A stretch of DNA of 64,000 nucleotides from Tahibacter aquaticus (GTDB taxonomy: Bacteria > Pseudomonadota > Gammaproteobacteria > Xanthomonadales > Rhodanobacteraceae): contig NZ_SNZH01000024.1 in the NCBI RefSeq assembly GCF_004363655.1, positions 1-64,000 on the forward strand, read 5' to 3'. Positions 1-64,000 of the stretch are shown here, piece after piece. The notes under the pieces are model-generated. The model saw only the letters and a program-made list of their open reading frames with translations, searched no databases and was not told the origin of the DNA. A program made the position numbers and the translations under genes. Numbering within the stretch: position 1 is the first letter of the stretch; each line of letters opens with the position of its first letter.

Positions 1-350
1 CGCTCGCTCTCGTACCTCTTCCGAATACTTCTCTGACTTTCTCATCGCTCTATCCTCTCAAGGGAAAGAGCCTCCGGGAAAGCCGGGGCGGTTCAATGCC
101 GTGCGCGCGCAGCCTAGCGCGCACCGCGCGGGTTGTCACAAGTGCGCGCATTTCCGTCACCAGGCGGTAGTTAAGAGCCAAGTCCAGAATACGCGTGGCC
201 GTGCCCTGCAGGATCGGGCACTGCATCCGGCACGAGGATCGATGGCTGTCGAGACGACCGCTGCCCCGAGTGGCGCGTCACGTCGTGTTGTCGGACGCTG
301 TATCACGCAGGACTGGGTCGCACCGCACACGAGAACGAGGCGTCAACGCA
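1..350. other. Window edge, no gene seen
   Basis: No reading frame here looks like a protein. The first 60 bases are pyrimidine-rich and the rest is ordinary GC-rich DNA. It lies downstream of the minus-strand lipoprotein gene; I see no convincing hairpin with a T run. Confidence 0.5.
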
Positions 351-731
351 TCAATCCGCGCATTGCGCACGCACGATACGGCCGTCGCTGACTTCCGACA
401 GGCAGGTGCCCACCGTCATAAACGACGCGTAGCAGTGGCCTTCGACGGGCTCAGCCGGATCGGCGTCAGTGTTCGCGACGCACAGGCTCTCGCACTGGTC
501 ACTGGAGCGACAGGGTTTATCGCCATCGCGCGTGGGAACGTCGCACGCGTCGAGCTGCTGCACGCCGACTTTGCGCCAGATGCCCTTGAGGGCCAGGCAC
601 TGCGCGCGCGAGGTCACGACGGGTCCGCTCTTCCCCGCCCCCGCCGAGGTCACCGGCGTCGCCGGCGGCGCTGTCTGCGCGGCCGCACACCCGGTCAAAC
701 CGACCCACACCATGCCCAACACCGATCGCAT
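351..731 (-). CDS. Small Cys-rich lipoprotein, unknown function
   Basis: Predicted secreted lipoprotein of 126 residues. The N-terminus is a short hydrophobic signal ending in a lipobox (LTGC), so the mature protein should be lipidated at that Cys. After a Pro/Ala-rich linker there is a domain with eight further cysteines (AQC, DAC, KPC, DQC, SLC, GHC, GTC, AQC), a pattern typical of disulfide-stabilised periplasmic or surface domains. The start at 731 is preferred over 746 because a GGAGG lies 8 bases upstream of it. It sits 67 bases downstream of the metzincin-like gene on the same strand, so the two may be co-transcribed. No family was recognised. Confidence 0.6.
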   Translation of the reverse strand: MRSVLGMVWVGLTGCAAAQTAPPATPVTSAGAGKSGPVVTSRAQCLALKGIWRKVGVQQLDACDVPTRDGDKPCRSSDQCESLCVANTDADPAEPVEGHCYASFMTVGTCLSEVSDGRIVRAQCAD

Positions 732-798
732 TCCGCGGTCCTCCATCGCTCATCCAACGACCGCGGCATTGCGTCGGCGACGCCGCGGTCAGCGATCC

Positions 799-1599
799 TT
801 ACTCCTCGATCAGATCGAGGTTTTCCGCTTCCGGCGCGAGCGTGATGTGGTGGATCCATAGGCCGCCTTTGCCATCGGGCGCCACGTACGTTTCCGCGAA
901 GCGTTCGCGCTTGACGAGATGCCCCAGCGGCACGCCGCCGACCATTTCCAAACGGCCCATCGGACCGTCGGTCATGGCGATTTCCTGCGCGCTGAGCGCC
1001 ATGCTGGAACTGGCGCTGCTGTAGGTATCCAGATGCCCGTACAGGCTGGTCAGCTGCGCGTAGTCGTGCGAATTGGGCGCAATGCTGCTGGCCGACTGCG
1101 AGTAGTCCATGCAAGTGTTCTGCGAGGTGCCGTTGGTGCTGGTGTGATCCAGACCCAGCACATGGCCGATTTCCTGGCACATGACGTGGTAGCGCGCGTT
1201 GCTCGTGAAGCTGTAGCTGTCATTCATCTTCGCGGTGCCCTGCGAGATGTGACCGCGCGAATCCAAATTGATGGACGCGAGCCCCGACCAGCCGTTCTGG
1301 CCGTAGGTGTAGTTGCACACACGCAGTTTTCCGGCGATCGGCGTGCAGGAGCTGCGCGCGCTGGCCGTCTCGGTGCCCTGGGAGGCCACGAGATTGAGCT
1401 TGGCGGATGAGGACCACTGCGAAACCGAGGTGTTGAACATCGGCTGCCAGGTCGCGGTGACGCTGTCGACGGTGGCGAGATTGAACGACGATGTGGTGCG
1501 TGCCCAGTGGTAGTTGTTCCAATCGTGGCTGGCCGACGCGGTGCTGGCGAACATCGAAAAACCAAGGCCTAAGGCCACAGCAAGCAAAGAACGACGCAT
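799..1599 (-). CDS. Secreted metzincin-like protein with altered zinc motif
   Basis: 266-residue secreted protein. Residues 1-24 are a signal peptide (RR, hydrophobic core, ASTASA cleavage region). The core holds a metzincin-like zinc signature at residues 142-152, read as QEIGHVLGLDH, followed by a Met-turn-like CMDY at 163-166. In metzincins the motif is HExxHxxGxxH; here the first His is Gln. The general-base Glu and the other two His are present, so the fold is probably kept but zinc binding or activity may differ. Four cysteines could form disulfides. The start at 1599 is chosen for the signal peptide and a GGAGGGG 7 bases upstream; upstream in-frame codons read as non-coding. The C-terminal 90 residues, ending in acidic LDLIEE, are not recognised. 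Confidence 0.75.
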   Translation of the reverse strand: MRRSLLAVALGLGFSMFASTASASHDWNNYHWARTTSSFNLATVDSVTATWQPMFNTSVSQWSSSAKLNLVASQGTETASARSSCTPIAGKLRVCNYTYGQNGWSGLASINLDSRGHISQGTAKMNDSYSFTSNARYHVMCQEIGHVLGLDHTSTNGTSQNTCMDYSQSASSIAPNSHDYAQLTSLYGHLDTYSSASSSMALSAQEIAMTDGPMGRLEMVGGVPLGHLVKRERFAETYVAPDGKGGLWIHHITLAPEAENLDLIEE

Positions 1600-2393
1600 A
1601 CGATCTACCCCTCCGAAGAATAACGATAAGCACACGATCGCCGCGGCGCGGCGAACGGGATGTCCAGAGCGAACGCTCTGCACCACGCCCCTGTCGTGGG
1701 CCTGTCGATCCCCTCCCGGAGCGACAGGCGCAGGCACGCTACGCAGGTACGCAAAAAAAGCATTCTGCGCTGCAATACACGGCTGGCCCGGTGAGCACGA
1801 ATCTTTGCGAGCGTCGTCGTGCGCGGTGTGCCGTCGCGCGGCGATAGCCGCCCCCTCTCGCCGCGCGTTTCGGTCGCCGCGCTTCGCCACGGCGCGTGGC
1901 ATCGGTCGCCAAATCAATCAGGTAGCGCGCGCCACGCATGACCTGGGGCGGAGCGTTAGACGTTCAGCGAGGACGCCCAACGCACCAGAATACAGATGGA
2001 GTCTTGAGCAAAGTCTAAACCTGTCACTACGCTGAACGTCGCAGACTGCACGACATCTCGCCCACGAAAAACCGTCGACGGTACACACAGGCTGCGCATA
2101 GACGGACGCCGGTTCGAACGTACCCGTCGCCGCGCATGATCGTGCAGGGCACGGGCAGCGCGCACGCCCACGGTGCACGCTGCATGATGAAGCGTCGGGG
2201 ACAAGGTTGGAGTTGACTCCAATGTCCAACGAATTCAATCGATTGCGCACGATGCCAAGCGACTGACGCATAGTGGAATTATCGAACCGGGATCGAATTT
2301 CGACGCGTCGCGCGCGATAGCGGCCGATGCGCGGATTTCCTGGCACAGCGCGTGCTGCCTAAACATCTCCTCCCCCTGCACGGATGCCTTGCC
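1600..2393. other. Long intergenic region, no gene recognised
   Basis: About 790 bases between the divergent metzincin-like gene (minus) and the metal-associated outer-membrane protein gene (plus). Open frames here have no recognisable protein character. It must carry both promoters. A partly palindromic TTGGAG/CTCCAA with TTGACT at 2213-2218 is the best -35 candidate for the rightward gene, but no matching -10 is clear. Confidence 0.4.
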
Positions 2394-3731
2394 ATGCTGC
2401 CTCCTGTCTTGCGTCACCGGCGGCGCTCGCGTGCCGTCCCCACTGCGCTACTGGCCGGCCTCCTGGTCGTGACTATGGGCCCGCTTTGGGCGCAGGACTC
2501 GGCGTCGCACGCGCACGAATCGGCGCCAGCGATGCCGACGATGGCCGAGCACGATGGGGATACCCCCATGCGCGGTTTGCTGGGGCCGTACGCGATGAGC
2601 CGCGAGGCGTCGGGCACCAGCTGGCAGCCGCAAGCCACGCCCATGGGCGGCAGCGCACCGTGGATGATGGGCGACTGGATGTGGATGGCGCACGGGTCGG
2701 CCAATCTCGTGGTCACTGACAATGCCGGACCGCGCGGGGACCGCGACACCGTGGTCCAGACCATGGGCATGCTGATGGGCATGCGCCCACTCGGCCCCGG
2801 CACCCTGGGCGTGCGCGCTATGGTGTCGCTGGACCCCTGGGGCGTGGGGAAGACCGGCTATCCGCTCCTGTTCCAGACCGGTGAGACGGCCGATGGCCGT
2901 ACGCCGCTGGTCGATCGGCAGCATCCGCACGATCTCTTCATGGAACTGGCGGCGAGCTATGCCCAGCCGCTGGGCGAATCCAGTTCGGTCTTCGTGTACC
3001 TCGGCCTGCCTGGCGAGCCGGCGTTGGGCCCGCCGACCTTCATGCACCGGTTCTCCGGCATGGACAACCCCGAAGCACCGCTGGGCCATCACTGGCTTGA
3101 TGCCACGCACATCACCTTCGGCGTCGCGACACTCGGCTGGGTGTGGAAAGACCTCAAAGTGGAAGGCTCCGCCTTCAATGCCCGCGAGCCCGACCAGATC
3201 CGCACCAACATCGAACTGCGCGCGCTCGACTCCTGGTCCGGCCGCGTGTCCTACAACCCGAGCGAGCGCTGGGCGCTGCAGGTCAGCCGTGGGGTCCTGC
3301 GGAGCCCCGAGCAGCTGGAGCCCGACGTCGATGTGCGCCGCACGACCGCCTCGGTCATCTACCACCGCCAGTTCGAGCGGGCGCAATGGCAGACGACGCT
3401 GGCCTGGGGCCGCAACCAGAAACTGCCCGGCCATGCGACCGAATCCTTCCTGCTCGAAAGCGCGCTCGTGATCGATGCGGTGCACACCTTGTTCGGTCGC
3501 GTGGAGCGCGTGGACAAGGACGAGCTCTTTGGTGAGGACGAACCACTCGCCGGCCAGGTCTTTACCGTGGACAAGGCGACGCTTGGCGCCGTCCACGATT
3601 TCCCGTCCACGCGCCTGGGCCGGTTTGGCCTGGGTCTTCAGTACAGCCGCTATGCGATTCCGGCGGCCTTGAAGCCCGTCTACGGCGATCAGCCGGACGC
3701 GTGGCTGGCATTCGCCCGGTGGCGGCTCTGA
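2394..3731 (+). CDS. Met/His-rich outer-membrane-type protein of metal islands
   Basis: 445 residues. An Arg-rich N-terminus is followed by a hydrophobic signal (ALLAGLLVVTMGPLWAQ). Next comes a Met/His-rich segment (SHAHES, MPTMAEHDGD, WMMGDWMWMAHGS, MGMLMGM) of the kind used to bind copper or silver outside the cytoplasm. The rest alternates polar and aromatic/hydrophobic residues and ends in WLAFARWRL, with the terminal aromatic region usual for outer-membrane beta-barrels. Function is unproven; a role in copper or silver binding at the cell surface is inferred from composition and from the downstream copper-storage gene 36 bases away. The start is uncertain: GTG at 2352 and this ATG at 2394 are both possible and neither has a strong ribosome-binding site; ATG gives the more usual signal length. 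Confidence 0.65.
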   Translation: MLPPVLRHRRRSRAVPTALLAGLLVVTMGPLWAQDSASHAHESAPAMPTMAEHDGDTPMRGLLGPYAMSREASGTSWQPQATPMGGSAPWMMGDWMWMAHGSANLVVTDNAGPRGDRDTVVQTMGMLMGMRPLGPGTLGVRAMVSLDPWGVGKTGYPLLFQTGETADGRTPLVDRQHPHDLFMELAASYAQPLGESSSVFVYLGLPGEPALGPPTFMHRFSGMDNPEAPLGHHWLDATHITFGVATLGWVWKDLKVEGSAFNAREPDQIRTNIELRALDSWSGRVSYNPSERWALQVSRGVLRSPEQLEPDVDVRRTTASVIYHRQFERAQWQTTLAWGRNQKLPGHATESFLLESALVIDAVHTLFGRVERVDKDELFGEDEPLAGQVFTVDKATLGAVHDFPSTRLGRFGLGLQYSRYAIPAALKPVYGDQPDAWLAFARWRL

Positions 3732-3767
3732 CGACCGCCGCGTTTCCCTTTCCTACGGAGAACTTTC

Positions 3768-4163
3768 ATGCCGCATCAGACCCACACCTCCACCGCTATG
3801 AACGACTGCATCCAGCAATGCCTGGCGTGTTACACCACCTGCCAGCAGACGGCGCTGACGCACTGCCTGGAGCTTGGCGGTGAGCACGTCGAACCCACAC
3901 ATTTTCGGCTCATGATCGATTGCGCCGAAGTGTGCCGTAGCGCGGCCGCCCTCATGGCCAACGGCTCGGCCTTCCACGCGGCGCAGTGCGTCGTGTGCGC
4001 GGACATTTGCCGCGCGTGCGCCGAGAGCTGTAAACGCGTAGGCGACATGGACAACTGCGTCCAGGCCTGCGAGCGTTGCGCGGAATCCTGCGAAGCAATG
4101 GCGAGTGGCGGCGGCCGCAGCGCCACCGGCCACACCGCCGGGACCTCGGCCCGCGCCTCATGA
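3768..4163 (+). CDS. Cys-rich four-helix copper-storage protein (Csp/DUF326)
   Basis: 131 residues with 16 cysteines spaced as CxxxC and CxxC along predicted helices (residues 14-33, 52-56, 74-88, 97-108). This is the signature of Csp copper-storage proteins, four-helix bundles that line their core with Cys thiolates to hold many Cu(I) ions. There is no Tat or Sec signal, so it resembles the cytosolic Csp3 type. ACGGAG lies 8 bases upstream of the ATG. It follows the Met-rich outer-membrane gene by 36 bases and overlaps the next small membrane protein by ATGA, implying one transcript. Inferred role: buffering copper that enters the cytosol. The C-terminal 20 residues are low-complexity Gly/Ser/Thr/Ala. 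Confidence 0.85.
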   Translation: MPHQTHTSTAMNDCIQQCLACYTTCQQTALTHCLELGGEHVEPTHFRLMIDCAEVCRSAAALMANGSAFHAAQCVVCADICRACAESCKRVGDMDNCVQACERCAESCEAMASGGGRSATGHTAGTSARAS

Positions 4164-4387
4164 ACACGCCGATGACACCGCGCGCGCGATGGTTCGCGAA
4201 CCTGGGCCGCGTCGCCCTCGCGCTCGGCTTTCTCGCGATGCTGGCCGCCTGGATCAGCGCGATGACCGCCACCGGGGTGTGGTGGGGCTTCTCGACCGTG
4301 CACTGGTTTGCTGATGCCACCGTCCTCGCACTGCTGGGCATTGGTTGCCTGGTGGATGCCGTGTTTCATGCAAGTGCTGGTGAATGA
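4160..4387 (+). CDS. Small two-helix membrane protein, unknown
   Basis: 75 residues with two hydrophobic segments, about residues 13-35 and 45-70, so a small inner-membrane protein. Its ATG overlaps the stop of the copper-storage gene (ATGA), which implies translational coupling and supports the start. It has no metal-binding Cys or Met cluster. It is converged on by the MerR gene, whose stop lies 28 bases away. Function unknown; context suggests a helper in copper handling. Confidence 0.65.
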   Translation: MNTPMTPRARWFANLGRVALALGFLAMLAAWISAMTATGVWWGFSTVHWFADATVLALLGIGCLVDAVFHASAGE

Positions 4388-4415
4388 CACCAGGGAAGCC
4401 CGCCTGTGCGCCGTG

Positions 4416-4910
4416 TCAGGTATCCAGGAGCATGCTGCCACTCCCGTCGTGGTTGCACGCATAGGCTTGCAACGTGGCCAAAATGGGGCACGCCGCCAGC
4501 GTCGGCGGCGGGCCCCGGCGGCAGTTCTCGACCGCGCCGGCGAGCGACTGCAATGCGGCGCACCGATCGGCGAGTTCTTGCTGCAGCGCCTTGGCACACG
4601 CGCGCACCGGGGCGGGGCGCGCACTGGGTAACGCCATGACCAAAAGCGTGCGGATGGCCTCCAGCGTTAGGCCAAGCGCCTTGGCGCCGCGGATCGCCTG
4701 CAGACGGTACACGTCGTCAGGTTCGTATTTGCGATAGCCCCCTCCGCGTCGCGCCGGCGTCGGTAGCAGCCCAATACGTTCGTAATAGCGCACCGTGTCA
4801 ACCGGCACGCCGCTGGCGCTGGCCAGCTCGCCGATACGCATCGAACCCTTGGTGGTCGGCGCGGCTGCAGCGCCTGAGGCGTCGATCGACGCCGGTGTCT
4901 TGGAATCCAT
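4416..4910 (-). CDS. MerR-family metal-responsive regulator
   Basis: 164 residues. After an unusual 23-residue Ala/Thr-rich N-terminal extension comes the MerR winged-helix DNA-binding domain (RIGELASASGVPVDTVRYYE, then GGGYRKY), a dimerisation helix, and a Cys-bearing C-terminus (Cys105, 117, 130, 141, 152). The CRRG...AACP pattern resembles the metal-binding loop of ZntR/CadR-type sensors, so a metal ligand is likely; which metal cannot be told. MET24 could be the true start, but GGAG lies 8 bases upstream of the ATG at 4910. It lies 84 bases downstream of copL on the same strand, and converges on the copper-storage genes. Confidence 0.8.
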   Translation of the reverse strand: MDSKTPASIDASGAAAAPTTKGSMRIGELASASGVPVDTVRYYERIGLLPTPARRGGGYRKYEPDDVYRLQAIRGAKALGLTLEAIRTLLVMALPSARPAPVRACAKALQQELADRCAALQSLAGAVENCRRGPPPTLAACPILATLQAYACNHDGSGSMLLDT

Positions 4911-4994
4911 GAAAATGCTCCGCTGAACGAGCGCGCAAGCGCGTCAACGATCCCCAGCGGCGACTTCCGGTGGGCGGATCGGCTGGAACTCCTT

Positions 4995-5366
4995 TCAGAT
5001 TCCGGCGGGATTCGGGGGGCGCAGGAGTTCGATGGGACGCCGATCCAGCGGCCATGCGGGCGCGTCTGATGAGTCTGTCAATTCGGGTTCCGGCGCGTGC
5101 AGGCGCAGCACCAGTGCCAGAGCGGCCATCGGCAGGCAGCCGCAGTGACAGACGTGATCCATGCAGCACGGGGCAAACGGCGCCGGCGACTGCGGTCGCG
5201 GAGCCTCCTCAGCGCCGTGGCAGGCATGCGCGGCTCGCGGACTCGGTGCGCCCAGAGCACTGGAGCGGCCACTGGCTCCCATAGTGCCGGTCAATACCAG
5301 CATCAGACTCAGCAGGCTCCGCCATAACAGGCCTCGCCATACCAGGGAAAGTCGCGCATGCCTCAT
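4995..5366 (-). CDS. copL: CopL-family copper-binding regulatory protein
   Basis: 123 residues. A signal-like hydrophobic N-terminus (LLSLMLVLTGTMG) is followed by a His/Cys cluster (HACHG, PCCMDHVCHCGC) and a C-terminus ending RRPIELLRPP. This arrangement, with a tail close to RPPIA, is that of Xanthomonas CopL, a small Cys/His-rich protein encoded upstream of copAB and needed for copper-inducible expression. Here no copAB follows; a MerR regulator does. Start 5366 is chosen because it begins just before the signal segment; no strong ribosome-binding site is seen, and upstream ATGs in the same frame are possible. A second CopL-like gene lies at 8631. Family call is from the motif pattern. 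Confidence 0.7.
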   Translation of the reverse strand: MRHARLSLVWRGLLWRSLLSLMLVLTGTMGASGRSSALGAPSPRAAHACHGAEEAPRPQSPAPFAPCCMDHVCHCGCLPMAALALVLRLHAPEPELTDSSDAPAWPLDRRPIELLRPPNPAGI

Positions 5367-5754
5367 GGCGGTAGCGTGCGGCAGGACCGCACCTGCGGCA
5401 AGCGTTCTCATCGCCGGCGTACGCAGCCTATGCCCCATCGCCGCACGGGCCTGCGCCGCGACGACCTCTAGATATCGCCGCGCGGGTTCGGCCAACCGGT
5501 CCAGGCGTTTGACTTCCGGCCCACCGCCAGCACATGGGGCTGTGGAAAATATGTCCGCCAAAACCAAAAAGTCACGGTGGGAGTTGGTCAGCATCTACCG
5601 GACGCCTGCATCCACGATTTCTTCGACGACGGAACGCACGCCAATCGGCCGACGATGTCACCGTATTCTGACAACGGCGATGCCCTCCGCGAGAGGCCTG
5701 GAGGGTCATATCGGCGAACGAAGCCATCGATTGTGCTTTCGTCGCCGAGGGCGG
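5367..5754. other. Intergenic region upstream of copL, no gene
   Basis: About 390 bases between copL and the stop of the GDCCVFC gene, both on the minus strand. No frame reads as protein. It should carry the copL promoter, but no MerR-type dyad with a 19-20 base spacer was found in it. Confidence 0.4.
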
Positions 5755-6012
5755 TCAGAGAGCAGTAGGCGTGGCGCCACCGCAGCAGCGTTGTTCGAGC
5801 TGGACCGGTGGGCACGCGACGCTGCCGTAGGAGCAGAAAACGCAGCAATCGCCGGCTTTAGGGCGTAGGAACGCGCCACACTGCGTACAGTCGTAGAAGA
5901 AAAGGCAGGCATCGGTCGGCATGATCTCATCGGCCTTTTGACCGCACTCGGGACATGTCAGCGTGCTTTCCAAAATCGGGGGCGTGCCGATGGCCGTGCT
6001 ACTCCGGATCAT
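5755..6012 (-). CDS. GDCCVFC-domain zinc-ribbon-like small protein
   Basis: 85 residues. Two CxxC pairs (Cys20/23 and Cys42/45) form a zinc-ribbon-like unit, followed by the conserved block GDCCVFC at 54-60, SYG and a CPPVQ stretch. This block defines a small protein family often found beside mercury and other metal genes; its biochemical role is unknown, but eleven cysteines in 85 residues suggest soft-metal binding. The ATG overlaps the TGA of the thioredoxin-like gene by ATGA, so translation is coupled. It is the last gene of the divergent mer-type operon and so is likely under MerR control. Confidence 0.8.
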   Translation of the reverse strand: MIRSSTAIGTPPILESTLTCPECGQKADEIMPTDACLFFYDCTQCGAFLRPKAGDCCVFCSYGSVACPPVQLEQRCCGGATPTAL

Positions 6013-6650
6013 CGCGCCGACGCCGCATCGGTGGCTTTGTGGACATCAAGACGCTTTTCCACTTCCTCGCGAAACGTCGAGGCACGCAAGAACGGAAACT
6101 CGGCGCGCCCCATCAGATCCTTCAACTGGTGCATCATGAAATCGGCTTTGGGGGGTGCCTCGCCCGTCCATTCCGCCTGGGGACCGTAGACCAGCCACAC
6201 ATCCCACGCGTAGATCGTTCGATCGCCGTCTTTCATGCCCAGAGCCTGCGCGAACGTCGTACCCAGTTCCTGTCCTGGATCCCAGTAGTGCGTCACGTGC
6301 TCGTTGTGAATCAGTGAGCACGTGTTGGCGCTGTCTTTCTCCTGCGCGCCCAACACGGGCGTGTGGATCACGTAGGTCTGCAGCTTTGAATTGCCGGCAA
6401 ACGGGGTCAGTACGGCAGTGTCGAGATCCTTGAGACCACGCAGGCATCCCGAGCAGATCGGATCGACCAGGAACACCAAGCGTACCGAACCGCGAGCGCG
6501 ATTGAATGCGTCGCGCAATGCAACGCTGTCTTTGGCAGATATCGTAACGGGCTCCGTGCACGTTCCGGTTTGCGGCGTCGGCGCGGCAGCGGCAACGCCG
6601 GCGATCAGCAATCCGATGCACATCGCGATGAGGGGACGATAAAAACGCAT
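6009..6650 (-). CDS. Exported thioredoxin-like protein of the mer operon
   Basis: 213 residues. A signal peptide (residues 1-22, ending VAAAAP) is followed by a thioredoxin-like fold: a hydrophobic strand, then PICSGCLRGLKDL with a CxxC (CSGC) where thioredoxin and DsbA-like proteins place the redox pair. The remaining sequence, with THYWDPGQELG and WLVYGP, resembles periplasmic thioredoxin-like proteins but not MerP, which is a 70-residue HMA-fold protein. GGAGAAC precedes the ATG at 6650. It lies 17 bases after merT and overlaps the GDCCVFC gene, so it stands where merP usually sits. Inferred role: thiol chemistry or metal-thiolate handling in the periplasm during mercury stress. Confidence 0.75.
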   Translation of the reverse strand: MRFYRPLIAMCIGLLIAGVAAAAPTPQTGTCTEPVTISAKDSVALRDAFNRARGSVRLVFLVDPICSGCLRGLKDLDTAVLTPFAGNSKLQTYVIHTPVLGAQEKDSANTCSLIHNEHVTHYWDPGQELGTTFAQALGMKDGDRTIYAWDVWLVYGPQAEWTGEAPPKADFMMHQLKDLMGRAEFPFLRASTFREEVEKRLDVHKATDAASAR

Positions 6651-6667
6651 AGGAGTTCTCCGGATAT

Positions 6668-7024
6668 TCAGCTCGAAAAGCCTTGCCAGCCGCGAACAGC
6701 GACAAACAAGGCCACCAGTGTCGCCAGAATCAGCCACGCTATCAGGCGTCGCCCCCGCCGCTTTGCGGGGACGCAGGCGGCGTCGCACACCGGTTCCACG
6801 CGATAGGCCCAGATCAGGCCGCCCAGCGAGACACCGAAAGCGGCGATCCACAGGTACGGCGCCAGGAACGCGACCCGGGCGACCGCAATGGCGCCGCTGA
6901 CCCCGATGGCTGCCACCAACCACGGCACGCCGCAGCAGGCGCCCAGTAACGCGGCCAGCGCGCCTGAACCGACGGCGCCCGACGGGAGCGCCCATTTCCA
7001 GAATCGCTGGGAGTGAAAGGCCAT
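6668..7024 (-). CDS. merT: MerT-like mercuric ion transport membrane protein
   Basis: 118 residues with three predicted membrane helices (about 18-42, 52-74, 93-111). A vicinal Cys pair, Cys30-Cys31, lies in the first helix, and a second pair, Cys80 and Cys84, lies in the loop between helices two and three. This is the layout of MerT, which takes Hg(II) from the periplasm through paired cysteines into the cytosol. Length matches MerT (about 116). The gene is first in a leftward operon whose promoter overlaps a MerR operator. No mercuric reductase gene is present in the window to receive the ion, so the true substrate or use is open. Confidence 0.8.
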   Translation of the reverse strand: MAFHSQRFWKWALPSGAVGSGALAALLGACCGVPWLVAAIGVSGAIAVARVAFLAPYLWIAAFGVSLGGLIWAYRVEPVCDAACVPAKRRGRRLIAWLILATLVALFVAVRGWQGFSS

Positions 7025-7054
7025 AGAGCGCTACACCGGTGAGGAATCGGTGCT

Positions 7055-7086
7055 ACCGTACACCCCGTACCTACGTACGGAGTCAA
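7055..7086 (-). promoter_or_regulatory. merT promoter with MerR operator
   Basis: Reading leftward, -35 TTGACT (7086-7081) and -10 TACGGT (7060-7055) are separated by 20 bases. The spacer holds a perfect 6-4-6 dyad, CCGTAC-GTAG-GTACGG (7080-7065). Overlong spacers with such a dyad are the hallmark of promoters activated by MerR through DNA untwisting, and CCGTAC/GTACGG matches mercury-type operators. It lies between merR and merT, so MerR probably also represses its own gene from here. Confidence 0.85.
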
Positions 7087-7091
7087 GCGGC

Positions 7092-7478
7092 GTGAACTAC
7101 ACGATCGGACGGCTCGCGAAAGCGGCCGATGTCCATGTCGAAACCGTGCGCTACTACCAGCGCCGAGGACTCTTGTCGGCGCCGGCGCGCACGACCGGGT
7201 TTCGTCACTACACGGACGCGGATGTCGAGCAATTGCGTTTCATCAAGCGCGCGCAGAGCATCGGATTTACGTTGTCGGAGGTCGATACGCTCCTGGCATT
7301 GCGGGCGAAACCGTCGTGCCCCGATACACGCGCGTTGGCCGCGCGAAAATTGGCCCTGGTGGAAGAGCGACTGCGGGAGCTGCGGCGGCTGCGTCGTGAG
7401 CTCACGGCCTGGATCGACCAGTGCGATCACAACCCGGTGACCGCCCCGTGTCCATCCATGGAGCGGCTGAGCGCATGA
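7092..7478 (+). CDS. merR: Mercury-responsive regulator MerR
   Basis: 128 residues. N-terminal winged helix (YTIGRLAKAADVHVETVRYY), then the long dimerisation helix, with Cys76, Cys111 and Cys120. The spacings of 35 and 9 residues are the same as those of Cys82, 117 and 126 in Tn501 MerR, which bind Hg(II) across the dimer, so mercury sensing is well supported. The start is GTG at 7092, with GGAG 8 bases upstream; the in-frame GTG at 7050 would put the operator inside the gene. It is divergent from merT. The next rightward operon begins 114 bases downstream. Confidence 0.88.
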   Translation: MNYTIGRLAKAADVHVETVRYYQRRGLLSAPARTTGFRHYTDADVEQLRFIKRAQSIGFTLSEVDTLLALRAKPSCPDTRALAARKLALVEERLRELRRLRRELTAWIDQCDHNPVTAPCPSMERLSA

Positions 7479-7537
7479 GTCGCGTCGAGCCGACGAATTC
7501 GGATCCCAATCAGGACATCGGAGGCGATGTGCTCGAC

Positions 7538-7568
7538 TTGACTCCGTGGTTGCTACAGGGTTTAGCCT
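7538..7568 (+). promoter_or_regulatory. MerR-family-type promoter of the CDF/RND operon
   Basis: -35 TTGACT (7538-7543) and -10 TAGCCT (7563-7568) are separated by 19 bases, 2-3 more than a normal sigma-70 promoter. The spacer contains the imperfect dyad CCGTGG-TTG-CTACAGG. This is the architecture of promoters controlled by divalent-metal MerR sensors (ZntR/CadR/PbrR). It lies 24 bases before the CDF start codon and probably drives the long operon to 17.5 kb. Which of the three MerR proteins acts here is not shown by sequence. Confidence 0.75.
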
Positions 7569-7592
7569 TGCGCGGCAGTCCTGGAGAACACC

Positions 7593-8237
7593 ATGAGCGG
7601 TTGTGGGTGTGAGGATCCGTCCAACGCGTCGCTGACGCGCACCCGCGCGCAGCGCCGCGTGTTGTGGGGCGTTCTGGCGATCAATCTGGGAATCTTTGCC
7701 GGCGAATTCGGCACGGGACTGTGGGCCGATTCGACGGCCCTGCAAGCCGATTCGCTCGATAGCCTGGGCGACACCCTGGTGTACGGCGTCAGTCTGGTGG
7801 TCCTCGGACGTTCGCTGCGCGCTCGGGCTGGCGCGGCGCTGTTCAAAGGCGGCTTGCAGCTTGTCTTCGGGTTGGGCGTGCTGGCCGAGGTCGCGCACAA
7901 GCTGCTCGTGGGCGCGCAACCTTTGCCCGTGTACATGCTGATCGCGGCCACGGCGGCCTTGGTCGCCAATCTCACGTGCCTGGCCTTGCTGACCCGTTTT
8001 CGGTCGGATGACATCAACATGCGTTCGGTGTGGCTGTGCTCGCGCAACGACGTGATCGGGAATGTCAGCGTCATTCTGACGGCCGGCGTTGTGATGGCGA
8101 GCGGGTGGGCGTGGGTCGACTGGGCCCTGGGTGCGCTGTTGGCCATCGTGTTTCTTCGTACCGCGGTGCAGGTTCTGCAGGTAGCCTGGCCGCAGTATCG
8201 CGATGGCGTGGAGCCGCCCCGGACGTGCGCCTCGTGA
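7593..8237 (+). CDS. Cation diffusion facilitator with N-terminal CGC motif
   Basis: 214 residues with five or six membrane helices. It starts MSGCGC and has the CDF metal-site region in its helices (ADSLDSLGD with paired Asp, and SRNDVIGN later), but lacks the C-terminal cytoplasmic domain of full-length CDFs (about 300 residues). CDF proteins exchange Zn2+, Cd2+ or similar ions for protons to move metal from cytosol to periplasm. GGAGAACACC precedes the ATG. It is first in the long metal operon and overlaps the DUF3703 gene by GTGA. A paralogue with the same CGC start lies at 19982-20605 in an independent operon. Confidence 0.8.
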   Translation: MSGCGCEDPSNASLTRTRAQRRVLWGVLAINLGIFAGEFGTGLWADSTALQADSLDSLGDTLVYGVSLVVLGRSLRARAGAALFKGGLQLVFGLGVLAEVAHKLLVGAQPLPVYMLIAATAALVANLTCLALLTRFRSDDINMRSVWLCSRNDVIGNVSVILTAGVVMASGWAWVDWALGALLAIVFLRTAVQVLQVAWPQYRDGVEPPRTCAS

Positions 8238-8590
8238 GCTCCACGTTGCGGCGAAAAGCAGCGGTTGAGGCCGAGCTGCGGGCCGCGCAGCAGGTGCTCG
8301 CGCAAGAACTGCCGGGCGACGCGTTTCGGCACCTGGAACGCGCCCACGTGCTGGGTCAAGCCCGGACCTGGTTGCATGTGCGGACGCATTGGGCGATGTT
8401 GCGCTGGGCGTGGCAGGAACGCGATGGACGCGAAGGTGCTGGCCAACTCACGCGCCTGTTCGCCGCCGCGCTGTTCACCCGGCTGTGGGTTCCGCTGGGC
8501 AACACCGGCGGTGCGAACGTCTCGGCGACGCGGCCCATGCCCATCCCACCCGATCTGGCCGCCCAGCTGGCCGACTTCGACGCCAAATGA
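8234..8590 (+). CDS. DUF3703 protein
   Basis: 118 residues starting at GTG 8234, which overlaps the CDF stop, so translation is coupled. The core reads HLERAHVLGQARTWLHVRTHW, then RDGREG and LWVPLGNTGGANVS, the diagnostic pattern of DUF3703, a family of unknown function that co-occurs with CDF genes. The same domain forms the C-terminus of the hydroxylase fusion at 20602-21795, where it again adjoins a CGC-type CDF. Function is unknown; recurrent pairing suggests a partner or maturation factor for that exporter class. Confidence 0.8.
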   Translation: MSSTLRRKAAVEAELRAAQQVLAQELPGDAFRHLERAHVLGQARTWLHVRTHWAMLRWAWQERDGREGAGQLTRLFAAALFTRLWVPLGNTGGANVSATRPMPIPPDLAAQLADFDAK

Positions 8591-8630
8591 AATTTGTCTA
8601 ACAACGCCGATACCGGATAGGCTGCCGCCG

Positions 8631-9014
8631 ATGACGCCTTCCGCGCCGCCGCTGATCACCCGTATTCGCCGCCGCATGGCGTCGATGGCGTGGCTGCTCG
8701 CCGTGTTGGTGCTGGCCAAGGCCGGCTTCGCTGCGGCGTGCCTGGCGGACGGTCCTTCGGCGGCGCCTGTGGCAATCAGCGTTGCCGCAGTCGTCGACAA
8801 CGTCGCCGCGGCCGCTCCGCTGGACGGCGATACCGGTCTGTGCTGGCACGCCGGCCTCAACGGCTGCCATTGCTCCTGCGTGCACGTTTCCGCGATCGTC
8901 CCCGGAGGTTGGCAATTGACGGCCACGCCGCCGCCGGCGATGCCTATCGCCTCGGAACCCCCTGCGATCGTCATCGGCTTGCGCGACGATCACCTGCGAC
9001 CGCCCATCGCCTGA
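8631..9014 (+). CDS. CopL-like Cys/His metal-binding protein
   Basis: 127 residues. A hydrophobic signal-like segment at about 17-35 (MAWLLAVLVLAKAGFAAAC) is followed by a short cluster CWHAGLNGCHCSCVH and a C-terminus ending LRPPIA. The CHCSC cluster and the RPPIA tail are shared with CopL proteins, as in the gene at 4995-5366. It likely binds a soft metal in the periplasm and may affect expression or assembly of the efflux genes, but that is inference. It lies between DUF3703 (40 bases) and the outer-membrane efflux gene (85 bases), so it is inside the efflux operon. Confidence 0.7.
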   Translation: MTPSAPPLITRIRRRMASMAWLLAVLVLAKAGFAAACLADGPSAAPVAISVAAVVDNVAAAAPLDGDTGLCWHAGLNGCHCSCVHVSAIVPGGWQLTATPPPAMPIASEPPAIVIGLRDDHLRPPIA

Positions 9015-9099
9015 ATTTCCGCAACGCCGCGCTCGCCTGAGCGCGTTGGCGGAGGCACGTTCCTCGTGCGTCCAACGTTCGGATTTTCGGAGTTCTTCC

Positions 9100-10419
9100 A
9101 TGTCAGTACGGACACGGGCGCGACCGCGCGTCCTGTGGCTGGCGGTGTCGGCAAGCGCTTGCTTGTCGGTCGCCGTGGCCGCTGCCCCCACGGAATCAGT
9201 TTCCCCCTTTGCCGCCGCGCCGCCCGAGGCGGTGACGCAAGCCCCGCCGGCACTTACCCAGGCGCTGCGCGAGGTCTGGGCGCGCAACCCGGCGGTGCAG
9301 GCCGCGGAGGCGAAAGCCGCCGCCGCTGAAGCCCGCTCGCAGGCGGCCGCGCGGCCGCTGTACAACCCCGAGATCGAGGTCGCGGCTGAGCGCGCCGACG
9401 TCAATACGCGCAGCGTGGGCCTGAGTCAGACCATCGACTGGTCGGGCAAGCGCCGCGCCCGCGTCGGCGTCGGGACGGCCGAATGGCGCGCGGCCGAGGC
9501 CGAACGGGATCAAATTCGGCAAGACATCGGCCTGCAGTGGCTGAGCGGGTGTGCCGCCTATCAGGTGGCGACCGAACAGGTCAGCCTTGGCAACGAACGC
9601 GTGCGGATCCTCGGCCAATTCGCGAGCCTGGCGCAGCGGCGATTCACCGCCGGCGATATTCCCTCACTGGAACGCGACCTGGCGGAGCTGGCCTTGCAGG
9701 AGGCCCGCGCGCAGCAGGCCGAGTTGCTGGCGGATCAGGCGCAGGCGCGCCGCACCTTGGCTGCGGTCGGCGGCGACGCGACCGCGCTGCCGGAGCTGCC
9801 TCGCGCGTTGCCGCCGGAAGCGCAAGTCCCGGTCGCGATCAGCCTCATCGACGCGCTGCCCGCGCTGCGACAGGTGCGCGCGGAGTCTGAGGCTGCACAA
9901 GCACGGATCACTGTCGCCGAACGCGAGCGGCGGGCCGATCCAACCGTCAGTGTCAGCACCGGCCGCGTCACGGACGGCCCGCTGCGCGACAACCTGCTCG
10001 GCGTCACATTGCGCATCCCGCTGTTCGTGCGCAACAGCTACCGCGCCGAAGTCACGGCCGCACGGGCGGATGCGGATCAAGCTGAAGCCGCCGTGCGCGA
10101 TCGGCAACTGCGGGCGACGGCCGAAGCCAATGAGGCCGGTGCCGCCTACAACGCGATGCGCGATGCCTGGCTCCAATGGGAAGCCAGCCGGGCCAGCCGC
10201 GTCGCCGATCGCGCCGCGTTACTGCAGCGTCTGTGGGAAGCGGGCGAACTGAGCACCGCCGACTACCTCGTGCAGCTCAAGCAAAGCATCGATACCGAAC
10301 TCACCGCGACGGGCCTGCGTGCCCGCGTATGGCAGGCGTGGGCTGACTGGCTTGCCGCCACGGGCCACTTGGCGCCGTGGCTAGGCGCTGCCCTCACGTC
10401 CCCGACCGATAAGGAATGA
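9100..10419 (+). CDS. czcC: Outer-membrane efflux protein, CzcC/CusC type
   Basis: 439 residues. Signal peptide at about 1-29, then two repeats of long helices typical of the TolC family (residues 55-235 and 245-425) that form the trans-periplasmic channel. It serves as the outer-membrane duct of the RND pump encoded just downstream. Start 9100 has GGAG 5-9 bases upstream and begins directly before the signal; an upstream in-frame start would add a non-signal tail. Four bases separate it from the adaptor gene. The symbol is used at family level; substrate (Zn, Cd, Co, Ni or Cu) is not determined by this subunit. Confidence 0.82.
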   Translation: MSVRTRARPRVLWLAVSASACLSVAVAAAPTESVSPFAAAPPEAVTQAPPALTQALREVWARNPAVQAAEAKAAAAEARSQAAARPLYNPEIEVAAERADVNTRSVGLSQTIDWSGKRRARVGVGTAEWRAAEAERDQIRQDIGLQWLSGCAAYQVATEQVSLGNERVRILGQFASLAQRRFTAGDIPSLERDLAELALQEARAQQAELLADQAQARRTLAAVGGDATALPELPRALPPEAQVPVAISLIDALPALRQVRAESEAAQARITVAERERRADPTVSVSTGRVTDGPLRDNLLGVTLRIPLFVRNSYRAEVTAARADADQAEAAVRDRQLRATAEANEAGAAYNAMRDAWLQWEASRASRVADRAALLQRLWEAGELSTADYLVQLKQSIDTELTATGLRARVWQAWADWLAATGHLAPWLGAALTSPTDKE

Positions 10420-10423
10420 ACCG

Positions 10424-11560
10424 ATGACACGACACTGGATACTGGCCCTCGCGTTGGCGGGACTGAGTTGCACCGTTCTGGCCGAGGAACCGAAGGCCAA
10501 GAGCGAAGCGCCCGGCAAGGAACAAGGCGAGGAACACGCCGAAGAAAGCCCGCTGGCGATCAACGCGGCGACCCAAAAACAACTGGGCATCGCGACCGCG
10601 GTGGCCGAGTTACGCACGTTGGAGGAGGAGATCAAGGCCCCCGGCGAGGTCAAAGCCAACGCCTATGCCACGACATTGGTATCCCCGCGCATCCCCGCGC
10701 AGATCGTGCGCCGACACAAAAAACTGGGTGACGAAATCAAAGCCGGAGAGACGCTGGTCAGTCTCTCCAGCGTCGAGGTCGCCGAAGCCCAGGGCGCATA
10801 CATCGTTGCCGAGCGGGAATGGCAGCGCGTGCAGGCGCTGGGCGCCGAAGCCGTCTCAGGCAAACGCTTTACCGAATCGCAGGTCGCGCGCGACCAAGCG
10901 CGAGCGAAACTGCGCGCGTATGGCATCGGCGACGGCGAAATCGCTTCGCTGCTCAAGCAAGGATCGGCGCGCGCCAGCGGCGAATTCTCGTTGGTCGCCC
11001 CACAAGCCGGCCGAATCACGTCCGACGATTTTATCGTTGGCGAACGCGTCGAGCCGGGCAAAGTCCTGTTCACGATCGTCGACGAAGCGACCGTGTGGGT
11101 GGAGGCGCAGCTCGCGCCGTCGGCCGCCGAACGTGTCGTGGCCGGCGCGGCCGTTCGCGTGATCGCACACACGCAAACGCTGCCCGGCAAAGTCGTCCAG
11201 CTGTCGCACCGCACCCAGGAAGGTTCGCGCACGTCGCCGGCGCGCATCGAGGTCGCCAACGACGGTGACCTGCTGCACACAGGTGAATTTGTGGAGGCGT
11301 ATATCGCGACCGCGAGCACGACCAAGGCGCTCGCGATACCCACCGAGGCCATCGTCCAACTGCAGGGACAACCCAGCGTCTTCGTCGCGGAAGAGCCGGA
11401 ACACTTCGAAACGTTGTCGATCACGCTCGGCGAGGTGCGCGGCGCCTGGACCGTTGTCACCGGCGGCCTCGAACCCGGCACGACCATTGCCGTGAAAGGT
11501 GCCTACGCCCTCAAAGCGCGGTTGCTGAAATCCGCGCTAGGAGAAGGTCATGGTCATTGA
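10424..11560 (+). CDS. czcB: RND periplasmic adaptor, CzcB/CusB type
   Basis: 378 residues. Signal peptide at 1-20 (ending LAEE), a charged linker, then the adaptor order: beta-barrel/lipoyl halves flanking a hairpin (residues about 70-190), and a C-terminal membrane-proximal domain. PRIPAQIVRRHKKLGDEIKAGE is the first lipoyl half and GEFSLVAPQAGRI the second. The protein links the inner-membrane pump to the outer-membrane duct and in this family can pass metal to the pump. A His-tailed terminus (GEGHGH) could bind metal. It sits between the duct and pump genes, 30 bases before the latter. Confidence 0.85.
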   Translation: MTRHWILALALAGLSCTVLAEEPKAKSEAPGKEQGEEHAEESPLAINAATQKQLGIATAVAELRTLEEEIKAPGEVKANAYATTLVSPRIPAQIVRRHKKLGDEIKAGETLVSLSSVEVAEAQGAYIVAEREWQRVQALGAEAVSGKRFTESQVARDQARAKLRAYGIGDGEIASLLKQGSARASGEFSLVAPQAGRITSDDFIVGERVEPGKVLFTIVDEATVWVEAQLAPSAAERVVAGAAVRVIAHTQTLPGKVVQLSHRTQEGSRTSPARIEVANDGDLLHTGEFVEAYIATASTTKALAIPTEAIVQLQGQPSVFVAEEPEHFETLSITLGEVRGAWTVVTGGLEPGTTIAVKGAYALKARLLKSALGEGHGH

Positions 11561-11590
11561 CGTTCGCCATCCCGACCGCGGAGGCGCGCG

Positions 11591-14500
11591 ATGCTAAACG
11601 GTCTCGTTGAACTCTCGCTGCGTTACAAAGTACTCGTCCTGATCAGCTTCGTGGTGCTCGCGTTCTTGGGTTACCGCGCCGTGCGCACGGTACCGATCGA
11701 CGCGTTTCCCGATGTCACGCCAGCACAGGTGAACATCTATACCGAATCGCCAGGACTCGCGGCCGAAGACGTCGAGCAGCTACTGACGTTCCCAGTCGAG
11801 TCCGCGATGGCGGGCCTGCCCAAGGTGCAGGAAATCCGCTCAGTCAGCCTGTTCGGTCTGTCCTACGTGTCGGTGTATTTCGCCGACGACATGGAGATCT
11901 ATTTCGCCCGGCAGCTCGTCAACGAGCGTCTGCAGGAAGTCGGCGATCGCCTGCCGGCCGGCTACGGCCGTCCGGAGATGGGTCCGAACGCGTCGGGTCT
12001 GGGCCAGGTGCTCTGGTACACGATCGAGCGCGCGGACGCCAAGCTCAAGGACAAGATCACCGACATGGACCTGCGCACGCTGCAGGACTGGACCGTGCGC
12101 CTGATGCTGCGCACGGCGCCCGGTGTCGATGACGTGACCTCCTGGGGCGGCGGCGAACGCCAGTTCCAGGTGCAGATCGATCCGTTGAAGCTGATCAAGC
12201 ACCAGCTCGGCTTCAAGCAGGTCATCGAGGCGTTGGAAGCCAACAACGGTCAGGTCGGCGGCAACTTCATCGACGTCGGCCGGGAGCAGTACCTGGTGCG
12301 CGGCCTGGGCCTGGTCAAGAACGCGCAGGACATCGGCAACATCGTGCTCAAGAGCGAGGACGGTACGCCCGTCTACGTGCGCGATGTCGCCACCGTCGTG
12401 CCGGGGCCGGCGCCGCGCTTCGGCGCGGTCACGCGCGATGGCGAGGAAGTCGTGCTGGGAATGGCGCTCGCCCGCATCGGCGAGAACGCCAAGAACGTGG
12501 TCGAAGCGGTCAAGGGCAAGCTCGACACCGTCCGCACCGCGCTGCCCGAAGGTGTGGTACTCAAGCCCATCTACGAGCGCACGGATCTGGTCAACAAAGC
12601 GGTCAGCACCGCTGTGCGCGCCCTGGTCGAAGGCTCGATCCTGGTCGCCGTCATCCTGTTCCTGTTCCTCGGCGAATTGCGCTCCGCCGTGGTGGTGATT
12701 GTCGCCTTGCCGATGGCGATGCTGATCGCGTTCATCTGCATGGGCGAGGTCGGCATGTCGGCCAACCTGATGTCGCTGGCGGGCTTGGCGATCGGCATCG
12801 GCATGATGGTCGACGGCGCGGTCGTGATGGTCGAGAACGTCTTCCGGCTGATGGCCGAGCGCCACGCGCACGGCGAGCGCGTCGACAAGACCGCGACCGT
12901 ATTGACAGCGGCACGCGAAGTGGCCAATCCGATCGCGTTCGCGATCGGCATCATCGTCGTCGTGTTTCTACCGCTCTTCAGCCTCGAAGGACTCGAAGGC
13001 AAGCTGTTCAAACCGATGGCGATCACGATCAGCTTCGCGATGGTGGGTTCCCTGCTGCTGTCGTTGACACTGATTCCGGTGCTGGCCTCGATGATCCTGA
13101 AGCCCAAGGAAGAGAAAGACACTTGGCTCGTCGCCCGGCTCAAGCGCGTTTATGCCCCGGTGTTGAACTGGGCGCTCGCGCGCAAGAAAGTGACGCTCGG
13201 TATCGCCAGCGCCGCGTTGCTCGGCAGCCTCGCGCTCTTTCCGTTCCTGGGCAAGGAGTTCATGCCGCAGCTGCAGGAAGGCTCGATCATGTGGCGCGTG
13301 ACCTCGATCCCGTCGACCTCGCTCGACGAATCCATCGCGGTGTCGAAGAAGATCGCGGACGCCTTCAAGCAATTTCCCGAAGTGGAAACGACGCTCGCGA
13401 TGATCGGCCGCGCCGAGAAAGGCGAAACTGCCGATGTGAACTACATGGAAATCTATACGGCGCTCAAGCCGCCGGAGACCTGGACCACGAAACGCGACAT
13501 CAAACAGCTCGAAGAAGCGATGCAGGAGACGCTGGAACAGGTCGTGCCGAACACCGTGCCGAGCTTCACCCAGCCGATCCAGATGCGCGTCGAAGAGCTC
13601 ATTTCCGGCGTGCGCGCCACGCTGGCGCTGAAGCTCTACGGCGAGGACCTGGTCGAGCTTGATCGGCAGAGCCAGACCTTGAAGGCGGTGCTGTCGAAGG
13701 TGCCGGGTGTGGCCGATCTGTCGCTCGAGGCCAACGTCGGCAAGCCGCAGATCAAGGTCAGCGTGAACCGCGATGCGTTGGCCCGCTACGGGCTCAATGC
13801 CGAAGACGTGCTGACCGTCGTGCGCAACGGCATCGGCGGCGAGCCGGTGTCCACGTTGCTCGATGGGGTCAAGCGTTTCGACATCGCGGTCCGTCTGGAA
13901 GATGCGTCGAAGGCATCGGTGTCGGCGATCGAGCAGATCCCCTTGCGCACGGCGAGTGGCGCGATCGTGCCGCTCGGTCAGGTGGCCGAAGTGACGACGG
14001 CGGAAGGCTACTCGTTCGTGCGCCGCGAGCAGTTGCAACGCTACGCCGTGATCCAGATGGACGTGCGCGGCCGTGACATCGACGGCTTTGTCCAGGAAGC
14101 CAATGCGGCCATCGCGCAGCAGGTGAAGCTGCCGGCCGGCTACTGGATCGAATGGGGCGGCGCGTTCGCCAACCAGCAGCGTGCGCTGGCCAAGCTCGCG
14201 CTGATCGTGCCGGTCACGATCTTCTTCATCTTCGTCCTGCTCTATACCGCGTTCAATTCGGTGCGCTACGCCGGGCTGATTCTGGCCAACGTGCCGTTCG
14301 CGACCATCGGCGGCATTCTGGCGTTGGCGATCACCCAGCAGTACCTGTCGGTGCCCTCGGCGATCGGTTTCATCGCGGTGTTCGGCGTTGCGATGTTGAA
14401 CGGCATCGTGCTCGTGAGCTTCTTGAACGAGCAGCGCGAACGCGGGCTCTCGATCCGCGAAGCCGTGGTGCAAGGTACCGCGCTGCGATTGCGACCCGTG

Positions 14501-14704
14501 ATGATGACCGCGAGTGTCGCCGTGCTCGGCCTAGTGCCGATGCTCTTGTCCTCGGGCGTCGGTGCCGAGACGCAGCGACCCCTGGCCGCCGTCGTTATCG
14601 GTGGCCTGATCACTTCGACGCTGCTGACCCTCGTGTTGCTGCCTGTGCTCTACGAATGGATTGAGACCCGCGCCGAACGGCGTGCTGCGGAGAACCCGTC
14701 ATGA
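11591..14704 (+). CDS. czcA: Heavy-metal RND efflux pump, CzcA/CusA type
   Basis: 1037 residues, the usual length of heavy-metal RND pumps. The N-terminal helix is followed by DAFPDVTP, typical of this subfamily, two large periplasmic loops, and two sets of six membrane helices. The proton-relay helix (about residues 398-415) reads IGIGMMVDGAVVMVEN: it keeps the Asp and Glu of VDGAVVMVEN but lacks the extra Asp (DFG) of Zn/Co/Cd-type CzcA, so it may belong to another substrate class. It exports metal from periplasm or cytosol using the proton gradient. GGAGG precedes the ATG. Its stop overlaps the first PII-like gene (ATGA). Symbol is family-level only. Confidence 0.88.
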   Translation: MLNGLVELSLRYKVLVLISFVVLAFLGYRAVRTVPIDAFPDVTPAQVNIYTESPGLAAEDVEQLLTFPVESAMAGLPKVQEIRSVSLFGLSYVSVYFADDMEIYFARQLVNERLQEVGDRLPAGYGRPEMGPNASGLGQVLWYTIERADAKLKDKITDMDLRTLQDWTVRLMLRTAPGVDDVTSWGGGERQFQVQIDPLKLIKHQLGFKQVIEALEANNGQVGGNFIDVGREQYLVRGLGLVKNAQDIGNIVLKSEDGTPVYVRDVATVVPGPAPRFGAVTRDGEEVVLGMALARIGENAKNVVEAVKGKLDTVRTALPEGVVLKPIYERTDLVNKAVSTAVRALVEGSILVAVILFLFLGELRSAVVVIVALPMAMLIAFICMGEVGMSANLMSLAGLAIGIGMMVDGAVVMVENVFRLMAERHAHGERVDKTATVLTAAREVANPIAFAIGIIVVVFLPLFSLEGLEGKLFKPMAITISFAMVGSLLLSLTLIPVLASMILKPKEEKDTWLVARLKRVYAPVLNWALARKKVTLGIASAALLGSLALFPFLGKEFMPQLQEGSIMWRVTSIPSTSLDESIAVSKKIADAFKQFPEVETTLAMIGRAEKGETADVNYMEIYTALKPPETWTTKRDIKQLEEAMQETLEQVVPNTVPSFTQPIQMRVEELISGVRATLALKLYGEDLVELDRQSQTLKAVLSKVPGVADLSLEANVGKPQIKVSVNRDALARYGLNAEDVLTVVRNGIGGEPVSTLLDGVKRFDIAVRLEDASKASVSAIEQIPLRTASGAIVPLGQVAEVTTAEGYSFVRREQLQRYAVIQMDVRGRDIDGFVQEANAAIAQQVKLPAGYWIEWGGAFANQQRALAKLALIVPVTIFFIFVLLYTAFNSVRYAGLILANVPFATIGGILALAITQQYLSVPSAIGFIAVFGVAMLNGIVLVSFLNEQRERGLSIREAVVQGTALRLRPVMMTASVAVLGLVPMLLSSGVGAETQRPLAAVVIGGLITSTLLTLVLLPVLYEWIETRAERRAAENPS

Positions 14705-15045
14705 AAGAGGTCAAGGCATTTGTTCACCGCGGCCGCGTCGCCGACATCGTCCACGCGCTCGAAGCGGCCGGTTACCGGCAACTGAGTGTGTTCGACGTCA
14801 AAGGCCTGCTGCGGGCCCTGAGCACCCGCGAATCGCAGTACTCGATTGCATTGGGTGAAAAGGTCACGCCGGAAGTGCAGCTCGAATTGGTATGTCCCGA
14901 CGAGGATGTCGAACGCGCGGTGCAGTTGATCCGTACGTTCGGCCGCACAGGCCAGGCGATCGCCGGCTGGGTCTATATCAGCCCGGTCGAGCTCGCCCTG
15001 CCCATCGAGGGCGGTGATTCCAAGTCCATACCGCCGCTGCCGTAG
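14701..15045 (+). CDS. PII-like protein of the RND operon (first copy)
   Basis: 114 residues with the PII ferredoxin-like order: MKEVKAFVHRGRVADIVHALEAAGY, then a variable T-loop region, then VQLELVCPDEDVERAVQLIRTFGRTG. PII proteins are trimeric sensors that bind nucleotides and touch membrane transporters. Versions next to heavy-metal RND pumps are known as PII-like proteins, and are thought to sense metal or nucleotides near the pump. Its ATG overlaps the pump stop (ATGA), so expression is tightly tied to the pump. The T-loop lacks the Tyr of GlnB, so control by uridylylation is unlikely. Confidence 0.78.
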   Translation: MKEVKAFVHRGRVADIVHALEAAGYRQLSVFDVKGLLRALSTRESQYSIALGEKVTPEVQLELVCPDEDVERAVQLIRTFGRTGQAIAGWVYISPVELALPIEGGDSKSIPPLP

Positions 15046-15105
15046 ACCCGTTGCGCTCCCGTCGTCCGCCAGGCACGGGAGCGCAGCACCTTCCAGGAGG
15101 CTGCC

Positions 15106-15447
15106 ATGAAAGCCGTTTTTGCCTACCTCGACGGCGACTGCGTCGCCGATATCGTCACGGTATTGCGCATTGCCGGATTGACGCACCTGACGGTCGTGAG
15201 CGTGAGCGCATCGCTCTGGCCGATGAGCGCACACACGCGCTCGCACTTGCCGGAATTGGGTCACCCGACCTTCGCCGACGTCAAGCTTGAAGTGATTTGC
15301 GCCGACGATGAGGCAAACCGGGTAATCGCTGCCATCCGGCAGCACGCCAGCGCGTACCGCAACGGCACGGCCTGCGTGGTGGTTATGCCCTTGGATGCCG
15401 TCATCGCGCTGCATGCCCCCGACACCGCCGTCCCGCCGTCGGCGTGA
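15106..15447 (+). CDS. PII-like protein of the RND operon (second copy)
   Basis: 113 residues, a divergent paralogue of the preceding gene: MKAVFAYLDGDCVADIVTVLRIAGLTHLTVV, then VKLEVICADDEANRVIAAIRQHA. Same predicted ferredoxin-like trimer fold. The middle segment carries two His (SAHTRSHLPELGH), which could bind a divalent metal; this is not seen in the first copy. AGGAGG lies 5-10 bases before the ATG at 15106. Two successive PII-like genes could form mixed trimers. Function is inferred from fold and position only. Confidence 0.72.
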   Translation: MKAVFAYLDGDCVADIVTVLRIAGLTHLTVVSVSASLWPMSAHTRSHLPELGHPTFADVKLEVICADDEANRVIAAIRQHASAYRNGTACVVVMPLDAVIALHAPDTAVPPSA

Positions 15448-15488
15448 CGATCCGTCGGCATCCGGACTAACCCTGCAAGGAGCGATTC

Positions 15489-16424
15489 ATGAGCCACGAT
15501 CACGCCAGCGGCGCGCACGATCACGGTGTTGCCACGGCCCCGGAGCGGTCGCTGAAATGGGCGCTGCTACTCACCGGCACCTTCCTGATCGCCGAGGTTA
15601 TCGGTGGCCTCCTGACCAACAGCCTGGCGCTGTTGTCCGATGCCGCTCACATGTTCACCGATGCGGCCGCGCTGGCCATCGCATTGGTCGCGATCCGCAT
15701 CGGCAAGCGTGCCGCAGACGCGCGGCGGACCTTCGGCTATGCGCGCTTTGAAATCCTCGCAGCGGCGTTCAACGCGGTGTTGCTGTTCCTCGTGGCGATC
15801 TACATCCTGTGGGAGGCGATCGATCGCTTCCGCTCGCCGCCGCCGATCCAGTCCACCGGCATGATGGTCATCGCGGTTCTGGGCCTCATCATCAACGTGA
15901 TTTCGATGCGGCTCCTGAGCGCGGGCAGCAAAAAGAGCCTCAACGTCAAAGGGGCGTATCTGGAGGTCTGGAGCGATATGCTCGGCTCGGTCGGCGTGCT
16001 GATCGCCGGCCTGATCATCCAGTTCACCGGCTGGCGGCCGATCGATCCGATCGTCGCCGTGCTGATCGGCTTCTGGGTGTTGCCGCGCACCTGGGTGCTG
16101 CTCAAGGACAGCCTCAACATCCTGCTCGAAGGCGTGCCCTCGGGCCTGGTCGTCGCCGACATCGAGGCCGAGATGCGCACGGTGCCGGGCGTGCACGACC
16201 TGCACGTCTGGGCGGTGACCTCCGGCAAGGCGCTTCTGACCGCCCACGTGGTGCGCGACACGGCGGTCGGCGGCACCGATGCCGAGGTTCTGGCGACCGT
16301 GCGCGAACGTCTGGAGACGCGATTCGACCTGCACCATACGACGCTGCAACTCGAGCACGTGGCCTGCAGCACGACGGCGTGCCAACTGCTCGACGAGGCG
16401 CCGGGCCATGCCGAGCACGCGTGA
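15489..16424 (+). CDS. czcD: Cation diffusion facilitator, CzcD type
   Basis: 311 residues, full-length CDF. His-rich N-terminus (SHDHASGAHDHG), six membrane helices with the first metal site in DAAHMFTD (HxxxD) and the second in EVWSDMLGS (Asp with Glu in place of the first His or Asp), and a C-terminal cytoplasmic domain with the VHDLHVWAVT motif. CzcD proteins expel Zn2+, Cd2+ or Co2+ into the periplasm for the RND pump to remove. AAGGAG precedes the start. Its end overlaps the AraC-type regulator gene by 17 bases. The symbol is at family level. Confidence 0.88.
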   Translation: MSHDHASGAHDHGVATAPERSLKWALLLTGTFLIAEVIGGLLTNSLALLSDAAHMFTDAAALAIALVAIRIGKRAADARRTFGYARFEILAAAFNAVLLFLVAIYILWEAIDRFRSPPPIQSTGMMVIAVLGLIINVISMRLLSAGSKKSLNVKGAYLEVWSDMLGSVGVLIAGLIIQFTGWRPIDPIVAVLIGFWVLPRTWVLLKDSLNILLEGVPSGLVVADIEAEMRTVPGVHDLHVWAVTSGKALLTAHVVRDTAVGGTDAEVLATVRERLETRFDLHHTTLQLEHVACSTTACQLLDEAPGHAEHA

Positions 16425-17106
16425 TCGCACACCGCGCGCCGCCGCCGGCGCTGCCCACGCCGATCCCTGGCGCGGCGACCTGATCGTCGGCAGCGGCTGG
16501 GCGCGTTTTTTCGGGCGGGTGGGTCTCACCGCGCCGATCGCCTGCCGCTCGGTGCAGGTGGTGACCGCCATCTGCAGCTGGAATCGGATCGCCAGCCGCG
16601 GTGCGGCCGCGCAACGCCTGGCCGGCGCGATCGTGCGCAGCGGCGAAACTTACCAGGTGGATCCCGAGCGCCCGCAGGTGATGATTGTGTTCGCCGATGC
16701 CCGCTTGCCCGCAGGCCGCTGGCTCGACGCGCAGGCGAAGCTGCCGCTGCAACGGCTCAGCAGCGCCAGTGCCAAGCACTGGCGGCGGCTGATGTTCGCG
16801 CTCAGCCCCGCGTCGGACCTGAAATCGCTCCTGGGTAGCCTGTACGAAGACCGCGGCGATGGCGATGCCGACGTGCCCGTGTCCGGCTCGGTCACAAGAT
16901 CCGCGGCCGTCATCATCGTCTGGCAGCGCGTGGCGAGCACGATTCGGGCCTATCGCGATGGCATCGAGCTGCCGCAGGCGGCGCGCGATGCCGGCTTTCC
17001 CAGCATGGGCCATTGCACCCGGGCCTTTCGCCAGCTGTTCGGCCTGTCCCCGGCAACGCTGCTCGGGATGTATCACGACGGCCATTCGGCCGCGCCAACC
17101 CGCTAG
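16408..17106 (+). CDS. AraC-type regulator in the metal operon
   Basis: 232 residues. The C-terminal part has an AraC helix-turn-helix: ASTIRAYRDGIELPQAARDAGF, then MGHCTRAFRQLFGLSPATLLGMY. The N-terminal two-thirds (about 1-165) has no clear match to a known sensor domain. It starts at ATG 16408, inside the end of czcD, so translation is coupled. A regulator at the end of the efflux operon may feed back on it. AraC-family proteins typically activate by binding near the -35 box; no target sequence can be named here. Confidence 0.7.
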   Translation: MPSTRDRTPRAAAGAAHADPWRGDLIVGSGWARFFGRVGLTAPIACRSVQVVTAICSWNRIASRGAAAQRLAGAIVRSGETYQVDPERPQVMIVFADARLPAGRWLDAQAKLPLQRLSSASAKHWRRLMFALSPASDLKSLLGSLYEDRGDGDADVPVSGSVTRSAAVIIVWQRVASTIRAYRDGIELPQAARDAGFPSMGHCTRAFRQLFGLSPATLLGMYHDGHSAAPTR

Positions 17107-17126
17107 CACGGACCGGGGTTCCTCGA

Positions 17127-17471
17127 TTGAACAGCGCCGGTGGCGATCTTTTCGTGGGTGAGCTGGTGGAGGCGCTGACCGCGCTGTGCCATTGGCTGGC
17201 CTTTGGGGCAGGCCTGGCCGCCTGCAGCACACTGTTCGTCTTCGCACAGGGCGCCGAACGCTCGATCCGACGAGGGCTCAGCGTCCTCCTGGTCCATGGC
17301 TGGGCCTTTGCGAGCTTCGCCCTGTTCACCACGGCACTGCTGTGGCCGACCCGCTGGCACCGCTGCGGGCATCACCCGCGGGTCACTCTGTTGCTCATGG
17401 CCGGCGCGGGATTGGGCGCCGCGTGGCTCGTGTTCGGATTGCCGCAGCTGCGGCGCTGGACGAACCGATGA
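17127..17471 (+). CDS. Small three-helix membrane protein
   Basis: About 114 residues with three membrane helices (roughly 10-40, 48-70, 85-105). No known family. A CGHHPR stretch between helices two and three could bind metal. It follows the AraC-type gene by 20 bases and is the last gene of the rightward operon. Start uncertain: TTG 17127 gives the best spacing after the AraC stop; GTG 17154 is the alternative and neither has a strong ribosome-binding site. Confidence 0.5.
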   Translation: MNSAGGDLFVGELVEALTALCHWLAFGAGLAACSTLFVFAQGAERSIRRGLSVLLVHGWAFASFALFTTALLWPTRWHRCGHHPRVTLLLMAGAGLGAAWLVFGLPQLRRWTNR

Positions 17472-17516
17472 ACACCCCAACGGACGCCGATGCCGCCTCG
17501 CACGCCCGAGTCTGGC

Positions 17517-17547
17517 TTGACCCCGTAGCGACTCCGGACCCTAGGCT
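17517..17547 (+). promoter_or_regulatory. MerR-family-type promoter before the lipoprotein gene
   Basis: -35 TTGACC (17517-17522) and -10 TAGGCT (17542-17547) with a 19-base spacer holding the dyad CCGTAG-CGA-CTCCGG. It is nearly the mirror image of the dyad upstream of the hydroxylase operon at 21841-21871 (CCGGAG-CGA-CTACGG), with the same -10. The shared operator suggests one regulator for both, most simply the MerR at 21876. Confidence 0.78.
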
Positions 17548-17575
17548 GGGTTTCTGTTGACGTGAGGAGCGTGCG

Positions 17576-18004
17576 ATGGCGGCCCATCCCGGCAGTGATT
17601 CCTTGATCGTTTCCGCGAGCGCGCCAATCCGAGGGGCTCGCTCGGGCCGACCCCGCCGCGGTGTCCTGGGCATAGCCGTCGCCCGATCCGTGAGCGTGGG
17701 TTTATTGGCGCTCGTACTGACCGGCTGCGCGGCTTGGCGTGAGCCACCGCCGACCCACCGCCTGGGTTGGGTGAAGGCCGTCATCGACGGCGCCGCGATC
17801 CAGAACCCAGCCGATCACGCCTGCGTTGCGTCGCTCAGCGCGGCGGACATCGCCGGCCAGCGCTGGGTCGTCGTCGGCGTTCGCCAGGGCCGCTATCGAC
17901 GGCTGCATACGGTCGCGCTGCCCGACGCGCTCGCGGTCGAACCGGGCGACCGGGTGTTGATCGACCCTGCGAACTGTGACGTGCCCCTGCGGCGCGCCGA
18001 CTAG
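17576..18004 (+). CDS. Lipoprotein of the lead/zinc-type module, unknown
   Basis: 142 residues. After an Arg-rich start there is a hydrophobic segment ending in a lipobox (VLTGC, Cys at about 51), so a membrane-anchored periplasmic lipoprotein is likely. The mature part is about 90 residues with two cysteines (HAC, ANC) and no recognised family. GAGGAG lies 6 bases before the ATG; the long N-region before the lipobox is unusual and a later start is possible. A MerR-type promoter lies 28 bases upstream. The gene converges on the PbrT-like gene. Placement echoes lead operons, where a lipoprotein and PbrT are neighbours, but no homology to PbrB is claimed. Confidence 0.65.
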   Translation: MAAHPGSDSLIVSASAPIRGARSGRPRRGVLGIAVARSVSVGLLALVLTGCAAWREPPPTHRLGWVKAVIDGAAIQNPADHACVASLSAADIAGQRWVVVGVRQGRYRRLHTVALPDALAVEPGDRVLIDPANCDVPLRRAD

Positions 18005-18005
18005 C

Positions 18006-19949
18006 TCAGCGAGAAGGCACCCGCGATCCGCTACGCCGGTTGAGAACAAACCCCGCGATCGCCAAGACCCCGACCGCCAGCTGCGCCAGCAGCGGCTGCA
18101 CCGAGGGATAGATGCCCAGGAGCGCCAGGCGCGGACCGTCGATCGGACGCACCCCGATCCAACCGGCCTCCTGCAGCGCGGCCACCCCTTTGCCCGCCAG
18201 CACAACGGCCAGCACGGCGATCAGGAGCGAGCTCCAACTGAAAAACTGCGCGATCGGCAGGCGCTTGCTGTAACGCAGCAGCACGACCGAGATCACGCCC
18301 AACAGGACAATTCCGGTGAGGAGACCCGCCAACAGGGCCAAGCCGTTGTTCTCGTTCCACAGCGCGATGTAGAACAAGATCGTCTCGAACACTTCTCGAT
18401 ACACCGAAATGAACGCGAGGGCGAACAGGAACCAGGCCGAACGCCGCGTCAGGGCGGCCGACAACTTCTCGCGCACATACTGCTGCCAGCGTCCGGCCAG
18501 ACTCTTCTGGTGCATCCAAATGCCCACGCCCAAGAGCACCGCGGCGGCAAACAACGACGACAGCCCTTCGGTGACCTCGCGTCCGGCTCCGCTGATGCCA
18601 ACGACGTAGGTCGCGATGCCCCACGTCACGAGGCCGGCCAGCAGTGCGCCGACCCAGCCTGCGTGGACGTACAGCAAAACGTCCGCGCGTTCGGCTTTGC
18701 GCAGGAATGCAATCATCGCAATCACGATCAGCAGGGCTTCGAGCCCTTCGCGCAGCAGGATCGTCAAACTGCCGAGGAACGCGGCCGTCGCATCCGCGCT
18801 GGAGGCGTTGAGCGCGGTGTCCGCGGCGTCGATCAGCGATTGCAGGACGCAGGCTTGCGCATCGACCTCAGCGACCGATGCGCCGCGACCGATGCGCGCC
18901 CGGTATTCGCCCATCGCGCGCTCGACCTGATCCAGCAGGTCCCGATTGCGCAGGGCCAGCGAAGGCTCGACCGGCTCGAAGCCGTCCAGATAGGCCGACA
19001 AGGCCAGTGCCGTCGCCCGGGCGGGATCGCCCGAGGCGTAGGCGGCCTGGCTCTCCCCAAGCCGCTGGCGAGCCAGAACCAGACTGGCCGCTGAGGTACG
19101 GCCCGCGGTCACGGCCTCGGGATGCGTGCGCAGGTAGGCCATCGCCGCGCGGGCGGGTTGCTCGCCCACGATCGTGCCGAGTTCGGCTTCGGTGCTGCGC
19201 ATGACCGCATCGAGGTTGAGAAAACGCACGCGCAGCGACGGGGTCGACTGCCACAGCTGCGCGCCCTCGTCCTGCAATGCCGGCGGATAGGCCAACGTGC
19301 CGACCCGCAATGCCAGCGCCCAGCGATCGTCGTCCGAGAGTGTCGTGAAAGCGGGCATCGCCGTTCCCGCCACGCCCTGGCTGATGACCTGGTACAACGC
19401 AAACACGCTGCGCTCTCGCGCACGGGCCGCATCGGTAAACGCGACGGGCGGGGGTGTGAGTGCGGCGGCGGCCGGGCCGTCCGCGCGACCGGTCAGTCCG
19501 TGACAGCTGCTGCACTGGGTTGCGTAGAGCGCCTCGGCACGCGCCAGGTCGGGTATTGCCCGGGGCGCGACCGCAATGCCGTAGGTCGCTAGTAGCGCGT
19601 CGGCCAGTCCGCGCGCCTGACGCGCCACGTCGACCGCATCGGCTTTCGCGGCAACCGCGGCGACCAGCTGATCGGCTTGTGCCAGGTGCGCGTCATGCTC
19701 CGTGCCCGCCGGCAGCGCGGCGAGCCGCGTCCGCGCCGTCGCCACGAACTCCTGCATTTCCTGATACTCCGCCGCACTCACGACGGCGTGGTTCGCCACC
19801 GCGCCGCCGTAGTCGACGCCGACGTAGTCCAACAGCTGCCAGATTTGCCGCACGTCGGCATCGAGTGCCGGCGCCGTGGTCGCGTGCACCGGCAAGACCG
19901 CCAGGAGGCTCCAAACCACGCTCCTTGCCAGACCCGCGACATAGGACAT
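18006..19949 (-). CDS. pbrT: PbrT-like cytochrome c / FTR1-family permease fusion
   Basis: 647 residues. Signal peptide at 1-23, a helical domain, a cytochrome c haem site CSSCH at 146-150, a further helical region, then a seven-helix FTR1-type permease (about 385-640). FTR1 proteins carry two REGLE motifs; here the first is intact (REGLE near 400) and the second is REVFE (near 518). Fusions of this layout include PbrT, which takes Pb(II) into the cytosol, and iron permeases that couple oxidation to uptake. CGGAGAAC precedes the ATG. It lies 32 bases after the CDF gene in the same operon. Substrate (Fe or Pb) is not fixed by sequence; the metal context favours Pb. Confidence 0.75.
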   Translation of the reverse strand: MSYVAGLARSVVWSLLAVLPVHATTAPALDADVRQIWQLLDYVGVDYGGAVANHAVVSAAEYQEMQEFVATARTRLAALPAGTEHDAHLAQADQLVAAVAAKADAVDVARQARGLADALLATYGIAVAPRAIPDLARAEALYATQCSSCHGLTGRADGPAAAALTPPPVAFTDAARARERSVFALYQVISQGVAGTAMPAFTTLSDDDRWALALRVGTLAYPPALQDEGAQLWQSTPSLRVRFLNLDAVMRSTEAELGTIVGEQPARAAMAYLRTHPEAVTAGRTSAASLVLARQRLGESQAAYASGDPARATALALSAYLDGFEPVEPSLALRNRDLLDQVERAMGEYRARIGRGASVAEVDAQACVLQSLIDAADTALNASSADATAAFLGSLTILLREGLEALLIVIAMIAFLRKAERADVLLYVHAGWVGALLAGLVTWGIATYVVGISGAGREVTEGLSSLFAAAVLLGVGIWMHQKSLAGRWQQYVREKLSAALTRRSAWFLFALAFISVYREVFETILFYIALWNENNGLALLAGLLTGIVLLGVISVVLLRYSKRLPIAQFFSWSSLLIAVLAVVLAGKGVAALQEAGWIGVRPIDGPRLALLGIYPSVQPLLAQLAVGVLAIAGFVLNRRSGSRVPSR

Positions 19950-19981
19950 CGCCGTTCTCCGGTGAACCGCCCGCTCCGCAC

Positions 19982-20605
19982 TCATGACCGCTCGGCCGGT
20001 GGCGACGCCGACCCGCCTGCGTCGCGCGCCTCTGACAGGATTTCCAGCGCTTCCTTGCACACGTACAAGCCGATCAGCGCACCGACCACGAGATCGGGAT
20101 AGCGCCACCCCGTCGCCAGGATCAGAACGCCCGACACCAGCACACCAACATTGGCGACCACGTCCGCGCGCGTAAATATCCACGTGGCGCGCAAATGCAC
20201 TTCTCCACTCCGGAACGGCCGCAACAGCCGTAACACAAACAGGTTGACCGCCAGCGACAGCAGCGCCGTCGCGATGATCGGCACGCCGATCGGCTCGCTG
20301 CCGTAGAGCGCCCGGCGGCCGACCTCGACCAGCACGCCGATGCCCAGGAGCAACAACAGGCTGCCGCTGAGTCCCGCGGCACGCTGTTTGAACACCGCGC
20401 TGCGTCCAATCGCGGTCAGACCGATCGCGTACGCCGTCGCGTCCGACAGCATGTCCAACGCATCGGCCAACAAGCCGGTCGACTGCGCCCACCAACCGGC
20501 GATCGAGCCGATCACGGCCATCGCCGCATTCAGGGCGAGCGCAATCCACAGGATGCGCCGCTCGGCGGCCGTGTTCGCCTCGGCATGGCAACCGCAATCA
20601 CTCAT
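19982..20605 (-). CDS. Cation diffusion facilitator with N-terminal CGC motif (second copy)
   Basis: 207 residues, starting MSDCGC, with membrane helices containing ADALDMLSD and TRADVVAN, i.e. the same subfamily as the gene at 7593-8237. Likely a divalent-metal exporter of the inner membrane without a C-terminal cytoplasmic domain. Its ATG overlaps the stop of the hydroxylase-DUF3703 gene (ATGA). So both CGC-type CDF copies in this window are adjacent to a DUF3703 domain. The PbrT-like gene follows. Confidence 0.8.
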   Translation of the reverse strand: MSDCGCHAEANTAAERRILWIALALNAAMAVIGSIAGWWAQSTGLLADALDMLSDATAYAIGLTAIGRSAVFKQRAAGLSGSLLLLLGIGVLVEVGRRALYGSEPIGVPIIATALLSLAVNLFVLRLLRPFRSGEVHLRATWIFTRADVVANVGVLVSGVLILATGWRYPDLVVGALIGLYVCKEALEILSEARDAGGSASPPAERS

Positions 20606-21795
20606 CGGGGTGTCTCTCGGGTCAGGGTGGCCAGTTCCTCGGGGATCGCCATGCGCGCAAACGCGCTGACGCGGGCACCGCCGGTATTGCCGCGCGGCAT
20701 CCATAGCCGGGTGAAGAGTGTTGCCGCAACGATGCGCGCGACCTGTCCAAGGATTTCGCGGCCATCGCGTTGACGTAACGCCCAGCGCAGGAAGGCGACG
20801 TGACTGCGCACGTGCGTTCGTGTGTGCGGCTGACCGAGTACATGCGCGCGCTCGAACGCCGCGTAGGCAGCTGTCGCATCGCCCGCTTCGAGCGCGCTGT
20901 ATCCCTGCGCCAATGCCGTCTCGAAAGCGATGCCCCGCGGGCTGTCCGTGCGAGCCACGGTGCGAAACGGCCAACGCAGCTGCGCGCCATAAGTCGCCGG
21001 GACGGCCGCCTCGCGCAGACCCACGTCGCCGGCGCCGACATGGCCGGGGCGGTCCAGGAAGGTGCCGAAGGCGCGGTCCCAAACCATCCAGAACTCCCCG
21101 AAATTGACCTGCGCGTCTTCGTACTCGCGCTTGTGGTGCCAGCGGTGCAGCTCGGCCGTTGCGATCCAGCGCCGCAGCGGTCCCACCGAGTAATCGAGGT
21201 TGGCATGCTGGAATGCCAGGTGCACGCTCAATAGCGCAAGCCACACGCTCACCACGACCGCAGGCGCGCCGAGGGCGATCACCGCAATCAGGCCGGGTCC
21301 GGCCATCAGCAACGCGCTCAACGGATGACGGCGCTCGCCATTGAGCCAATACAGCCGTTCAGCACTGTGGTGGATGGCATGCAGGCGCCATGCCCAGGCA
21401 AACCGATGGCTCACACGGTGCATCGCGTACAAGCCCAGATCCAGGATCGTGCCGGCCAGGAGACACTGGATCCACGCTGGCCACGCCGTCGGCCACAGAA
21501 CACCCGCCGGCATGACGACGCGCAGCGCGTGCAAGCCATAGGCGGCGCCAGCCAGAAGCCCGAAGTTGACGAGGCCGTGAAGTTGGTCCGCACGCGTGTC
21601 GCCATAGTCGTGTTGCCACGCAGGCTCGAACGGTTGCAGACGCTCGAGCAGCGCCACCGCACCGATGCCGACGGCCGCCGCCATCAGCAACGTCGGCCAC
21701 ACCGGCAGGACACCGGCAAGCACTTGTATGGCCAGCACTGCCATCGCGCCGATGACGAGGGGATAGGCGCCGTAGCGAAGCACCACGACAGACAT
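20602..21795 (-). CDS. Fatty acid hydroxylase/sterol desaturase fused to DUF3703
   Basis: 397 residues. Three or four hydrophobic helices (1-100), then the di-iron hydroxylase His motifs HRVSH, HAIHH and HRWHH (residues about 125-230), which bind two iron atoms in membrane-bound hydroxylases acting on lipids. The C-terminal part (about 295-397) is a DUF3703 domain with ERAHVLGQPHTRTHVRSH and LWMPRGNTGGARVS, like the stand-alone protein at 8234. Fusion of these domains hints at a joint role with the CDF that overlaps downstream. GGGAG lies 8 bases before the ATG. First gene of a leftward operon under a MerR-type promoter. Lipid substrate unknown. Confidence 0.82.
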   Translation of the reverse strand: MSVVVLRYGAYPLVIGAMAVLAIQVLAGVLPVWPTLLMAAAVGIGAVALLERLQPFEPAWQHDYGDTRADQLHGLVNFGLLAGAAYGLHALRVVMPAGVLWPTAWPAWIQCLLAGTILDLGLYAMHRVSHRFAWAWRLHAIHHSAERLYWLNGERRHPLSALLMAGPGLIAVIALGAPAVVVSVWLALLSVHLAFQHANLDYSVGPLRRWIATAELHRWHHKREYEDAQVNFGEFWMVWDRAFGTFLDRPGHVGAGDVGLREAAVPATYGAQLRWPFRTVARTDSPRGIAFETALAQGYSALEAGDATAAYAAFERAHVLGQPHTRTHVRSHVAFLRWALRQRDGREILGQVARIVAATLFTRLWMPRGNTGGARVSAFARMAIPEELATLTRETPR

Positions 21796-21840
21796 CGGTC
21801 GAGCTCCCAACGCCCCTGGTCAGGGGCTTCGAAGGGCGCT

Positions 21841-21871
21841 AGCCTAAAGTCCGTAGTCGCTCCGGAGTCAA
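21841..21871 (-). promoter_or_regulatory. MerR-family-type promoter of the hydroxylase-CDF-pbrT operon
   Basis: Reading leftward: -35 TTGACT (21871-21866), 19-base spacer with the dyad CCGGAG-CGA-CTACGG, -10 TAGGCT (21846-21841). The pattern is that of ZntR/CadR-type operators. It lies directly before the divergent merR-type gene at 21876, so that regulator very likely activates this promoter when metal binds. Confidence 0.82.
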
Positions 21872-21875
21872 GTCG

Positions 21876-22346
21876 ATGAAGATCAGCGAGGCCGCCGCCG
21901 CCAGCGGCTGCCACCTCGAAACGATCCGCTACTACGAGCGTATTGGGCTGCTATCCAAGGCCGCCCGCCGCGACAACGGATATCGCGTCTACACCCACGC
22001 CGAGGTGGAACGGCTGCGCTTCATCACGCGGGGTCGCGAGCTCGGATTCAGCCTCGAGGAAATCCAGAGCCTACTGGCATTGGCCGAGCAGACCGACATG
22101 CCCTGCGCCGATGTCGACCGCATGGCACGCCAGCACCTGGCCGATATCCAGGGCCGCATTCAAGCATTGCAACGCATGGCCCAGGAACTCGCGCGCACCA
22201 TCGAGGGCTGCGCCGGCGGCGCCCGGGCCCGCTGCGCGATCCTGGGTGACCTGCAGGCGCCGGTGGATCGCACCGCGCCAAATACCTCCTCGGCGCCGAA
22301 AGGCGGCCGACGCGCCGCGGCCGGGCGACCGGGTGCCGGCCCATGA
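21876..22346 (+). CDS. MerR-family divalent-metal regulator
   Basis: 156 residues. DNA-binding winged helix (KISEAAAASGCHLETIRYYE), dimer helix, then Cys77, Cys112 and Cys120. Cys77 marks sensors of divalent ions (ZntR, CadR, PbrR); copper sensors have Ser there. The 112-120 loop of eight residues is the same spacing as CueR, so the metal site is a mixture of the two types. The C-terminal 30 residues are low-complexity. It is divergent from the hydroxylase operon and its operator, 5 bases upstream, recurs at 17517. Its TGA overlaps the ATG of a truncated recombinase. No strong ribosome-binding site is seen because the operator fills the leader. Confidence 0.82.
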   Translation: MKISEAAAASGCHLETIRYYERIGLLSKAARRDNGYRVYTHAEVERLRFITRGRELGFSLEEIQSLLALAEQTDMPCADVDRMARQHLADIQGRIQALQRMAQELARTIEGCAGGARARCAILGDLQAPVDRTAPNTSSAPKGGRRAAAGRPGAGP

Positions 22347-22435
22347 GCCGCGTCGCGCAGTACCTTGAGGCCGCCACCCGCGCCAACACGCGCCGCAGCT
22401 GTCGTTGCTCGCTTACGTTGGCACTAGCGCGGTGA
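22343..22435 (+). pseudogene. Truncated start of a tyrosine recombinase/integrase
   Basis: 30 codons beginning SRVAQYLEAATRANTRRS (22343-22399), a typical opening of the SAM-like N-terminal domain of phage-type integrases, in which the next residues are normally a Tyr and the rest of a helix. The match stops dead after RRS, in front of short repeats, and a stop follows at 22433. So this is the 5' stub of a recombinase cut at or near its own repeat region. It overlaps the merR-type stop by ATGA. Confidence 0.6.
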
Positions 22436-22464
22436 CCCTGTCATGCGCGGTAACGCTGTCAATT
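22404..22464 (+). repeat. Tandem degenerate 18-20-base repeats at the recombinase break
   Basis: Three consecutive units are seen: CGCTTACGTTGGCACTAG (22410-22427), CGCGGTGACCCTGTCATG (22428-22445) and CGCGGTAACGCTGTCAATT (22446-22464). Their core is TNACNCTGTCA or close to it. Related units recur at 42791-42935. They start within a few bases of where the recombinase reading frame breaks, as expected for recombinase binding or crossover sites. Confidence 0.55.
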
Positions 22465-22629
22465 CCCGTCAGCAGCATCGATTGCTGTCCTGCGCCCGAT
22501 CCTCGGCGCCAACCGCGAGAACTTAGAGCCACAACAAGCCCCCCATTGGCGTCTCCACGGTCTGCACGACCAAGGCACTGCCGTCCACTGAATCAGACAT
22601 GGCCTCGGCCGCTTTCCCCCACGCTCCGA

Positions 22630-22710
22630 AAATTTACTAAATTTCGTTGCAATTCCGGGCATGCATCTATACGCTGTATTTCCTACACGATTTCGAAGAT
22701 TTACTAAATC
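22630..22710. promoter_or_regulatory. Paired palindromic operators before the XRE gene
   Basis: Two near-identical odd palindromes, AAATTTACTAAATTT (22630-22644) and GATTTACTAAATC (22698-22710), share ATTTACTAAAT and have centres 67 bases apart. The second ends 19 bases before the XRE start codon. A likely use is autoregulation by the XRE protein, with the promoter lying between or across the sites. This stretch is much richer in AT than its surroundings. Confidence 0.6.
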
Positions 22711-22729
22711 AGCGCGCCGGGAGACTACT

Positions 22730-23698
22730 ATGGACAGCGAGGCACTCGTGCAGTTGGCGTTGGACGCCCAGTCGTGCAATCAAAAGGAGCTGGGCCTGCG
22801 TCTTGGCGTCTCACCAACTCAGATCAGCAAATGGAAGAAGGGTGAGCACATGTCTTTCGAAATGCGGGAGAAGCTATCCCAGCTTGCCAATATCGGCAGC
22901 ATGTGCCCTCAGTTCGTGCTCTGGGCTGGCTCGCTGGAAGACGCCCGGAAGTGGGCGCGGCTGATCGACTACCTTGCGGAACGGGCTGTTGGGGAGGCCG
23001 AAACCGGGTACGACACCTATCCTCTAACGGACGAGCCGGACCTTCGGGAGCTTCTGTGCTCATCGACGTTCCACACGCTAAAAGAAATGGGCGTAGCCAT
23101 TCCCAAACAGTTTCCCGCTACGCTGGATGTCGAGGTCGATGATGAGGATAACGATTCTGTTGACCGTTACGAAGCACTCCTCGAGAGCAACCCGTACTCC
23201 AGTACGATCGACAGGCTGTATCGCTCGCTGAACGACGTATACGGATTCTACGCGGCATACGTGTCCGGGCTGGTCGATGATGATGCACTGGATTTGCTAG
23301 GCACCCCTGCGGAGAACATCGAGCCGTGTTTGCTGTCGCTGGCAGCGTGCAAGATTGAGGTAGATCCGGCGTTCGCTCCGAACTTCGCAGCGTTCAATAG
23401 AGCGACAAAAGAAAACTACGAGATCTGGCTGAACATCGTCAAAGACAGGGCGTTCAGTGCTGGAAAGCCGCTGAGAGCCGAGCTTCTCAACCTGGTTTAC
23501 GATTCGGGTGACGAACTAGGCCACGAAGCGGAAGCGGAAAGTCTCGGCTTCAATGCGACACGATTGCATCCGGATGTATACATGAACGAGCTGCTGGTCG
23601 GCATGCGCCTCATCCATCAGGTCCTGCCGGCGATCCTAGAAAAACTGGGAATCGAGGGCGAGTTCGCCTTGGATAGGTCCAAGCTTCAACTTGGGTAG
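22730..23698 (+). CDS. XRE-type DNA-binding protein of the conflict system
   Basis: 322 residues. The N-terminal 60 residues are an XRE helix-turn-helix (NQKELGLRLGVSPTQISKWKKGE). The remaining 260 residues, acidic and helical, are not recognised and might sense a ligand or bind a partner. GGGAG precedes the ATG at 22730; an upstream in-frame start would lie across the operator. Two matching palindromes upstream suggest that it controls its own expression. It converges on the three-gene ATPase/nuclease cassette, with only 81 bases between stops, and has the same lower GC content, so it likely belongs to the same acquired unit. Confidence 0.7.
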   Translation: MDSEALVQLALDAQSCNQKELGLRLGVSPTQISKWKKGEHMSFEMREKLSQLANIGSMCPQFVLWAGSLEDARKWARLIDYLAERAVGEAETGYDTYPLTDEPDLRELLCSSTFHTLKEMGVAIPKQFPATLDVEVDDEDNDSVDRYEALLESNPYSSTIDRLYRSLNDVYGFYAAYVSGLVDDDALDLLGTPAENIEPCLLSLAACKIEVDPAFAPNFAAFNRATKENYEIWLNIVKDRAFSAGKPLRAELLNLVYDSGDELGHEAEAESLGFNATRLHPDVYMNELLVGMRLIHQVLPAILEKLGIEGEFALDRSKLQLG

Positions 23699-23779
23699 CA
23701 CTCGCGAGGCGACTCGTTTTCCACGCCGACCGAGGGTGTGTGGTTGATGCTATTCGTGATCGCAGCTATCTACGGTAGA

Positions 23780-24871
23780 TCACTTCGAGGAGCTTCTCCG
23801 GCCCCTCGGTGAAGCTTGTCGTTTGCTCCTAGCCAATGGTCGATGTTCGAGCATCGGCGAGATTTCCAAAGCAACGTGCAACTTCTTTGCCGCAGCTGCC
23901 ACTTCGCGAGGGAGCTTCTGTTTCGTCTTCCTGGCATCGACCAACCAAGCAAAGACCGCATCTGTGTCGTACCGACGATAGCTATTTGCCTGCTCGACGC
24001 CCTCGATCGCCCATTCCGCGTTGGCATGTTGAGACTTTGACGCACTCAAAACTTTCAGTTCAATCATCGTTGTGACTGTACGATAAACCGAGCCATGCGC
24101 TGCCTCGCGAGCGACCCGCAAGTCTGCGCGGCCACCCGGCGCCTGCGGTTCCTGATCGACAAATGCGACGCTGCACGAGAACGTCGCCTTCAGATGCACA
24201 AGCATGTAGGACTGAATGTGACTCTCGGGCTGTAACGACAGCTTGAACGGTTTCCCGCGAAGCCAAATCTGACGCGCAACTGGACACGTCGGATACAACA
24301 GGTTTTCGTCGGCGAATGCGCGAAGCGAATCAGCAATAGATTTAGCGGTGATGGTGGGCGACAGCGCATTTACCATCAAGTTATTGGGGCTGTTGCACCA
24401 TTCGACAATGTTCTGCCCCGGCAAGTGGACGAGAATCCGCGATTGACCGAACACTGCCACGACAAAACATTGATCCTCAAGAAGAGTATCAGCGACGAAT
24501 CCGAAAGCTTCGCTGATGTTGCTCCAACCAGTTCGAACACGACGCATGGTCGCGAGATTCTCGTTGCAGACTATCACTCCGGCCGACGAGCTACGATCAA
24601 GCGCGTGCCTGAAAAGTGTTTCTCTGCGCCGCGCCGCGGAATCTGCAATCTTCACGCCCGGTTCGAGTAGTGGATGCTCAGCATAGACGAGAATCGAAAC
24701 CGCATCCTCACCCACCTGCCCTGCAGCCAATTGCTGCTGGTTCGCCAGCAACCATTGCTTTTGCCACGCGATCACCTCCTGCACGAATCGCAACGGCGGC
24801 TGGCCGTCCGCTGACATGAGCCAAACGCCCAGTACTGTCTGAAGCTCATCTTGTCCCAGTGTCGCCGTCAT
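23780..24871 (-). CDS. PD-(D/E)XK nuclease-type effector of a three-component system
   Basis: 363 residues. The C-terminal third holds a PD-(D/E)XK nuclease core: Asp250 in GGRADLRV, then Glu271-Leu-Lys273 on the following strand (MIELKVL) and Gln294 in the next helix (EQANSYRR), the usual order of metal-binding and catalytic residues. The N-terminal 220 residues are unassigned and may contact the partner proteins. It starts at the last base of the middle-component stop (TAATG), so the genes are translationally coupled. Position and order (ATPase, middle component, nuclease) resemble ABC-three-component conflict systems in which the last gene is the effector. Nuclease activity on invader nucleic acid is inferred. 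Confidence 0.65.
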   Translation of the reverse strand: MTATLGQDELQTVLGVWLMSADGQPPLRFVQEVIAWQKQWLLANQQQLAAGQVGEDAVSILVYAEHPLLEPGVKIADSAARRRETLFRHALDRSSSAGVIVCNENLATMRRVRTGWSNISEAFGFVADTLLEDQCFVVAVFGQSRILVHLPGQNIVEWCNSPNNLMVNALSPTITAKSIADSLRAFADENLLYPTCPVARQIWLRGKPFKLSLQPESHIQSYMLVHLKATFSCSVAFVDQEPQAPGGRADLRVAREAAHGSVYRTVTTMIELKVLSASKSQHANAEWAIEGVEQANSYRRYDTDAVFAWLVDARKTKQKLPREVAAAAKKLHVALEISPMLEHRPLARSKRQASPRGRRSSSK

Positions 24872-25521
24872 TAGGCGGCGGCCCGAGTGGCGAGAAGGCG
24901 TTGATAGGCTGTCAGTGCGTCGAGGCGACGCGATGTCGCGAGGTCATTGAGATAGCGGTCTATCGTATGAAGGCCGACAACTGTAGGTGTCTGCTCATCG
25001 TCTGTACCAACCGTTGACTCGCCTCTTTCGGAAGCAGTCTGGTACGTCAAATCCTGAAACAGAGCACCATCGAGCTTGGACTCTTCGGTTCGGGCTGCCG
25101 CAAGACATAGCTCAAGTAGAAATTGGTATAGCCGTTCGCCGAAGCTCGTCTGTCGCAGTTTTCGGACCACAAGCAAGCCTTGTCGCCGGAGCCGCGATTC
25201 GCCTTCGAATTGCAGTTCGTTCCGAGCGGGATACGCTTTGAACTGACGAATCTCGATGAGTCCGCTCATGATCAGCGCACCCAGCGCAAAATGGGCCATT
25301 CGATAGTACGGTCCCTGCTCGGTGCGGCGAGCTCGGAATCGTAGCGGTGCGATGTCATAGAAACGCGAGGACGCGAATGAAACGAACAGCAAAGCATGGA
25401 GGCGTCGACGGGACAGAGGGCCGAGGCCCGCCGCATCACTGGCAGCGAACAGCAAAAGTAGCCAGCGCGAAAAGTGCAAGCCTTCGTAGTCTTCCTTCCG
25501 CACTGGAATTGGCTTAGCCAT
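24871..25521 (-). CDS. Middle-component-like protein of a three-component system
   Basis: 216 residues, basic and mostly helical, with a winged-helix-like stretch (YRMAHFALGALIMSGLIEI, then strand-forming FKAYPARNELQF). Size, position between an SMC/ABC-type ATPase and a nuclease gene, and this helix-wing look resemble the middle components of ABC-3C systems, which are thought to bridge ATPase and effector. No catalytic motif is visible. It overlaps the ATPase gene by 8 bases and the nuclease gene by 1. The family assignment is by context more than by motif. Confidence 0.5.
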   Translation of the reverse strand: MAKPIPVRKEDYEGLHFSRWLLLLFAASDAAGLGPLSRRRLHALLFVSFASSRFYDIAPLRFRARRTEQGPYYRMAHFALGALIMSGLIEIRQFKAYPARNELQFEGESRLRRQGLLVVRKLRQTSFGERLYQFLLELCLAAARTEESKLDGALFQDLTYQTASERGESTVGTDDEQTPTVVGLHTIDRYLNDLATSRRLDALTAYQRLLATRAAA

Positions 25522-26443
25522 CAGCGTACTTCCCTACTTCATCGTCAAACAGCGCCTGTGCCGTTTTGTCCTTGAGGACGCCTGGTTGCGCTGTCAGTTT
25601 CATTAGGTTGACCAAGTGGCCGCCCGACTTACGTCGAGAACCGGCGGGCCTGCCCAGCAAATGTCCAATCATCGTCGTTCCGTTGAGATTGGATGTGGCG
25701 ATTACGCGCCGCTGCTTGCTCGAACCTCGCGTGGCGAAATCGCGTATCAGGTCAGCGGCACGCTCCATGAACCACGTGTCGAGACTGGCTTCCGGAGTTT
25801 CAACGATGAGCGTCATCGCGCCGTCATCGGTGACCATGTCGAGTACGGCCAGTCGGAACGCCAAGTCGAGAAATTCCTTCTGAGATTCAGAGACGCTGGT
25901 TTCACTTGTGCGAACTTGCTGAGTCGCATGGGTACCGGAGGTCATTGCCACGCGGAACGTCGGGATATTGACTTTTGACACACCGGTAGCCAATGAGAAT
26001 GGGCTGTTGCGCTCGAATCGCACGCTAACGCTTTCTTGGAGGAAGCGCTCGGCATAACGAGCGATACGATCAGCTAGAGACTCGCGAATGCGCTCAATTG
26101 ATTCCTGCGCGACCCCGACCGCCTTACGGTAGTTTTCAGCGAGCGCCTTGCGCTCCTTGTCGAGCTTGCCTAGGTCCAGTTCTTCTCGGGTGATCTCGTC
26201 CTGCAACGGAGACGACACCGTGCCGGGCAATTGCGCAGCAAGGTAAAGATGCTCCTCTGAGAGCTGCTGCACGCTGGTCAGCAACGTGCGAAGCAAATCC
26301 TGCTGCGTTCCGACGGCGGCCTCGATATGCGAGTACGCTTCTTTGAGTGCCTCGTGGATAGCTATCGCCTCTTCCAGCGTCTTCTCTCGCTTGCGTACTT
26401 CGGCGACCTTGATGGACTCGACATTCTTGGTCGACGTTGGCAT
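25514..26443 (-). CDS. C-terminal half of an SMC/ABC-type ATPase, N-terminal half missing
   Basis: 309 residues. Residues 10-140 form a coiled coil (KREKTLEEAIAIHEALKE onward). The rest is the C-terminal lobe of an ABC/SMC/RecN-type ATPase: signature-like SVSESQKEFLDLAFRLA (183-199), Walker B strand and D-loop LIVETPEASLD (212-222), and a following strand RRVIATSN. In canonical ABC proteins Walker B is DEP; here it is ETPE. No Walker A is present in this protein. Upstream, in another frame, 26460-26521 still reads as coiled-coil (LRSLTEQLEQVQRRVSFAIA), and then the sequence changes to the leader of a plus-strand gene. So the front of the ATPase appears lost, unless a split partner lies elsewhere. 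Confidence 0.65.
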   Translation of the reverse strand: MPTSTKNVESIKVAEVRKREKTLEEAIAIHEALKEAYSHIEAAVGTQQDLLRTLLTSVQQLSEEHLYLAAQLPGTVSSPLQDEITREELDLGKLDKERKALAENYRKAVGVAQESIERIRESLADRIARYAERFLQESVSVRFERNSPFSLATGVSKVNIPTFRVAMTSGTHATQQVRTSETSVSESQKEFLDLAFRLAVLDMVTDDGAMTLIVETPEASLDTWFMERAADLIRDFATRGSSKQRRVIATSNLNGTTMIGHLLGRPAGSRRKSGGHLVNLMKLTAQPGVLKDKTAQALFDDEVGKYADG

Positions 26444-26596
26444 CTTGCTATGGCAAACGAAACTCGGCGCTGGACCTGCTCAAGTTGCTCGGTCAACGAA
26501 CGAAGTGCGTCAAACTGCCCCACCCCGCCCGTCCCCGAAGAAAATGCGGGCGAGCCGGCGCGGTAACATCCCCGCACTGACAAGAGGCCATACCGC

Positions 26597-26985
26597 ATGA
26601 TCCCCGACACTGTCACTCGCTGGCATCGCCTTGTGAACGCGCGCGATGCCGCCGGACTCGATGCGCTGCTGGCCGAGGGGTGTTCCATTCGCCCGTCGTG
26701 CACACGCCGCAGGCCGGCAAGGCAGTGCCCCGGGGTTACCTGCCCGCGGCGCTGGCCGTGATCATCAACGACTCGTTTCGCTATCAGCGCGAGCTGTACG
26801 GCGAAAACGACGCGGTGCCGGAGTTCCAAGTCGAACTCGATGGCATCGCGGTCAACGGCGTGGACATGATCCACTGGAATGCCGAGGGACGCATCACAGA
26901 GTTCAAGGTGATGCTGCGCCCGCTCAAAGCCGTCACGCTGATTCACGAGAAAATGGCGGCCATGCTGCAGGCGGCGCGGCGATGA
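26597..26985 (+). pseudogene. NTF2-like/SnoaL family gene with a frameshift
   Basis: From ATG 26597 the frame reads WHRLVNARDAAGLDALLAEG, the first helices of an NTF2-like (SnoaL) domain. The fold continues one frame away from about 26680 as VFHSPVVHTPQAGKAV and on to 26985. The shift lies in a run of four G at 26671-26674, where one base seems missing. The complete protein would be about 130 residues, normal for the family, which are small cone-shaped enzymes or binding proteins of diverse function. Either a true pseudogene or a homopolymer sequencing error. Confidence 0.7.
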
Positions 26986-27019
26986 TAAAGCTGACCGCCC
27001 CCGTTTCCGATGTAGTTCG

Positions 27020-29512
27020 CTAGCCTGCAAGCAGCCGCACGGCCAGCCACGCGGGCAGCCCCAGGTAGAAAGCCACGCGGCTCAGCATCGTCAGCGCGCG
27101 GCGCACCGCGCGTGCGCGCGCCGGCCAGGGCAGCATCGCTACATGGACGGCTTCAACGACACTGCGCAGCGCAGCGGCGAACATCATCAGGCCGATGGAC
27201 CAGGCACCCCACCACGCCAGCAGTCCTGTGAGCCACGCCGCGAGTCCGTAGGTGTAGTACTCGCCGAAGGTGCCGCCGAACGCGATGTGCTGATGCAGCC
27301 GAAATGCCGGCAGCGCCAGCAGCAGCGGGAACGCGACGAACTTGACCAGCGGGTGGTCGAGCCGTGGCCACCCCGCGACGGCACGCGTCGTTGCGTAGTC
27401 TGCCCTGCGTGCCGAGCCTGCGCTGGCCGGGAGCAGCGGTGATTCGGCGTCGTTCAGCACGCGCAGCAGCGCTTCAACATCGGCAATAGCGATGCCGGGT
27501 GCGAAACGCGCGCCGGAAGCGAACTGTAGATCCACGCCCGTGCCAGGCAATGGTATGCGCCACACGCGGACGTCGACGATGCGATCCAGCGGAACCTCGA
27601 TACGCTGGTGACGCTGTTGCAATACGAGCATTCCGCCATCGACCCGCACGCGCGCCGCGAAGGCGCGCTGAATGCCCCATGCCGCGATCGCCGGTAGCAG
27701 CGTTACGCCGATGAAGATCTGCAGCTGCACCAGCGAGTTCACCTGCAGGCCGTCTCGCAGCAGCATCCGCAAGGCCAGCCAGAGCAGGCCGGCACCGGCG
27801 CAGACGCGCAGTAGTGCGGCGGCGATGCGCCAACCCGGCGTGAGCAGGGCAACGACGATAGCGCTCGCAGGCTTCGTAGCTGCGGCGGCTACGGCCGCAG
27901 TCGATTTGGCATTCGCGCTGTGCGTGCGCCGCACACGCACGATGGATGCCATCGCGAGCAGCAGCAGGAACGTACCCGCTGCGGCGCCCACCCAATCGCC
28001 CCAGCGCACCATCAGCGTTGCCGGTGGATCGCGCAACGGCACCTCGCCGGCGAGTACGGCGCGATCGCCGAATTTCGTGCTCGCCAGCACGGCCCCGGTG
28101 GGATCGACGAATGCGCTGAGGCCGTTGGTGGTGACGCGCAGCTGCGGCAGGCGGGTTTCGATGCTGCGGAATGCCGCCACGGCCAGATGCAGGCGCGCAC
28201 CGAGGGGGGACGCGGTGAACCAGGAATCGTTGGAAAGGCCGACGATGGCCTGTGCGCCCAGACGCGCGCCGTCCAGTGCGAGTCCCGGCTGCACGTCGTC
28301 GCGGCAGATCAGCGGCACCACATTGAGTTCGCGCCCGTCGGCGGCACGCAGCAGCATCACGCGCGCGCCGGAGCCGGGTTGCCAGCTGCCGGCCCAGGGT
28401 AACCAACTGCGCAGCCGCGGACCGTCCAGCCAAGCGGGAACGTGTTCGGTGAACGGAAACAGAAATGTCTTGCGGTAGGTGCCGATGGCGCCGCTGCCAG
28501 GTGCAAGGAATGTGGCCGCGTTGTATTCGCCCGCGGCATCGCGATCGTAGGTGCCGAATACCAGGGCAACGTTGGCGCTGGCGGCGAAGTCGAGTATCTC
28601 GCGGTCCAGCGCCGCGCCGTCTTCGCTGCGCGGCTGTCCGAAGGTGGTCGGATAGACCGTCTCCGACCAGAGCACGGCGTCGGCCGCGTGATGTTCGATG
28701 GCGGCGCGCGACAACGCGAAATGCGTGTCCAGCACATCGCGTACAACGGCATAGGTGCCGCGTTCGCGCCGCTGGCCTTCGTAATCGACCATGCTCGCCT
28801 GAACCATGGCGACGCGCATCGCGTCGGCGGGCGCGCTCAGCACCGTTTCGAGCGTGGCAAGACGCAGCACGCCGTAGCCAGCCATCAGCAGCGGTAGCGC
28901 GAGCGCCAGTGCCAGCGGCCGTAGCAGGTGGCGCAGGCCTTCGCGCCGCTGCGCCACGGCCTGGGCCAGCGCCTCGTTGACGAGGATCAGCACGACGCTG
29001 ATGCCGGCGGCGCCGCCGAGGTCTGCCACCTGTCGCAACCACGCCGCGGGCGCAAGGCCGTGGCCCAGCGTGTCGCCGAGGAGTTTCGGCCAAAGCCATT
29101 CGACAGCGACCCAGGCGCAGGCGCCAGCAAGCCCACTTACCCAGGCGCTGTGGTGGTGCCGCCGGGCGAGATGGCGCACCACCGCAAAGACGATCACCTG
29201 CGGTTGCAGCAACGGCGCCAATACACACAGCATCAACACGGCGGAAAACGTGCCGATACCGGTATAGGTGGCTAGCGCAGCGCCGAACCACAAGAACGCC
29301 GCCACGATGTACGCGACGCTCATCAGCCATCCGCTGAGCAGCGTGTCGGTGAACGTACGCGTGGCATCCAGCGCGAGCAGCCACGGCAGCAGCAGCACGA
29401 AGCCCAGCACCCAGGCGTCGCCGCCGCGTGCATACAGCGCCAGCAGCGACGCACTCGCGATCACGCCGGCGAGCGCGCGCCAGAGCCCGCGATATTTGGT
29501 AAAGGCGAACAC
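27020..29512 (-). CDS. lnt: Apolipoprotein N-acyltransferase with long C-terminal extension
   Basis: 830 residues against about 510 for typical Lnt. N-terminal membrane helices (1-225) precede a nitrilase-type domain with the triad Glu284 (WSETVYP), Lys348 (YRKTFLFPFTEHVP) and Cys403 (PLICRDD), matching Glu267/Lys335/Cys387 of E. coli Lnt, which N-acylates lipoproteins at the periplasmic face. A further helix closes the Lnt unit near 530. The extra 290 residues add several membrane helices and a beta-rich segment (IEVPLDRIVDVRVW) resembling a PH-type domain. Start is GTG 29512; an upstream GTG at 29522 is in another frame. A housekeeping lnt normally lacks this tail, so this may be a paralogue. 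Confidence 0.8.
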   Translation of the reverse strand: MFAFTKYRGLWRALAGVIASASLLALYARGGDAWVLGFVLLLPWLLALDATRTFTDTLLSGWLMSVAYIVAAFLWFGAALATYTGIGTFSAVLMLCVLAPLLQPQVIVFAVVRHLARRHHHSAWVSGLAGACAWVAVEWLWPKLLGDTLGHGLAPAAWLRQVADLGGAAGISVVLILVNEALAQAVAQRREGLRHLLRPLALALALPLLMAGYGVLRLATLETVLSAPADAMRVAMVQASMVDYEGQRRERGTYAVVRDVLDTHFALSRAAIEHHAADAVLWSETVYPTTFGQPRSEDGAALDREILDFAASANVALVFGTYDRDAAGEYNAATFLAPGSGAIGTYRKTFLFPFTEHVPAWLDGPRLRSWLPWAGSWQPGSGARVMLLRAADGRELNVVPLICRDDVQPGLALDGARLGAQAIVGLSNDSWFTASPLGARLHLAVAAFRSIETRLPQLRVTTNGLSAFVDPTGAVLASTKFGDRAVLAGEVPLRDPPATLMVRWGDWVGAAAGTFLLLLAMASIVRVRRTHSANAKSTAAVAAAATKPASAIVVALLTPGWRIAAALLRVCAGAGLLWLALRMLLRDGLQVNSLVQLQIFIGVTLLPAIAAWGIQRAFAARVRVDGGMLVLQQRHQRIEVPLDRIVDVRVWRIPLPGTGVDLQFASGARFAPGIAIADVEALLRVLNDAESPLLPASAGSARRADYATTRAVAGWPRLDHPLVKFVAFPLLLALPAFRLHQHIAFGGTFGEYYTYGLAAWLTGLLAWWGAWSIGLMMFAAALRSVVEAVHVAMLPWPARARAVRRALTMLSRVAFYLGLPAWLAVRLLAG

Positions 29513-29553
29513 TACCGGTCACCCATCAGCGCGAATGCATCAGGACAGGCGCC

Positions 29554-30303
29554 TCAAGGCCGCCGCTCCCCGGCAGGAGGAATGGTGATTTCGCGGATCG
29601 GCAGTCCCGGCGGCGCCATGTCGGCGGGGACGACCCGGTCGTCCGGAATCGTGATTTGCCGGCCCGATGCATCCACAAACACGCCGTCGGGCGAGAACAT
29701 GAGGATGGGTTCCAGCAGCTCACCCTCGTCGGTCACCTGGTGATGACGCACGTAGCCGGGCGGCAGCTCGAAATCCGCGGGCACCGCGAGGCCGACGAGC
29801 GGCGGACTCGTACCGGGAGGATTGAAGGCGCCGATACCGGTGTGATCGCCGCTGTCGTGCAGGGCCTGGATCACCTCGGTCATGGTCGGCGCAGGCTCTG
29901 TCGGCGAGAGGTAGGTCGCAACGTCGTTGGGATCGCCACTGGGCCGATTGTCGGGGTTGGGGTCGGGGTCGGACGCGACAGGCATGGTTTGCATGGAAGC
30001 ATGGCGTTGGGGCGTCCGCACCGGTGCCGTGGACGGGCGCAGCGGCGCAGCACGTGGTGCCTCGGCGGAGGTGGCGTCGGCTGGCGCCCTGCCGGCGTTG
30101 CCGGCCCGTGCCATCGCCGCGCGCTGCGCTGGCGGTGTTTGCGACGAGAACAGCAGACTCGCGATGCCCGTCGCGATAACGACGGCGGCAAGCATGATCA
30201 TGGCGGTTGCCGCCGACAACCACGAACGGCGTTCGCGCACGACGCGCACGCCATCGCCGCCCATTGCGGACGGCGTGGCGTGATCATGGCCGGATACGCT
30301 CAC
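29554..30303 (-). CDS. Single-pass membrane protein with Pro/Ala-rich periplasmic part
   Basis: About 249 residues. A short cytoplasmic segment is followed by one hydrophobic helix (SAATAMIMLAAVVIATGIAS), then a Pro/Ala/Thr-rich stretch to about residue 150, and a C-terminal region with PPGYVRHHQVTDEGELLEPI and PDGVFVDASGRQITIPDD. No family was recognised. Start GTG 30303 is followed by an alternative ATG at 30264; neither has a strong ribosome-binding site. It lies 41 bases upstream of lnt on the same strand, and 19 bases downstream of the SGNH hydrolase stop, so the three may be one transcript. Confidence 0.6.
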   Translation of the reverse strand: MSVSGHDHATPSAMGGDGVRVVRERRSWLSAATAMIMLAAVVIATGIASLLFSSQTPPAQRAAMARAGNAGRAPADATSAEAPRAAPLRPSTAPVRTPQRHASMQTMPVASDPDPNPDNRPSGDPNDVATYLSPTEPAPTMTEVIQALHDSGDHTGIGAFNPPGTSPPLVGLAVPADFELPPGYVRHHQVTDEGELLEPILMFSPDGVFVDASGRQITIPDDRVVPADMAPPGLPIREITIPPAGERRP

Positions 30304-30322
30304 CGGCGCGTTTCCCGGTCGA

Positions 30323-31411
30323 TCAGGGCGTTGGCGGGCTATAGGTCGAAAGCGACCAGCCCATGCGTTCGTGCCCAAAATTGTTCCAAATTGGACTCTT
30401 GCCGCCGCTGAAGCTGGTGTAGCGTGGCGCCCCGCTGCCGGTCGATCCGCCGAACAGGCCGGCACTCACTGTGCCGCCGGTGTAGGTCGGGTGCACGTCG
30501 TCGGACTGGATGTAGTCGTAGCTGCTCGACGAACTCGCAAAATGCGTGTTCGCATCCCGCAGCGTGGGGCGAAGCGTGGTGGTGATACGCGTCACGTAGC
30601 TCGCCTCGCTTTCTCCGGTCACGTAGCGCAGCGCGTCGGAGTCGACCTGGCCGTCGCCGTTGCTGTCGTAGTCCGCACCCATGTATTGGGCGAAGCTGTC
30701 GGCGCATTTGAACCCCTTCTGGCGCGCGTAGTCGCACATCCAATAGTTCATCGTCACCAGCGCGGGCAGGAAGCGATCGCGCAGGTTTACCGTGGCGCCG
30801 GTTGTCGCATCGCGGCACGAGCTCTGCACGTTGTCCGCGTTGTAACCCGGGTAGTACAGGTTCGCGATGATCTTGAGCCGGGTATTGGCATGGGCGTTCG
30901 CGTTGATGTAGTCCATCGACTGCGCGACGTAGCTCTTGCAGGTGTTCACCGCGTTGTTCAGCGCGCTGTAGTCGCAGGTACCGGTCTGCGACTTGAAAGC
31001 GGAACGCGCTTGCAGGCCGTCGTTGCCGCACATCTCGAAAGTCACGACGCGGGTAGAGGCGTCCTGCATGTACGAGCGGTCCGCCACGATCTTGTTCTGG
31101 TAGACGTCAGATGCTACGGCGCCCGACTTGGCGCGACGGATGTTCTCGACGTCCGCGTTCCACAGCGCAGAGAGGTATTCCGAATCGACGGTTGGCGCGG
31201 AATAGCGGGCCGCATTGCTGATGGAGCCGTTGTAGCCCGCGTAGATCGAATCACCGTAGGCCACGACGCGATATTTCGCGCTCGTTCCGGCCCGATCGAC
31301 AGTCCAGGAGACGTTCTGATTGAGCGTATTGCCCATGGCCTGGGCGCTCAGTATCAGCAAGGCGACAGCCGGCAGCCACCGGCGGGTAGCGCCGTGGAAT
31401 CGGTTAGACAT
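30323..31411 (-). CDS. Secreted SGNH/GDSL hydrolase
   Basis: 362 residues. Signal peptide at 1-27. The SGNH blocks are present: GDS at 53-55 (nucleophile Ser55), GND near 130 (CGNDG) and DDVHP near 318 (catalytic Asp and His). These enzymes hydrolyse esters of lipids, acylated sugars or similar substrates. A block-II Gly is likely in the KSGA stretch. Six or more cysteines fit an exported protein. Start 31411 is set by the signal peptide and GGGGAT upstream; the reading frame extends further but reads as non-coding. Substrate unknown. Confidence 0.82.
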   Translation of the reverse strand: MSNRFHGATRRWLPAVALLILSAQAMGNTLNQNVSWTVDRAGTSAKYRVVAYGDSIYAGYNGSISNAARYSAPTVDSEYLSALWNADVENIRRAKSGAVASDVYQNKIVADRSYMQDASTRVVTFEMCGNDGLQARSAFKSQTGTCDYSALNNAVNTCKSYVAQSMDYINANAHANTRLKIIANLYYPGYNADNVQSSCRDATTGATVNLRDRFLPALVTMNYWMCDYARQKGFKCADSFAQYMGADYDSNGDGQVDSDALRYVTGESEASYVTRITTTLRPTLRDANTHFASSSSSYDYIQSDDVHPTYTGGTVSAGLFGGSTGSGAPRYTSFSGGKSPIWNNFGHERMGWSLSTYSPPTP

Positions 31412-31980
31412 GGTTATCCCCGCGAGGTCAGTGTGCAGAAAAGACGCGGAAACCGCACGGTTTCCACGATCCCGACAAAACGCAACATGTGGCGCACGCC
31501 AGAACAAGGCGCCCCCTAGGCCGAGCAGAAGACTAAATGTGCGCGTTGTAGAGGTCAATACAATCGTTTGAATGACTTGCGATGCACCGCAACATAAACG
31601 GGCGACTTCAACGAGGTTAACCGGGGCTTGACGAAACGCTATTGCGGTTTCAGGACATCGATCGCGTTTGGAGCAATCACAAGCGGTGTTGAACGACTGT
31701 CCGATAACGTCTCGGCGTGTGTCGGTCAGCGTGCGCGTACGGGCAGCCATCGAGCGAGGACTGATCTGGCAGTCGCAGTCGCGGTCGAACAGCGAAGCCG
31801 AGCGCAAGTGCGGATTAGACGACGTGTCCCCGACTCCAACGACCGGGCAACGAGTCAGCACAAAGTACGAATCTCTGCGCCTCCGTCAGTCCTTCGGCAC
31901 CGACAACGCGACTTGCCGCCCCGGGCGGAAATCAGCCGGATCATGGCGCTGCACGTAGGGCGTTCAGTTGGCGTGAGACA
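31412..31980. other. Intergenic region upstream of the SGNH gene, no gene
   Basis: About 570 bases, less GC-rich than its neighbours. It should contain the leftward SGNH promoter. The right part leads into a transposase relic starting at 31981; no earlier transposase sequence could be read, so the rest of the insertion element is gone or too decayed. Confidence 0.4.
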
Positions 31981-32190
31981 GACGACGAGCGGATCTACCG
32001 CCAGACGCTCAAGGCACAGGGCATTCATACTCAGATCGCAAAACGGCGTACACCGCACGGCAGCGGTCTGGGAGTCACCCGGTGGGTCGTTGAGCGAACG
32101 ATTGCCTTCCGTCCACGAAGCCTTTCTCAGCCTGGGCTGCGCCATCATTTGTTGGCGGGCCTTGAAGAAATCATTTTGTTAGACGCTCTC
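31981..32190 (+). pseudogene. IS5-type transposase C-terminal relic
   Basis: Reads DDERIYRQTLKAQGIHTQIA, then KRRTPHGSGLGVTRWVVERTIA, the Glu-containing end (WVVERT) of IS5-family DDE transposases. It then jumps one frame to HEAFLSLGCAIICWRALKK with a stop at 32180-32182. The usual W-L-H...LRxRYERR part between the two is deleted. The sequence after the stop, GTTAGACGCTCT (32178-32189), is where the terminal inverted repeat would lie. A dead insertion-sequence fragment. Confidence 0.75.
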
Positions 32191-32530
32191 AGGAGCCGCC
32201 ACCATGAGGCGTTGTTCTGCGCAGACTGAAGACTAGGAATGCCAGGCCCGCGATCGCGTACCCGAACGGAGCTACCCACTGGGTCGACCACCAATAAGCC
32301 TGCTTATACCAACCAGGCAAGTCATGAGATTCGTCAAAGCGTAGGCCGAGCCACGCTGAGAGAGCGGAAGCAATCAGAGTGACGCTCAGCGACAATGCGC
32401 AAACCTGCAGCAGTGGGGAGCGGTCATACCGGAATTGACGAGCGACAGCCACGAAGAACGCGAGAGGACCAACAATTGGCAGCGCGCGATGAACGATGTC
32501 GTCGAGATGCATTGCAGAGGAACCTAACAC
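32189..32530 (-). CDS. Small three-helix membrane protein next to IS relic
   Basis: Up to 113 residues (or 107 from the ATG at 32512) with three predicted membrane helices (about 17-30, 40-60, 85-103). No family recognised. Its stop codon falls directly at the outer edge of the IS5-type relic, so the C-terminus (TTPHGGGS) may have been set by the insertion. Nothing in the composition points to a specific role. Downstream of the amidohydrolase region but on the opposite strand. Confidence 0.45.
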   Translation of the reverse strand: MLGSSAMHLDDIVHRALPIVGPLAFFVAVARQFRYDRSPLLQVCALSLSVTLIASALSAWLGLRFDESHDLPGWYKQAYWWSTQWVAPFGYAIAGLAFLVFSLRRTTPHGGGS

Positions 32531-32822
32531 CGCATTTCACGGCACATGGCCGACAAGCTAGCAGAAAAAATGGAGGACTTGGCGGCAGCTGTCGGCTGTA
32601 CAGCAGGTAGTGCTCCCTTGTCTTGCCACCAAGGTCCATGGACCATGGGAGCAAGGCTCGTAACATAGCGACAATCCGAGGCAAATCAATGCGCGAGTTC
32701 TTGTTGTCGCAGTTGCGTACCAAACGCGGGCGATGGCGCGTAGCGCAAGTGGAACAGGTGCGCCACGTCTGCACGCGCGCGTTATCCTCGTCCGAGGAAA
32801 CCGGAGGCGCCCAGCGAGAACC

Positions 32823-34313
32823 GTGAACATCACGACAGGCCGTTGCGACCCGGCACCGCTTCGTTGGCCCCCTGCAAGCGGCATACGCGCGCTCGCGCCG
32901 AAGATCGCGACCCTGGGCCTGCTGATCGTCTGGTGTGGCCTGGCGGCGATCCCGGTCGGTGCCTCGCCGCTGCCCCCGAGGCAGCGCATCGCAATCGTCG
33001 GCGTGAGCGTGGTCGACCTCGTCCAGGACCGCACTGCGCCGCCGCGCACGGTACTGATCGACGACGGCCGCATCGTCGCCATCGCCGATCCACGTACCGC
33101 GCAGATCCCGGCCGACGCGCTGCGCGTCGACGGCAAAGGGCGATTTCTGATCCCCGGACTCGTGGATATGCACGTCCATCTGTTCAATGGCTACTCGCGG
33201 CGGCCGCCGAACGAATGGACCTTTCCCCTGTTCGTCGCCAACGGCGTGACTTCAGTGCGCGAGATGAACGCGGACGCGACGGCGCTCGCGCTGGTGCGAC
33301 AGTGGCGCCGTGAGCTGGATGACGGCAAACGGCTCGCGCCGCGTGTCGCGGCCGCGGGTATGGCTGTGCGCGGCACGACGCCCGACGACGCGGCGCTACG
33401 GGTCGATGCCGCCGCGGAGGCCGGTGCCGATTTCATCAAGGTGTTCTCGGAGATACCCCCGGCGCACTGGCTGTCGGTTCTTGATGCGGCGCAGCGGCAC
33501 TCGCTGCCGGTCAGCGGCCATGTCCCCGCGCAAGTGCCGCTGCTGACCGCGGCAATGCGGCAAGCGAGCAACGAACATCTGATGCAGACGGCCGAAGCCT
33601 GCTCCTCGATCGGGCAGCGCGTGATCGACGAACGTCGCGCTGCAGCGTTCGAGCCCACGGCGGCACAGCGCGACGCCGAGGAAGCGCGCGTGCTGCAGAC
33701 CTTCGACCGGCGCCGCTGCCGCCGCGTCGCGGCCGCACTGGCAGCGACCGGTCAAGTGCAGGTCCCTACCCTCGTGTTGGCCTACGCGGAATCGTTGCGA
33801 CGAGGACACGCAACCGCATCGGATCCACGCCGGCGCTATCTGCGCGCGGACGAGCGCTTGCGCTGGGAACACCTGCTTGCCGACGCCGCTATCGCCTACG
33901 ACGGCCTCGCGCAGCAACGCTGGCGGACGGCTCGCCGCATCATCTCTGCATTCGACCAAGCCGGCGTCATCGTGCTCGCCGGCACCGACGCACCGATGCC
34001 TGAGATCTACCCTGGCTTTTCGCTGCACGAGGAACTCGCTTTGCTCGTCGACGCCGGCCTGTCGCCGCGGGCCGCCCTACGTGCGGCGACGCTGCGACCG
34101 GCACAATTTCTCGGCCTGTCAGCGACACAGGGCTTGGTCGAGGTCGGCAAGCGCGCCGACCTTGTACTGCTGGACGCCGATCCCACGCACGACATCCGCC
34201 ACACGCAGCGCATCCGTGCGGTCGTGCTGGATGGACGGCTGTTGCAGCGCGAGGCGCTCGATGCTCTGCTCGAGGATGCGGCACGCCTCGCGGTGATGGG
34301 CTCGTCACCCTGA
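32823..34313 (+). CDS. Exported amidohydrolase-family protein
   Basis: 496 residues from GTG 32823. A hydrophobic signal lies at about 28-48 (ATLGLLIVWCGLAAIPVGAS), so the protein is exported or membrane-tethered. The metal-dependent hydrolase motifs follow: HVH in LVDMHVHLF, Lys in DFIKVF, SGHVP, NEHLM and GTDAP, the ligands of the mono- or binuclear site, and a C-terminal KRADLVLLDADP composite-domain motif. The family includes imidazolonepropionase-like enzymes and prolidases; the substrate cannot be called. The start is uncertain because the signal begins unusually late. Upstream 290 bases are without other genes. Confidence 0.78.
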   Translation: MNITTGRCDPAPLRWPPASGIRALAPKIATLGLLIVWCGLAAIPVGASPLPPRQRIAIVGVSVVDLVQDRTAPPRTVLIDDGRIVAIADPRTAQIPADALRVDGKGRFLIPGLVDMHVHLFNGYSRRPPNEWTFPLFVANGVTSVREMNADATALALVRQWRRELDDGKRLAPRVAAAGMAVRGTTPDDAALRVDAAAEAGADFIKVFSEIPPAHWLSVLDAAQRHSLPVSGHVPAQVPLLTAAMRQASNEHLMQTAEACSSIGQRVIDERRAAAFEPTAAQRDAEEARVLQTFDRRRCRRVAAALAATGQVQVPTLVLAYAESLRRGHATASDPRRRYLRADERLRWEHLLADAAIAYDGLAQQRWRTARRIISAFDQAGVIVLAGTDAPMPEIYPGFSLHEELALLVDAGLSPRAALRAATLRPAQFLGLSATQGLVEVGKRADLVLLDADPTHDIRHTQRIRAVVLDGRLLQREALDALLEDAARLAVMGSSP

Positions 34314-34444
34314 TCGCCTACTGTGCGTAGCTGCAACGACAGCGCACGCGGACACGATCGGCGTCGTGCCCGCGGTGTTGCTCGTGCGTAACCTGGTCTG
34401 GCGGAATTACTGGAAGCCCTCAGCGAAAATCGCGTCGCTACCCG

Positions 34445-34807
34445 TCAGCGTGAAGAACACGGCACTGACCGGTCCGACCTGACCCGCATTGGTCGCGCTG
34501 TTCCTTGACCGACGTTCGATAGTGTTCGAGCGCCTCGCGGGCGTGAGCATGTTTTTGCTCCAACGACTGCGCGCATGATGTCCAGCCGCATATCTGTCGC
34601 CAATACCTTGGCTGCTTGGACGGGACTACAGACTTCGAAAATCCGGCAATGCTTATCAAAGTCCATGCCCTTTCCGCGGATCGTCGCGCCGAGGTCATGC
34701 ACATGCAGGACGCCAAAGTCGAAATGCTTCACTGCGGCATCGAGATCGATCGACGCCTGCTCGAAGGTCTTTTTGGTTTCAACGATGCAATAAATAGAGC
34801 ACCTCAT
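34445..34807 (-). pseudogene. DUF302 gene with replaced C-terminus
   Basis: The first 80-85 residues read as DUF302: YCIVETKKTFEQASIDLDAA, then FGVLHVHDLG and AAKVLATDMRL. In complete DUF302 proteins (about 130 residues) the next part is a conserved strand with LPC; here it is replaced by a 35-residue basic tail, so the 3' end is lost or frameshifted. DUF302 proteins often accompany sulfide:quinone oxidoreductase and related sulfur genes, and this one lies behind the SqrR-like gene on the same strand. Start ATG 34807 is set by the domain boundary. Confidence 0.6.
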
Positions 34808-34967
34808 GGTGGAAGGTTCCCGGGAGTTTATGCGCTCGGCGATTCCGACGAGTTTGAAAAAAACCTGGGTAGCACGGATCCCATCAACCGCGAGTAAAAC
34901 GTCATCGGAAAAAACTGGCGGCACTCGACCCGACGCAAACGTGACCGAACGCCAACGTGAGTCAGCC

Positions 34968-35297
34968 TCACTTTCGCTCTCCACAATACACGCCGTGTAG
35001 GACATCGATGATGCGTTGCGCCGGCCCCTTTGCCATCGAGTAAACGATGCTCTGCGCTTCTCGACGTGTGCCCACCAATCCGTCCTCTCGCAGCACCGCC
35101 AGATGCTGCGAGAGTGCCGACTGACTCAGATCGAGCAAGTCATTGAGTTCGCCGACCGTGCGCTCGCCCTCCGCGAGCAGGCACAGGATCATCAGTCGCT
35201 TCTCGTTTGCCAGGGCTTTGAGCAGGCGCGCTGCTTCCGCAGCGTGGGCGGCCATTTGGTTTGCTGTGGAGCGGGATCGTGCAGTACGTCGCGTCAT
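34968..35297 (-). CDS. ArsR-family persulfide-type repressor (SqrR/BigR-like)
   Basis: 109 residues. ArsR winged helix (RLMILCLLAEGERTVGEL, then LSQSALSQHLAVLREDGLV). Cys39 in the helix MILC and Cys105 near the C-terminus (VYCGE) are 66 residues apart, the same spacing as Cys41 and Cys107 of SqrR. In SqrR/BigR these form a tetrasulfide link on exposure to persulfide and release DNA. Divergent location from a sulfide:quinone oxidoreductase gene supports this. GGAGGG precedes ATG 35297. The start is short of upstream in-frame ATGs, which lack a site. Confidence 0.82.
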   Translation of the reverse strand: MTRRTARSRSTANQMAAHAAEAARLLKALANEKRLMILCLLAEGERTVGELNDLLDLSQSALSQHLAVLREDGLVGTRREAQSIVYSMAKGPAQRIIDVLHGVYCGERK

Positions 35298-35454
35298 CAA
35301 GACCCTCCTACGCGCAGGTTGATTCTCGGCCGTGTTCGCGGCCGCTTGACGACATGATGCCATCGCCACCGAGGACATGCGATCACCCGAGCTTTCGCGG
35401 GGCATCCAGCAAGAAGCTGGCGGCTCGTCCACGGGGTGCGTCGTACGGTGATAC

Positions 35455-35493
35455 TTAATATTAGTTGACGTTAATATTAGACGATACTAACAT
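35455..35493 (+). promoter_or_regulatory. Promoter with paired TTAATATTAG repeats
   Basis: Two exact copies of TTAATATTAG (35455-35464 and 35471-35480) flank TTGACG (35465-35470), which with TAACAT (35488-35493, 17-base spacing) makes a sigma-70-type promoter directed toward sqr. An ArsR/SqrR-type dimer pair bound here would cover both boxes. The AT-rich site lies in the space between the two divergent genes, 98 bases before sqr. Confidence 0.6.
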
Positions 35494-35521
35494 ACGTGAC
35501 ACTGAGTACGCGCGGTGTCCG

Positions 35522-35535
35522 TTGATCTGTATCAA
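35522..35535. promoter_or_regulatory. FNR/ANR box upstream of sqr
   Basis: TTGATCTGTATCAA, a perfect match to the TTGAT-N4-ATCAA consensus of FNR, ANR and related Crp-type oxygen sensors. It lies 55 bases before the sqr start and downstream of the promoter at 35455-35493. It could activate a second start near 35570 or repress the upstream one. Confidence 0.65.
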
Positions 35536-35590
35536 CACGGCGTCGCGGCAATGCAACGACGCTCTGGCTTACGTCGCTGAGGAAACACTG

Positions 35591-36874
35591 ATGGCCAAGA
35601 TTCTGATCCTCGGCGCGGGACTTGCCGGAATGAGCGCGGCCTACGAATTGCGCGACACCCTTGGCGCCGAGCACACACTGACAGTTCTGGGTGACGGCGA
35701 GCGCTTCAGCTTCACACCCTCCAATCCCTGGTTGGCGGTGGGCTGGCGCAAAGCCGAAGATTTCACCCTGGACGCCGGCACCTATCTGGTCAAGAAGCAC
35801 ATCACTTTCATTCCGAAGCCGGCCATCAAGATCGATGCAGCAAGCCGCACGGTCGATGTCGCTGGTGGCGAGCGCTTCGACTATGACTACTTGCTCATCT
35901 GCACGGGACCGAAACTCGCGTTTGAGGAGGTGCCAGGCAGCGGACCCAACCAGGGCCACACACAGTCCGTGTGCACCACCTCTCACGCTCAGCAGGCCTG
36001 GACGGCATATCAGCGATTCCTGGAAAGCCCGGGGCCGATCGTCATCGGCGCGTTGCAGGGCGCCAGTTGCTTTGGACCTGCTTACGAATTTGCTTTGATC
36101 ATCGATGCCGACCTGCGCAAGCGGAAGTTGCGCGACCGCGTGCCGATGACGTTCGTTACCAGCGAGCCCTACATCGGACACATGGGCCTCGGTGGCGTCG
36201 GCGATTCAAAAGGCTTGATGGAGTCGGAATTCCGTCAGCGCCACATCCAGTGGATCACCAACGCCAAGGTGACCGAGGTCCAGTCGGGGCTGGCGCGGGT
36301 CACCGAGCACGACGACAACGCGCAACCCAAACGCGAGCACACGCTGCCATTTGGCTTCGCAATGCTGCTTCCCGCGTTCAAAGGCGTTGACGTCGTCGCA
36401 ACCGTCGAAGGTCTGTGCAATCCACGCGGCTTCGTTCTGGTCGACAAGCACCAGCGCAGTCCGAAATATCCCCGCATCTTTGCCGCCGGCGTGTGTGTCG
36501 CCATACCGCCGGTCGAAAGCACGCCCATCCCTACCGGTGCACCGAAGACCGGCTTCATGATCGAGTCGATGGTGACGACGATCGTGCGCAATATCGCGGC
36601 GGAATTGAAAGACGAAACAGCGAATTTCGAAGGCACTTGGAACGCAGTGTGCCTCGCCGATATGGGCGACAGTGGAATGGCATTCGTCGCACTACCGCAG
36701 ATGCCCCCGCGCAATGTTACCTGGGCCAAGAAGGGCAAGTGGGTACACCTGGCCAAAGTAGCATTCGAGAAATACTTTCTTTTCAAGATGCGCCACGGTA
36801 CCTCAGAGCCTGTCTACGAGAAATACGTGATGAAGGCGCTCGGCATCGAGCGCCTCAAGAACGGTAGGCATTGA
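35591..36874 (+). CDS. sqr: Sulfide:quinone oxidoreductase
   Basis: 427 residues. FAD-binding GAGLAG in the first strand (ILILGAGLAGMSAA), a second dinucleotide site region, and the three redox cysteines expected in SQR: Cys128 (SVCTT), Cys160 (GASCFGPAYEF) and Cys354 (NAVC), close to Cys128/160/356 of the Acidithiobacillus enzyme. SQR sits on the periplasmic face of the inner membrane, oxidises sulfide to polysulfide or persulfide and passes electrons to quinone. Start 35591 has GAGGAAAC upstream and begins just before the FAD motif. Divergent SqrR-like repressor and FNR box suggest control by persulfide and oxygen. Confidence 0.86.
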   Translation: MAKILILGAGLAGMSAAYELRDTLGAEHTLTVLGDGERFSFTPSNPWLAVGWRKAEDFTLDAGTYLVKKHITFIPKPAIKIDAASRTVDVAGGERFDYDYLLICTGPKLAFEEVPGSGPNQGHTQSVCTTSHAQQAWTAYQRFLESPGPIVIGALQGASCFGPAYEFALIIDADLRKRKLRDRVPMTFVTSEPYIGHMGLGGVGDSKGLMESEFRQRHIQWITNAKVTEVQSGLARVTEHDDNAQPKREHTLPFGFAMLLPAFKGVDVVATVEGLCNPRGFVLVDKHQRSPKYPRIFAAGVCVAIPPVESTPIPTGAPKTGFMIESMVTTIVRNIAAELKDETANFEGTWNAVCLADMGDSGMAFVALPQMPPRNVTWAKKGKWVHLAKVAFEKYFLFKMRHGTSEPVYEKYVMKALGIERLKNGRH

Positions 36875-36912
36875 CACGGCTTCATTCCTTTTCGTTCAAA
36901 CAGGAGAACCCC

Positions 36913-37128
36913 ATGAGCCTTGATCGCACTGTGCTGGCTTTTGCCGGTCTGATGATTTTGATCAGCGTTGCGCTGACCCACTTCGTTTCGCCCTGGTGGT
37001 GGCTTCTGACTGCATTTGTCGGTGCCAACCTGCTGCAGTCGAGCTTCACGGGTTTCTGCCCGGCTGCGATGATATTTCGAAAGCTTGGCGTGGGTCGGGG
37101 AACGCCGGCCGGTTGTGGCTTCAAATGA
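36913..37128 (+). CDS. DUF2892/YgaP-type small membrane protein
   Basis: 71 residues with two membrane helices (about 9-26 and 30-47), reading LDRTVLAFAGLMILISVAL and WWLLTAFVGANLLQSSFTGFCPA. This is the DUF2892 pattern, also found as the membrane part of YgaP-type rhodaneses. Two cysteines (FCP and GCGF) may take part in sulfur transfer. AGGAGA lies 6 bases before the ATG. It stands 38 bases after sqr and 31 before the RND adaptor gene, so it is in the sulfide operon. Confidence 0.82.
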   Translation: MSLDRTVLAFAGLMILISVALTHFVSPWWWLLTAFVGANLLQSSFTGFCPAAMIFRKLGVGRGTPAGCGFK

Positions 37129-37159
37129 ATTGCCTCGGGAGCAATTCGAAGTGAGGGCG

Positions 37160-38227
37160 ATGCGCACCCTATTCGTGGCAGGTTCGTTGCTGGCACTGAG
37201 TGCTTGTGGCAATGAACGGAATGCGGCTGAACTGCCACCGCTGCCAGCCCTGGCCACAATAACGATCCAGGAAGCGAACTCCGATCAGGGCCGCGCCTGG
37301 GACGGGGTTGTCGAGGCGATACAGCGCGCCGACCTCTCGGCACAGACGACGGGGCGTGCGGTCGGCGTAGACGCTGACGTCAATGATCGCGTAGCCGCCG
37401 GTGCGGTGCTGCTGCGTCTGTCCGCGGTCGAGCAACAGGCTGGCGTGAACGTAGCGCGTGCGCAGCTCCATGCGGCGGATGCCGCGGCGTCGGAGGCGGA
37501 AGCCACGGTGGCACGCTACACCGCCCTGGCCGCGAAACAGCTGGTCTCTCGCCTGCAGATCGACCAATTGCGTGCCACGCGCGATAGGGCTGTGGCCGCC
37601 CGTGATGCGGCGCGCGCACAGCTTCTCCAGGCCGAGCAGCAAACTGACTACACCGTGGTGAGGGCCCCGTTTGCGGGGCTGGTAAGTGCGCGTCATGTCG
37701 AGCCTGGCGAGAGCATCGTCGCCGGACAGCCGTTGATGTCGGTGTACGCGCCGGGCGCGCTGCGCATTCAGGTGCAGGTGCCGCAATCCGAGGCGGATGC
37801 CATTGGGGTGTTGAAGCGTGCGCAGGTCGTGCTGGCCGATGGCCGAGCGATCGCCGCGGCCGCGTTCACCGTATACCCCGCCGCCGATGCGGCCGGGCAC
37901 AGCGTCACCGTTCGGGTTGTCCTACCCGAGTTGACGGACCCTCCTCGGCCCGGCGCAACGGCAAAGGTCATGTTCGCTATCCCGGGCGTGGGCGGCGTCG
38001 TGCGCATTCCATCGAGCGCGCTGGTCCAGCGGGGCGAAATCAGCGGTACCTATGTTCTCGATGGGAACCGGCTCTTCTTACGCCAGTTGCGCCTGGGAGT
38101 GCATGCCGGCGAGCAGGTGGAGGTGTTGGCGGGGCTAAAAGGCGGAGAAAGGGTCGCGGCCGATCCCGTCGCGGCGCTGCAAGCGCTGGCGGCGCAGCGC
38201 ACGGCGGCGGGGAAAGCCAGTGATTGA
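37160..38227 (+). CDS. RND adaptor lipoprotein of the sulfide operon
   Basis: 355 residues. Short signal with lipobox ALSACG (Cys at about 17), so anchored to the inner membrane. Then lipoyl/barrel and hairpin domains of the HlyD/AcrA type (residues 45-160 with ARAQLHAADAA and RDAARAQLL), and a membrane-proximal domain to the end. It bridges the pump encoded by the overlapping next gene to an outer-membrane channel, which is not encoded nearby. Start ATG 37160 is chosen by the signal; upstream in-frame starts would bury it. Confidence 0.82.
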   Translation: MRTLFVAGSLLALSACGNERNAAELPPLPALATITIQEANSDQGRAWDGVVEAIQRADLSAQTTGRAVGVDADVNDRVAAGAVLLRLSAVEQQAGVNVARAQLHAADAAASEAEATVARYTALAAKQLVSRLQIDQLRATRDRAVAARDAARAQLLQAEQQTDYTVVRAPFAGLVSARHVEPGESIVAGQPLMSVYAPGALRIQVQVPQSEADAIGVLKRAQVVLADGRAIAAAAFTVYPAADAAGHSVTVRVVLPELTDPPRPGATAKVMFAIPGVGGVVRIPSSALVQRGEISGTYVLDGNRLFLRQLRLGVHAGEQVEVLAGLKGGERVAADPVAALQALAAQRTAAGKASD

Positions 38228-41200
38228 GCCGAACGCCAAGAGCCCCCTGGGCCTATCCGGCCGCCTGGCGGCCACCTTTCAGGCCAATCCGCTGACGCCC
38301 ATCCTCGCGCTTCTGGGCCTGCTGCTGGGCGTGGTGGCCGTTCTTGTCACCCCGCGCGAGGAAGAGCCTCAAATCGATGTGACGATGGCGAATGTGTTTG
38401 TGCCGTTTGTCGGTGCCAGTGCGAGCGACGTCGAACAACTGGTCAGCACCCCCCTGGAGCAGAAGCTCTCGGAGATCGATGGCGTCAAGCACGTCTACTC
38501 CACCAGCCGTCCCGGCATGGCCATCTTGACCGTCGAATACACCGTGGGGGTCCCGCGCCAGACGGCCATCGTACGGCTGTACAACCAAGTGTTCTCCAAC
38601 CAGGACTGGATACCGCCGGGCGTCGGCGTGGGCCAGCCCCTGGTCAAGCCCAAGGGCATCGACGATGTGCCCGTGATGGCCTTGACCCTGTGGACGGAAG
38701 ACCCGCACCGCAGCGCTACTGACCTCGCCGAGGTGGCACACACGCTTGAAGCTGAAATCAAGCGGATCCCCGGCACCCGCGACGTGTACACCATCGGCGC
38801 ACCGGATCGTGTGGTGTCGGTAACGCTCGATCCAGCCAAGCTCGCCACCTTTGGCCTGACCGTTTCCGACTTGGCGGCGTCGCTTCAAGCGGCCAATGGC
38901 GTGCGGCAGCTCGGCGAGCGGGTGGGCAACAACACCGCGGTCCCTGTTACTGCCGGCACCTTTCTCGTCGACGCCGACTCGGTGTCCAATCTGGTGGTCG
39001 GCCTGGATGGCGGCCGTCCGCTGCGGCTATCCGATGTCGCCGTGGTGCAGGCCGGCGCCGACATGGCCACGCGCTATGCCTGGTACGGCGCACCGCCGGC
39101 CCACCCAGGTCCAACCCACGGCCTGGCTCCGGCCGTCACCCTGGCCATCGCAAAGAAGTCCGGCAGCAATGCCGCCGACATCACCGACGCCGTTACCCGC
39201 CGGATCACAGCCCTCGAAGGCCAATTGATCCCACAGGGTGTGCACGCAACGGTCACCCGCGACTACGGCCAGACCGCGACCGACAAGGCCGTGAAACTCA
39301 TCGAGAAGCTGTTGTTCGCGACAGGTTCGGTGGTGCTGCTGGTGCTGTTCGCGCTGGGATGGCGGGAAGCGATCGTGGTCGGGAGCGCCGTCGTGCTGAC
39401 GTTGGCGGTCACGCTGTTTGCCTCGTGGGCCATGGGATTCACGCTAAACCGCGTCTCCCTTTTTGCGCTCATCTTTTCGATCGGCATCCTGGTCGATGAT
39501 GCGATCGTCGTCGTCGAGAATATCCATCGGCACATGACGCGCGATGGCAAGAGCTTGCGGGAAGCGATCCCGCCGGCCGTGGACGAGGTGGGGGGGGCGA
39601 CCATACTCGCCACGTTTACAGTGATTGCCGCGCTGATGCCGATGGCCTTCGTGTCCGGCCTGATGGGGCCCTACATGCGGCCGATTCCGATCAACGCATC
39701 GGTCGGCATGCTGCTGTCGCTGGCGATCGCCTTGGTGGTGACCCCATGGCTGTCACTGAAACTGCTGGGGCGACACACGGTGGCAGCGCAGGGCGATGAC
39801 CAGATTGGCGCTGCGCAGGCGGAACGCGAGAGCCGCCTGCATCGGGTGTTCACTCGCATCCTGCAGCCATTTGTGAAGCCCGTCGTTGGCGTGCGCCGGC
39901 GACGATTGTTGTATGGCGGCATCGCGGCGCTGGTGCTCCTCGCAGCCTCCCTGGCAGCGCTGCAGTGGGTGGTGCTGAAGATGCTGCCGTTCGACAACAA
40001 ATCGGAACTGCAGGTGGTGGTGGATTTGCCCGAAGGTCGCACCCTGGAAGACACCAATGCGCTGCTCACCGAGCTCGCCGCCGTGATCGATGGGGTGCCC
40101 GAGGTCGTGAACTATCAGGGATACGCTGGTACATCGGCACCGATGAATTTCAACGGGCTAGTGCGCCAGTACTTTCTGCGCACCGGCAACAATGTCGGTG
40201 ACCTGCAGATCAACCTCGTCGACAAGCATTTACGCAAGCGGCAGAGCCATGAGATTGCGCGGACGCTGCGGCCCCAGTTGGCCGCGGTCGGCAAGAGCCA
40301 TGGCGCGTCCGTCAAGGTCGTCGAGGTGCCTCCCGGACCGCCAGTGATGTCACCGCTGGTCGCCGAGCTATACGGACCCGACTATGCACGTACCCGTCAG
40401 CTCGCGTTGGCGCTGGAGCAGAAATTCCTGCAGACAAAGGATGTCGTGGACGTCGACACAAGTGTCGAGGGCAGCGCGTCGCGAGAGACAATCGTGGTCG
40501 ACCGCGCTCGCGCGACACGGCTCGGCGTATCGCAGGCGGCGATCGCCGATGCGATGAGCGCCGCGGTGTCCGGGTTGGATGCGGCGTATGTGCACGATGG
40601 CATGTCCAAGTATCCGCGCCCCATCCGTCTGCGCCTGTCAGCGGCTGATCAGTCTCAGCTAGCACGCCTGCTGGCAATGCGGGTCCATGGTGCGGGCAAT
40701 CAACTGGTGCCGGTGTCCGAGCTCGTGACGGTGCAGCGCGCGCAGTGGGATGGAGCGATCTTGCACAAGAACCTCTTGCCCGTGGTCTATGTCACCGGTG
40801 ACGAGGCTGGAAAACTCGACAGCCCGCTGTATGGAATGTTCGATCTAGTCGGCCAACTCAACCGGGATGACGTGGACGGACAGCACATCGTGCAGAGCTT
40901 CATCGCCCAGCCCTCTGACACCAGCAATTTTGCGGTCAAGTGGGACGGCGAGTGGCAAATCACTTATGAGACGTTTCGCGACATGGGCATCGCCTACGCA
41001 GCAGGCTTGGTGTTGATCTATCTGCTAGTGGTCGCGCAATTTCGAAGCTACCTTGTTCCGCTGGTGATCATGGCACCGATCCCGCTGACCGTGATCGGCG
41101 TTATGCCGGGGCACGCGCTGCTGGGTGCACAATTCACCGCGACATCGATGATCGGCATGATCGCGCTGGCGGGCATCATCGTTCGCAACTCCATTCTTTT

Positions 41201-41450
41201 GGTGGACTTCATCAATCAGTCCACCGCCGATGGCCAGAGTCTTGAAAATGCCATCGTCGATGCCTGTGCCGTGCGCGCGAAGCCCATCCTGCTGACCGGT
41301 GTAGCGGCAATGATGGGTGCCTTCTTTATCCTCGACGACCCTATTTTCAACGGACTGGCCATATCGCTAATCTTTGGCATTCTGGTATCCACCGCGCTGA
41401 CTCTGATTGTCATTCCACTGCTGTACTTCAGTTCGACAAAAGCAACATAG
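38220..41450 (+). CDS. RND efflux pump of the sulfide operon
   Basis: 1076 residues starting at GTG 38220, overlapping the adaptor by 8 bases. Twelve membrane helices in two sets with large periplasmic loops. The relay helix reads FSIGILVDDAIVVVENIHRH, with paired Asp as in drug- and AcrB-type RND proteins rather than the VDGAVV of metal pumps, so it is not a Czc/Cus-type pump. Versions of this adaptor/pump pair follow sqr in other bacteria; the exported compound is unknown, possibly a sulfur by-product. It is the last gene of the operon, converging on the diguanylate cyclase. Confidence 0.85.
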   Translation: MIEPNAKSPLGLSGRLAATFQANPLTPILALLGLLLGVVAVLVTPREEEPQIDVTMANVFVPFVGASASDVEQLVSTPLEQKLSEIDGVKHVYSTSRPGMAILTVEYTVGVPRQTAIVRLYNQVFSNQDWIPPGVGVGQPLVKPKGIDDVPVMALTLWTEDPHRSATDLAEVAHTLEAEIKRIPGTRDVYTIGAPDRVVSVTLDPAKLATFGLTVSDLAASLQAANGVRQLGERVGNNTAVPVTAGTFLVDADSVSNLVVGLDGGRPLRLSDVAVVQAGADMATRYAWYGAPPAHPGPTHGLAPAVTLAIAKKSGSNAADITDAVTRRITALEGQLIPQGVHATVTRDYGQTATDKAVKLIEKLLFATGSVVLLVLFALGWREAIVVGSAVVLTLAVTLFASWAMGFTLNRVSLFALIFSIGILVDDAIVVVENIHRHMTRDGKSLREAIPPAVDEVGGATILATFTVIAALMPMAFVSGLMGPYMRPIPINASVGMLLSLAIALVVTPWLSLKLLGRHTVAAQGDDQIGAAQAERESRLHRVFTRILQPFVKPVVGVRRRRLLYGGIAALVLLAASLAALQWVVLKMLPFDNKSELQVVVDLPEGRTLEDTNALLTELAAVIDGVPEVVNYQGYAGTSAPMNFNGLVRQYFLRTGNNVGDLQINLVDKHLRKRQSHEIARTLRPQLAAVGKSHGASVKVVEVPPGPPVMSPLVAELYGPDYARTRQLALALEQKFLQTKDVVDVDTSVEGSASRETIVVDRARATRLGVSQAAIADAMSAAVSGLDAAYVHDGMSKYPRPIRLRLSAADQSQLARLLAMRVHGAGNQLVPVSELVTVQRAQWDGAILHKNLLPVVYVTGDEAGKLDSPLYGMFDLVGQLNRDDVDGQHIVQSFIAQPSDTSNFAVKWDGEWQITYETFRDMGIAYAAGLVLIYLLVVAQFRSYLVPLVIMAPIPLTVIGVMPGHALLGAQFTATSMIGMIALAGIIVRNSILLVDFINQSTADGQSLENAIVDACAVRAKPILLTGVAAMMGAFFILDDPIFNGLAISLIFGILVSTALTLIVIPLLYFSSTKAT

Positions 41451-41479
41451 ACGAAGCCGTGCTGTGTCTGCTGCGATGC

Positions 41480-42565
41480 CTACTGTGGCAAAACGGAATC
41501 ATCGTGCCCCCCGACCACGCAATTGCGTCCGCGATTTTTTGCCGAGTACAAGTTGGCGTCTGCCGCAGCGAGAACTGAGCGAACTGGTGCTCCGGGCACG
41601 TGGCGGCTCACGCCCGCACAGAGAGTGACCGCAATGCCCTCCTGGAGTGCGTCCCACGAAAACGTGGCGAACGCATGCCGGATTCCCTCGCACAGGGCCG
41701 TTGCGGCGAGCAGATCAGTATTGGGCATCATCAGGGCGAATTCCTCGCCACCAAAGCGCGCCACCGTATCAGCCGATCGGCATTTCTTGCGCAGTAGCGT
41801 GCCGCTGGCGCGCAGGACCAGATCGCCCACGGCATGTCCGTGGTGATCGTTGATTTGTTTGAAGTGATCAATATCGAACAATGCCAGGGAAAGCGGCAAG
41901 CCAAAGCTGTCGGCGCGATGAATCTCGGTATCCAGTCGCTCGCCGAATTCGCGGCGGTTGGCAAGACCCGTCAGCGGATCCTCACGACAGAGCCGGTCGA
42001 GTTTGGCGCTTTTTGCGCGCAGAGCCTCGAGCAATTCCAGGTTGTCTCGATAGGCTAGCTGCAACTCTGCAGTGCGCTCATGCACCTGTTGCTCCAAGGT
42101 GGAGGCGGCGTGGCGCAGTTCGGCCAGCAGACATTCGCGCTCACTGATATCGATCACCATGCTGATCACAAGTGGCCCGTGCGGAGTGCAAATCGGCTGT
42201 AGCGCGACTTCCACGGGAAAGGTTGTGCTGTCCTTGCGACGCGCCAAAAGGGGACGTCCCTCGCCCATCGCTCGCATCGAGGGGTCACTCAGAAAGCGCA
42301 AACGGGCAGCGTGGTGCAACTGGCGCTGCGCTTGCGGAACCAGCATATCGATGCAATGCCCCAACATTTCCGACTTCTCATACCCCAACGCCGACTGCGC
42401 CTGACGGTTGCACAGACGGATCAGGCCATTGGCATCGCTGACAATGATCGCTACCGGTGCCGATTCCACGATCGCTTCCAGCAGTACCGGCAACGGGATT
42501 CCATAGTCGCAGATGGATTCGGGCATAACGGCGTTCTCGCTCACTGCCGGCGCGATCTCTGCCAT
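41480..42565 (-). CDS. PAS-GGDEF diguanylate cyclase
   Basis: 361 residues. A PAS domain (about 30-140, with DANGLIRLCNRQAQSALGY) followed by a coiled linker and a GGDEF domain (about 190-355). The active-site loop is GGEEF at 272-276. An inhibitory RxxD site (RSAD, 263-266) precedes it by five residues, so product inhibition by c-di-GMP is likely. The protein makes c-di-GMP, probably in response to a PAS-bound signal such as a redox cofactor or gas. No membrane helix, so cytosolic. An FNR-like box lies 36 bases before the ATG. The start is set by that and by the PAS boundary. Confidence 0.86.
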   Translation of the reverse strand: MAEIAPAVSENAVMPESICDYGIPLPVLLEAIVESAPVAIIVSDANGLIRLCNRQAQSALGYEKSEMLGHCIDMLVPQAQRQLHHAARLRFLSDPSMRAMGEGRPLLARRKDSTTFPVEVALQPICTPHGPLVISMVIDISERECLLAELRHAASTLEQQVHERTAELQLAYRDNLELLEALRAKSAKLDRLCREDPLTGLANRREFGERLDTEIHRADSFGLPLSLALFDIDHFKQINDHHGHAVGDLVLRASGTLLRKKCRSADTVARFGGEEFALMMPNTDLLAATALCEGIRHAFATFSWDALQEGIAVTLCAGVSRHVPGAPVRSVLAAADANLYSAKNRGRNCVVGGHDDSVLPQ

Positions 42566-42600
42566 GGCTGCGACCCTACCGGAGCAGAATAGACGCGATA

Positions 42601-42614
42601 TTGATCTGGATCAT
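42601..42614. promoter_or_regulatory. FNR/ANR-like box upstream of the diguanylate cyclase
   Basis: TTGATCTGGATCAT matches nine of the ten consensus positions of TTGAT-N4-ATCAA. It lies 36 bases upstream of the cyclase start, in its leader. A similar perfect box lies upstream of sqr. Confidence 0.5.
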
Positions 42615-42790
42615 CTTCGCGCGCGGAGGGCGCACGCAACTTGAGGGCGAGTTTCGGCGACTGAGAAACGGCCGTCGGGAGCGTCGGCCATGCGGAAGAC
42701 TTCCTGGATGAACTGCCCGGTGCCGTCGGGCGACGACTATTCCTTCCGATGCCGCGTTGCGCGGTAGATCTGTCAACTTCCCTTTAAGTT

Positions 42791-42810
42791 ACGCGGTAAC
42801 ACTGTCATTT
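42791..42810 (+). repeat. Copy of the repeat found at 22445-22464
   Basis: ACGCGGTAACACTGTCATTT differs from the 20-base unit at 22445-22464 (GCGCGGTAACGCTGTCAATT) at three positions and is in the same orientation. It lies 66 bases before a large inverted repeat with related sequence. The region 42615-42953 otherwise has no recognised gene. Confidence 0.55.
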
Positions 42811-42875
42811 TTGCTGCGGAATGAACTTTTCGCCACGTCGCAAACTATTGATTCGTAGATGCCTTGTGCGAATGA

Positions 42876-42921
42876 CAGCGTTAGCGAGCAGCGACATGTC
42901 TGGCGTTGCTCGCTAACGCTG
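42876..42921. repeat. 15-base perfect inverted repeat
   Basis: CAGCGTTAGCGAGCA (42876-42890) and TGCTCGCTAACGCTG (42907-42921) are exact reverse complements with a 16-base loop. Both arms belong to the recombinase-associated repeat family: the right arm, with its flanks GTTGCTCGCT and GCGCGG, matches 22404-22433 at 26 of 30 positions. There is no T run after it on either strand, so it is not a standard terminator for the minus-strand gene ending at 42954. Confidence 0.65.
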
Positions 42922-42953
42922 GCAATTGCGCGGTTTGGCGGGCAGTAGACCCG

Positions 42954-44651
42954 TTACCGGATCGACTTGAGATCGAACTCGAAGAAGCGGTCTGTCTTCA
43001 GTTGTTCGGCGCGATAGATGCCGGGCCCTTGCCACATGCCGAGCACGTCGTCCGAGATGCAGCGGTTGTCGGCGTCGAAGTGCCACGGATCCTTGCACAG
43101 CGAAACGACCCTGGGGTTCACGTTCCAGAATCGTGTGCACTGGTTGGGCCGGCATTGCAGCGGCGCATAAAAGGTCGAGCCGGAGGCGCCGCGGAGCGTT
43201 GCGCGGTCGGCTGGTGCGGTGCCTGCGCTGAAGCCCAGTGAGTCGTGCGGGTCGTACCACGTGTAGCAGCGCAGGTGTTGGTTGTTGGGAACGTTCGTAT
43301 AGCAACGCCGGATCGACACTCCCCTGTCGGACGTCCAGACGAAGGAGAGATTGCCGCTGTCGGGAATCCGCTCGACCACCTTGCCGAGTCCAATCTCGCG
43401 CAGGAAGGGTTTGAGCGTCGCCGGATAGCGATCACCGCCGGTGCTGCTCTGGCGTGCCGCCGGCAAGGGCGCGTTCAGGGCCGCGAGCCTCTCGACCTGC
43501 GGCAGCGTTGCCAGCTGGAAGCGCCGCGTACCGTCCGCAATCGGGATATCCCGATTGAGGTCGATCACATGTTCACGCACCAGGCCGCGCTGGTTCGCGT
43601 ACGGGTGTGCACCAAAGTCCGTGCCGTCCCACCACAGCGTCCCGGTTTCCATGTCGAGGACGACGCCTTCCGGAAGCACGTCCGGCAGGATCTGCGGCAA
43701 TGTACCGATGCGCGCGCGATTGAAGTGGCTGTTGTCCTGGCGATAGACCCGGTCGGCCACCGAATTGCGCAGTTCCACATTGTCCGGGTCGCGCCCGGAA
43801 AAACGCAGCATGCACTCCGCGGACAGCCGCAGCGCCTGAATCTGGATCAGGTGGTAACGGTAGAAGAAATCCTCGAGTTCCCGGGACTGCTGGTGGGTGA
43901 GGTAGCGCTGCGGCAGAACCACCGTGTCGAGGTAGCGATCCAGAATCGATCCGCCTGACTGGCGGAAATGCTCGGTGAGGTTATAGGGAATATTCTGGAA
44001 GGCTTCCAGCGTGCACGATTGCTCGAATTCGGCCAAGGCTATGTCTCGGTCGCTCTTGACCTGCTGGGTATCGAGCCCCATCCGCTCGGCATTGATCAAG
44101 TCCGCTTCCTTGCAGGCAAGCGCCTCGAGCATGTGCGTGGCGTTCTGCACCGGCTTGACGTACGTTTTGGCCAGGGTGTTGCTCAGCTGACGAAACTCCT
44201 GTGCCCTGAGCTGCTCGCCCAGCCGATCGAACCTCTCGCTGAGCAGATTCAGCTGGCTTTCGATCCGGCGCAGCTGCCCGGATAACGCGAGGAAACGGTT
44301 GAATTCCTGATCCAGGCCAAGGCGCCGCGTGGCCACGCCTTTGATGTGTCCGGCCACCAGGCCAGCGACCCATTTGCCGAGTCCGATGACAGGCGCCGGC
44401 ACCGCGGTTGCGGCAGCCCGCTCGGTTCGTTTGCCTGCGATCCCGATGCCGCATCCGGTCGCTGCGTCCGCCAGTTCGCCTTCCTCCAGCAAGAGGACTG
44501 CCACACTGTCATCGCCCGATGATTGCGTCTGCGGCGACGCGGATGCAGGCGTGGTCGCGATAGCAAGAAGTAGTGTTGTCAGCATTGACGGCAATGAATA
44601 TTTATGACGCCCACCGAAGAGATGGCGTCCTTTTACGATTGAAGTCGACAT
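42954..44651 (-). CDS. Large secreted protein, unknown
   Basis: 565 residues. A signal-like N-terminus (SLPSMLTTLLLAIATTPASAS) is followed by a low-complexity start, a coiled-coil helical region (about 110-210, with RRIESQLNLLSERFDRLGEQL), and a large C-terminal part rich in Trp, Tyr and Cys (CYTWYDPHD, CRPNQCTRFW, CKDPWHF), which suggests disulfides and an extracellular role. No catalytic motif or known domain was recognised. Start 44651 was chosen for the signal and GGGGTAATC leader; upstream in-frame sequence is not protein-like. The stop is 33 bases from the inverted repeat. Confidence 0.65.
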   Translation of the reverse strand: MSTSIVKGRHLFGGRHKYSLPSMLTTLLLAIATTPASASPQTQSSGDDSVAVLLLEEGELADAATGCGIGIAGKRTERAAATAVPAPVIGLGKWVAGLVAGHIKGVATRRLGLDQEFNRFLALSGQLRRIESQLNLLSERFDRLGEQLRAQEFRQLSNTLAKTYVKPVQNATHMLEALACKEADLINAERMGLDTQQVKSDRDIALAEFEQSCTLEAFQNIPYNLTEHFRQSGGSILDRYLDTVVLPQRYLTHQQSRELEDFFYRYHLIQIQALRLSAECMLRFSGRDPDNVELRNSVADRVYRQDNSHFNRARIGTLPQILPDVLPEGVVLDMETGTLWWDGTDFGAHPYANQRGLVREHVIDLNRDIPIADGTRRFQLATLPQVERLAALNAPLPAARQSSTGGDRYPATLKPFLREIGLGKVVERIPDSGNLSFVWTSDRGVSIRRCYTNVPNNQHLRCYTWYDPHDSLGFSAGTAPADRATLRGASGSTFYAPLQCRPNQCTRFWNVNPRVVSLCKDPWHFDADNRCISDDVLGMWQGPGIYRAEQLKTDRFFEFDLKSIR

Positions 44652-45299
44652 GATTACCCCAAGGAATGGACTGATACCCGACGCTGTACGCTTGGATCTG
44701 TTCTGGCGAAAGACGAACCACGGCTGTCGCTGAAGTCTCCCACACATTTATATTGTGCGCATTTGCTGCGTTTCTCGTGGATGCGCGCGAAAGCGCCTTT
44801 GCGCCCACGCGCAAGCTCGCCGGCACGCCGTGCAGCCCGACGCTCACCTCTCCGATTGTGCGATGCGGCATTCTGGCGGCATCTCTCGCCAGCCCCTAGC
44901 GGCAATCGGTGGCTTTTCCAATCATTGCGATGTCGGGCGCTTCGGAACGACTGTTGCGCCTTGGGTTGGCCGCGACGCTTGCCTCACTTCGCCATTCGCC
45001 GTGCCGTGTGCACGCCTGCGTCTTGTGTGCCGTTGCGCGCTTGACCGATCGCATCGGCTGGACGAGCGAGCTCATGGCCCGGCTTGCACCGCAGCTTGAC
45101 GATGGGCTCAAGTGTCTGGTCGGCGTCGGACGGGTTCTTGCAGGCGCATCAATGCGCGGTAACGACCCACCGGCGAATTCGCCGCGTCCGGACTGGTCCG
45201 GAACTCGCCCCGCCGGCGCAACTTCCGCTCCGTATGCCGCTGCGCATTTGCGGGTAGCGCCGCATACAATGGCAGCTTCGAAATCCCACGGCGCCCTCA
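44652..45299. other. Intergenic region of about 650 bases, no gene recognised
   Basis: Separates divergent genes. A frame on the plus strand (44909-45307) is open but has no family resemblance and overlaps the start of the pseudouridine-synthase-like gene. The ten-base word GCGCGGTAAC occurs at 45154-45163, about 136 bases before the next start. Nothing else could be assigned. Confidence 0.4.
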
Positions 45300-46022
45300 A
45301 TGACTGAACCCGTCCGTCTTTCCAAGCGCCTTGCGGCGCTGATTGGCTGCTCTCGCAGCGAAGCCGAGCAATACATAGAAAACGGCTGGGTCAGCGTCGA
45401 TGGCGCCATGGTCGAGGAGCCGCAATTCAAGGTTTCCGACAATATTGTCAGCCTGGACCCGGCAGCCAGCCTCGATGCAGTGCAACCCGCGACCATTCTG
45501 TTGCACAAGCCCGAGGGCGCGAGTGCCGGAGAAGGCGCGGATCTTGCGTGGCAGAAGATATCGCTGGACACGCGCAGCGCCGACGACAATTCCGGTGTCC
45601 GCGCACTAAAGCGTCATTTTCACAAGTTTACTATTCCCTTGGGGCTTGGCTCCGACAGCAGCGGCCTGACTGTGCTCACGCAGGATTGGCGCGTTTCCCG
45701 GCGATTGATTGAGGAAACGCTCAAGATCGAGCAAGAGTATGTTGTAGAAGTCAGCGGCGAGCTGGTGCCGGACGGTCTCACGCTGCTGAATCACGGGCTG
45801 AGTTTGGGGGGGTGGCCAATTGCGCCCTGCAAGGCCAGCTGGCAGAGCGAAAACCGCCTGCGTTTCGCGATCAAGGCGCCACAGCCCGGTCAGTTGCGCG
45901 CGATGTGCGCCCAGGTCGGGCTGACACCTCTGGCGGTCAAGCGTATTCGCATCGGCCGTATATCCATGGGCAAGCTGCCCGTCGGGCAGTGGCGCTACTT
46001 GCCGGCGAACGAGCGGTTCTGA
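45300..46022 (+). CDS. S4-domain pseudouridine-synthase-like protein without catalytic Asp
   Basis: 240 residues. N-terminal S4 RNA-binding domain (VRLSKRLAALIGCSRSEAEQYIENGWVSVDG) followed by an RsuA/RluB/RluF-type domain. In active members the loop reads GRLD-x-x-(T/S)-x-GL, and Asp is the catalytic residue. Here the segment is PLGLGSDSSGLTVLTQD: Arg and the expected Asp are missing and the loop is one residue short. The C-terminal part (VKRIRIGRISMGKLPVGQWR) matches the family. So it likely binds rRNA, but activity as a pseudouridine synthase is doubtful. Ribosome-binding site weak; the start follows the S4 boundary. Confidence 0.82.
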   Translation: MTEPVRLSKRLAALIGCSRSEAEQYIENGWVSVDGAMVEEPQFKVSDNIVSLDPAASLDAVQPATILLHKPEGASAGEGADLAWQKISLDTRSADDNSGVRALKRHFHKFTIPLGLGSDSSGLTVLTQDWRVSRRLIEETLKIEQEYVVEVSGELVPDGLTLLNHGLSLGGWPIAPCKASWQSENRLRFAIKAPQPGQLRAMCAQVGLTPLAVKRIRIGRISMGKLPVGQWRYLPANERF

Positions 46023-46438
46023 GTCGTGCGCGGTAACCCGTGCTACCCGATGCGGAAGATGTCTGTGCCTTGGCCGAACCGACCGTGATCACGTTCTTGG
46101 CTTCGTCGGGCGAACTCTGCGAACCGGCACCATCGTGTTCCTCCCCTCCCCCACTGATGCCAGAGCGTTTAGCAGCAGGAATTCGACGCGTGCCCCTTCC
46201 GCGTTCGCCGAAGTGACAACGATCGTTCCGGCGGCATGCGGTTTCCCGGTTATCGCCAAAAAGATAGACAAGCGTGGTTTTACGTTCGCGCCTATCAATT
46301 GCACTCGGCGAAATGCGGGTACGCGCAATTTTTGATGCGCGTCGCCCGCTTGCGCGGCGCAGGTGAGACGCGATGCCTATACTTGCGGAACTGGGGGATC
46401 GCAGGATGCGGTCGCCGGCAGTACACAGGGGGAAATAC
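46023..46438. other. Intergenic region before the giant surface protein
   Basis: 415 bases without a recognised gene. A minus-strand frame at about 46089-46290 reads protein-like (IFLAITGKPHAAGTIVVTSA, then EGRNTMVPVR) and could be a fragment, but I do not recognise it. GCGCGGTAAC occurs at 46028-46037, six bases after the preceding stop. The promoter for 46439 must lie here. Confidence 0.35.
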
Positions 46439-49400
46439 ATGGGCGGTACGCATCGTGCGTCGCGTGTTGGATCGTTGTGCGCTGCTTGCGCATTTTCGGC
46501 AGCCACTGCTGCAGTATTGCTGGCGACCACGGCGCAGCCGGCCGTCGCGGCCGTCACGCCGATCGACTACTACCGCATGGGCGAGACGGAAAACGCTGCG
46601 CCGGGCACCGCCAGCGCGACGCCCGACAGCGTCGGCGGAAAAACCATGACGCTGGTCGGTTCTCCGTTGTACACCGCAGATACGGCCAGCACGGCGATCA
46701 GCGCAACCGGCAGCACGAGGTCGCTGTGGTTCTTCGCCGGTACCTCGGGTAGCGCCTCGCTGCTCACCACAGCGACGGACAATGTCGGGCTTGAGGCATG
46801 GGTCAAACCGAGTTCGATGCCAGCCGGCAGCCATTGCCTCGTGTACAACGGCAGCAGCGGTGCGAACGGCTTCGGCCTTTTCATGAACGGCGCTTCCTAC
46901 GAAGCGCGTATCGGCAGCACCAGTTTTGGCGCCGCGCCGGCTACGACAACGGATTGGGTGCACCTCGCCGTCGTGCGCAGCGGTGGCGTTGCCACGTTCT
47001 ACGTCAATGGCGTGGCGAACGCGACGTCGCTGGTGGCCATGGTCACGCCAACAGGTCAGTTCGGCGTTGCCGCGTCGCCGCCCGCTTTCAGCAACGATCT
47101 CTTTTTCGGCCATGTCGACGAAGTTCGCGCCTTCACGTTCGCGCCCGGCGCGTTCGTACCGGCTGACCTGCTGATCGCACGCCGCACGGTCTCCACCACC
47201 AACGACTCCGGCGACGGCTCGCTGCGCAAGGCGATGACGGCGGCACCGGCAGGCACCATCATCGACATCCTCATTCCGGGCACGCTCACCCTGCAAAGCC
47301 CGCTGCCGTTCGTGACGGGCGCGCTCCGGATCAGCGGCCCCGGCTCCGCCAGCTTCACTATCGACGGGGCGAACCTGCATCGCCCGTTCTTCATCGATGC
47401 GCCTACCTCGGCGGTCAGCCTCAGCGGAGTGACGATCGCGCACGGCCGCGCCAAAGGCGGCAACGGCGGTGGCGGTATGTTCACCGGTGGCGGTGGCCTG
47501 GGCGCAGGCGGTGCCATGTTCGTCAACCGGGGCAACCTTACGCTGTCGGACGTGGCGTTTGCCGGCAACCAGGCCGTCGGTGGCAACGGAGGCGACAGCC
47601 GTCAAGGCCCTTCCGGTTCCGGGGGCGGCGGATTGGGCGGCGATGGTGGTTCGGCCGGATTCACCGACGGCAGCGGCGGCGGCGGCTTTCTCGGCCGCGG
47701 CGGAGATTCCCCCGTCAATTTTTCCGGCTCTGGCGGCGGCGGTGGCGTAGTTGGCAACGGCGGCAATTCCGGCAACGGCGGCGGTGGCGGGGGTGGTGCG
47801 TGGACGGCGGGACAGGACGGCCAGGCGTCTACGGGCGGAACGGGCGCTGATGGCCTGGGCGGTAACGGTGGCACCCGCACTTTTAATGGACAAAACGGCG
47901 GCGCGGGCCTGGACTATGGCGGCGGCGGTGGCGGTGGCGGTGCCAGCGGCAACTCGATCGACGGCAAGGGCGGCGCAGGCGGCCGCTTTGGCGGTGGCGG
48001 TGGCGGTGCATACGATTTTTCCACCTACGGACATGCAGCCGGCGCGGGCGGTGAATTTGGCGGCGGTGGTGGCACCCTTGGCTACGCTGGCCAAAATGCG
48101 GGCGATGGTGGTTGGGGTGGCGGTGGCGGCGGCTCGCGATACGGCAAACCCGGTACGAGTGGATTCGGCGGCGGTGGTGGGTCTGCCTCCAACGTCACCG
48201 CACAGGCCCCCGGCGGCGCCTTCGGGGGGCGCGGCAGTGTCGGGTACTCCCTGGGCGGTGCGGGCGGTGGCGGTGGCGCACTCGGGGCTGCGGTATTCGT
48301 GCGCGCCGACAACGGCGCGACACTGACCGTACGGGAGCCGCAATTCGATGTTGGCACCGTGATGGCGGGCGCGGCCGGCGGCGAGATCCTTGGCAATTGC
48401 CTCAGCTTCTGTGCGCTCGGCGGCACGGCGCGCGGAGAGACGATGTTCCTGCTGGGCGGCGCGACGACGCTGGATGTGAGCTCCGGCACGCGCACAATTC
48501 CAGGCACGATCGGCAGCAGCGCCGCGGCTCCCGCCGCCCTGGTCAAGACGGGCGCCGGCACGCTTGCGCTCTCAGCCAACAGCATCGAACTGGGCAACGT
48601 CGACGTTGCCGCGGGCACGCTGCAAGTGAATGGCACGCTCGGTTCGCCGCAGGTGAGTGTGGCCAGCGGCGCGGCAATCGGCGGCAGCGGCACGGTCGTG
48701 GCGTTGCAGGTTCACGCCGCAGCAACGCTCGCGCCCGGTGCCGGCGTGGGCAATCTGACCACCGGTGGCCTGTCGCTGGCGGGCGCCATCCACTACAACT
48801 GGCAGCTGCTCGACGCCAGCGCTGCCGCGGGCATCGGCTACGACACGCTTACGATCAATGGCGCGCTCGATCTTTCCGGCGCAAGCGGCTCCAAAATCAA
48901 TTTGTGGACGCTGTCGTCGATGGCACCCGATGTCAGCGGACTTGCGTCGAACTTCGATGCCGAGGTTGCCGCGTCGTGGACGCTGATCCACACCACCGGC
49001 GGCATCAGCGGATTCAGCGCCGCAAGCTTTGCCATCGTCACCGGCGCTGAGAACGGCACCAGCGGCTTCGCCAATCCCTACGCAGGCCAGTTCTCGGTGG
49101 CCGTGGTGGGCAACGATCTGGTGTTGAAATACCTGCCCGCGCAGGAAATCGCGATCGAGCAACCCGTCGGAACGGATGTGGCCGACGGCGGTTCGCGTGA
49201 CTTTGGCCTGGTCAATCTGGGCACCAGCGGAACCTTCACCTTCACCCTCTTCAACCGCGGTGGCGGCCCAGACCTGCTGCTGAGCGGTAACCCGCTGGTC
49301 GCCGTCAGCGGTGACAACGCGGCGGAGTTTGTCGTCACCCGGCAGCCGTCCTCGCCAGTCACGGCGGCGGCGGGCAGCACTACGTTCGATGTGGCGTTCA

Positions 49401-51481
49401 CGCCCACAGCGGTCGGTACGCGCACGGCCGCGCTGCGCATAGCCAACAACGACCCGAACGAAAATCCCTTCGATATTGTGCTGTCAGGCACCGGCGGTGC
49501 TCCCGAAATCGATGTCGAGCAACCCAGCGGCACAGCGTTGCTGAACGGCGGTTCGCGCAACTTCGGCACCGTGGTGGCCGGCGGTTTTGCGACGAAACAG
49601 TTCTTTATCAAGAACTCCGGCGCCGCCTCGCTCCACGGTGTAAGCGCCAGCCTGGGCGGCCCCGACGCCACAGCGTTCCAGATCGTCTCGAACCCCAGCG
49701 CGACAGTGGCGCCAGGCAACGCTACGGTATTCACGATGGCCTTCGTGCCCACGGCAGCCGGCGTAAAAACCGCAACCCTCACCATCGTCAGCAACGATGC
49801 CGACGAGAACCCCTACCTCGTCAGCCTTTCCGGCACTGCCGACGATACCGATATCGTGGTCGAGCAGCCCGCCGGCAACGTCGTGCCAGACGGCGGTTCG
49901 CGTTACCTGGGCAGCGCCAGTCCCGGCGGCAGCATCGATTCGGTGTTCACCATCCGCAACGCCGGCAGCAGTGGCCCTGCCCTGTCCGGGCTGGGCATCA
50001 CGATCGACGGCGCCGATGCGGCTTCGTTTTCCATCGTGGCCAATCCGGTAGCGCCAATCCCGCTGGGTGGCAGCACCACCTTCACGTTGCGCTTTGCCCC
50101 GATCACCCGTGGGGCAAAGACCGCGAGCCTGCACATCGCGAGCAACGATCCGGACGAGAACCCCTACGACATCGCGCTTTCCGCCGACGGCATCAGTCCG
50201 GAGATCGTTGTGGAACAGCCGTTGGCCGTCGATGTCCCCGACGGCGGCAGCCGCAACGTCGGCAGCGTGAACCTCGGCGCGACGGCGTCGCTGGATTTCA
50301 CGATCCGCAACCGTGGCGACAGTGAACTCGCGCTGGGCTCCGCTTCGATCAGTGGCACGAATGCTGCGGACTTCGCCATCGTGCGGCAACCCGAGAGCAT
50401 CGTCGGCGCACCGATGCAGTCGAGCAACGGCAGCTTCGAAACGCCGCTGCTGGGCGCCGGTGCCTTCGTCGCTTCCCCGGCGGGTGCGGCGTGGAATTTC
50501 GGCGCGCGCGCGGGTGTGGCGCGCAGCGGATCGCCGTGGTTCGTGAACGCGCCGCCCAGCGGCGCGCAGGCCGCCTATATCCAGGTGCAATCCAACGACA
50601 TGGAGTCCTATCTGGAGCAGCCGGTCACCTTCGCGAACGCCGGCCTCTACCTCATTCGCTTTTCCTACGTCCGTCGCGGGTCAGGTTATGGCGGCACCAG
50701 CATCGAAGTCAGCATCGACAACACCGTGATCGACACGCTGCCGTTGAACCTGCAGAACGACGATACCTGGCGTACGTTCGTCGTGCCGTATACGAACCCA
50801 TCGCCGGGCGCGACCCGCACCCTTCTACTCCGCGGCAACCTGATCGATGGCGATCGTGCCACCGCCATCGATGATGTGCGCATCGAAAGCACCGCGATCA
50901 CGAAGGTCCGCTTCCTGCCGCGCGGCAGCGGCATTCGCACGGCAACGCTTTCGATCCCGAACAACGACGCCGACGAAAATCCGTTCGATATCACGCTGAC
51001 CGGCAGCGGCAGCGGCCAGGGTGCTGACTTGCAAGTCAGCAAGACGAATTTCGGCTCAAACCTGTATCCCGGCGAAGACACGGCCTACACGATTCAGGTC
51101 TTGAACGCAGGCCCGGACCGTGTGTCGAACGTGCGCGTAGCCGATACCCCGCCTGCCGCGCTGATCAATGCGCATTGGACCTGCACCTCGACGCCCGGCT
51201 CGCTGTGTCCGAACGCCAGTGGCAGCGGCAATCTGGAAGAACTCGTCGCGCAGCCGCTGCCTAGTGGCGCCTTGCTGCAGTACGCGTACTTCGCCCGAGT
51301 GGCGGGTGGAGCGAGCGGATTCGTGACCAACATCGCCACCGTGACCAGCAACGATCCCGCGGTGCCCGAAGTCGATGCGGCGAACAACAACGCCACCGAC
51401 ACCGATTCCATCGTCGGTGACGGTCTATTCCGCGACGATTTCGAGTCGAACCAAAGCAGCTTGCTGCGACCGCCCCTGTGA
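46439..51481 (+). CDS. Giant modular secreted/surface protein
   Basis: 1680 residues. Signal peptide (1-41); LamG-like domain (about 45-240); a beta-helix-type opener (TTNDSGDGSLRKAM, 245-335); a Gly-rich stretch over 50% Gly (338-620); an autotransporter-type beta-strand repeat (KTGAGTLALS, about 700-735); four choice-of-anchor-D repeats starting at about 904, 1024, 1138 and 1256, each opening with EQP...DGGSR or similar; a 160-residue beta-rich domain with SFETP (1327-1487) inserted into the fourth repeat; a DUF11-like domain (1527-1660); and a terminal FRDDFES motif. Likely surface or matrix adhesin. The AGGGGG and signal at 46439 set the start; 46373 is an in-frame alternative. Confidence 0.8.
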   Translation: MGGTHRASRVGSLCAACAFSAATAAVLLATTAQPAVAAVTPIDYYRMGETENAAPGTASATPDSVGGKTMTLVGSPLYTADTASTAISATGSTRSLWFFAGTSGSASLLTTATDNVGLEAWVKPSSMPAGSHCLVYNGSSGANGFGLFMNGASYEARIGSTSFGAAPATTTDWVHLAVVRSGGVATFYVNGVANATSLVAMVTPTGQFGVAASPPAFSNDLFFGHVDEVRAFTFAPGAFVPADLLIARRTVSTTNDSGDGSLRKAMTAAPAGTIIDILIPGTLTLQSPLPFVTGALRISGPGSASFTIDGANLHRPFFIDAPTSAVSLSGVTIAHGRAKGGNGGGGMFTGGGGLGAGGAMFVNRGNLTLSDVAFAGNQAVGGNGGDSRQGPSGSGGGGLGGDGGSAGFTDGSGGGGFLGRGGDSPVNFSGSGGGGGVVGNGGNSGNGGGGGGGAWTAGQDGQASTGGTGADGLGGNGGTRTFNGQNGGAGLDYGGGGGGGGASGNSIDGKGGAGGRFGGGGGGAYDFSTYGHAAGAGGEFGGGGGTLGYAGQNAGDGGWGGGGGGSRYGKPGTSGFGGGGGSASNVTAQAPGGAFGGRGSVGYSLGGAGGGGGALGAAVFVRADNGATLTVREPQFDVGTVMAGAAGGEILGNCLSFCALGGTARGETMFLLGGATTLDVSSGTRTIPGTIGSSAAAPAALVKTGAGTLALSANSIELGNVDVAAGTLQVNGTLGSPQVSVASGAAIGGSGTVVALQVHAAATLAPGAGVGNLTTGGLSLAGAIHYNWQLLDASAAAGIGYDTLTINGALDLSGASGSKINLWTLSSMAPDVSGLASNFDAEVAASWTLIHTTGGISGFSAASFAIVTGAENGTSGFANPYAGQFSVAVVGNDLVLKYLPAQEIAIEQPVGTDVADGGSRDFGLVNLGTSGTFTFTLFNRGGGPDLLLSGNPLVAVSGDNAAEFVVTRQPSSPVTAAAGSTTFDVAFTPTAVGTRTAALRIANNDPNENPFDIVLSGTGGAPEIDVEQPSGTALLNGGSRNFGTVVAGGFATKQFFIKNSGAASLHGVSASLGGPDATAFQIVSNPSATVAPGNATVFTMAFVPTAAGVKTATLTIVSNDADENPYLVSLSGTADDTDIVVEQPAGNVVPDGGSRYLGSASPGGSIDSVFTIRNAGSSGPALSGLGITIDGADAASFSIVANPVAPIPLGGSTTFTLRFAPITRGAKTASLHIASNDPDENPYDIALSADGISPEIVVEQPLAVDVPDGGSRNVGSVNLGATASLDFTIRNRGDSELALGSASISGTNAADFAIVRQPESIVGAPMQSSNGSFETPLLGAGAFVASPAGAAWNFGARAGVARSGSPWFVNAPPSGAQAAYIQVQSNDMESYLEQPVTFANAGLYLIRFSYVRRGSGYGGTSIEVSIDNTVIDTLPLNLQNDDTWRTFVVPYTNPSPGATRTLLLRGNLIDGDRATAIDDVRIESTAITKVRFLPRGSGIRTATLSIPNNDADENPFDITLTGSGSGQGADLQVSKTNFGSNLYPGEDTAYTIQVLNAGPDRVSNVRVADTPPAALINAHWTCTSTPGSLCPNASGSGNLEELVAQPLPSGALLQYAYFARVAGGASGFVTNIATVTSNDPAVPEVDAANNNATDTDSIVGDGLFRDDFESNQSSLLRPPL

Positions 51482-51644
51482 CGCAGACGTAAGCCCGCGA
51501 AGGTTCGGATCGTGGTTGTTGGGCCGCAGACAATGAATGCTGCCTGGCCCAGTTCTGCATGCTCCCGGCGTTCGAGCCGACCTGGATCGCGATCCCCTGC
51601 GCCGTCGCGAAACCCGTCCAACGCCACAATTCTTTCGAGATGCG

Positions 51645-51671
51645 CCCTTCCCCCAACAGGGAGAAGGGTTT
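51645..51671. terminator. Possible terminator between the giant protein and subtilase genes
   Basis: CCCTTC-C-CCC pairs with GGG-A-GAAGGG across an AACA loop, followed by TTT on the plus strand. Stem of nine pairs with one mismatch, 164 bases after the stop of the giant protein. The T run is short, so the call is weak. Confidence 0.35.
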
Positions 51672-51698
51672 CCGTCGCAGCGTGCGGCGGCGGTGCGG

Positions 51699-54686
51699 CT
51701 ATTCGCCTGGCGCGCCACCGAGTTGAATCGCGTCGCCCGAGCCATTGGTGCCCGTCGCACGGATCACGTAGTTGCCGTTCGAGCCGATCGCTTCCGGGTT
51801 GAGTTTCAGGTCCACTGCAGCGCTGCCCAGATCCGGGTCTTCTCCGACATAGTTGCCGGTGTACGAACGTCCGCGGAACTCCGAAACTTCCGCCGTCGCC
51901 GGGCGTGGACCGGTGCCGGTCGGACGGCTCAGTGCGATGACGACATCGCCCGGCCCCTTGAGCACGATCGGCGTCGCGAGGTTCACCACGCGCAGGCGCG
52001 CGCCCGCCGTGGTGATCGTGTAGCCCTTCTGTGCGCCGACCAGAACGGCGCCGTTGGTCGGGTCGCGATCGTTGTCCTGATAGACGTAGAAATCGTAACG
52101 GTCGCCGGCGTGGACGTAGCTGGCCGATCCGGTCAGGAACGTGATCGATGTCAGCGTGATCGGAAACGCCGAAACGGGCGGCGAATAGCGGTTGAGCCAC
52201 AGGAACGCACACGCTGTGTCGCAGCCGATCGCGCTGTAGCCGCTGAAGAAATTATCGACGTCGAACGTGCAGTTGCCGGCATTGCATTCGACGCTGATCT
52301 CGCTGCCCTGCACGACTACCGGCAGATGCTGGTCCGGCGAGCGGCCGCCGGTTTCCTGCAGCACGACGCGCCCGAACGAATACGCACCGGGCAAGGTGAT
52401 GTCGTTGATCGCGGCACTGAAGGTCATCTCCTGCACCGCGCCCGGGGCCAGCGTGAACGTGGCCGGCTGCGCCGTCAGCGTATAGCCCGACGGCTGCACG
52501 AACGAAGCGGTCCAGGTGCCGGTCTGGGTCAGGCGATTGCGAACCTTGCGCGTCCAGCTGCACTGGTCGCCGCAGCGGATGTTGCGCAGCGACGGCAGGT
52601 TCAGTGCGGTCAGGTCGAGGCTGCCGCCGTTGGGGTTGGCGGCACTGTAGTTTTCCACGCTGTCGGCCAGCGTCAGGCCGGCCCGTGCGGCCTTGGTCAG
52701 GTCGACGCGGCCGCTGCCAACATCGTCCGCATCCCACGCTGTCACGCCGTCCTGCTTGAAGCCCACGGTCGACGCCGTCGTCATCAGCGCCGATTTGATC
52801 TCGTCGACGGCCCAGCCCGGATGCAGCTTGCGCAGCAACGCCGCGCTTCCGGCGATATGCGGCGACGCCATCGAGGTGCCGCTCAACACGCCGTAGTTGC
52901 CGGACGCTGGGTCGAGCGCCGCATAGGTCACGATGCCCGGTGCGCTGATGTCCGGCTTGGCGAGGTTCGACAGCGGCGGCGGAACCGGCCCGCGCAGGCT
53001 GAAGTCTCCCAGAATATCGCTCTGCACTTGTGGAAAACTGCGCTTGAGATAGTTGCCTGTGGCCCAGGTGATCGCCTCGAAACCCGCACCGAAGATCGTA
53101 TCGGCGGCCAATGCAGGCCCCTGATGCGCCGTGACGAAAGCGATCAGTTCGTTGCCGACCGCCGAGTCGGCGATGCTGAAGGCGGCGATGTTGGCAGGTG
53201 CGCCGGTCGTATCCATGCCGAGCGTGGCGCCGACATTGTTGGTGATCACGACCATGCGCGCACCGGCTGCGGCGGCGTTGGTGATTTTCTCGGTGAAGCT
53301 GCAGATGCCGCGCGCGACGACGGCGATGGCCCCGTTGAAATATCCGGGCGCGAAGCCGCCGTCGGCGGTGCAGCCGATCGGATTGCCGGCGCTCGCGCGC
53401 AGCGGGATGCCAGCCAGGTTGCTGGTCAGCGCGGCGGGCAGCGTGGTGGTGCCCCCGGCCAGCGCGATACCGTGAAAGCTGGGGGGCACAGTGCCCGGCC
53501 CCGCTACCGTCAGTGCCGGCGCAATGATCTGCCGGCTGCTCGACGCGGCGACCGTTGTGACCCACGGCGAGATGTTGGCGACGCGGCCGGTCGGGTCGGT
53601 GCATGCCGCGGCGGTATTGCCGGCCGAGGCGGCGACGAACACATCGGCGCTGAACGCCGCCAGCAGATCGAGGCCGTCTTCCCATGGGCTGCCGTAGCCG
53701 CAGCGCTGGCCCAGCGAATAGTTGATCACGTCGACCTGGTCGACGATCGCGGTCTCGATCGCCGCGTGCAGCATGTCGTCATAGCAGCCGGCGGCGACGC
53801 AGGCCTTGTAGCTGACAACCGTGGCACACGGCGCAACGCCCGACATCGATTGACCCGGCAGCAGATCCGGTGGCGGTGACGCATTCAGATCGATGACGTT
53901 GCCGGCAGCGGTCGATGCGGTGTGTACGCCGTGCCCGATTCCGGCATCGGCTTCGGGGTTCGTGCCGATGCAGCCGCCGGTGCTGCTGTTCGCCGTGCAG
54001 TCCTTGGCGATCAGCTTGGGATTCGTGGCGCTGAGACCGCACGACGCGTCGTTGGCGAATGACGGATGCGGACTGTTGGCACCGCTGTCGATCACGCCGA
54101 TGCGTATCCCTTCGCCGCGCGACGGCGCCATGCCCGCGGGCACCTGGCTGCCGTCCCACAGCGTGCCGGCACCGATGAAGCCCGGGCTGCCGAACGTCGA
54201 CAGCGGCTGCACGCGCACCGGCGTCACGGCGCGCACGCCGTCCACGCCGGCGACGATCGCGGCTTCCGCCGGCGACAAGGCGACGGACACGCCGTGCTTG
54301 GCGACCTCGTACCGCTGGCTGATCACCAGCGGCCTGCCCAGCACCTGCTCGATCGCGCTGAGGTGGCTTTCGCGCTGCTGCGACAGATACGCCGCGTAGT
54401 CGTGCGCGGCGGTCGATGCGCGATTGAACTTGCGCGCAGTGGTCGTCGCTCCACCCGGCGCCGTGCGGGCGAGCCCGGGCCTATCGCCGCGGTACTGGAC
54501 GAGGCCGGGTTCGTCGAACGTGAGAATGTAGCGGCCGGTCGGCGATTCGGCCTCGGCCTTGTCATTGACGGCGTTCACGCGCGGCGGCGCGGCGGTTGCC
54601 GGCATGACGGCGGCGGAACTCAGAACGACGCCGATGACGGCAGCCAGGATAGTGCGCGGGAACGGTTTCATGAGTGACGGTTTCAT
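51699..54686 (-). CDS. Secreted subtilisin-family serine protease
   Basis: 995 residues. Signal peptide (1-33), a propeptide-like region (about 48-165), then the S8 domain: Asp200 (GVIDSG), His252 (GHGVH), Asn357 (SAGN) and Ser605 (GTSMASPH). A PA-type domain (about 395-535) is inserted between Asn and Ser, as in many S8 proteases, and contains a motif IFGAGFE (531-537) that is normally seen at the C-terminus of exported proteins of this group. After 640 come beta-rich domains and a C-terminal region of about 250 residues with several cysteines. Start ATG 54686; a second ATG at 54671 follows. It is encoded 71 bases after the propeller protein on the same strand. Confidence 0.88.
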   Translation of the reverse strand: MKPSLMKPFPRTILAAVIGVVLSSAAVMPATAAPPRVNAVNDKAEAESPTGRYILTFDEPGLVQYRGDRPGLARTAPGGATTTARKFNRASTAAHDYAAYLSQQRESHLSAIEQVLGRPLVISQRYEVAKHGVSVALSPAEAAIVAGVDGVRAVTPVRVQPLSTFGSPGFIGAGTLWDGSQVPAGMAPSRGEGIRIGVIDSGANSPHPSFANDASCGLSATNPKLIAKDCTANSSTGGCIGTNPEADAGIGHGVHTASTAAGNVIDLNASPPPDLLPGQSMSGVAPCATVVSYKACVAAGCYDDMLHAAIETAIVDQVDVINYSLGQRCGYGSPWEDGLDLLAAFSADVFVAASAGNTAAACTDPTGRVANISPWVTTVAASSSRQIIAPALTVAGPGTVPPSFHGIALAGGTTTLPAALTSNLAGIPLRASAGNPIGCTADGGFAPGYFNGAIAVVARGICSFTEKITNAAAAGARMVVITNNVGATLGMDTTGAPANIAAFSIADSAVGNELIAFVTAHQGPALAADTIFGAGFEAITWATGNYLKRSFPQVQSDILGDFSLRGPVPPPLSNLAKPDISAPGIVTYAALDPASGNYGVLSGTSMASPHIAGSAALLRKLHPGWAVDEIKSALMTTASTVGFKQDGVTAWDADDVGSGRVDLTKAARAGLTLADSVENYSAANPNGGSLDLTALNLPSLRNIRCGDQCSWTRKVRNRLTQTGTWTASFVQPSGYTLTAQPATFTLAPGAVQEMTFSAAINDITLPGAYSFGRVVLQETGGRSPDQHLPVVVQGSEISVECNAGNCTFDVDNFFSGYSAIGCDTACAFLWLNRYSPPVSAFPITLTSITFLTGSASYVHAGDRYDFYVYQDNDRDPTNGAVLVGAQKGYTITTAGARLRVVNLATPIVLKGPGDVVIALSRPTGTGPRPATAEVSEFRGRSYTGNYVGEDPDLGSAAVDLKLNPEAIGSNGNYVIRATGTNGSGDAIQLGGAPGE

Positions 54687-54757
54687 GAGTATCTGTCTCG
54701 AAAGATTCGGCCCAATCCGGAAACCGGACGTCGCGCGAGGCGGCGTCCGGTTCCGAC

Positions 54758-57700
54758 CTACGGTGTGGCGGCGTCGAAGCCGTTGGCGAAAACCCGGTCG
54801 CCGGTGACGGTGACGGTGAAGCCGACCGGCACGCGTACCAGCGAACGGCTGCGGTCGTTGCTGAACACGCACAGGTTGGCCTCGTAACGGCCAGGCGCGA
54901 GACCGGCGGCATTGAGCGTCACGTCGATCGCGGCGCGCGCACCGGGCGGTGTCACGCCGGCGGTCTGGTTCACCGTCAGCCACGGCAACTGCGCGGGATG
55001 CGCGCAGCGACCGCCGGCGACGGCGATGCTCAGGCCATCGATGCCGCCTCTGACCGGCGTGCCCTCCGGCTCGATCGCCGGCAGCACGCCGACACGCGAG
55101 GCGAGGCCAGTGACGAGGTCGACCGTGTAGACGGCGCCGTTGTTCGAGAGCAGATACAGCGTGCCGCTGGCAGCGTCGAAATCGGCGCTGTTCGGGTTGG
55201 CGCCGTCGGCCAGGTTGAAGCCGAGCCAGCCGATGGTCGCCGCCTGGCCGCTGGTCTTGTCGATCGCGACCAGCGTGTTGTTGAAGTTGTCGATACCGTA
55301 CAGCGCCCCCTCGGGCGACACCGCGATGCTGGTGATGCACGCGGCAGCGCCGGTATTGATCGCACCGATCCGGGTCGCGGCTGCCGTGGCGAGGTTGATC
55401 GTGTACAGCTCGGACGCGTTGGCGACCGCGCAGCCCTGCCCGTTCGTCGTCGCGGCAAACATCGTGTCGGTGCTGGCGTCCCAGGCCAAGCCGCTCCAGA
55501 CCTGCGTCAAACCCACGGGATTCGCCATGCCGATGACCGAGGTGGCACCGCTCGCCGCTTCGATCTGCGCGAACGATCCATCATTGCCGAGCGCGTACTG
55601 CCGGCTGAAATCGTTGCCGGCGAAATCGATTGCGGCCATGCCGTCCGGCAGCCGCGCAATGCCGGCGCCGTGCACGAGCTGCGTCGGGTTGGCTGCATCG
55701 AAGCTCAGCCATCCGCCCCAGGCGTACGCCGGCACGGCGAACACCGAACGCGGCGCAGGGTCGTTCTGCGGATTGCCGCCGGCAAGCCCCGGCGCATCGT
55801 CGAATCCGGCGCCATTCGCGTCGCGCGAACCGGCAGGCGGCACGTAGCGTCGCGCGGCCGGCGGAAAATGCGCCTGCGCCGCCGCCTCGGCCAGCGACCA
55901 CGCCAGATCCATATCGCCGTCGTTGCCGATCGTCAGCGCCTGGTGCACCTGCGCAGCGGCAGCGGCGCTCGTTTCAATGGCACCGGGTAGCACCGCCAGT
56001 CGCGGCATGCCGACCGAGACGAGCACCTCGGACGACGCGTAGCGCGGCACGTCGGTCGGCGTCCACGTGATGGCCTGCCCGTCGGTCAGCACGGGGCTGC
56101 TGTACGAGTGCTGCCGGAACGGCTGCGGCGCACCGGGAGACGATAAGTCGACGCCGATGGTGTAGCCGAACAAGCCCACGGTCGCCGAGCCGCCCATGTC
56201 CGGATTCGGTTCGGCCAGCACGTCAAACGTCAGATGATCGTAGACGTAGTGAATCTTGCCGGTGCCTTCCTCGAACACGACCTGGAACGTGATGCCGCGG
56301 GCCGGGTTCGGATACAGCGCGTGGTCCTTGCCGTTCCACTGCACGATCAGACGGCGGTTCGGCGCGGTGCCGAGCGTCGCGTAGTAGATCTTGCCGCGCG
56401 TGCCGAGCAGGTCCCAGTACACGGCCAGGCCGTTCGGATACGGACCCGGGTACGAGACCGCAGGCATCGTGCTGTTGTCGCTCAGCAGCGGTGGAATGCT
56501 GACGTCGGCGGTCGGGCATTCTTCGTCGCCACCACCGCGGCGCAGATACACCGAGCCGCTGTTGTTGATGCACAGCATGCCGAGCGCACCTTCGCGGAAA
56601 ACCTGCCCGTAGAACGTGATCGGAAAAGGCAGCGATCGCAGCGGATAGCGGCCATACACCTCCAGTGCAGGCACCGCGGTGCCGGTACCGCTGATATCGG
56701 TGAACGGCACCGCGGCGCCGGCGTCTTTCTCGTAGTCCGGCAGGCTCGCCGTCGCGCTCCAGGTAAACAGCGGCGCCTGATCCTGCGTACCGGCGGTGAT
56801 CAGACGGTTGTAGCGGTAGCTGCCGCCGGGCGGCAGTGCCTGCTCGCGCTGGCTGAAGAAGCGATCCTGGCCCCAGTACTGGTACTGGTACTGCGACGGG
56901 AAGCCGAACGTCACCATCGTCAGCGTGTGGTAGTTCAGCGTGATGTCGCTGTGGTTGGTCACGGTGAAGCAGTAGTTGATCTGCTCGCCGGGCACGGCGT
57001 CGATCTCCGACGCGGTGCCACACGCCGGCGGCGGTTCGGTGCTGACGGTGACTTTGAGTTCCAGCCCGCCATGCTCGACCACTTCGTTGCGCAGCGCGAA
57101 CGCCGCCTGCAGTCCCTGCGCCGCGGCGGTGACGACATAGTTGCCGCCACTGGCATTGGCGCGCGCGGTGACGCGGGCCTCGCCGTTGGCATCCGTGGTG
57201 GCCGACGCGGCCGAGAGCGTCGCGCTCGCGCCCGAGGCCGGCGCGGCGAAATCGACGGCGACGCCGGCGACCGGTGCGCCAGACGCATCGGTCACGCGCA
57301 CGGTCAACGGCACGGCGAACGCGGTGTTCACCGCGCTGGCCTGCGGCGTGCCGCGCATGGCGGCCAGCGCCGCCGGCCGGTGGAACCGCGCGATGACGTT
57401 GCAGTCGGCGACGACGTGACCGGTGGTGTAGACCGTGCCTGCCAGGCTACCGCCGCAACCTTCGATCGCGGCGAGGTAGTAGCCCGCGTCCGGCACCACC
57501 GTGAACGGCGTGGTCTGCGCAAACAGCACGGCCTGACGGGTGTCCGGCAGCAGCTTGCCGTTCGCGCCGGCAGCCGGGGTCACGTGATAGGTCACCGTTT
57601 CGAACACGAAGTCGGCCGTCACGTTGCAATGCCCGACGACGGGCGCGGTGGTGTAGACCAGGCCGCTCAGCGTTCCGCCGCAACCGGCGACATGGCCGAT

Positions 57701-60313
57701 CACGTAGCCCGCATCGGGGACGATCGTGAGCTGCACGGTCTGGCCGGGATCGACCGTTTGCGTGCCGTTCGGCGTGATGGTGCCGTTGGCGCCGGCGAGC
57801 GGCGTCACGGTGAACGCATTGACGTCGATGCGGCCCGTGGCCTTCAGCCGCGCGATGTTGTTGCGCACGTAGCCTTCGACGCGCGTGAATTTGCCGCCGA
57901 TCAGGATCTTGCCGTCGGCCTGGAACGCGATGGTCGTGACGCGGCCGTTGACCGGTACGTTGAACGCGGTATCCAGCCCGCCGTTCGCATCGAGCCGCGC
58001 GACATTGTTGCGCGTCGTGCCGTTGACCGTACCGAAGCCACCGCCAATGACGATGCCGCCGTCGGGCTGCAGCGCAATCGTCTCGACACCGCCATAGCCG
58101 CCCGCGACGACCGTATCGAACGACAGGTCGCGCGCGCCGTTGGCGAAGATGCGCACGAGATGCGACGTGGGCTGCACGCCGTCATTGAGATTGATGAACG
58201 TCGATCCGCCGAGCAGGTAACTGCCGTTGGCCAGCCGAACCATCACATCGACGGTGCCGTTCGGGATGGTGGGGAAACTCGTGTCCGGCGAGCCGTTCGC
58301 GTTGACTCTGGCGAGCTGTTCGACGCCTTCGAACACGCCGCTGAGCAAGATCTTGCCGTTCGGCTCTAGCGCGATCCCGCTGACGCGGTCGAACTCCGGA
58401 TTGAAGCTCGTATCGACCGAACCGTCCGCGTTCAGGCGAGCGATGCCGCTGCGCGCAGTGGAGAAGCCATAGCCGGCGACCAGGATCTTCGCGTCCGGCT
58501 GCAGCACGATTGTCTTGACGGTGGCACCGCTGCCCAGACCCGCCACGAACGCGATGTCGCGCGTGCCGTCGGCATTGATCCGCAGCAGGCCGCGATCGCC
58601 GCCGAACAGCACCTTGCCGTCGGGCTGTACGACCGTGGTGTAGCCGACATCGCCGCCGGTGTTGGCCTGGTAGATGCCGCTGCCGTCCATGAACGCCGGA
58701 TCGGCACTGCCGTCGGCGGGATCGAGTCGCGCGATCTTGATCTTCGGCTGGTTGCCGATGCGCGTGTACCAGCCGGCGACCACGATCTTGCCGTCCGGCT
58801 GCGTCGCGATTCGCTCGACGTAGCCGTTCGCGTCGGGGTCGAACGAAACGTCTCCTGCGGCGACGAAGCTCGCGACGACGGTGCAGTCGTTCCAGATCCA
58901 GCCGGTGACATAGGTGTTGCCCAGGCGCATACCACCGCAGCCGGTGACGGCGGCAACCGCGTAGCCAGATTCGGGCGTGATGCCGAAGCTGACCTTGCTG
59001 CCCTCGGCCACGGATTGCGGCGATGCGGGCGTGATCGCGCCGTGCGCGCTCGCATACGGCGTCACGACCAGCGGCGCGGTGGCGCCGTTGTCCAGGCGGC
59101 CGTCCGGATGCAGCCGCGCGATGCGATTGCGCGTAAGGCCGCTGACCATCGTGAAGGCGTTGTCGCCGGCGATCAGGATCTTGCCACCGGTCTGCAGCGC
59201 GAGCGCCGCGATGGGCTGGTTGATCTCGGGGTCGATCAGGCTGCTGTCGACACTACCGTCCGCGTTGAGCCGCGCGATGTAGTTGCGCGGCTGTCCGCCG
59301 ACCGACGTGAAGCCGCCGCCGATCAGGATCTTGCCGTCGGGCTGCCGCACGATAGGCGCCCTGACGCCACCGCCGGGACCCGTCACCTGCGATGCGTAGC
59401 CCGTATCGGGACTGCCATCGGCGTTGAGCCGCACCAGTTGCCCGCGCGCGATGCCGTCGCTGAATTTCAGCGGGCCGTAGCCGCCGACCAGGATCTTGCC
59501 GTCGACCTGCACATGCACTCTGAAGAGCGAAAAGTACGTCTCGCTGCTGGTGATCGCGGCGAGTGGCTGTGCGGTGTCGCGCTGGCCGTTGCCGAGCAGG
59601 CGCACCAGTTGCATGTAGTCGCCCGCGACCACGATGCGGCCGTCCGGCTGTACCTGGATGTCCTGCACCGTGCGGTTGACCACCGTTCCCGCATCGAAAC
59701 TTGCATCCAGGGTGCCGTCGGCATTGAGCCGCGCGATGTTGTTGCGCGTCTCCCCGCCGGCCGACCAGAAGCTGCCACCGATCAGAATCGAGCCGTCGGC
59801 CTGCGGCACGATCACGCGGATCGCCGTCTCGCTGCCGGTCATCGCGTCGGTAAACGTCGGATCGATGCTGCCGTCGACGTTGATGCGCAGCAGGCCGCCC
59901 GATCCGCTCAAGCCCTTGCCGCCGATCAGCGCCTTGCCGTCGGCCTGCACGGCCACCGCATACGTCGGCCCGCCAGTCACATTCGGATAGTCCGCCTCGA
60001 CCGTGCCGTCGGCCGCCAGCCGCGCGAAGCCGGCGCGCGCTACACCGCCGACGCCCCAGAACGGACCACCCACCAGAACGCGGCCATCCGGCTGCACGGC
60101 GACGCTTTCAATGCCCCAGTTCGCATTCGGGTCGAACGCCGCCTGCGCCAGGCCACCGACCGCGGCCAGCGCGATCGTGGCGAAAGCCAACAGGCTGCCG
60201 GCCCATCGTCTTGCCGCCGCACCGGCGCGGCGCGCCCGCGCGAGTCCCCTGCTTCGACCCACCGGAACGGCGCACGCGCCGCCCTCATCGCTTGAATCAC
60301 TGACGTATCGCAT
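54758..60313 (-). CDS. Double-propeller secreted protein with delta-60 repeats
   Basis: 1851 residues. A signal peptide after an Arg-rich start (about 30-58); seven delta-60-type beta blades (QPDGRVLVGG class, 58-410); a divergent InlB-type repeat with a CGG core (411-484); a second set of seven blades (488-830); two more InlB-type repeats (832-978); an Ig-like big_1 domain (994-1078); a domain of unknown type (1200-1365); a linker; and a DUF4394-like propeller (about 1540-1770) with LYGIDNFNNTLVAID. It ends in RVFANGFDAATP. GGGGAG precedes the ATG at 60313. Surface binding or adhesion is inferred. The upstream gene encodes a CadC-type regulator on the same strand. Confidence 0.82.
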   Translation of the reverse strand: MRYVSDSSDEGGACAVPVGRSRGLARARRAGAAARRWAGSLLAFATIALAAVGGLAQAAFDPNANWGIESVAVQPDGRVLVGGPFWGVGGVARAGFARLAADGTVEADYPNVTGGPTYAVAVQADGKALIGGKGLSGSGGLLRINVDGSIDPTFTDAMTGSETAIRVIVPQADGSILIGGSFWSAGGETRNNIARLNADGTLDASFDAGTVVNRTVQDIQVQPDGRIVVAGDYMQLVRLLGNGQRDTAQPLAAITSSETYFSLFRVHVQVDGKILVGGYGPLKFSDGIARGQLVRLNADGSPDTGYASQVTGPGGGVRAPIVRQPDGKILIGGGFTSVGGQPRNYIARLNADGSVDSSLIDPEINQPIAALALQTGGKILIAGDNAFTMVSGLTRNRIARLHPDGRLDNGATAPLVVTPYASAHGAITPASPQSVAEGSKVSFGITPESGYAVAAVTGCGGMRLGNTYVTGWIWNDCTVVASFVAAGDVSFDPDANGYVERIATQPDGKIVVAGWYTRIGNQPKIKIARLDPADGSADPAFMDGSGIYQANTGGDVGYTTVVQPDGKVLFGGDRGLLRINADGTRDIAFVAGLGSGATVKTIVLQPDAKILVAGYGFSTARSGIARLNADGSVDTSFNPEFDRVSGIALEPNGKILLSGVFEGVEQLARVNANGSPDTSFPTIPNGTVDVMVRLANGSYLLGGSTFINLNDGVQPTSHLVRIFANGARDLSFDTVVAGGYGGVETIALQPDGGIVIGGGFGTVNGTTRNNVARLDANGGLDTAFNVPVNGRVTTIAFQADGKILIGGKFTRVEGYVRNNIARLKATGRIDVNAFTVTPLAGANGTITPNGTQTVDPGQTVQLTIVPDAGYVIGHVAGCGGTLSGLVYTTAPVVGHCNVTADFVFETVTYHVTPAAGANGKLLPDTRQAVLFAQTTPFTVVPDAGYYLAAIEGCGGSLAGTVYTTGHVVADCNVIARFHRPAALAAMRGTPQASAVNTAFAVPLTVRVTDASGAPVAGVAVDFAAPASGASATLSAASATTDANGEARVTARANASGGNYVVTAAAQGLQAAFALRNEVVEHGGLELKVTVSTEPPPACGTASEIDAVPGEQINYCFTVTNHSDITLNYHTLTMVTFGFPSQYQYQYWGQDRFFSQREQALPPGGSYRYNRLITAGTQDQAPLFTWSATASLPDYEKDAGAAVPFTDISGTGTAVPALEVYGRYPLRSLPFPITFYGQVFREGALGMLCINNSGSVYLRRGGGDEECPTADVSIPPLLSDNSTMPAVSYPGPYPNGLAVYWDLLGTRGKIYYATLGTAPNRRLIVQWNGKDHALYPNPARGITFQVVFEEGTGKIHYVYDHLTFDVLAEPNPDMGGSATVGLFGYTIGVDLSSPGAPQPFRQHSYSSPVLTDGQAITWTPTDVPRYASSEVLVSVGMPRLAVLPGAIETSAAAAAQVHQALTIGNDGDMDLAWSLAEAAAQAHFPPAARRYVPPAGSRDANGAGFDDAPGLAGGNPQNDPAPRSVFAVPAYAWGGWLSFDAANPTQLVHGAGIARLPDGMAAIDFAGNDFSRQYALGNDGSFAQIEAASGATSVIGMANPVGLTQVWSGLAWDASTDTMFAATTNGQGCAVANASELYTINLATAAATRIGAINTGAAACITSIAVSPEGALYGIDNFNNTLVAIDKTSGQAATIGWLGFNLADGANPNSADFDAASGTLYLLSNNGAVYTVDLVTGLASRVGVLPAIEPEGTPVRGGIDGLSIAVAGGRCAHPAQLPWLTVNQTAGVTPPGARAAIDVTLNAAGLAPGRYEANLCVFSNDRSRSLVRVPVGFTVTVTGDRVFANGFDAATP

Positions 60314-60552
60314 CGAACTCCCCTCGCGGCTGTTTCTTGATGTCGGCCGGTCGCGCAGCGGAACGGACGTCTCGCCCGCTCCTTGCGTGCCGTGTCTGCC
60401 GGGAACGATTCCGCGAGTTGGCGGGAAGTCCTGGCAGGGCCGCCGGACTGTGCGATGACCACCGTGTTGCAGTCGTCCGAAACGGATGACGATCGAGTGA
60501 CAAGCAGTGACAACGGCGGGGAAACGTGCGACAGCGCGCGTTTTCTGGAGGG

Positions 60553-62967
60553 TTACAGCGACGGCGGAACCCGCAGTGCCGGCGGGATCGTGCGTTCGCC
60601 GGCCAGTTCCTGAGCGTGCTGCAGTGCCGTCGCCCAGTTGTCGCGGCGTCCCAGGGCATGGAACACCGCCACGCGCAGCAGCGCGCTGTCGAAGTCGTGG
60701 CGCGCCCAGACCGCAACCCGCCCGGCGAGGTCCGTGGACGGTTCGAGCCGGCCGCGCTTGAGCAGCCAGTCCACGTAGGCCGTCGCGACCTGGACGAACG
60801 GTGCCGGCGTGCCGTTCGCTTCGGCGGTTTTCAACGCCTGCGCAAACTGGTGCTCCGCCTCGGCGTCGTCGCCGCGATACGCCGCCCATTCCGCGCGGGC
60901 GATCATGAAGATCGGCGAGACCCCAGGCGCATCGGCTGCCGGCAGCCAGTCGGCGGACTGGCCCGGGGTAGCACGCCCGGCCGCGATCATCGCGCGCTGG
61001 CGCAGCAGCACCAGATAGGCAAAGCGGTCGTAGGACGGATCGCGCGGCCAGGTTTTCAGCGCGTCGTCGACGGCGTCGATCACCGTCTCCGGACGACCGC
61101 CCTGACGCGAGGCCAGGTCGGCTTCGAGGTCGTACAGATATCGGCGCGCTTCCGGACGGACGCCGGCGTAGCGCTTGCGCGCATCCGCCACGACCTCCCC
61201 GGCCTCGCGATAACGGCCCAACGCCATCAGGAGTCGCCCGCGGCGATTGGCGATCACCAGGGCGAGGCCCGGGTCGCCGATCCGTTCGCGCAGCTCGGCC
61301 TGGCGTTCGCTGATGGCCAGCGCCTCGGGCCAGCGCAGCAAGTCGGCATAGGTGTCGTTGAGGAGGTTGCGCAGCGTGACGACGCGCTCGACCATGCCGA
61401 AGGCTTCGTACTGGTCGATCGCCGCATCGAAATACGGCAGCGCCAGTTCCAGCCGGCGCTGCTCGATCTGCAGCAGGCCGAACCCGGCGTCCACATGCGC
61501 GATGCGCAGCCGGTCGCCGGCCTGCTCCATCAGCAGCCGCGCGCGGCCGAAATCAGCGGATGCGCCGTCGAAATCGCGCAACGCGGTGCGCACGACGCCG
61601 CGCCGAGTCAGCGCGTCGCCAAGGTCGAGCGGCGCTGACAACACTTGCAGATCGGCAATCGCGGCATCGAAATCCCGCGCGGCTTCGACGTAGGCGGAGC
61701 GGCGAAAGTACACGTTGCCGCGCAAGGTGAGCACGCGGCCGCGGCGCAGGTTGTCGGCCTGCACACTCGCGTCGGCCAGCAACGCCGCCAGCACGTCGGC
61801 TGCCTCGTCCAGGCGGCCGGAATGAAAATCCACGTCGGCGAGGCGCAGCCGCACCTCCGGTGCGGTTTTCGGATCGGCGGGAATCGCCGACAGAATGCGG
61901 CGGGCCAGGTCGAGCTGGTTCGTCAGCATCGCGGCCTGCGCCTGCTGCAGCCGGTCCTGCACAGCATCGGTTGCATCCACGCCGGCCGGCGGTTTGCGCC
62001 CCAGACTTGCCAGCAGAAGATCGGCGGCCGCGCGCGCTGCCTGGATCGCATCGTCGCGCCGCGCTTCGGCACGCTGCTGAATGCCGGACGCGTTTTTCGC
62101 TTCCAGCTGCACCGTCCAGCCTTGCGCCGAATAGCTGGCCTTGCCCTGCACGACCGCACCGGCGCCCAGCGTCTGCCGGATGCGGTCCAGATCGGCCGCC
62201 GCCGGTGGCGAGGCCGACCCGTGCAACGCCGCCATCACGGTTTCGCTCGGCGGCACCGGCAGGTCTGCGCTGCGCAACCGATCGGCGACGAGGTCCATCG
62301 CGCCGAGTCCGACCCAACCCGATTCGCGAGGCCCATCCACCGTGATCGGCAGGACGACGATCGCATTGCCGTCGACGGCATGCGGCAGCGACACGACGCC
62401 ATGCGGCGTGCGCGACACGAAGTAGATCAGCATGGCGAGACTCAGCACCGCCAGCAGCGCCAGCAGCGGCACTGCGTAACGCCGGACAATCGAATTCCCG
62501 GGCCGCGCTGCGGCGCTGGCGCCGGACGCCGGTACCATGGCTTCGGGCTCGGGTTCGGGTTCGGCAACGAACGGGGTATCGGCGCGCACGTCGGCAGTCG
62601 CATCGCCTGCCCGCATCGCTTCGATCGAGGGCACAGCCTGCTCCGCGACGCGGTCGATCTCGCCCACCCAGCGATAGCCGAAGCCCGGAATGGTGCGGAT
62701 CATCAGCTGCACCTGACCACCGTCGCCCAGCACGCGGCGCGCACGCACGATGGTCTGGTTCAGGTGTCCGTCGAACGTGTCGGCGCGCCCCCACACCGCG
62801 GCGACCAGTTCGTCACGACCGACCGCGCGATCGCGATGTTCGATCAGGTAGACCATGCAGTCGAAGGCAAGACGGGGTACGGCCAATCGCTCGCTGCGTC
62901 GCCACAACTCGCGCTCCGCCAGCTTCAGGCGGAACTCACCGAATGAGTATTCGACACTCTTCACCAC
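60553..62967 (-). CDS. CadC-type membrane regulator with TPR repeats
   Basis: 804 residues. The N-terminal 105 residues are an OmpR/CadC winged helix (FDCMVYLIEHRDRAVGRDEL, then HLNQTIVRARRVLGD and RTIPGFGYRW). An acidic linker, a single membrane helix (about 162-185), a periplasmic domain (190-310), and then TPR-type helical repeats to the end (about 330-790). Such one-component regulators join an outside signal to DNA binding without a kinase. It is encoded 239 bases upstream of the propeller gene on the same strand, and could control the propeller-protease pair. The Met start is supported by the winged-helix boundary. Confidence 0.85.
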   Translation of the reverse strand: MVKSVEYSFGEFRLKLAERELWRRSERLAVPRLAFDCMVYLIEHRDRAVGRDELVAAVWGRADTFDGHLNQTIVRARRVLGDGGQVQLMIRTIPGFGYRWVGEIDRVAEQAVPSIEAMRAGDATADVRADTPFVAEPEPEPEAMVPASGASAAARPGNSIVRRYAVPLLALLAVLSLAMLIYFVSRTPHGVVSLPHAVDGNAIVVLPITVDGPRESGWVGLGAMDLVADRLRSADLPVPPSETVMAALHGSASPPAAADLDRIRQTLGAGAVVQGKASYSAQGWTVQLEAKNASGIQQRAEARRDDAIQAARAAADLLLASLGRKPPAGVDATDAVQDRLQQAQAAMLTNQLDLARRILSAIPADPKTAPEVRLRLADVDFHSGRLDEAADVLAALLADASVQADNLRRGRVLTLRGNVYFRRSAYVEAARDFDAAIADLQVLSAPLDLGDALTRRGVVRTALRDFDGASADFGRARLLMEQAGDRLRIAHVDAGFGLLQIEQRRLELALPYFDAAIDQYEAFGMVERVVTLRNLLNDTYADLLRWPEALAISERQAELRERIGDPGLALVIANRRGRLLMALGRYREAGEVVADARKRYAGVRPEARRYLYDLEADLASRQGGRPETVIDAVDDALKTWPRDPSYDRFAYLVLLRQRAMIAAGRATPGQSADWLPAADAPGVSPIFMIARAEWAAYRGDDAEAEHQFAQALKTAEANGTPAPFVQVATAYVDWLLKRGRLEPSTDLAGRVAVWARHDFDSALLRVAVFHALGRRDNWATALQHAQELAGERTIPPALRVPPSL

Positions 62968-63234
62968 ATCGCCTCGCTGCTTTCGCGCCCCCGCCGAACC
63001 GCATCATCATAGACGCGGGTGGAGGCCGCAGCATCGGGCATACCCGGTGAATCATGCCGGCCGCCCGGAACGCCCCGCATCGCCGGGCTCAATCGCGCCG
63101 GTCCAGTGGCACATGTTCACAAATAACCTTGCGCTTCGGACGACGGTATGCCTGTCGCCGCCGAGCCCGTCAGCGGCCCGACACGCTTTCAGCCACCCGG
63201 TGCACAGTCGCGTCCGCATCGATTCGCCCGCACC

Positions 63235-63582
63235 CAGCCCATTAATGGCTGGGGGGCGTCTGAAGGTTCTGTTTGCTACTCGGCGGAAGGTGCCGTCGGC
63301 CGCCTGGTCGGCGCCCACAGCGCCAGCGGTCGCATCAGCAAGGCATTCGCCACCGCCGCGGGACGCGTGATGGGCAGCAGCAACCTTGGCGGATTGGTGG
63401 GCAGGCCGGGCGTGACCGGGAGCGCCGACAACCGCTTCTACGCCATCACCGATGCCGGCGGCCAGGCCATCAACGGCTAAGACGGCACGACCGTCACCAC
63501 AAGCGCACCGTGGATCGGCAACGTCTCCGGCACGACGAAGACAAGGGCGGAGCTGCAGTCTGGAACGTCGCTTGAGGGGCGC
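63235..63582 (+). pseudogene. GLUG-motif haemagglutinin/adhesin fragment
   Basis: Reads GAVGRLVGAHSASGRISKAF, then SSNLGGLVG, a GLUG repeat pair, and FYAITDAGGQAING. A stop codon (63478-63480) follows, after which the same frame continues as DGTTVTTSAPWIGNVSGTTK. This is the C-terminal region of a filamentous-haemagglutinin-type adhesin, where the match normally runs on through ING-x-DGT. The start and the rest of the gene are absent, so only a dead fragment remains. Confidence 0.7.
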
Positions 63583-64000
63583 AGAAGGCGCCTGCATGGT
63601 TCGTCGCGTAGTACTACGCCAACTACGATCATGCCTTCCTGCGCGGTGTCGCTAGCGCTCCGGAGGCGACGCAGTCCACGGGCGCTTCGGCGCGGTGCAT
63701 TTTTGACAACGCGGCAGCGGGCCATGCCCTGCCAGACGCGCTCGAACCGCAGCTGCTTGCAACGGCACGTGGACACTGTGCCGAGCTTGAACTGCCGTCT
63801 TCCGGATAATCCATCATGCCGCTCGGGCTAACGCCTCACCGAGCTGCTCTTGCACCCGCCGCACTGGCATCCATGCCGGAGCGCCCTGTCCGGACGATCC
63901 TTGTTGCTGCAGGTGGTTCGACAGAGCTGCGACGCGCGTGAGCAACAACAGGAGTTCCCGTCAGGCGCGCCAGACCGATATGCATGCAAGACCGGGCCGA
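63583..64000. other. Window end, no gene recognised
   Basis: About 420 bases following the adhesin fragment. Frames are short and no family was recognised. It may hold further decayed adhesin sequence. Confidence 0.35.

Follow-up and report, generated by a model that had tools for sequence, protein, structure and literature searches.

The window analysed here, a 64,000-nucleotide stretch of the Tahibacter aquaticus genome, carries three open reading frames on the minus strand that overlap by 8 bp and then by 1 bp. They encode part of an ABC ATPase, a middle protein and a nuclease, so that both the three overlapping leftward genes and the gene order given in a preliminary description of this DNA were borne out by the ORF calls. 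The features of the locus are:

22401–26519, no strand assigned: low-G+C segment with the helix-turn-helix gene and the broken cassette, the probable extent of acquired DNA (from G+C)
22661–23698, plus strand: 345-aa protein with an N-terminal helix-turn-helix, convergent with the nuclease gene (Pfam HTH_3 just under the cut-off)
23780–24871, minus strand: nuclease, 363 aa, PD-(D/E)XK domain C-terminal (Pfam, conserved residues)
24871–25521, minus strand: middle protein, 216 aa (ORF list; no family match)
25514–26443, minus strand: C-terminal part of an SMC/Rad50-like ABC ATPase, 309 aa (ORF list, motifs, relative L002)
26444–26461, minus strand: 18 bp encoding FVCHSK, second CxxC of the apex, in frame upstream of the ATG; break point (comparison with L002)
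26462–26519, no strand assigned: 58-bp stretch at the break, with a coiled-coil-like frame unrelated to the ATPase (similarity searches)
26520–26985, plus strand: extra copy of a small gene and its leader, frame disrupted near the start (83% identical to G000:C26:21080-21549, in the window's own genome)

Comparison with the nearest relative gave dN/dS ratios of 0.088 for the ATPase part, 0.092 for the middle protein and 0.151 for the nuclease, indicating that the three ORFs are genes and not chance frames. All three remaining frames are free of premature stops. Since 95% of neutral simulations produced a first stop within 91 point changes (3.4% divergence), either the break happened recently or selection still acts on what is left. 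The small gene at 26520–26985 looks SnoaL/NTF2-like by eye and has no significant Pfam match.

The 309-aa product comprises the second coiled-coil half of the ATPase, a VSESQKE signature and an ETPE-type Walker B (VETPEASLD), while the N-terminal half and Walker A are missing; motif reading thus agreed with the Walker B type and the absent Walker A first reported. It is 79% identical to residues 396–704 of a 704-aa ORF from a same-genus relative (locus L002), which possesses Walker A and whose coiled-coil apex is of the tetra-cysteine type. The window ATPase is truncated inside this apex: DNA homology to L002 spans 23838–26461 and ends at the second CxxC, and L002 has a CxxC-N-CxxC module where the window has 26460–26521. 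The coiled coil previously thought to continue there in another frame was discarded, as the frame is open but lies in unrelated DNA. Likewise, decapitation by a recombination-type break stands, but its site is 26,461 and not near 26,520. The 26462–26519 region gave no other match in the window's genome at E ≤ 0.001 and shared no stretch beyond 16 nt with the related loci compared. Around the break, neither repeats nor a transposon turned up beyond short two-copy matches, none of them convincing, and there is no tRNA nearby, the sole tRNA of the window being at 57531.

In the nuclease, D250, E271, K273 and Q294, the residues from which it had first been recognised, are invariant in all 14 aligned homologues. 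The PDDEXK_9 model (PF08011) matches the window protein with an E value of 1.8e-4, a match that falls short of the curated cut-off, and 10 of the 14 family members at E ≤ 1 (best 6.3e-5). The PD-(D/E)XK domain occupies about residues 215–340, at the C-terminal end, and the N-terminal domain carries no family assignment. Fold comparison of a nuclease model with the PDB ranked MspJI best, with an E of 2e-4 and a TM of only 0.22; this lends support to a nuclease domain at most. PDB sequence searches yielded chance-level matches only for the nuclease and the middle protein, and none at E ≤ 1e-5 for the ATPase profile.

The middle protein, encoded by ORFs of 209–254 aa across the family, is predicted to be mostly helical with a two-stranded wing, a winged-helix-like pattern of low confidence. 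A winged-helix fold was not retained: the pattern is one of secondary structure only, and the low-confidence model (pLDDT 66.6) found no PDB match with Foldseek at E ≤ 0.001. The match of the 216-residue protein to an unrelated family, named beforehand as telling against the proposed cassette, did not appear: Pfam gave nothing at E ≤ 1 for the window protein, and the best stray match among 13 aligned relatives was 0.0075, in one member. The intact middle-protein and nuclease frames could mean remaining activity.

Base composition sets the locus apart. G+C is 0.56 in the window cassette, 0.67–0.68 in two flanking stretches and 0.66 in the L002 cassette; in 200-bp bins, the segment 22401–26519 ranges over 0.53–0.60 and neighbouring bins over 0.61–0.78, mostly 0.65–0.69. 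From its low G+C, the cassette probably arrived by horizontal transfer. In genome G012, about 1.3 kb separate a cassette from DNA that is 85% identical to window positions 2453–5414, which lie on the same contig as the window cassette, and part of the neighbourhood may therefore be shared by descent and not by separate transfer; against this, the two cassettes are only 71% identical. The helix-turn-helix gene at 22661–23698 shares the low G+C of the cassette. Considered as a fifth component, it was rejected since the L002 cassette shows no such neighbour, and it is taken to be a passenger. A different helix-turn-helix protein, of 146 aa, occurs at locus L027.

Twelve related loci were found, 11 of them with a full-length open ATPase. 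The longer ATPase with Walker A that had been suggested for a check in orthologous loci is present in them, as ORFs of 667–715 aa (13 of 13 ATPases from the 11 loci), so that 309 residues is not the fixed length of the family. All 13 combine Walker A, two CxxC motifs 19–20 residues apart in the apex and the motif [DE][TA]PE.SLD. A DNA methyltransferase of one family stands beside the triad in all 12 loci; the three-component cassette originally proposed was thus correct as to ATPase, middle protein and nuclease, but incomplete. At L002, the 704-aa ATPase ORF, the middle protein and the nuclease are accompanied by an overlapping 441-aa methyltransferase, and the methyltransferase overlaps the nuclease gene by 4 bp in five of the 12 loci. 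At least two loci, among them that of Rhodanobacter (L003/L090), have two triads around one methyltransferase, and Diaphorobacter caeni (L005) carries an intact four-gene locus. Four loci (G706, G775, G712 and G121) were picked up by ATPase searches only, and their adjoining methyltransferase was read afterwards. The methyltransferase matches the PADLOC model MTase_II (7.5e-41) and has no match in the window's genome at E ≤ 0.001. A weaker relative of it, at L086, adjoins a gene that by eye resembles a restriction enzyme.

Among 398 genomes of the phylum, strong methyltransferase matches (E ≤ 5e-190; 2e-42 for the runner-up) occur in four, precisely those whose ATPase is intact, and only the window's genome has the ATPase alone; the profiles were built from linked pairs including all four positives, and the co-occurrence is hence not independent. 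Of 59 genomes matched by the ATPase, 54 were dropped as generic ABC proteins (below 29 bits, short N-terminal stretches), leaving G000, G012, G706, G712 and G775. Across 369 genomes of the class, the middle-protein profile, restricted to type a, hit just G000 and G012, and plasmid searches matched the L027 and L028 loci only. Phage origin was rejected: the L006 ATPase has no match at E ≤ 1e-6 in 50,697 phage records, and on viral contigs 95 stretches fitting the ATPase pattern led to a single locus, whereas 53 fitting the middle-protein pattern led to no locus. Titles and abstract openings contained no published description of the gene set, the Krishnan 2020 classification of ABC ATPases lying outside this scope.

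Three known groups of systems resemble the intact family. Lamassu operons place the effector gene first, whereas the ATPase gene comes first here. As outlined in part of a 2023 review (PMC10586767), Lamassu/ABC-3C/DdmABC systems combine an SMC/Rad50-like LmuB of about 650–700 aa, a small LmuC and the nuclease effector LmuA; LmuB has a zinc hook (CPxCG or similar) in many cases, not all, and an E to Q change of the Walker B glutamate, and LmuA bears its enzymatic domain N-terminally and a docking domain C-terminally. The ATPase size and the presence of a nuclease effector are common to both. The family also resembles these systems in its zinc-type apex, though with two CxxC, in a small protein at the middle position and in the probable loss of the canonical catalytic glutamate (T or A here, in a register set by eye). 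LmuB is also the closest PADLOC model to the family ATPase, matching 11 of 13 rows (best 2e-20; PbeC 3e-12, mad3 3.5e-10; coiled coil can inflate these scores), and the DndD model matches one row (7.9e-6). The ABC-3C-like membership initially proposed is supported in part, through the ATPase. No PADLOC model matches the middle protein (0/13) or the nuclease (0/14) at E ≤ 1, nor does any ABC-3C Pfam model, a result that for the middle protein assumes that these libraries hold such models. DndD/CxC ABC ATPase-DndE and PbeABCD systems include DNA methylases and, to the extent described in part of PMC10853773, share an SMC-like ABC ATPase with a zinc-hook-type apex, a small partner, a methylase, a nuclease and duplicated units within one locus. 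Their partner, however, is the ribbon-helix-helix protein DndE, and PbeC models fit the family ATPase less well than LmuB; the small partner has no PADLOC match, which tells against DndE only if the library holds a DndE model, and on reading the ORF lists none of DndE, a helicase and DndFGH was noticed. With type II restriction-modification systems the family has in common an MTase_II-type methyltransferase, a PD-(D/E)XK nuclease and possible host protection, but an ABC ATPase and a middle protein are present in every locus found.

The intact system could be a Lamassu that happens to adjoin an ordinary type II methyltransferase, a reading to which the LmuB matches, the ATPase size of about 670–715 aa and three genes with the small one in the middle lend some weight. 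It is nevertheless unlikely, given the unmatched middle protein and nuclease, the C-terminal position of the nuclease domain (N-terminal in LmuA), the two CxxC per chain in place of one CPxCG, and a one-family methyltransferase at every locus, overlapping the nuclease gene in five. We do not file the system as Lamassu, in view of the first three of these features.

For the window itself, the locus is very probably the 3′ remnant of a four-gene system, cut by recombination within the ATPase apex, and is probably inert. A functional short form of 309 aa, complemented in trans by an N-terminal half from another locus in the way conceivable for split ABC systems, is hardly credible. Open frames, purifying selection over the whole history and an ATG start would suit such a protein, but the 7.27-Mb assembly contains nothing that matches the N-terminal half of the L002 ATPase (E ≤ 0.001), which removes the separate partner entertained at first; furthermore, each of the 13 full-length relatives is a single chain, the break runs through the tetra-cysteine apex, positions 23700–26800 contain no sigma-70-like site (1.0 expected by chance), and no clear Shine-Dalgarno sequence precedes the ATG by eye. 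An assembly chimera at 26,461 in a strain carrying the intact system is very unlikely: the junction, seen in assembled sequence alone, joins unlike sequences in an 82-contig draft, but a chimera would require an entire assembly of completeness 100 to lack both the N-terminal half and the methyltransferase, and the disrupted small gene copy next to it suits a decaying region. Equally improbable is the retention of middle protein and nuclease as a new two-gene unit, for example with the nuclease held by the middle protein. Both frames are intact with conserved catalytic residues, yet a recent break accounts for open frames equally well, and neither the 369 class genomes (type a profile) nor the plasmid searches contained a locus with these two genes alone.

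Under the preferred reading of a recombination remnant, the ancestral system would have comprised a DNA methyltransferase, an SMC/Rad50-like ABC ATPase, a middle protein and a PD-(D/E)XK nuclease. From this composition and the resemblance to LmuB, the gene set is probably directed against invading DNA. In the proposed mechanism, the methyltransferase would mark host DNA, and the ATPase, dimerised through its tetra-cysteine apex and carrying the middle protein, would form an ATP-bound clamp sensing invading or unmodified DNA. Its turnover would be slow owing to the replacement of the usual catalytic glutamate after Walker B by Thr or Ala, and the clamp would license the nuclease to cut the invader or kill the cell. 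Recombination inside the coiled-coil apex would have removed the methyltransferase and the ATP-binding half of the ATPase, so that the window protein could not bind ATP, the nuclease would not be licensed and the cassette would be inert; this would also account for the tolerated loss of the protective methyltransferase. More tentatively, the intact family may represent a restriction-modification class not described before: the methyltransferase mark would be read by a hydrolysis-poor SMC-like clamp and not by the nuclease, and two divergent triads that surround a single methyltransferase could act as paired, possibly hetero-dimeric, clamps.

The window cassette is a broken and probably inert member of a rare ABC-3C-like family coupled to a methyltransferase. 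Taken alone, it is an ordinary case of decay in a defence-type island. That the methyltransferase and the ATPase head were lost while the nuclease frame stayed open suggests that the nuclease, if expressed at all, is harmless without its ATPase. The remnant leads to a rare intact family in which DNA methylation is coupled to an SMC/Rad50-like sensor. According to section 8 of the 2023 review (PMC10586767), it is not well understood what Lamassu recognises, and a relative with its own methyltransferase would offer a direct handle on the sparing of self DNA, because the methyltransferase mark can be mapped and removed.

Analysis of the cassette (window 23780-26443) confirmed the placing given in the preliminary description, with three overlapping open frames at the same coordinates, the overlaps being 8 bp and 1 bp:

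25514-26443, minus strand, ATPase C-terminal part, 309 aa
24871-25521, minus strand, middle protein, 216 aa
23780-24871, minus strand, nuclease, 363 aa

In single-sequence scans, the nuclease matched PF08011 PDDEXK_9 (1.8e-4), and Pfam and NCBIfam returned nothing relevant for the 309-aa and 216-aa proteins. PADLOC matches to the 309-aa protein were weak (best JetC, 4.4e-4). Nearby, a direct repeat CGAA(A/G)ATTTACTAAAT (22627-22642 and 22694-22709, copies 94% identical, spacing 67 bp) lies upstream of the HTH gene, which probably starts near 22730, and is a candidate operator.

The homologue of the window ATPase in G012, a genome of the same genus, is a 704-aa ORF that has 79% identity to it across the part common to both and carries a Walker A motif (GINGIGKT) and two CxxC motifs at the coiled-coil apex. 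The suspected decapitation was thereby borne out, the window copy having no Walker A. The suspected break is also there, at a different position: DNA homology to G012 spans 23838-26461, stopping at the second CxxC and not near 26,520, and FVCHSK is still encoded directly before the ATG of the 309-aa frame. A separate N-terminal partner had been offered as an alternative. The N-terminal ATPase half had no match at E ≤ 0.001 in the whole assembly of the window's genome (7,269,264 bases, 82 contigs, completeness 100), which argues against such a partner; the cassette methyltransferase had none there either, and the window copy was the sole match of the ATPase query. By its sequence, the window ATPase is truncated. 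The window nuclease would be expected to stay off, because an ATPase without Walker A could form no ATP clamp, and the window copy is very probably broken and inert.

Next to the break, about 26462-26519 (query 26440-26540) had no other match in the genome, and nothing beyond 16 nt in the other loci compared. Bases 26520-26985, which follow, duplicate a small gene together with its leader; this copy is 83% identical to the one on contig C26, and its frame is disrupted near the start. In G301, the small gene sits on the opposite side of the 27020-31594 block. From 27000 the window is collinear with the close relative G299 (94% over 4.6 kb), where the nearest left-hand match (window 22074-22400) is found. 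Window 22400-27000 is a variable site, because these flanks, 4.6 kb apart in the window, are about 28.6 kb apart in G299, with no cassette match between them in the 38.9 kb compared. The G+C content is 0.53-0.60 per 200 bp over 22401-26600, against 0.61-0.78, mostly 0.65-0.69, in neighbouring bins, and 0.66 in the G012 cassette. We read the low-G+C segment as acquired DNA, cut at or after arrival. This reading is qualified by the related, rearranged neighbourhoods of the window and G012 cassettes, although the cassettes themselves are only 71% identical in DNA. In G012, a stretch with 85% identity to window 2453-5414 (L002 9966-12927) begins some 1.3 kb past the downstream side of the intact cassette, and the window's own stretch is some 18 kb from its cassette.

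The three cassette frames contain no premature stop. Against G012, dN/dS was 0.088, 0.092 and 0.151, and the synonymous sites were close to saturated. The open frames point either to a recent break or to continuing selection on the remains: in 95% of the runs of a simple neutral simulation, restricted to point changes, no more than 91 substitutions (3.4% divergence) were needed to produce a first stop.

Beyond the window, twelve related loci came to light. Contigs of 84,980 species gave five (L002-L006), 5 of 85 pattern stretches being confirmed; plasmid records gave two (L027 from Burkholderia stagnalis and L028 from Azospirillum brasilense), a viral contig one (L029) and other genomes four (L060-L063). 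The ATPase is full-length and open in 11 of them, giving 13 ATPases, and the search for longer orthologues with Walker A was answered by all 13 (667-715 aa), which also carry two apex CxxC, a VSESQ.E signature and [DE][TA]PE.SLD. L028, with its ATPase split over two frames and a short nuclease ORF, is another broken copy, perhaps transposon cargo. It adjoins TniQ-, TnsA-, TnsB- and TnsC-like genes (by eye) of a Tn7-like element (965-13684). On the viral contig, which also has Mu-like genes (by eye), the genes for ATPase, middle protein, nuclease and methyltransferase all run in one direction (1047-16610). An IS21-like istA/istB pair (by eye) adjoins the intact Pseudomonas cerasi cassette (L006 9401-11705), and a large DUF499-type ATPase-like ORF (by eye), possibly another defence system, lies beyond the methyltransferase in Pseudomonas citronellolis (L004 2-2041).

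The ATPase/middle protein/nuclease triad of the preliminary description stands; its completeness as three genes does not, as a DNA methyltransferase accompanies the triad in 12 of 12 related loci, within about 1.1 kb in 11 and at 1.7 kb in L028. These enzymes form one family (pairwise identity 28-66%), with SPPY.NSFDY[TS]D in 11/11 tabulated sequences and DPFGGSGT or DPFCGSGT in 10/11. Methyltransferase and nuclease genes overlap by 4 bp, convergently in L060-L063 and head to tail in L029. One methyltransferase lies between two complete, divergent triads of types a and b in L003 (a Rhodanobacter MAG, extended as L090) and L027 (678-10801), possibly paired clamps. A query with the second-type ATPase, run on four of the five L002-L006 genomes, revealed a further ATPase only in that of L003.

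The cassette is rare. Of 299 genomes in the order sample, three matched the window ATPase (the window's own, G012 and G121). In 398 phylum genomes, where no more than three ATPase and four methyltransferase first-look candidates were scored per genome, the ATPase profile (E ≤ 1e-20) found 5, namely the window's and four with intact copies. The methyltransferase profile found 10, comprising those four (E ≤ 5e-190) and six more with weaker matches (2e-42 to 2e-23). Four of the six weaker neighbourhoods were inspected by eye: none showed such a triad, and one has a restriction-enzyme-like gene beside the methyltransferase. Linked pairs that include all four positive genomes went into both profiles, so that their overlap is a non-independent statistic. 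More independent evidence of linkage comes from the ATPase-only searches: G706, G712 and G775 (with a profile lacking them) and G121 were found by ATPase alone, and the methyltransferase lay beside it in 4/4. Within the genus, only G012 among 8 genomes has the methyltransferase.

The proposed likeness to ABC-3C systems held for the ATPase, PADLOC LmuB models matching 11 of 13 rows (best 2e-20, versus PbeC 3e-12 and mad3 3.5e-10). For the partners none was found: in libraries lacking a positive control for such models, PADLOC at E ≤ 1 matched 0/13 middle proteins and 0/14 nucleases, and no ABC-3C Pfam model matched either protein. According to the review PMC10586767, Lamassu also has a middle component, its effector bears the enzymatic domain N-terminally and a variable domain C-terminally, and its LmuB often carries a CPxCG hook, whereas the cassette nuclease domain is C-terminal and the ATPase apex has two CxxC. 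By composition the cassette would work like an ABC-3C system; given these differences, we do not file it as a Lamassu/ABC-3C member. Dnd/Pbe systems with methylases (PMC10853773) are a second analogue, whose partner protein differs from the cassette's middle protein. No description of this gene set was found in the literature searched, the ABC-3C source classification (Krishnan 2020) lying outside that search.

Directly behind the Walker B acid, where ABC ATPases usually have their catalytic Glu, the intact ATPases have Thr or Ala (register read by eye, not aligned to LmuB). In ABC chemistry, replacing this Glu slows hydrolysis. Slow hydrolysis is predicted here by analogy, as PMC10586767 suggests for LmuB with Gln at that position. 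In the intact system, the methyltransferase would mark host DNA, the ATPase and middle protein would detect foreign or unmodified DNA, and the ATP-bound clamp would license the nuclease. The parts list and the motifs are observed; the scheme of sensing, licensing and protection is inferred from them, and we hold it with about even confidence.
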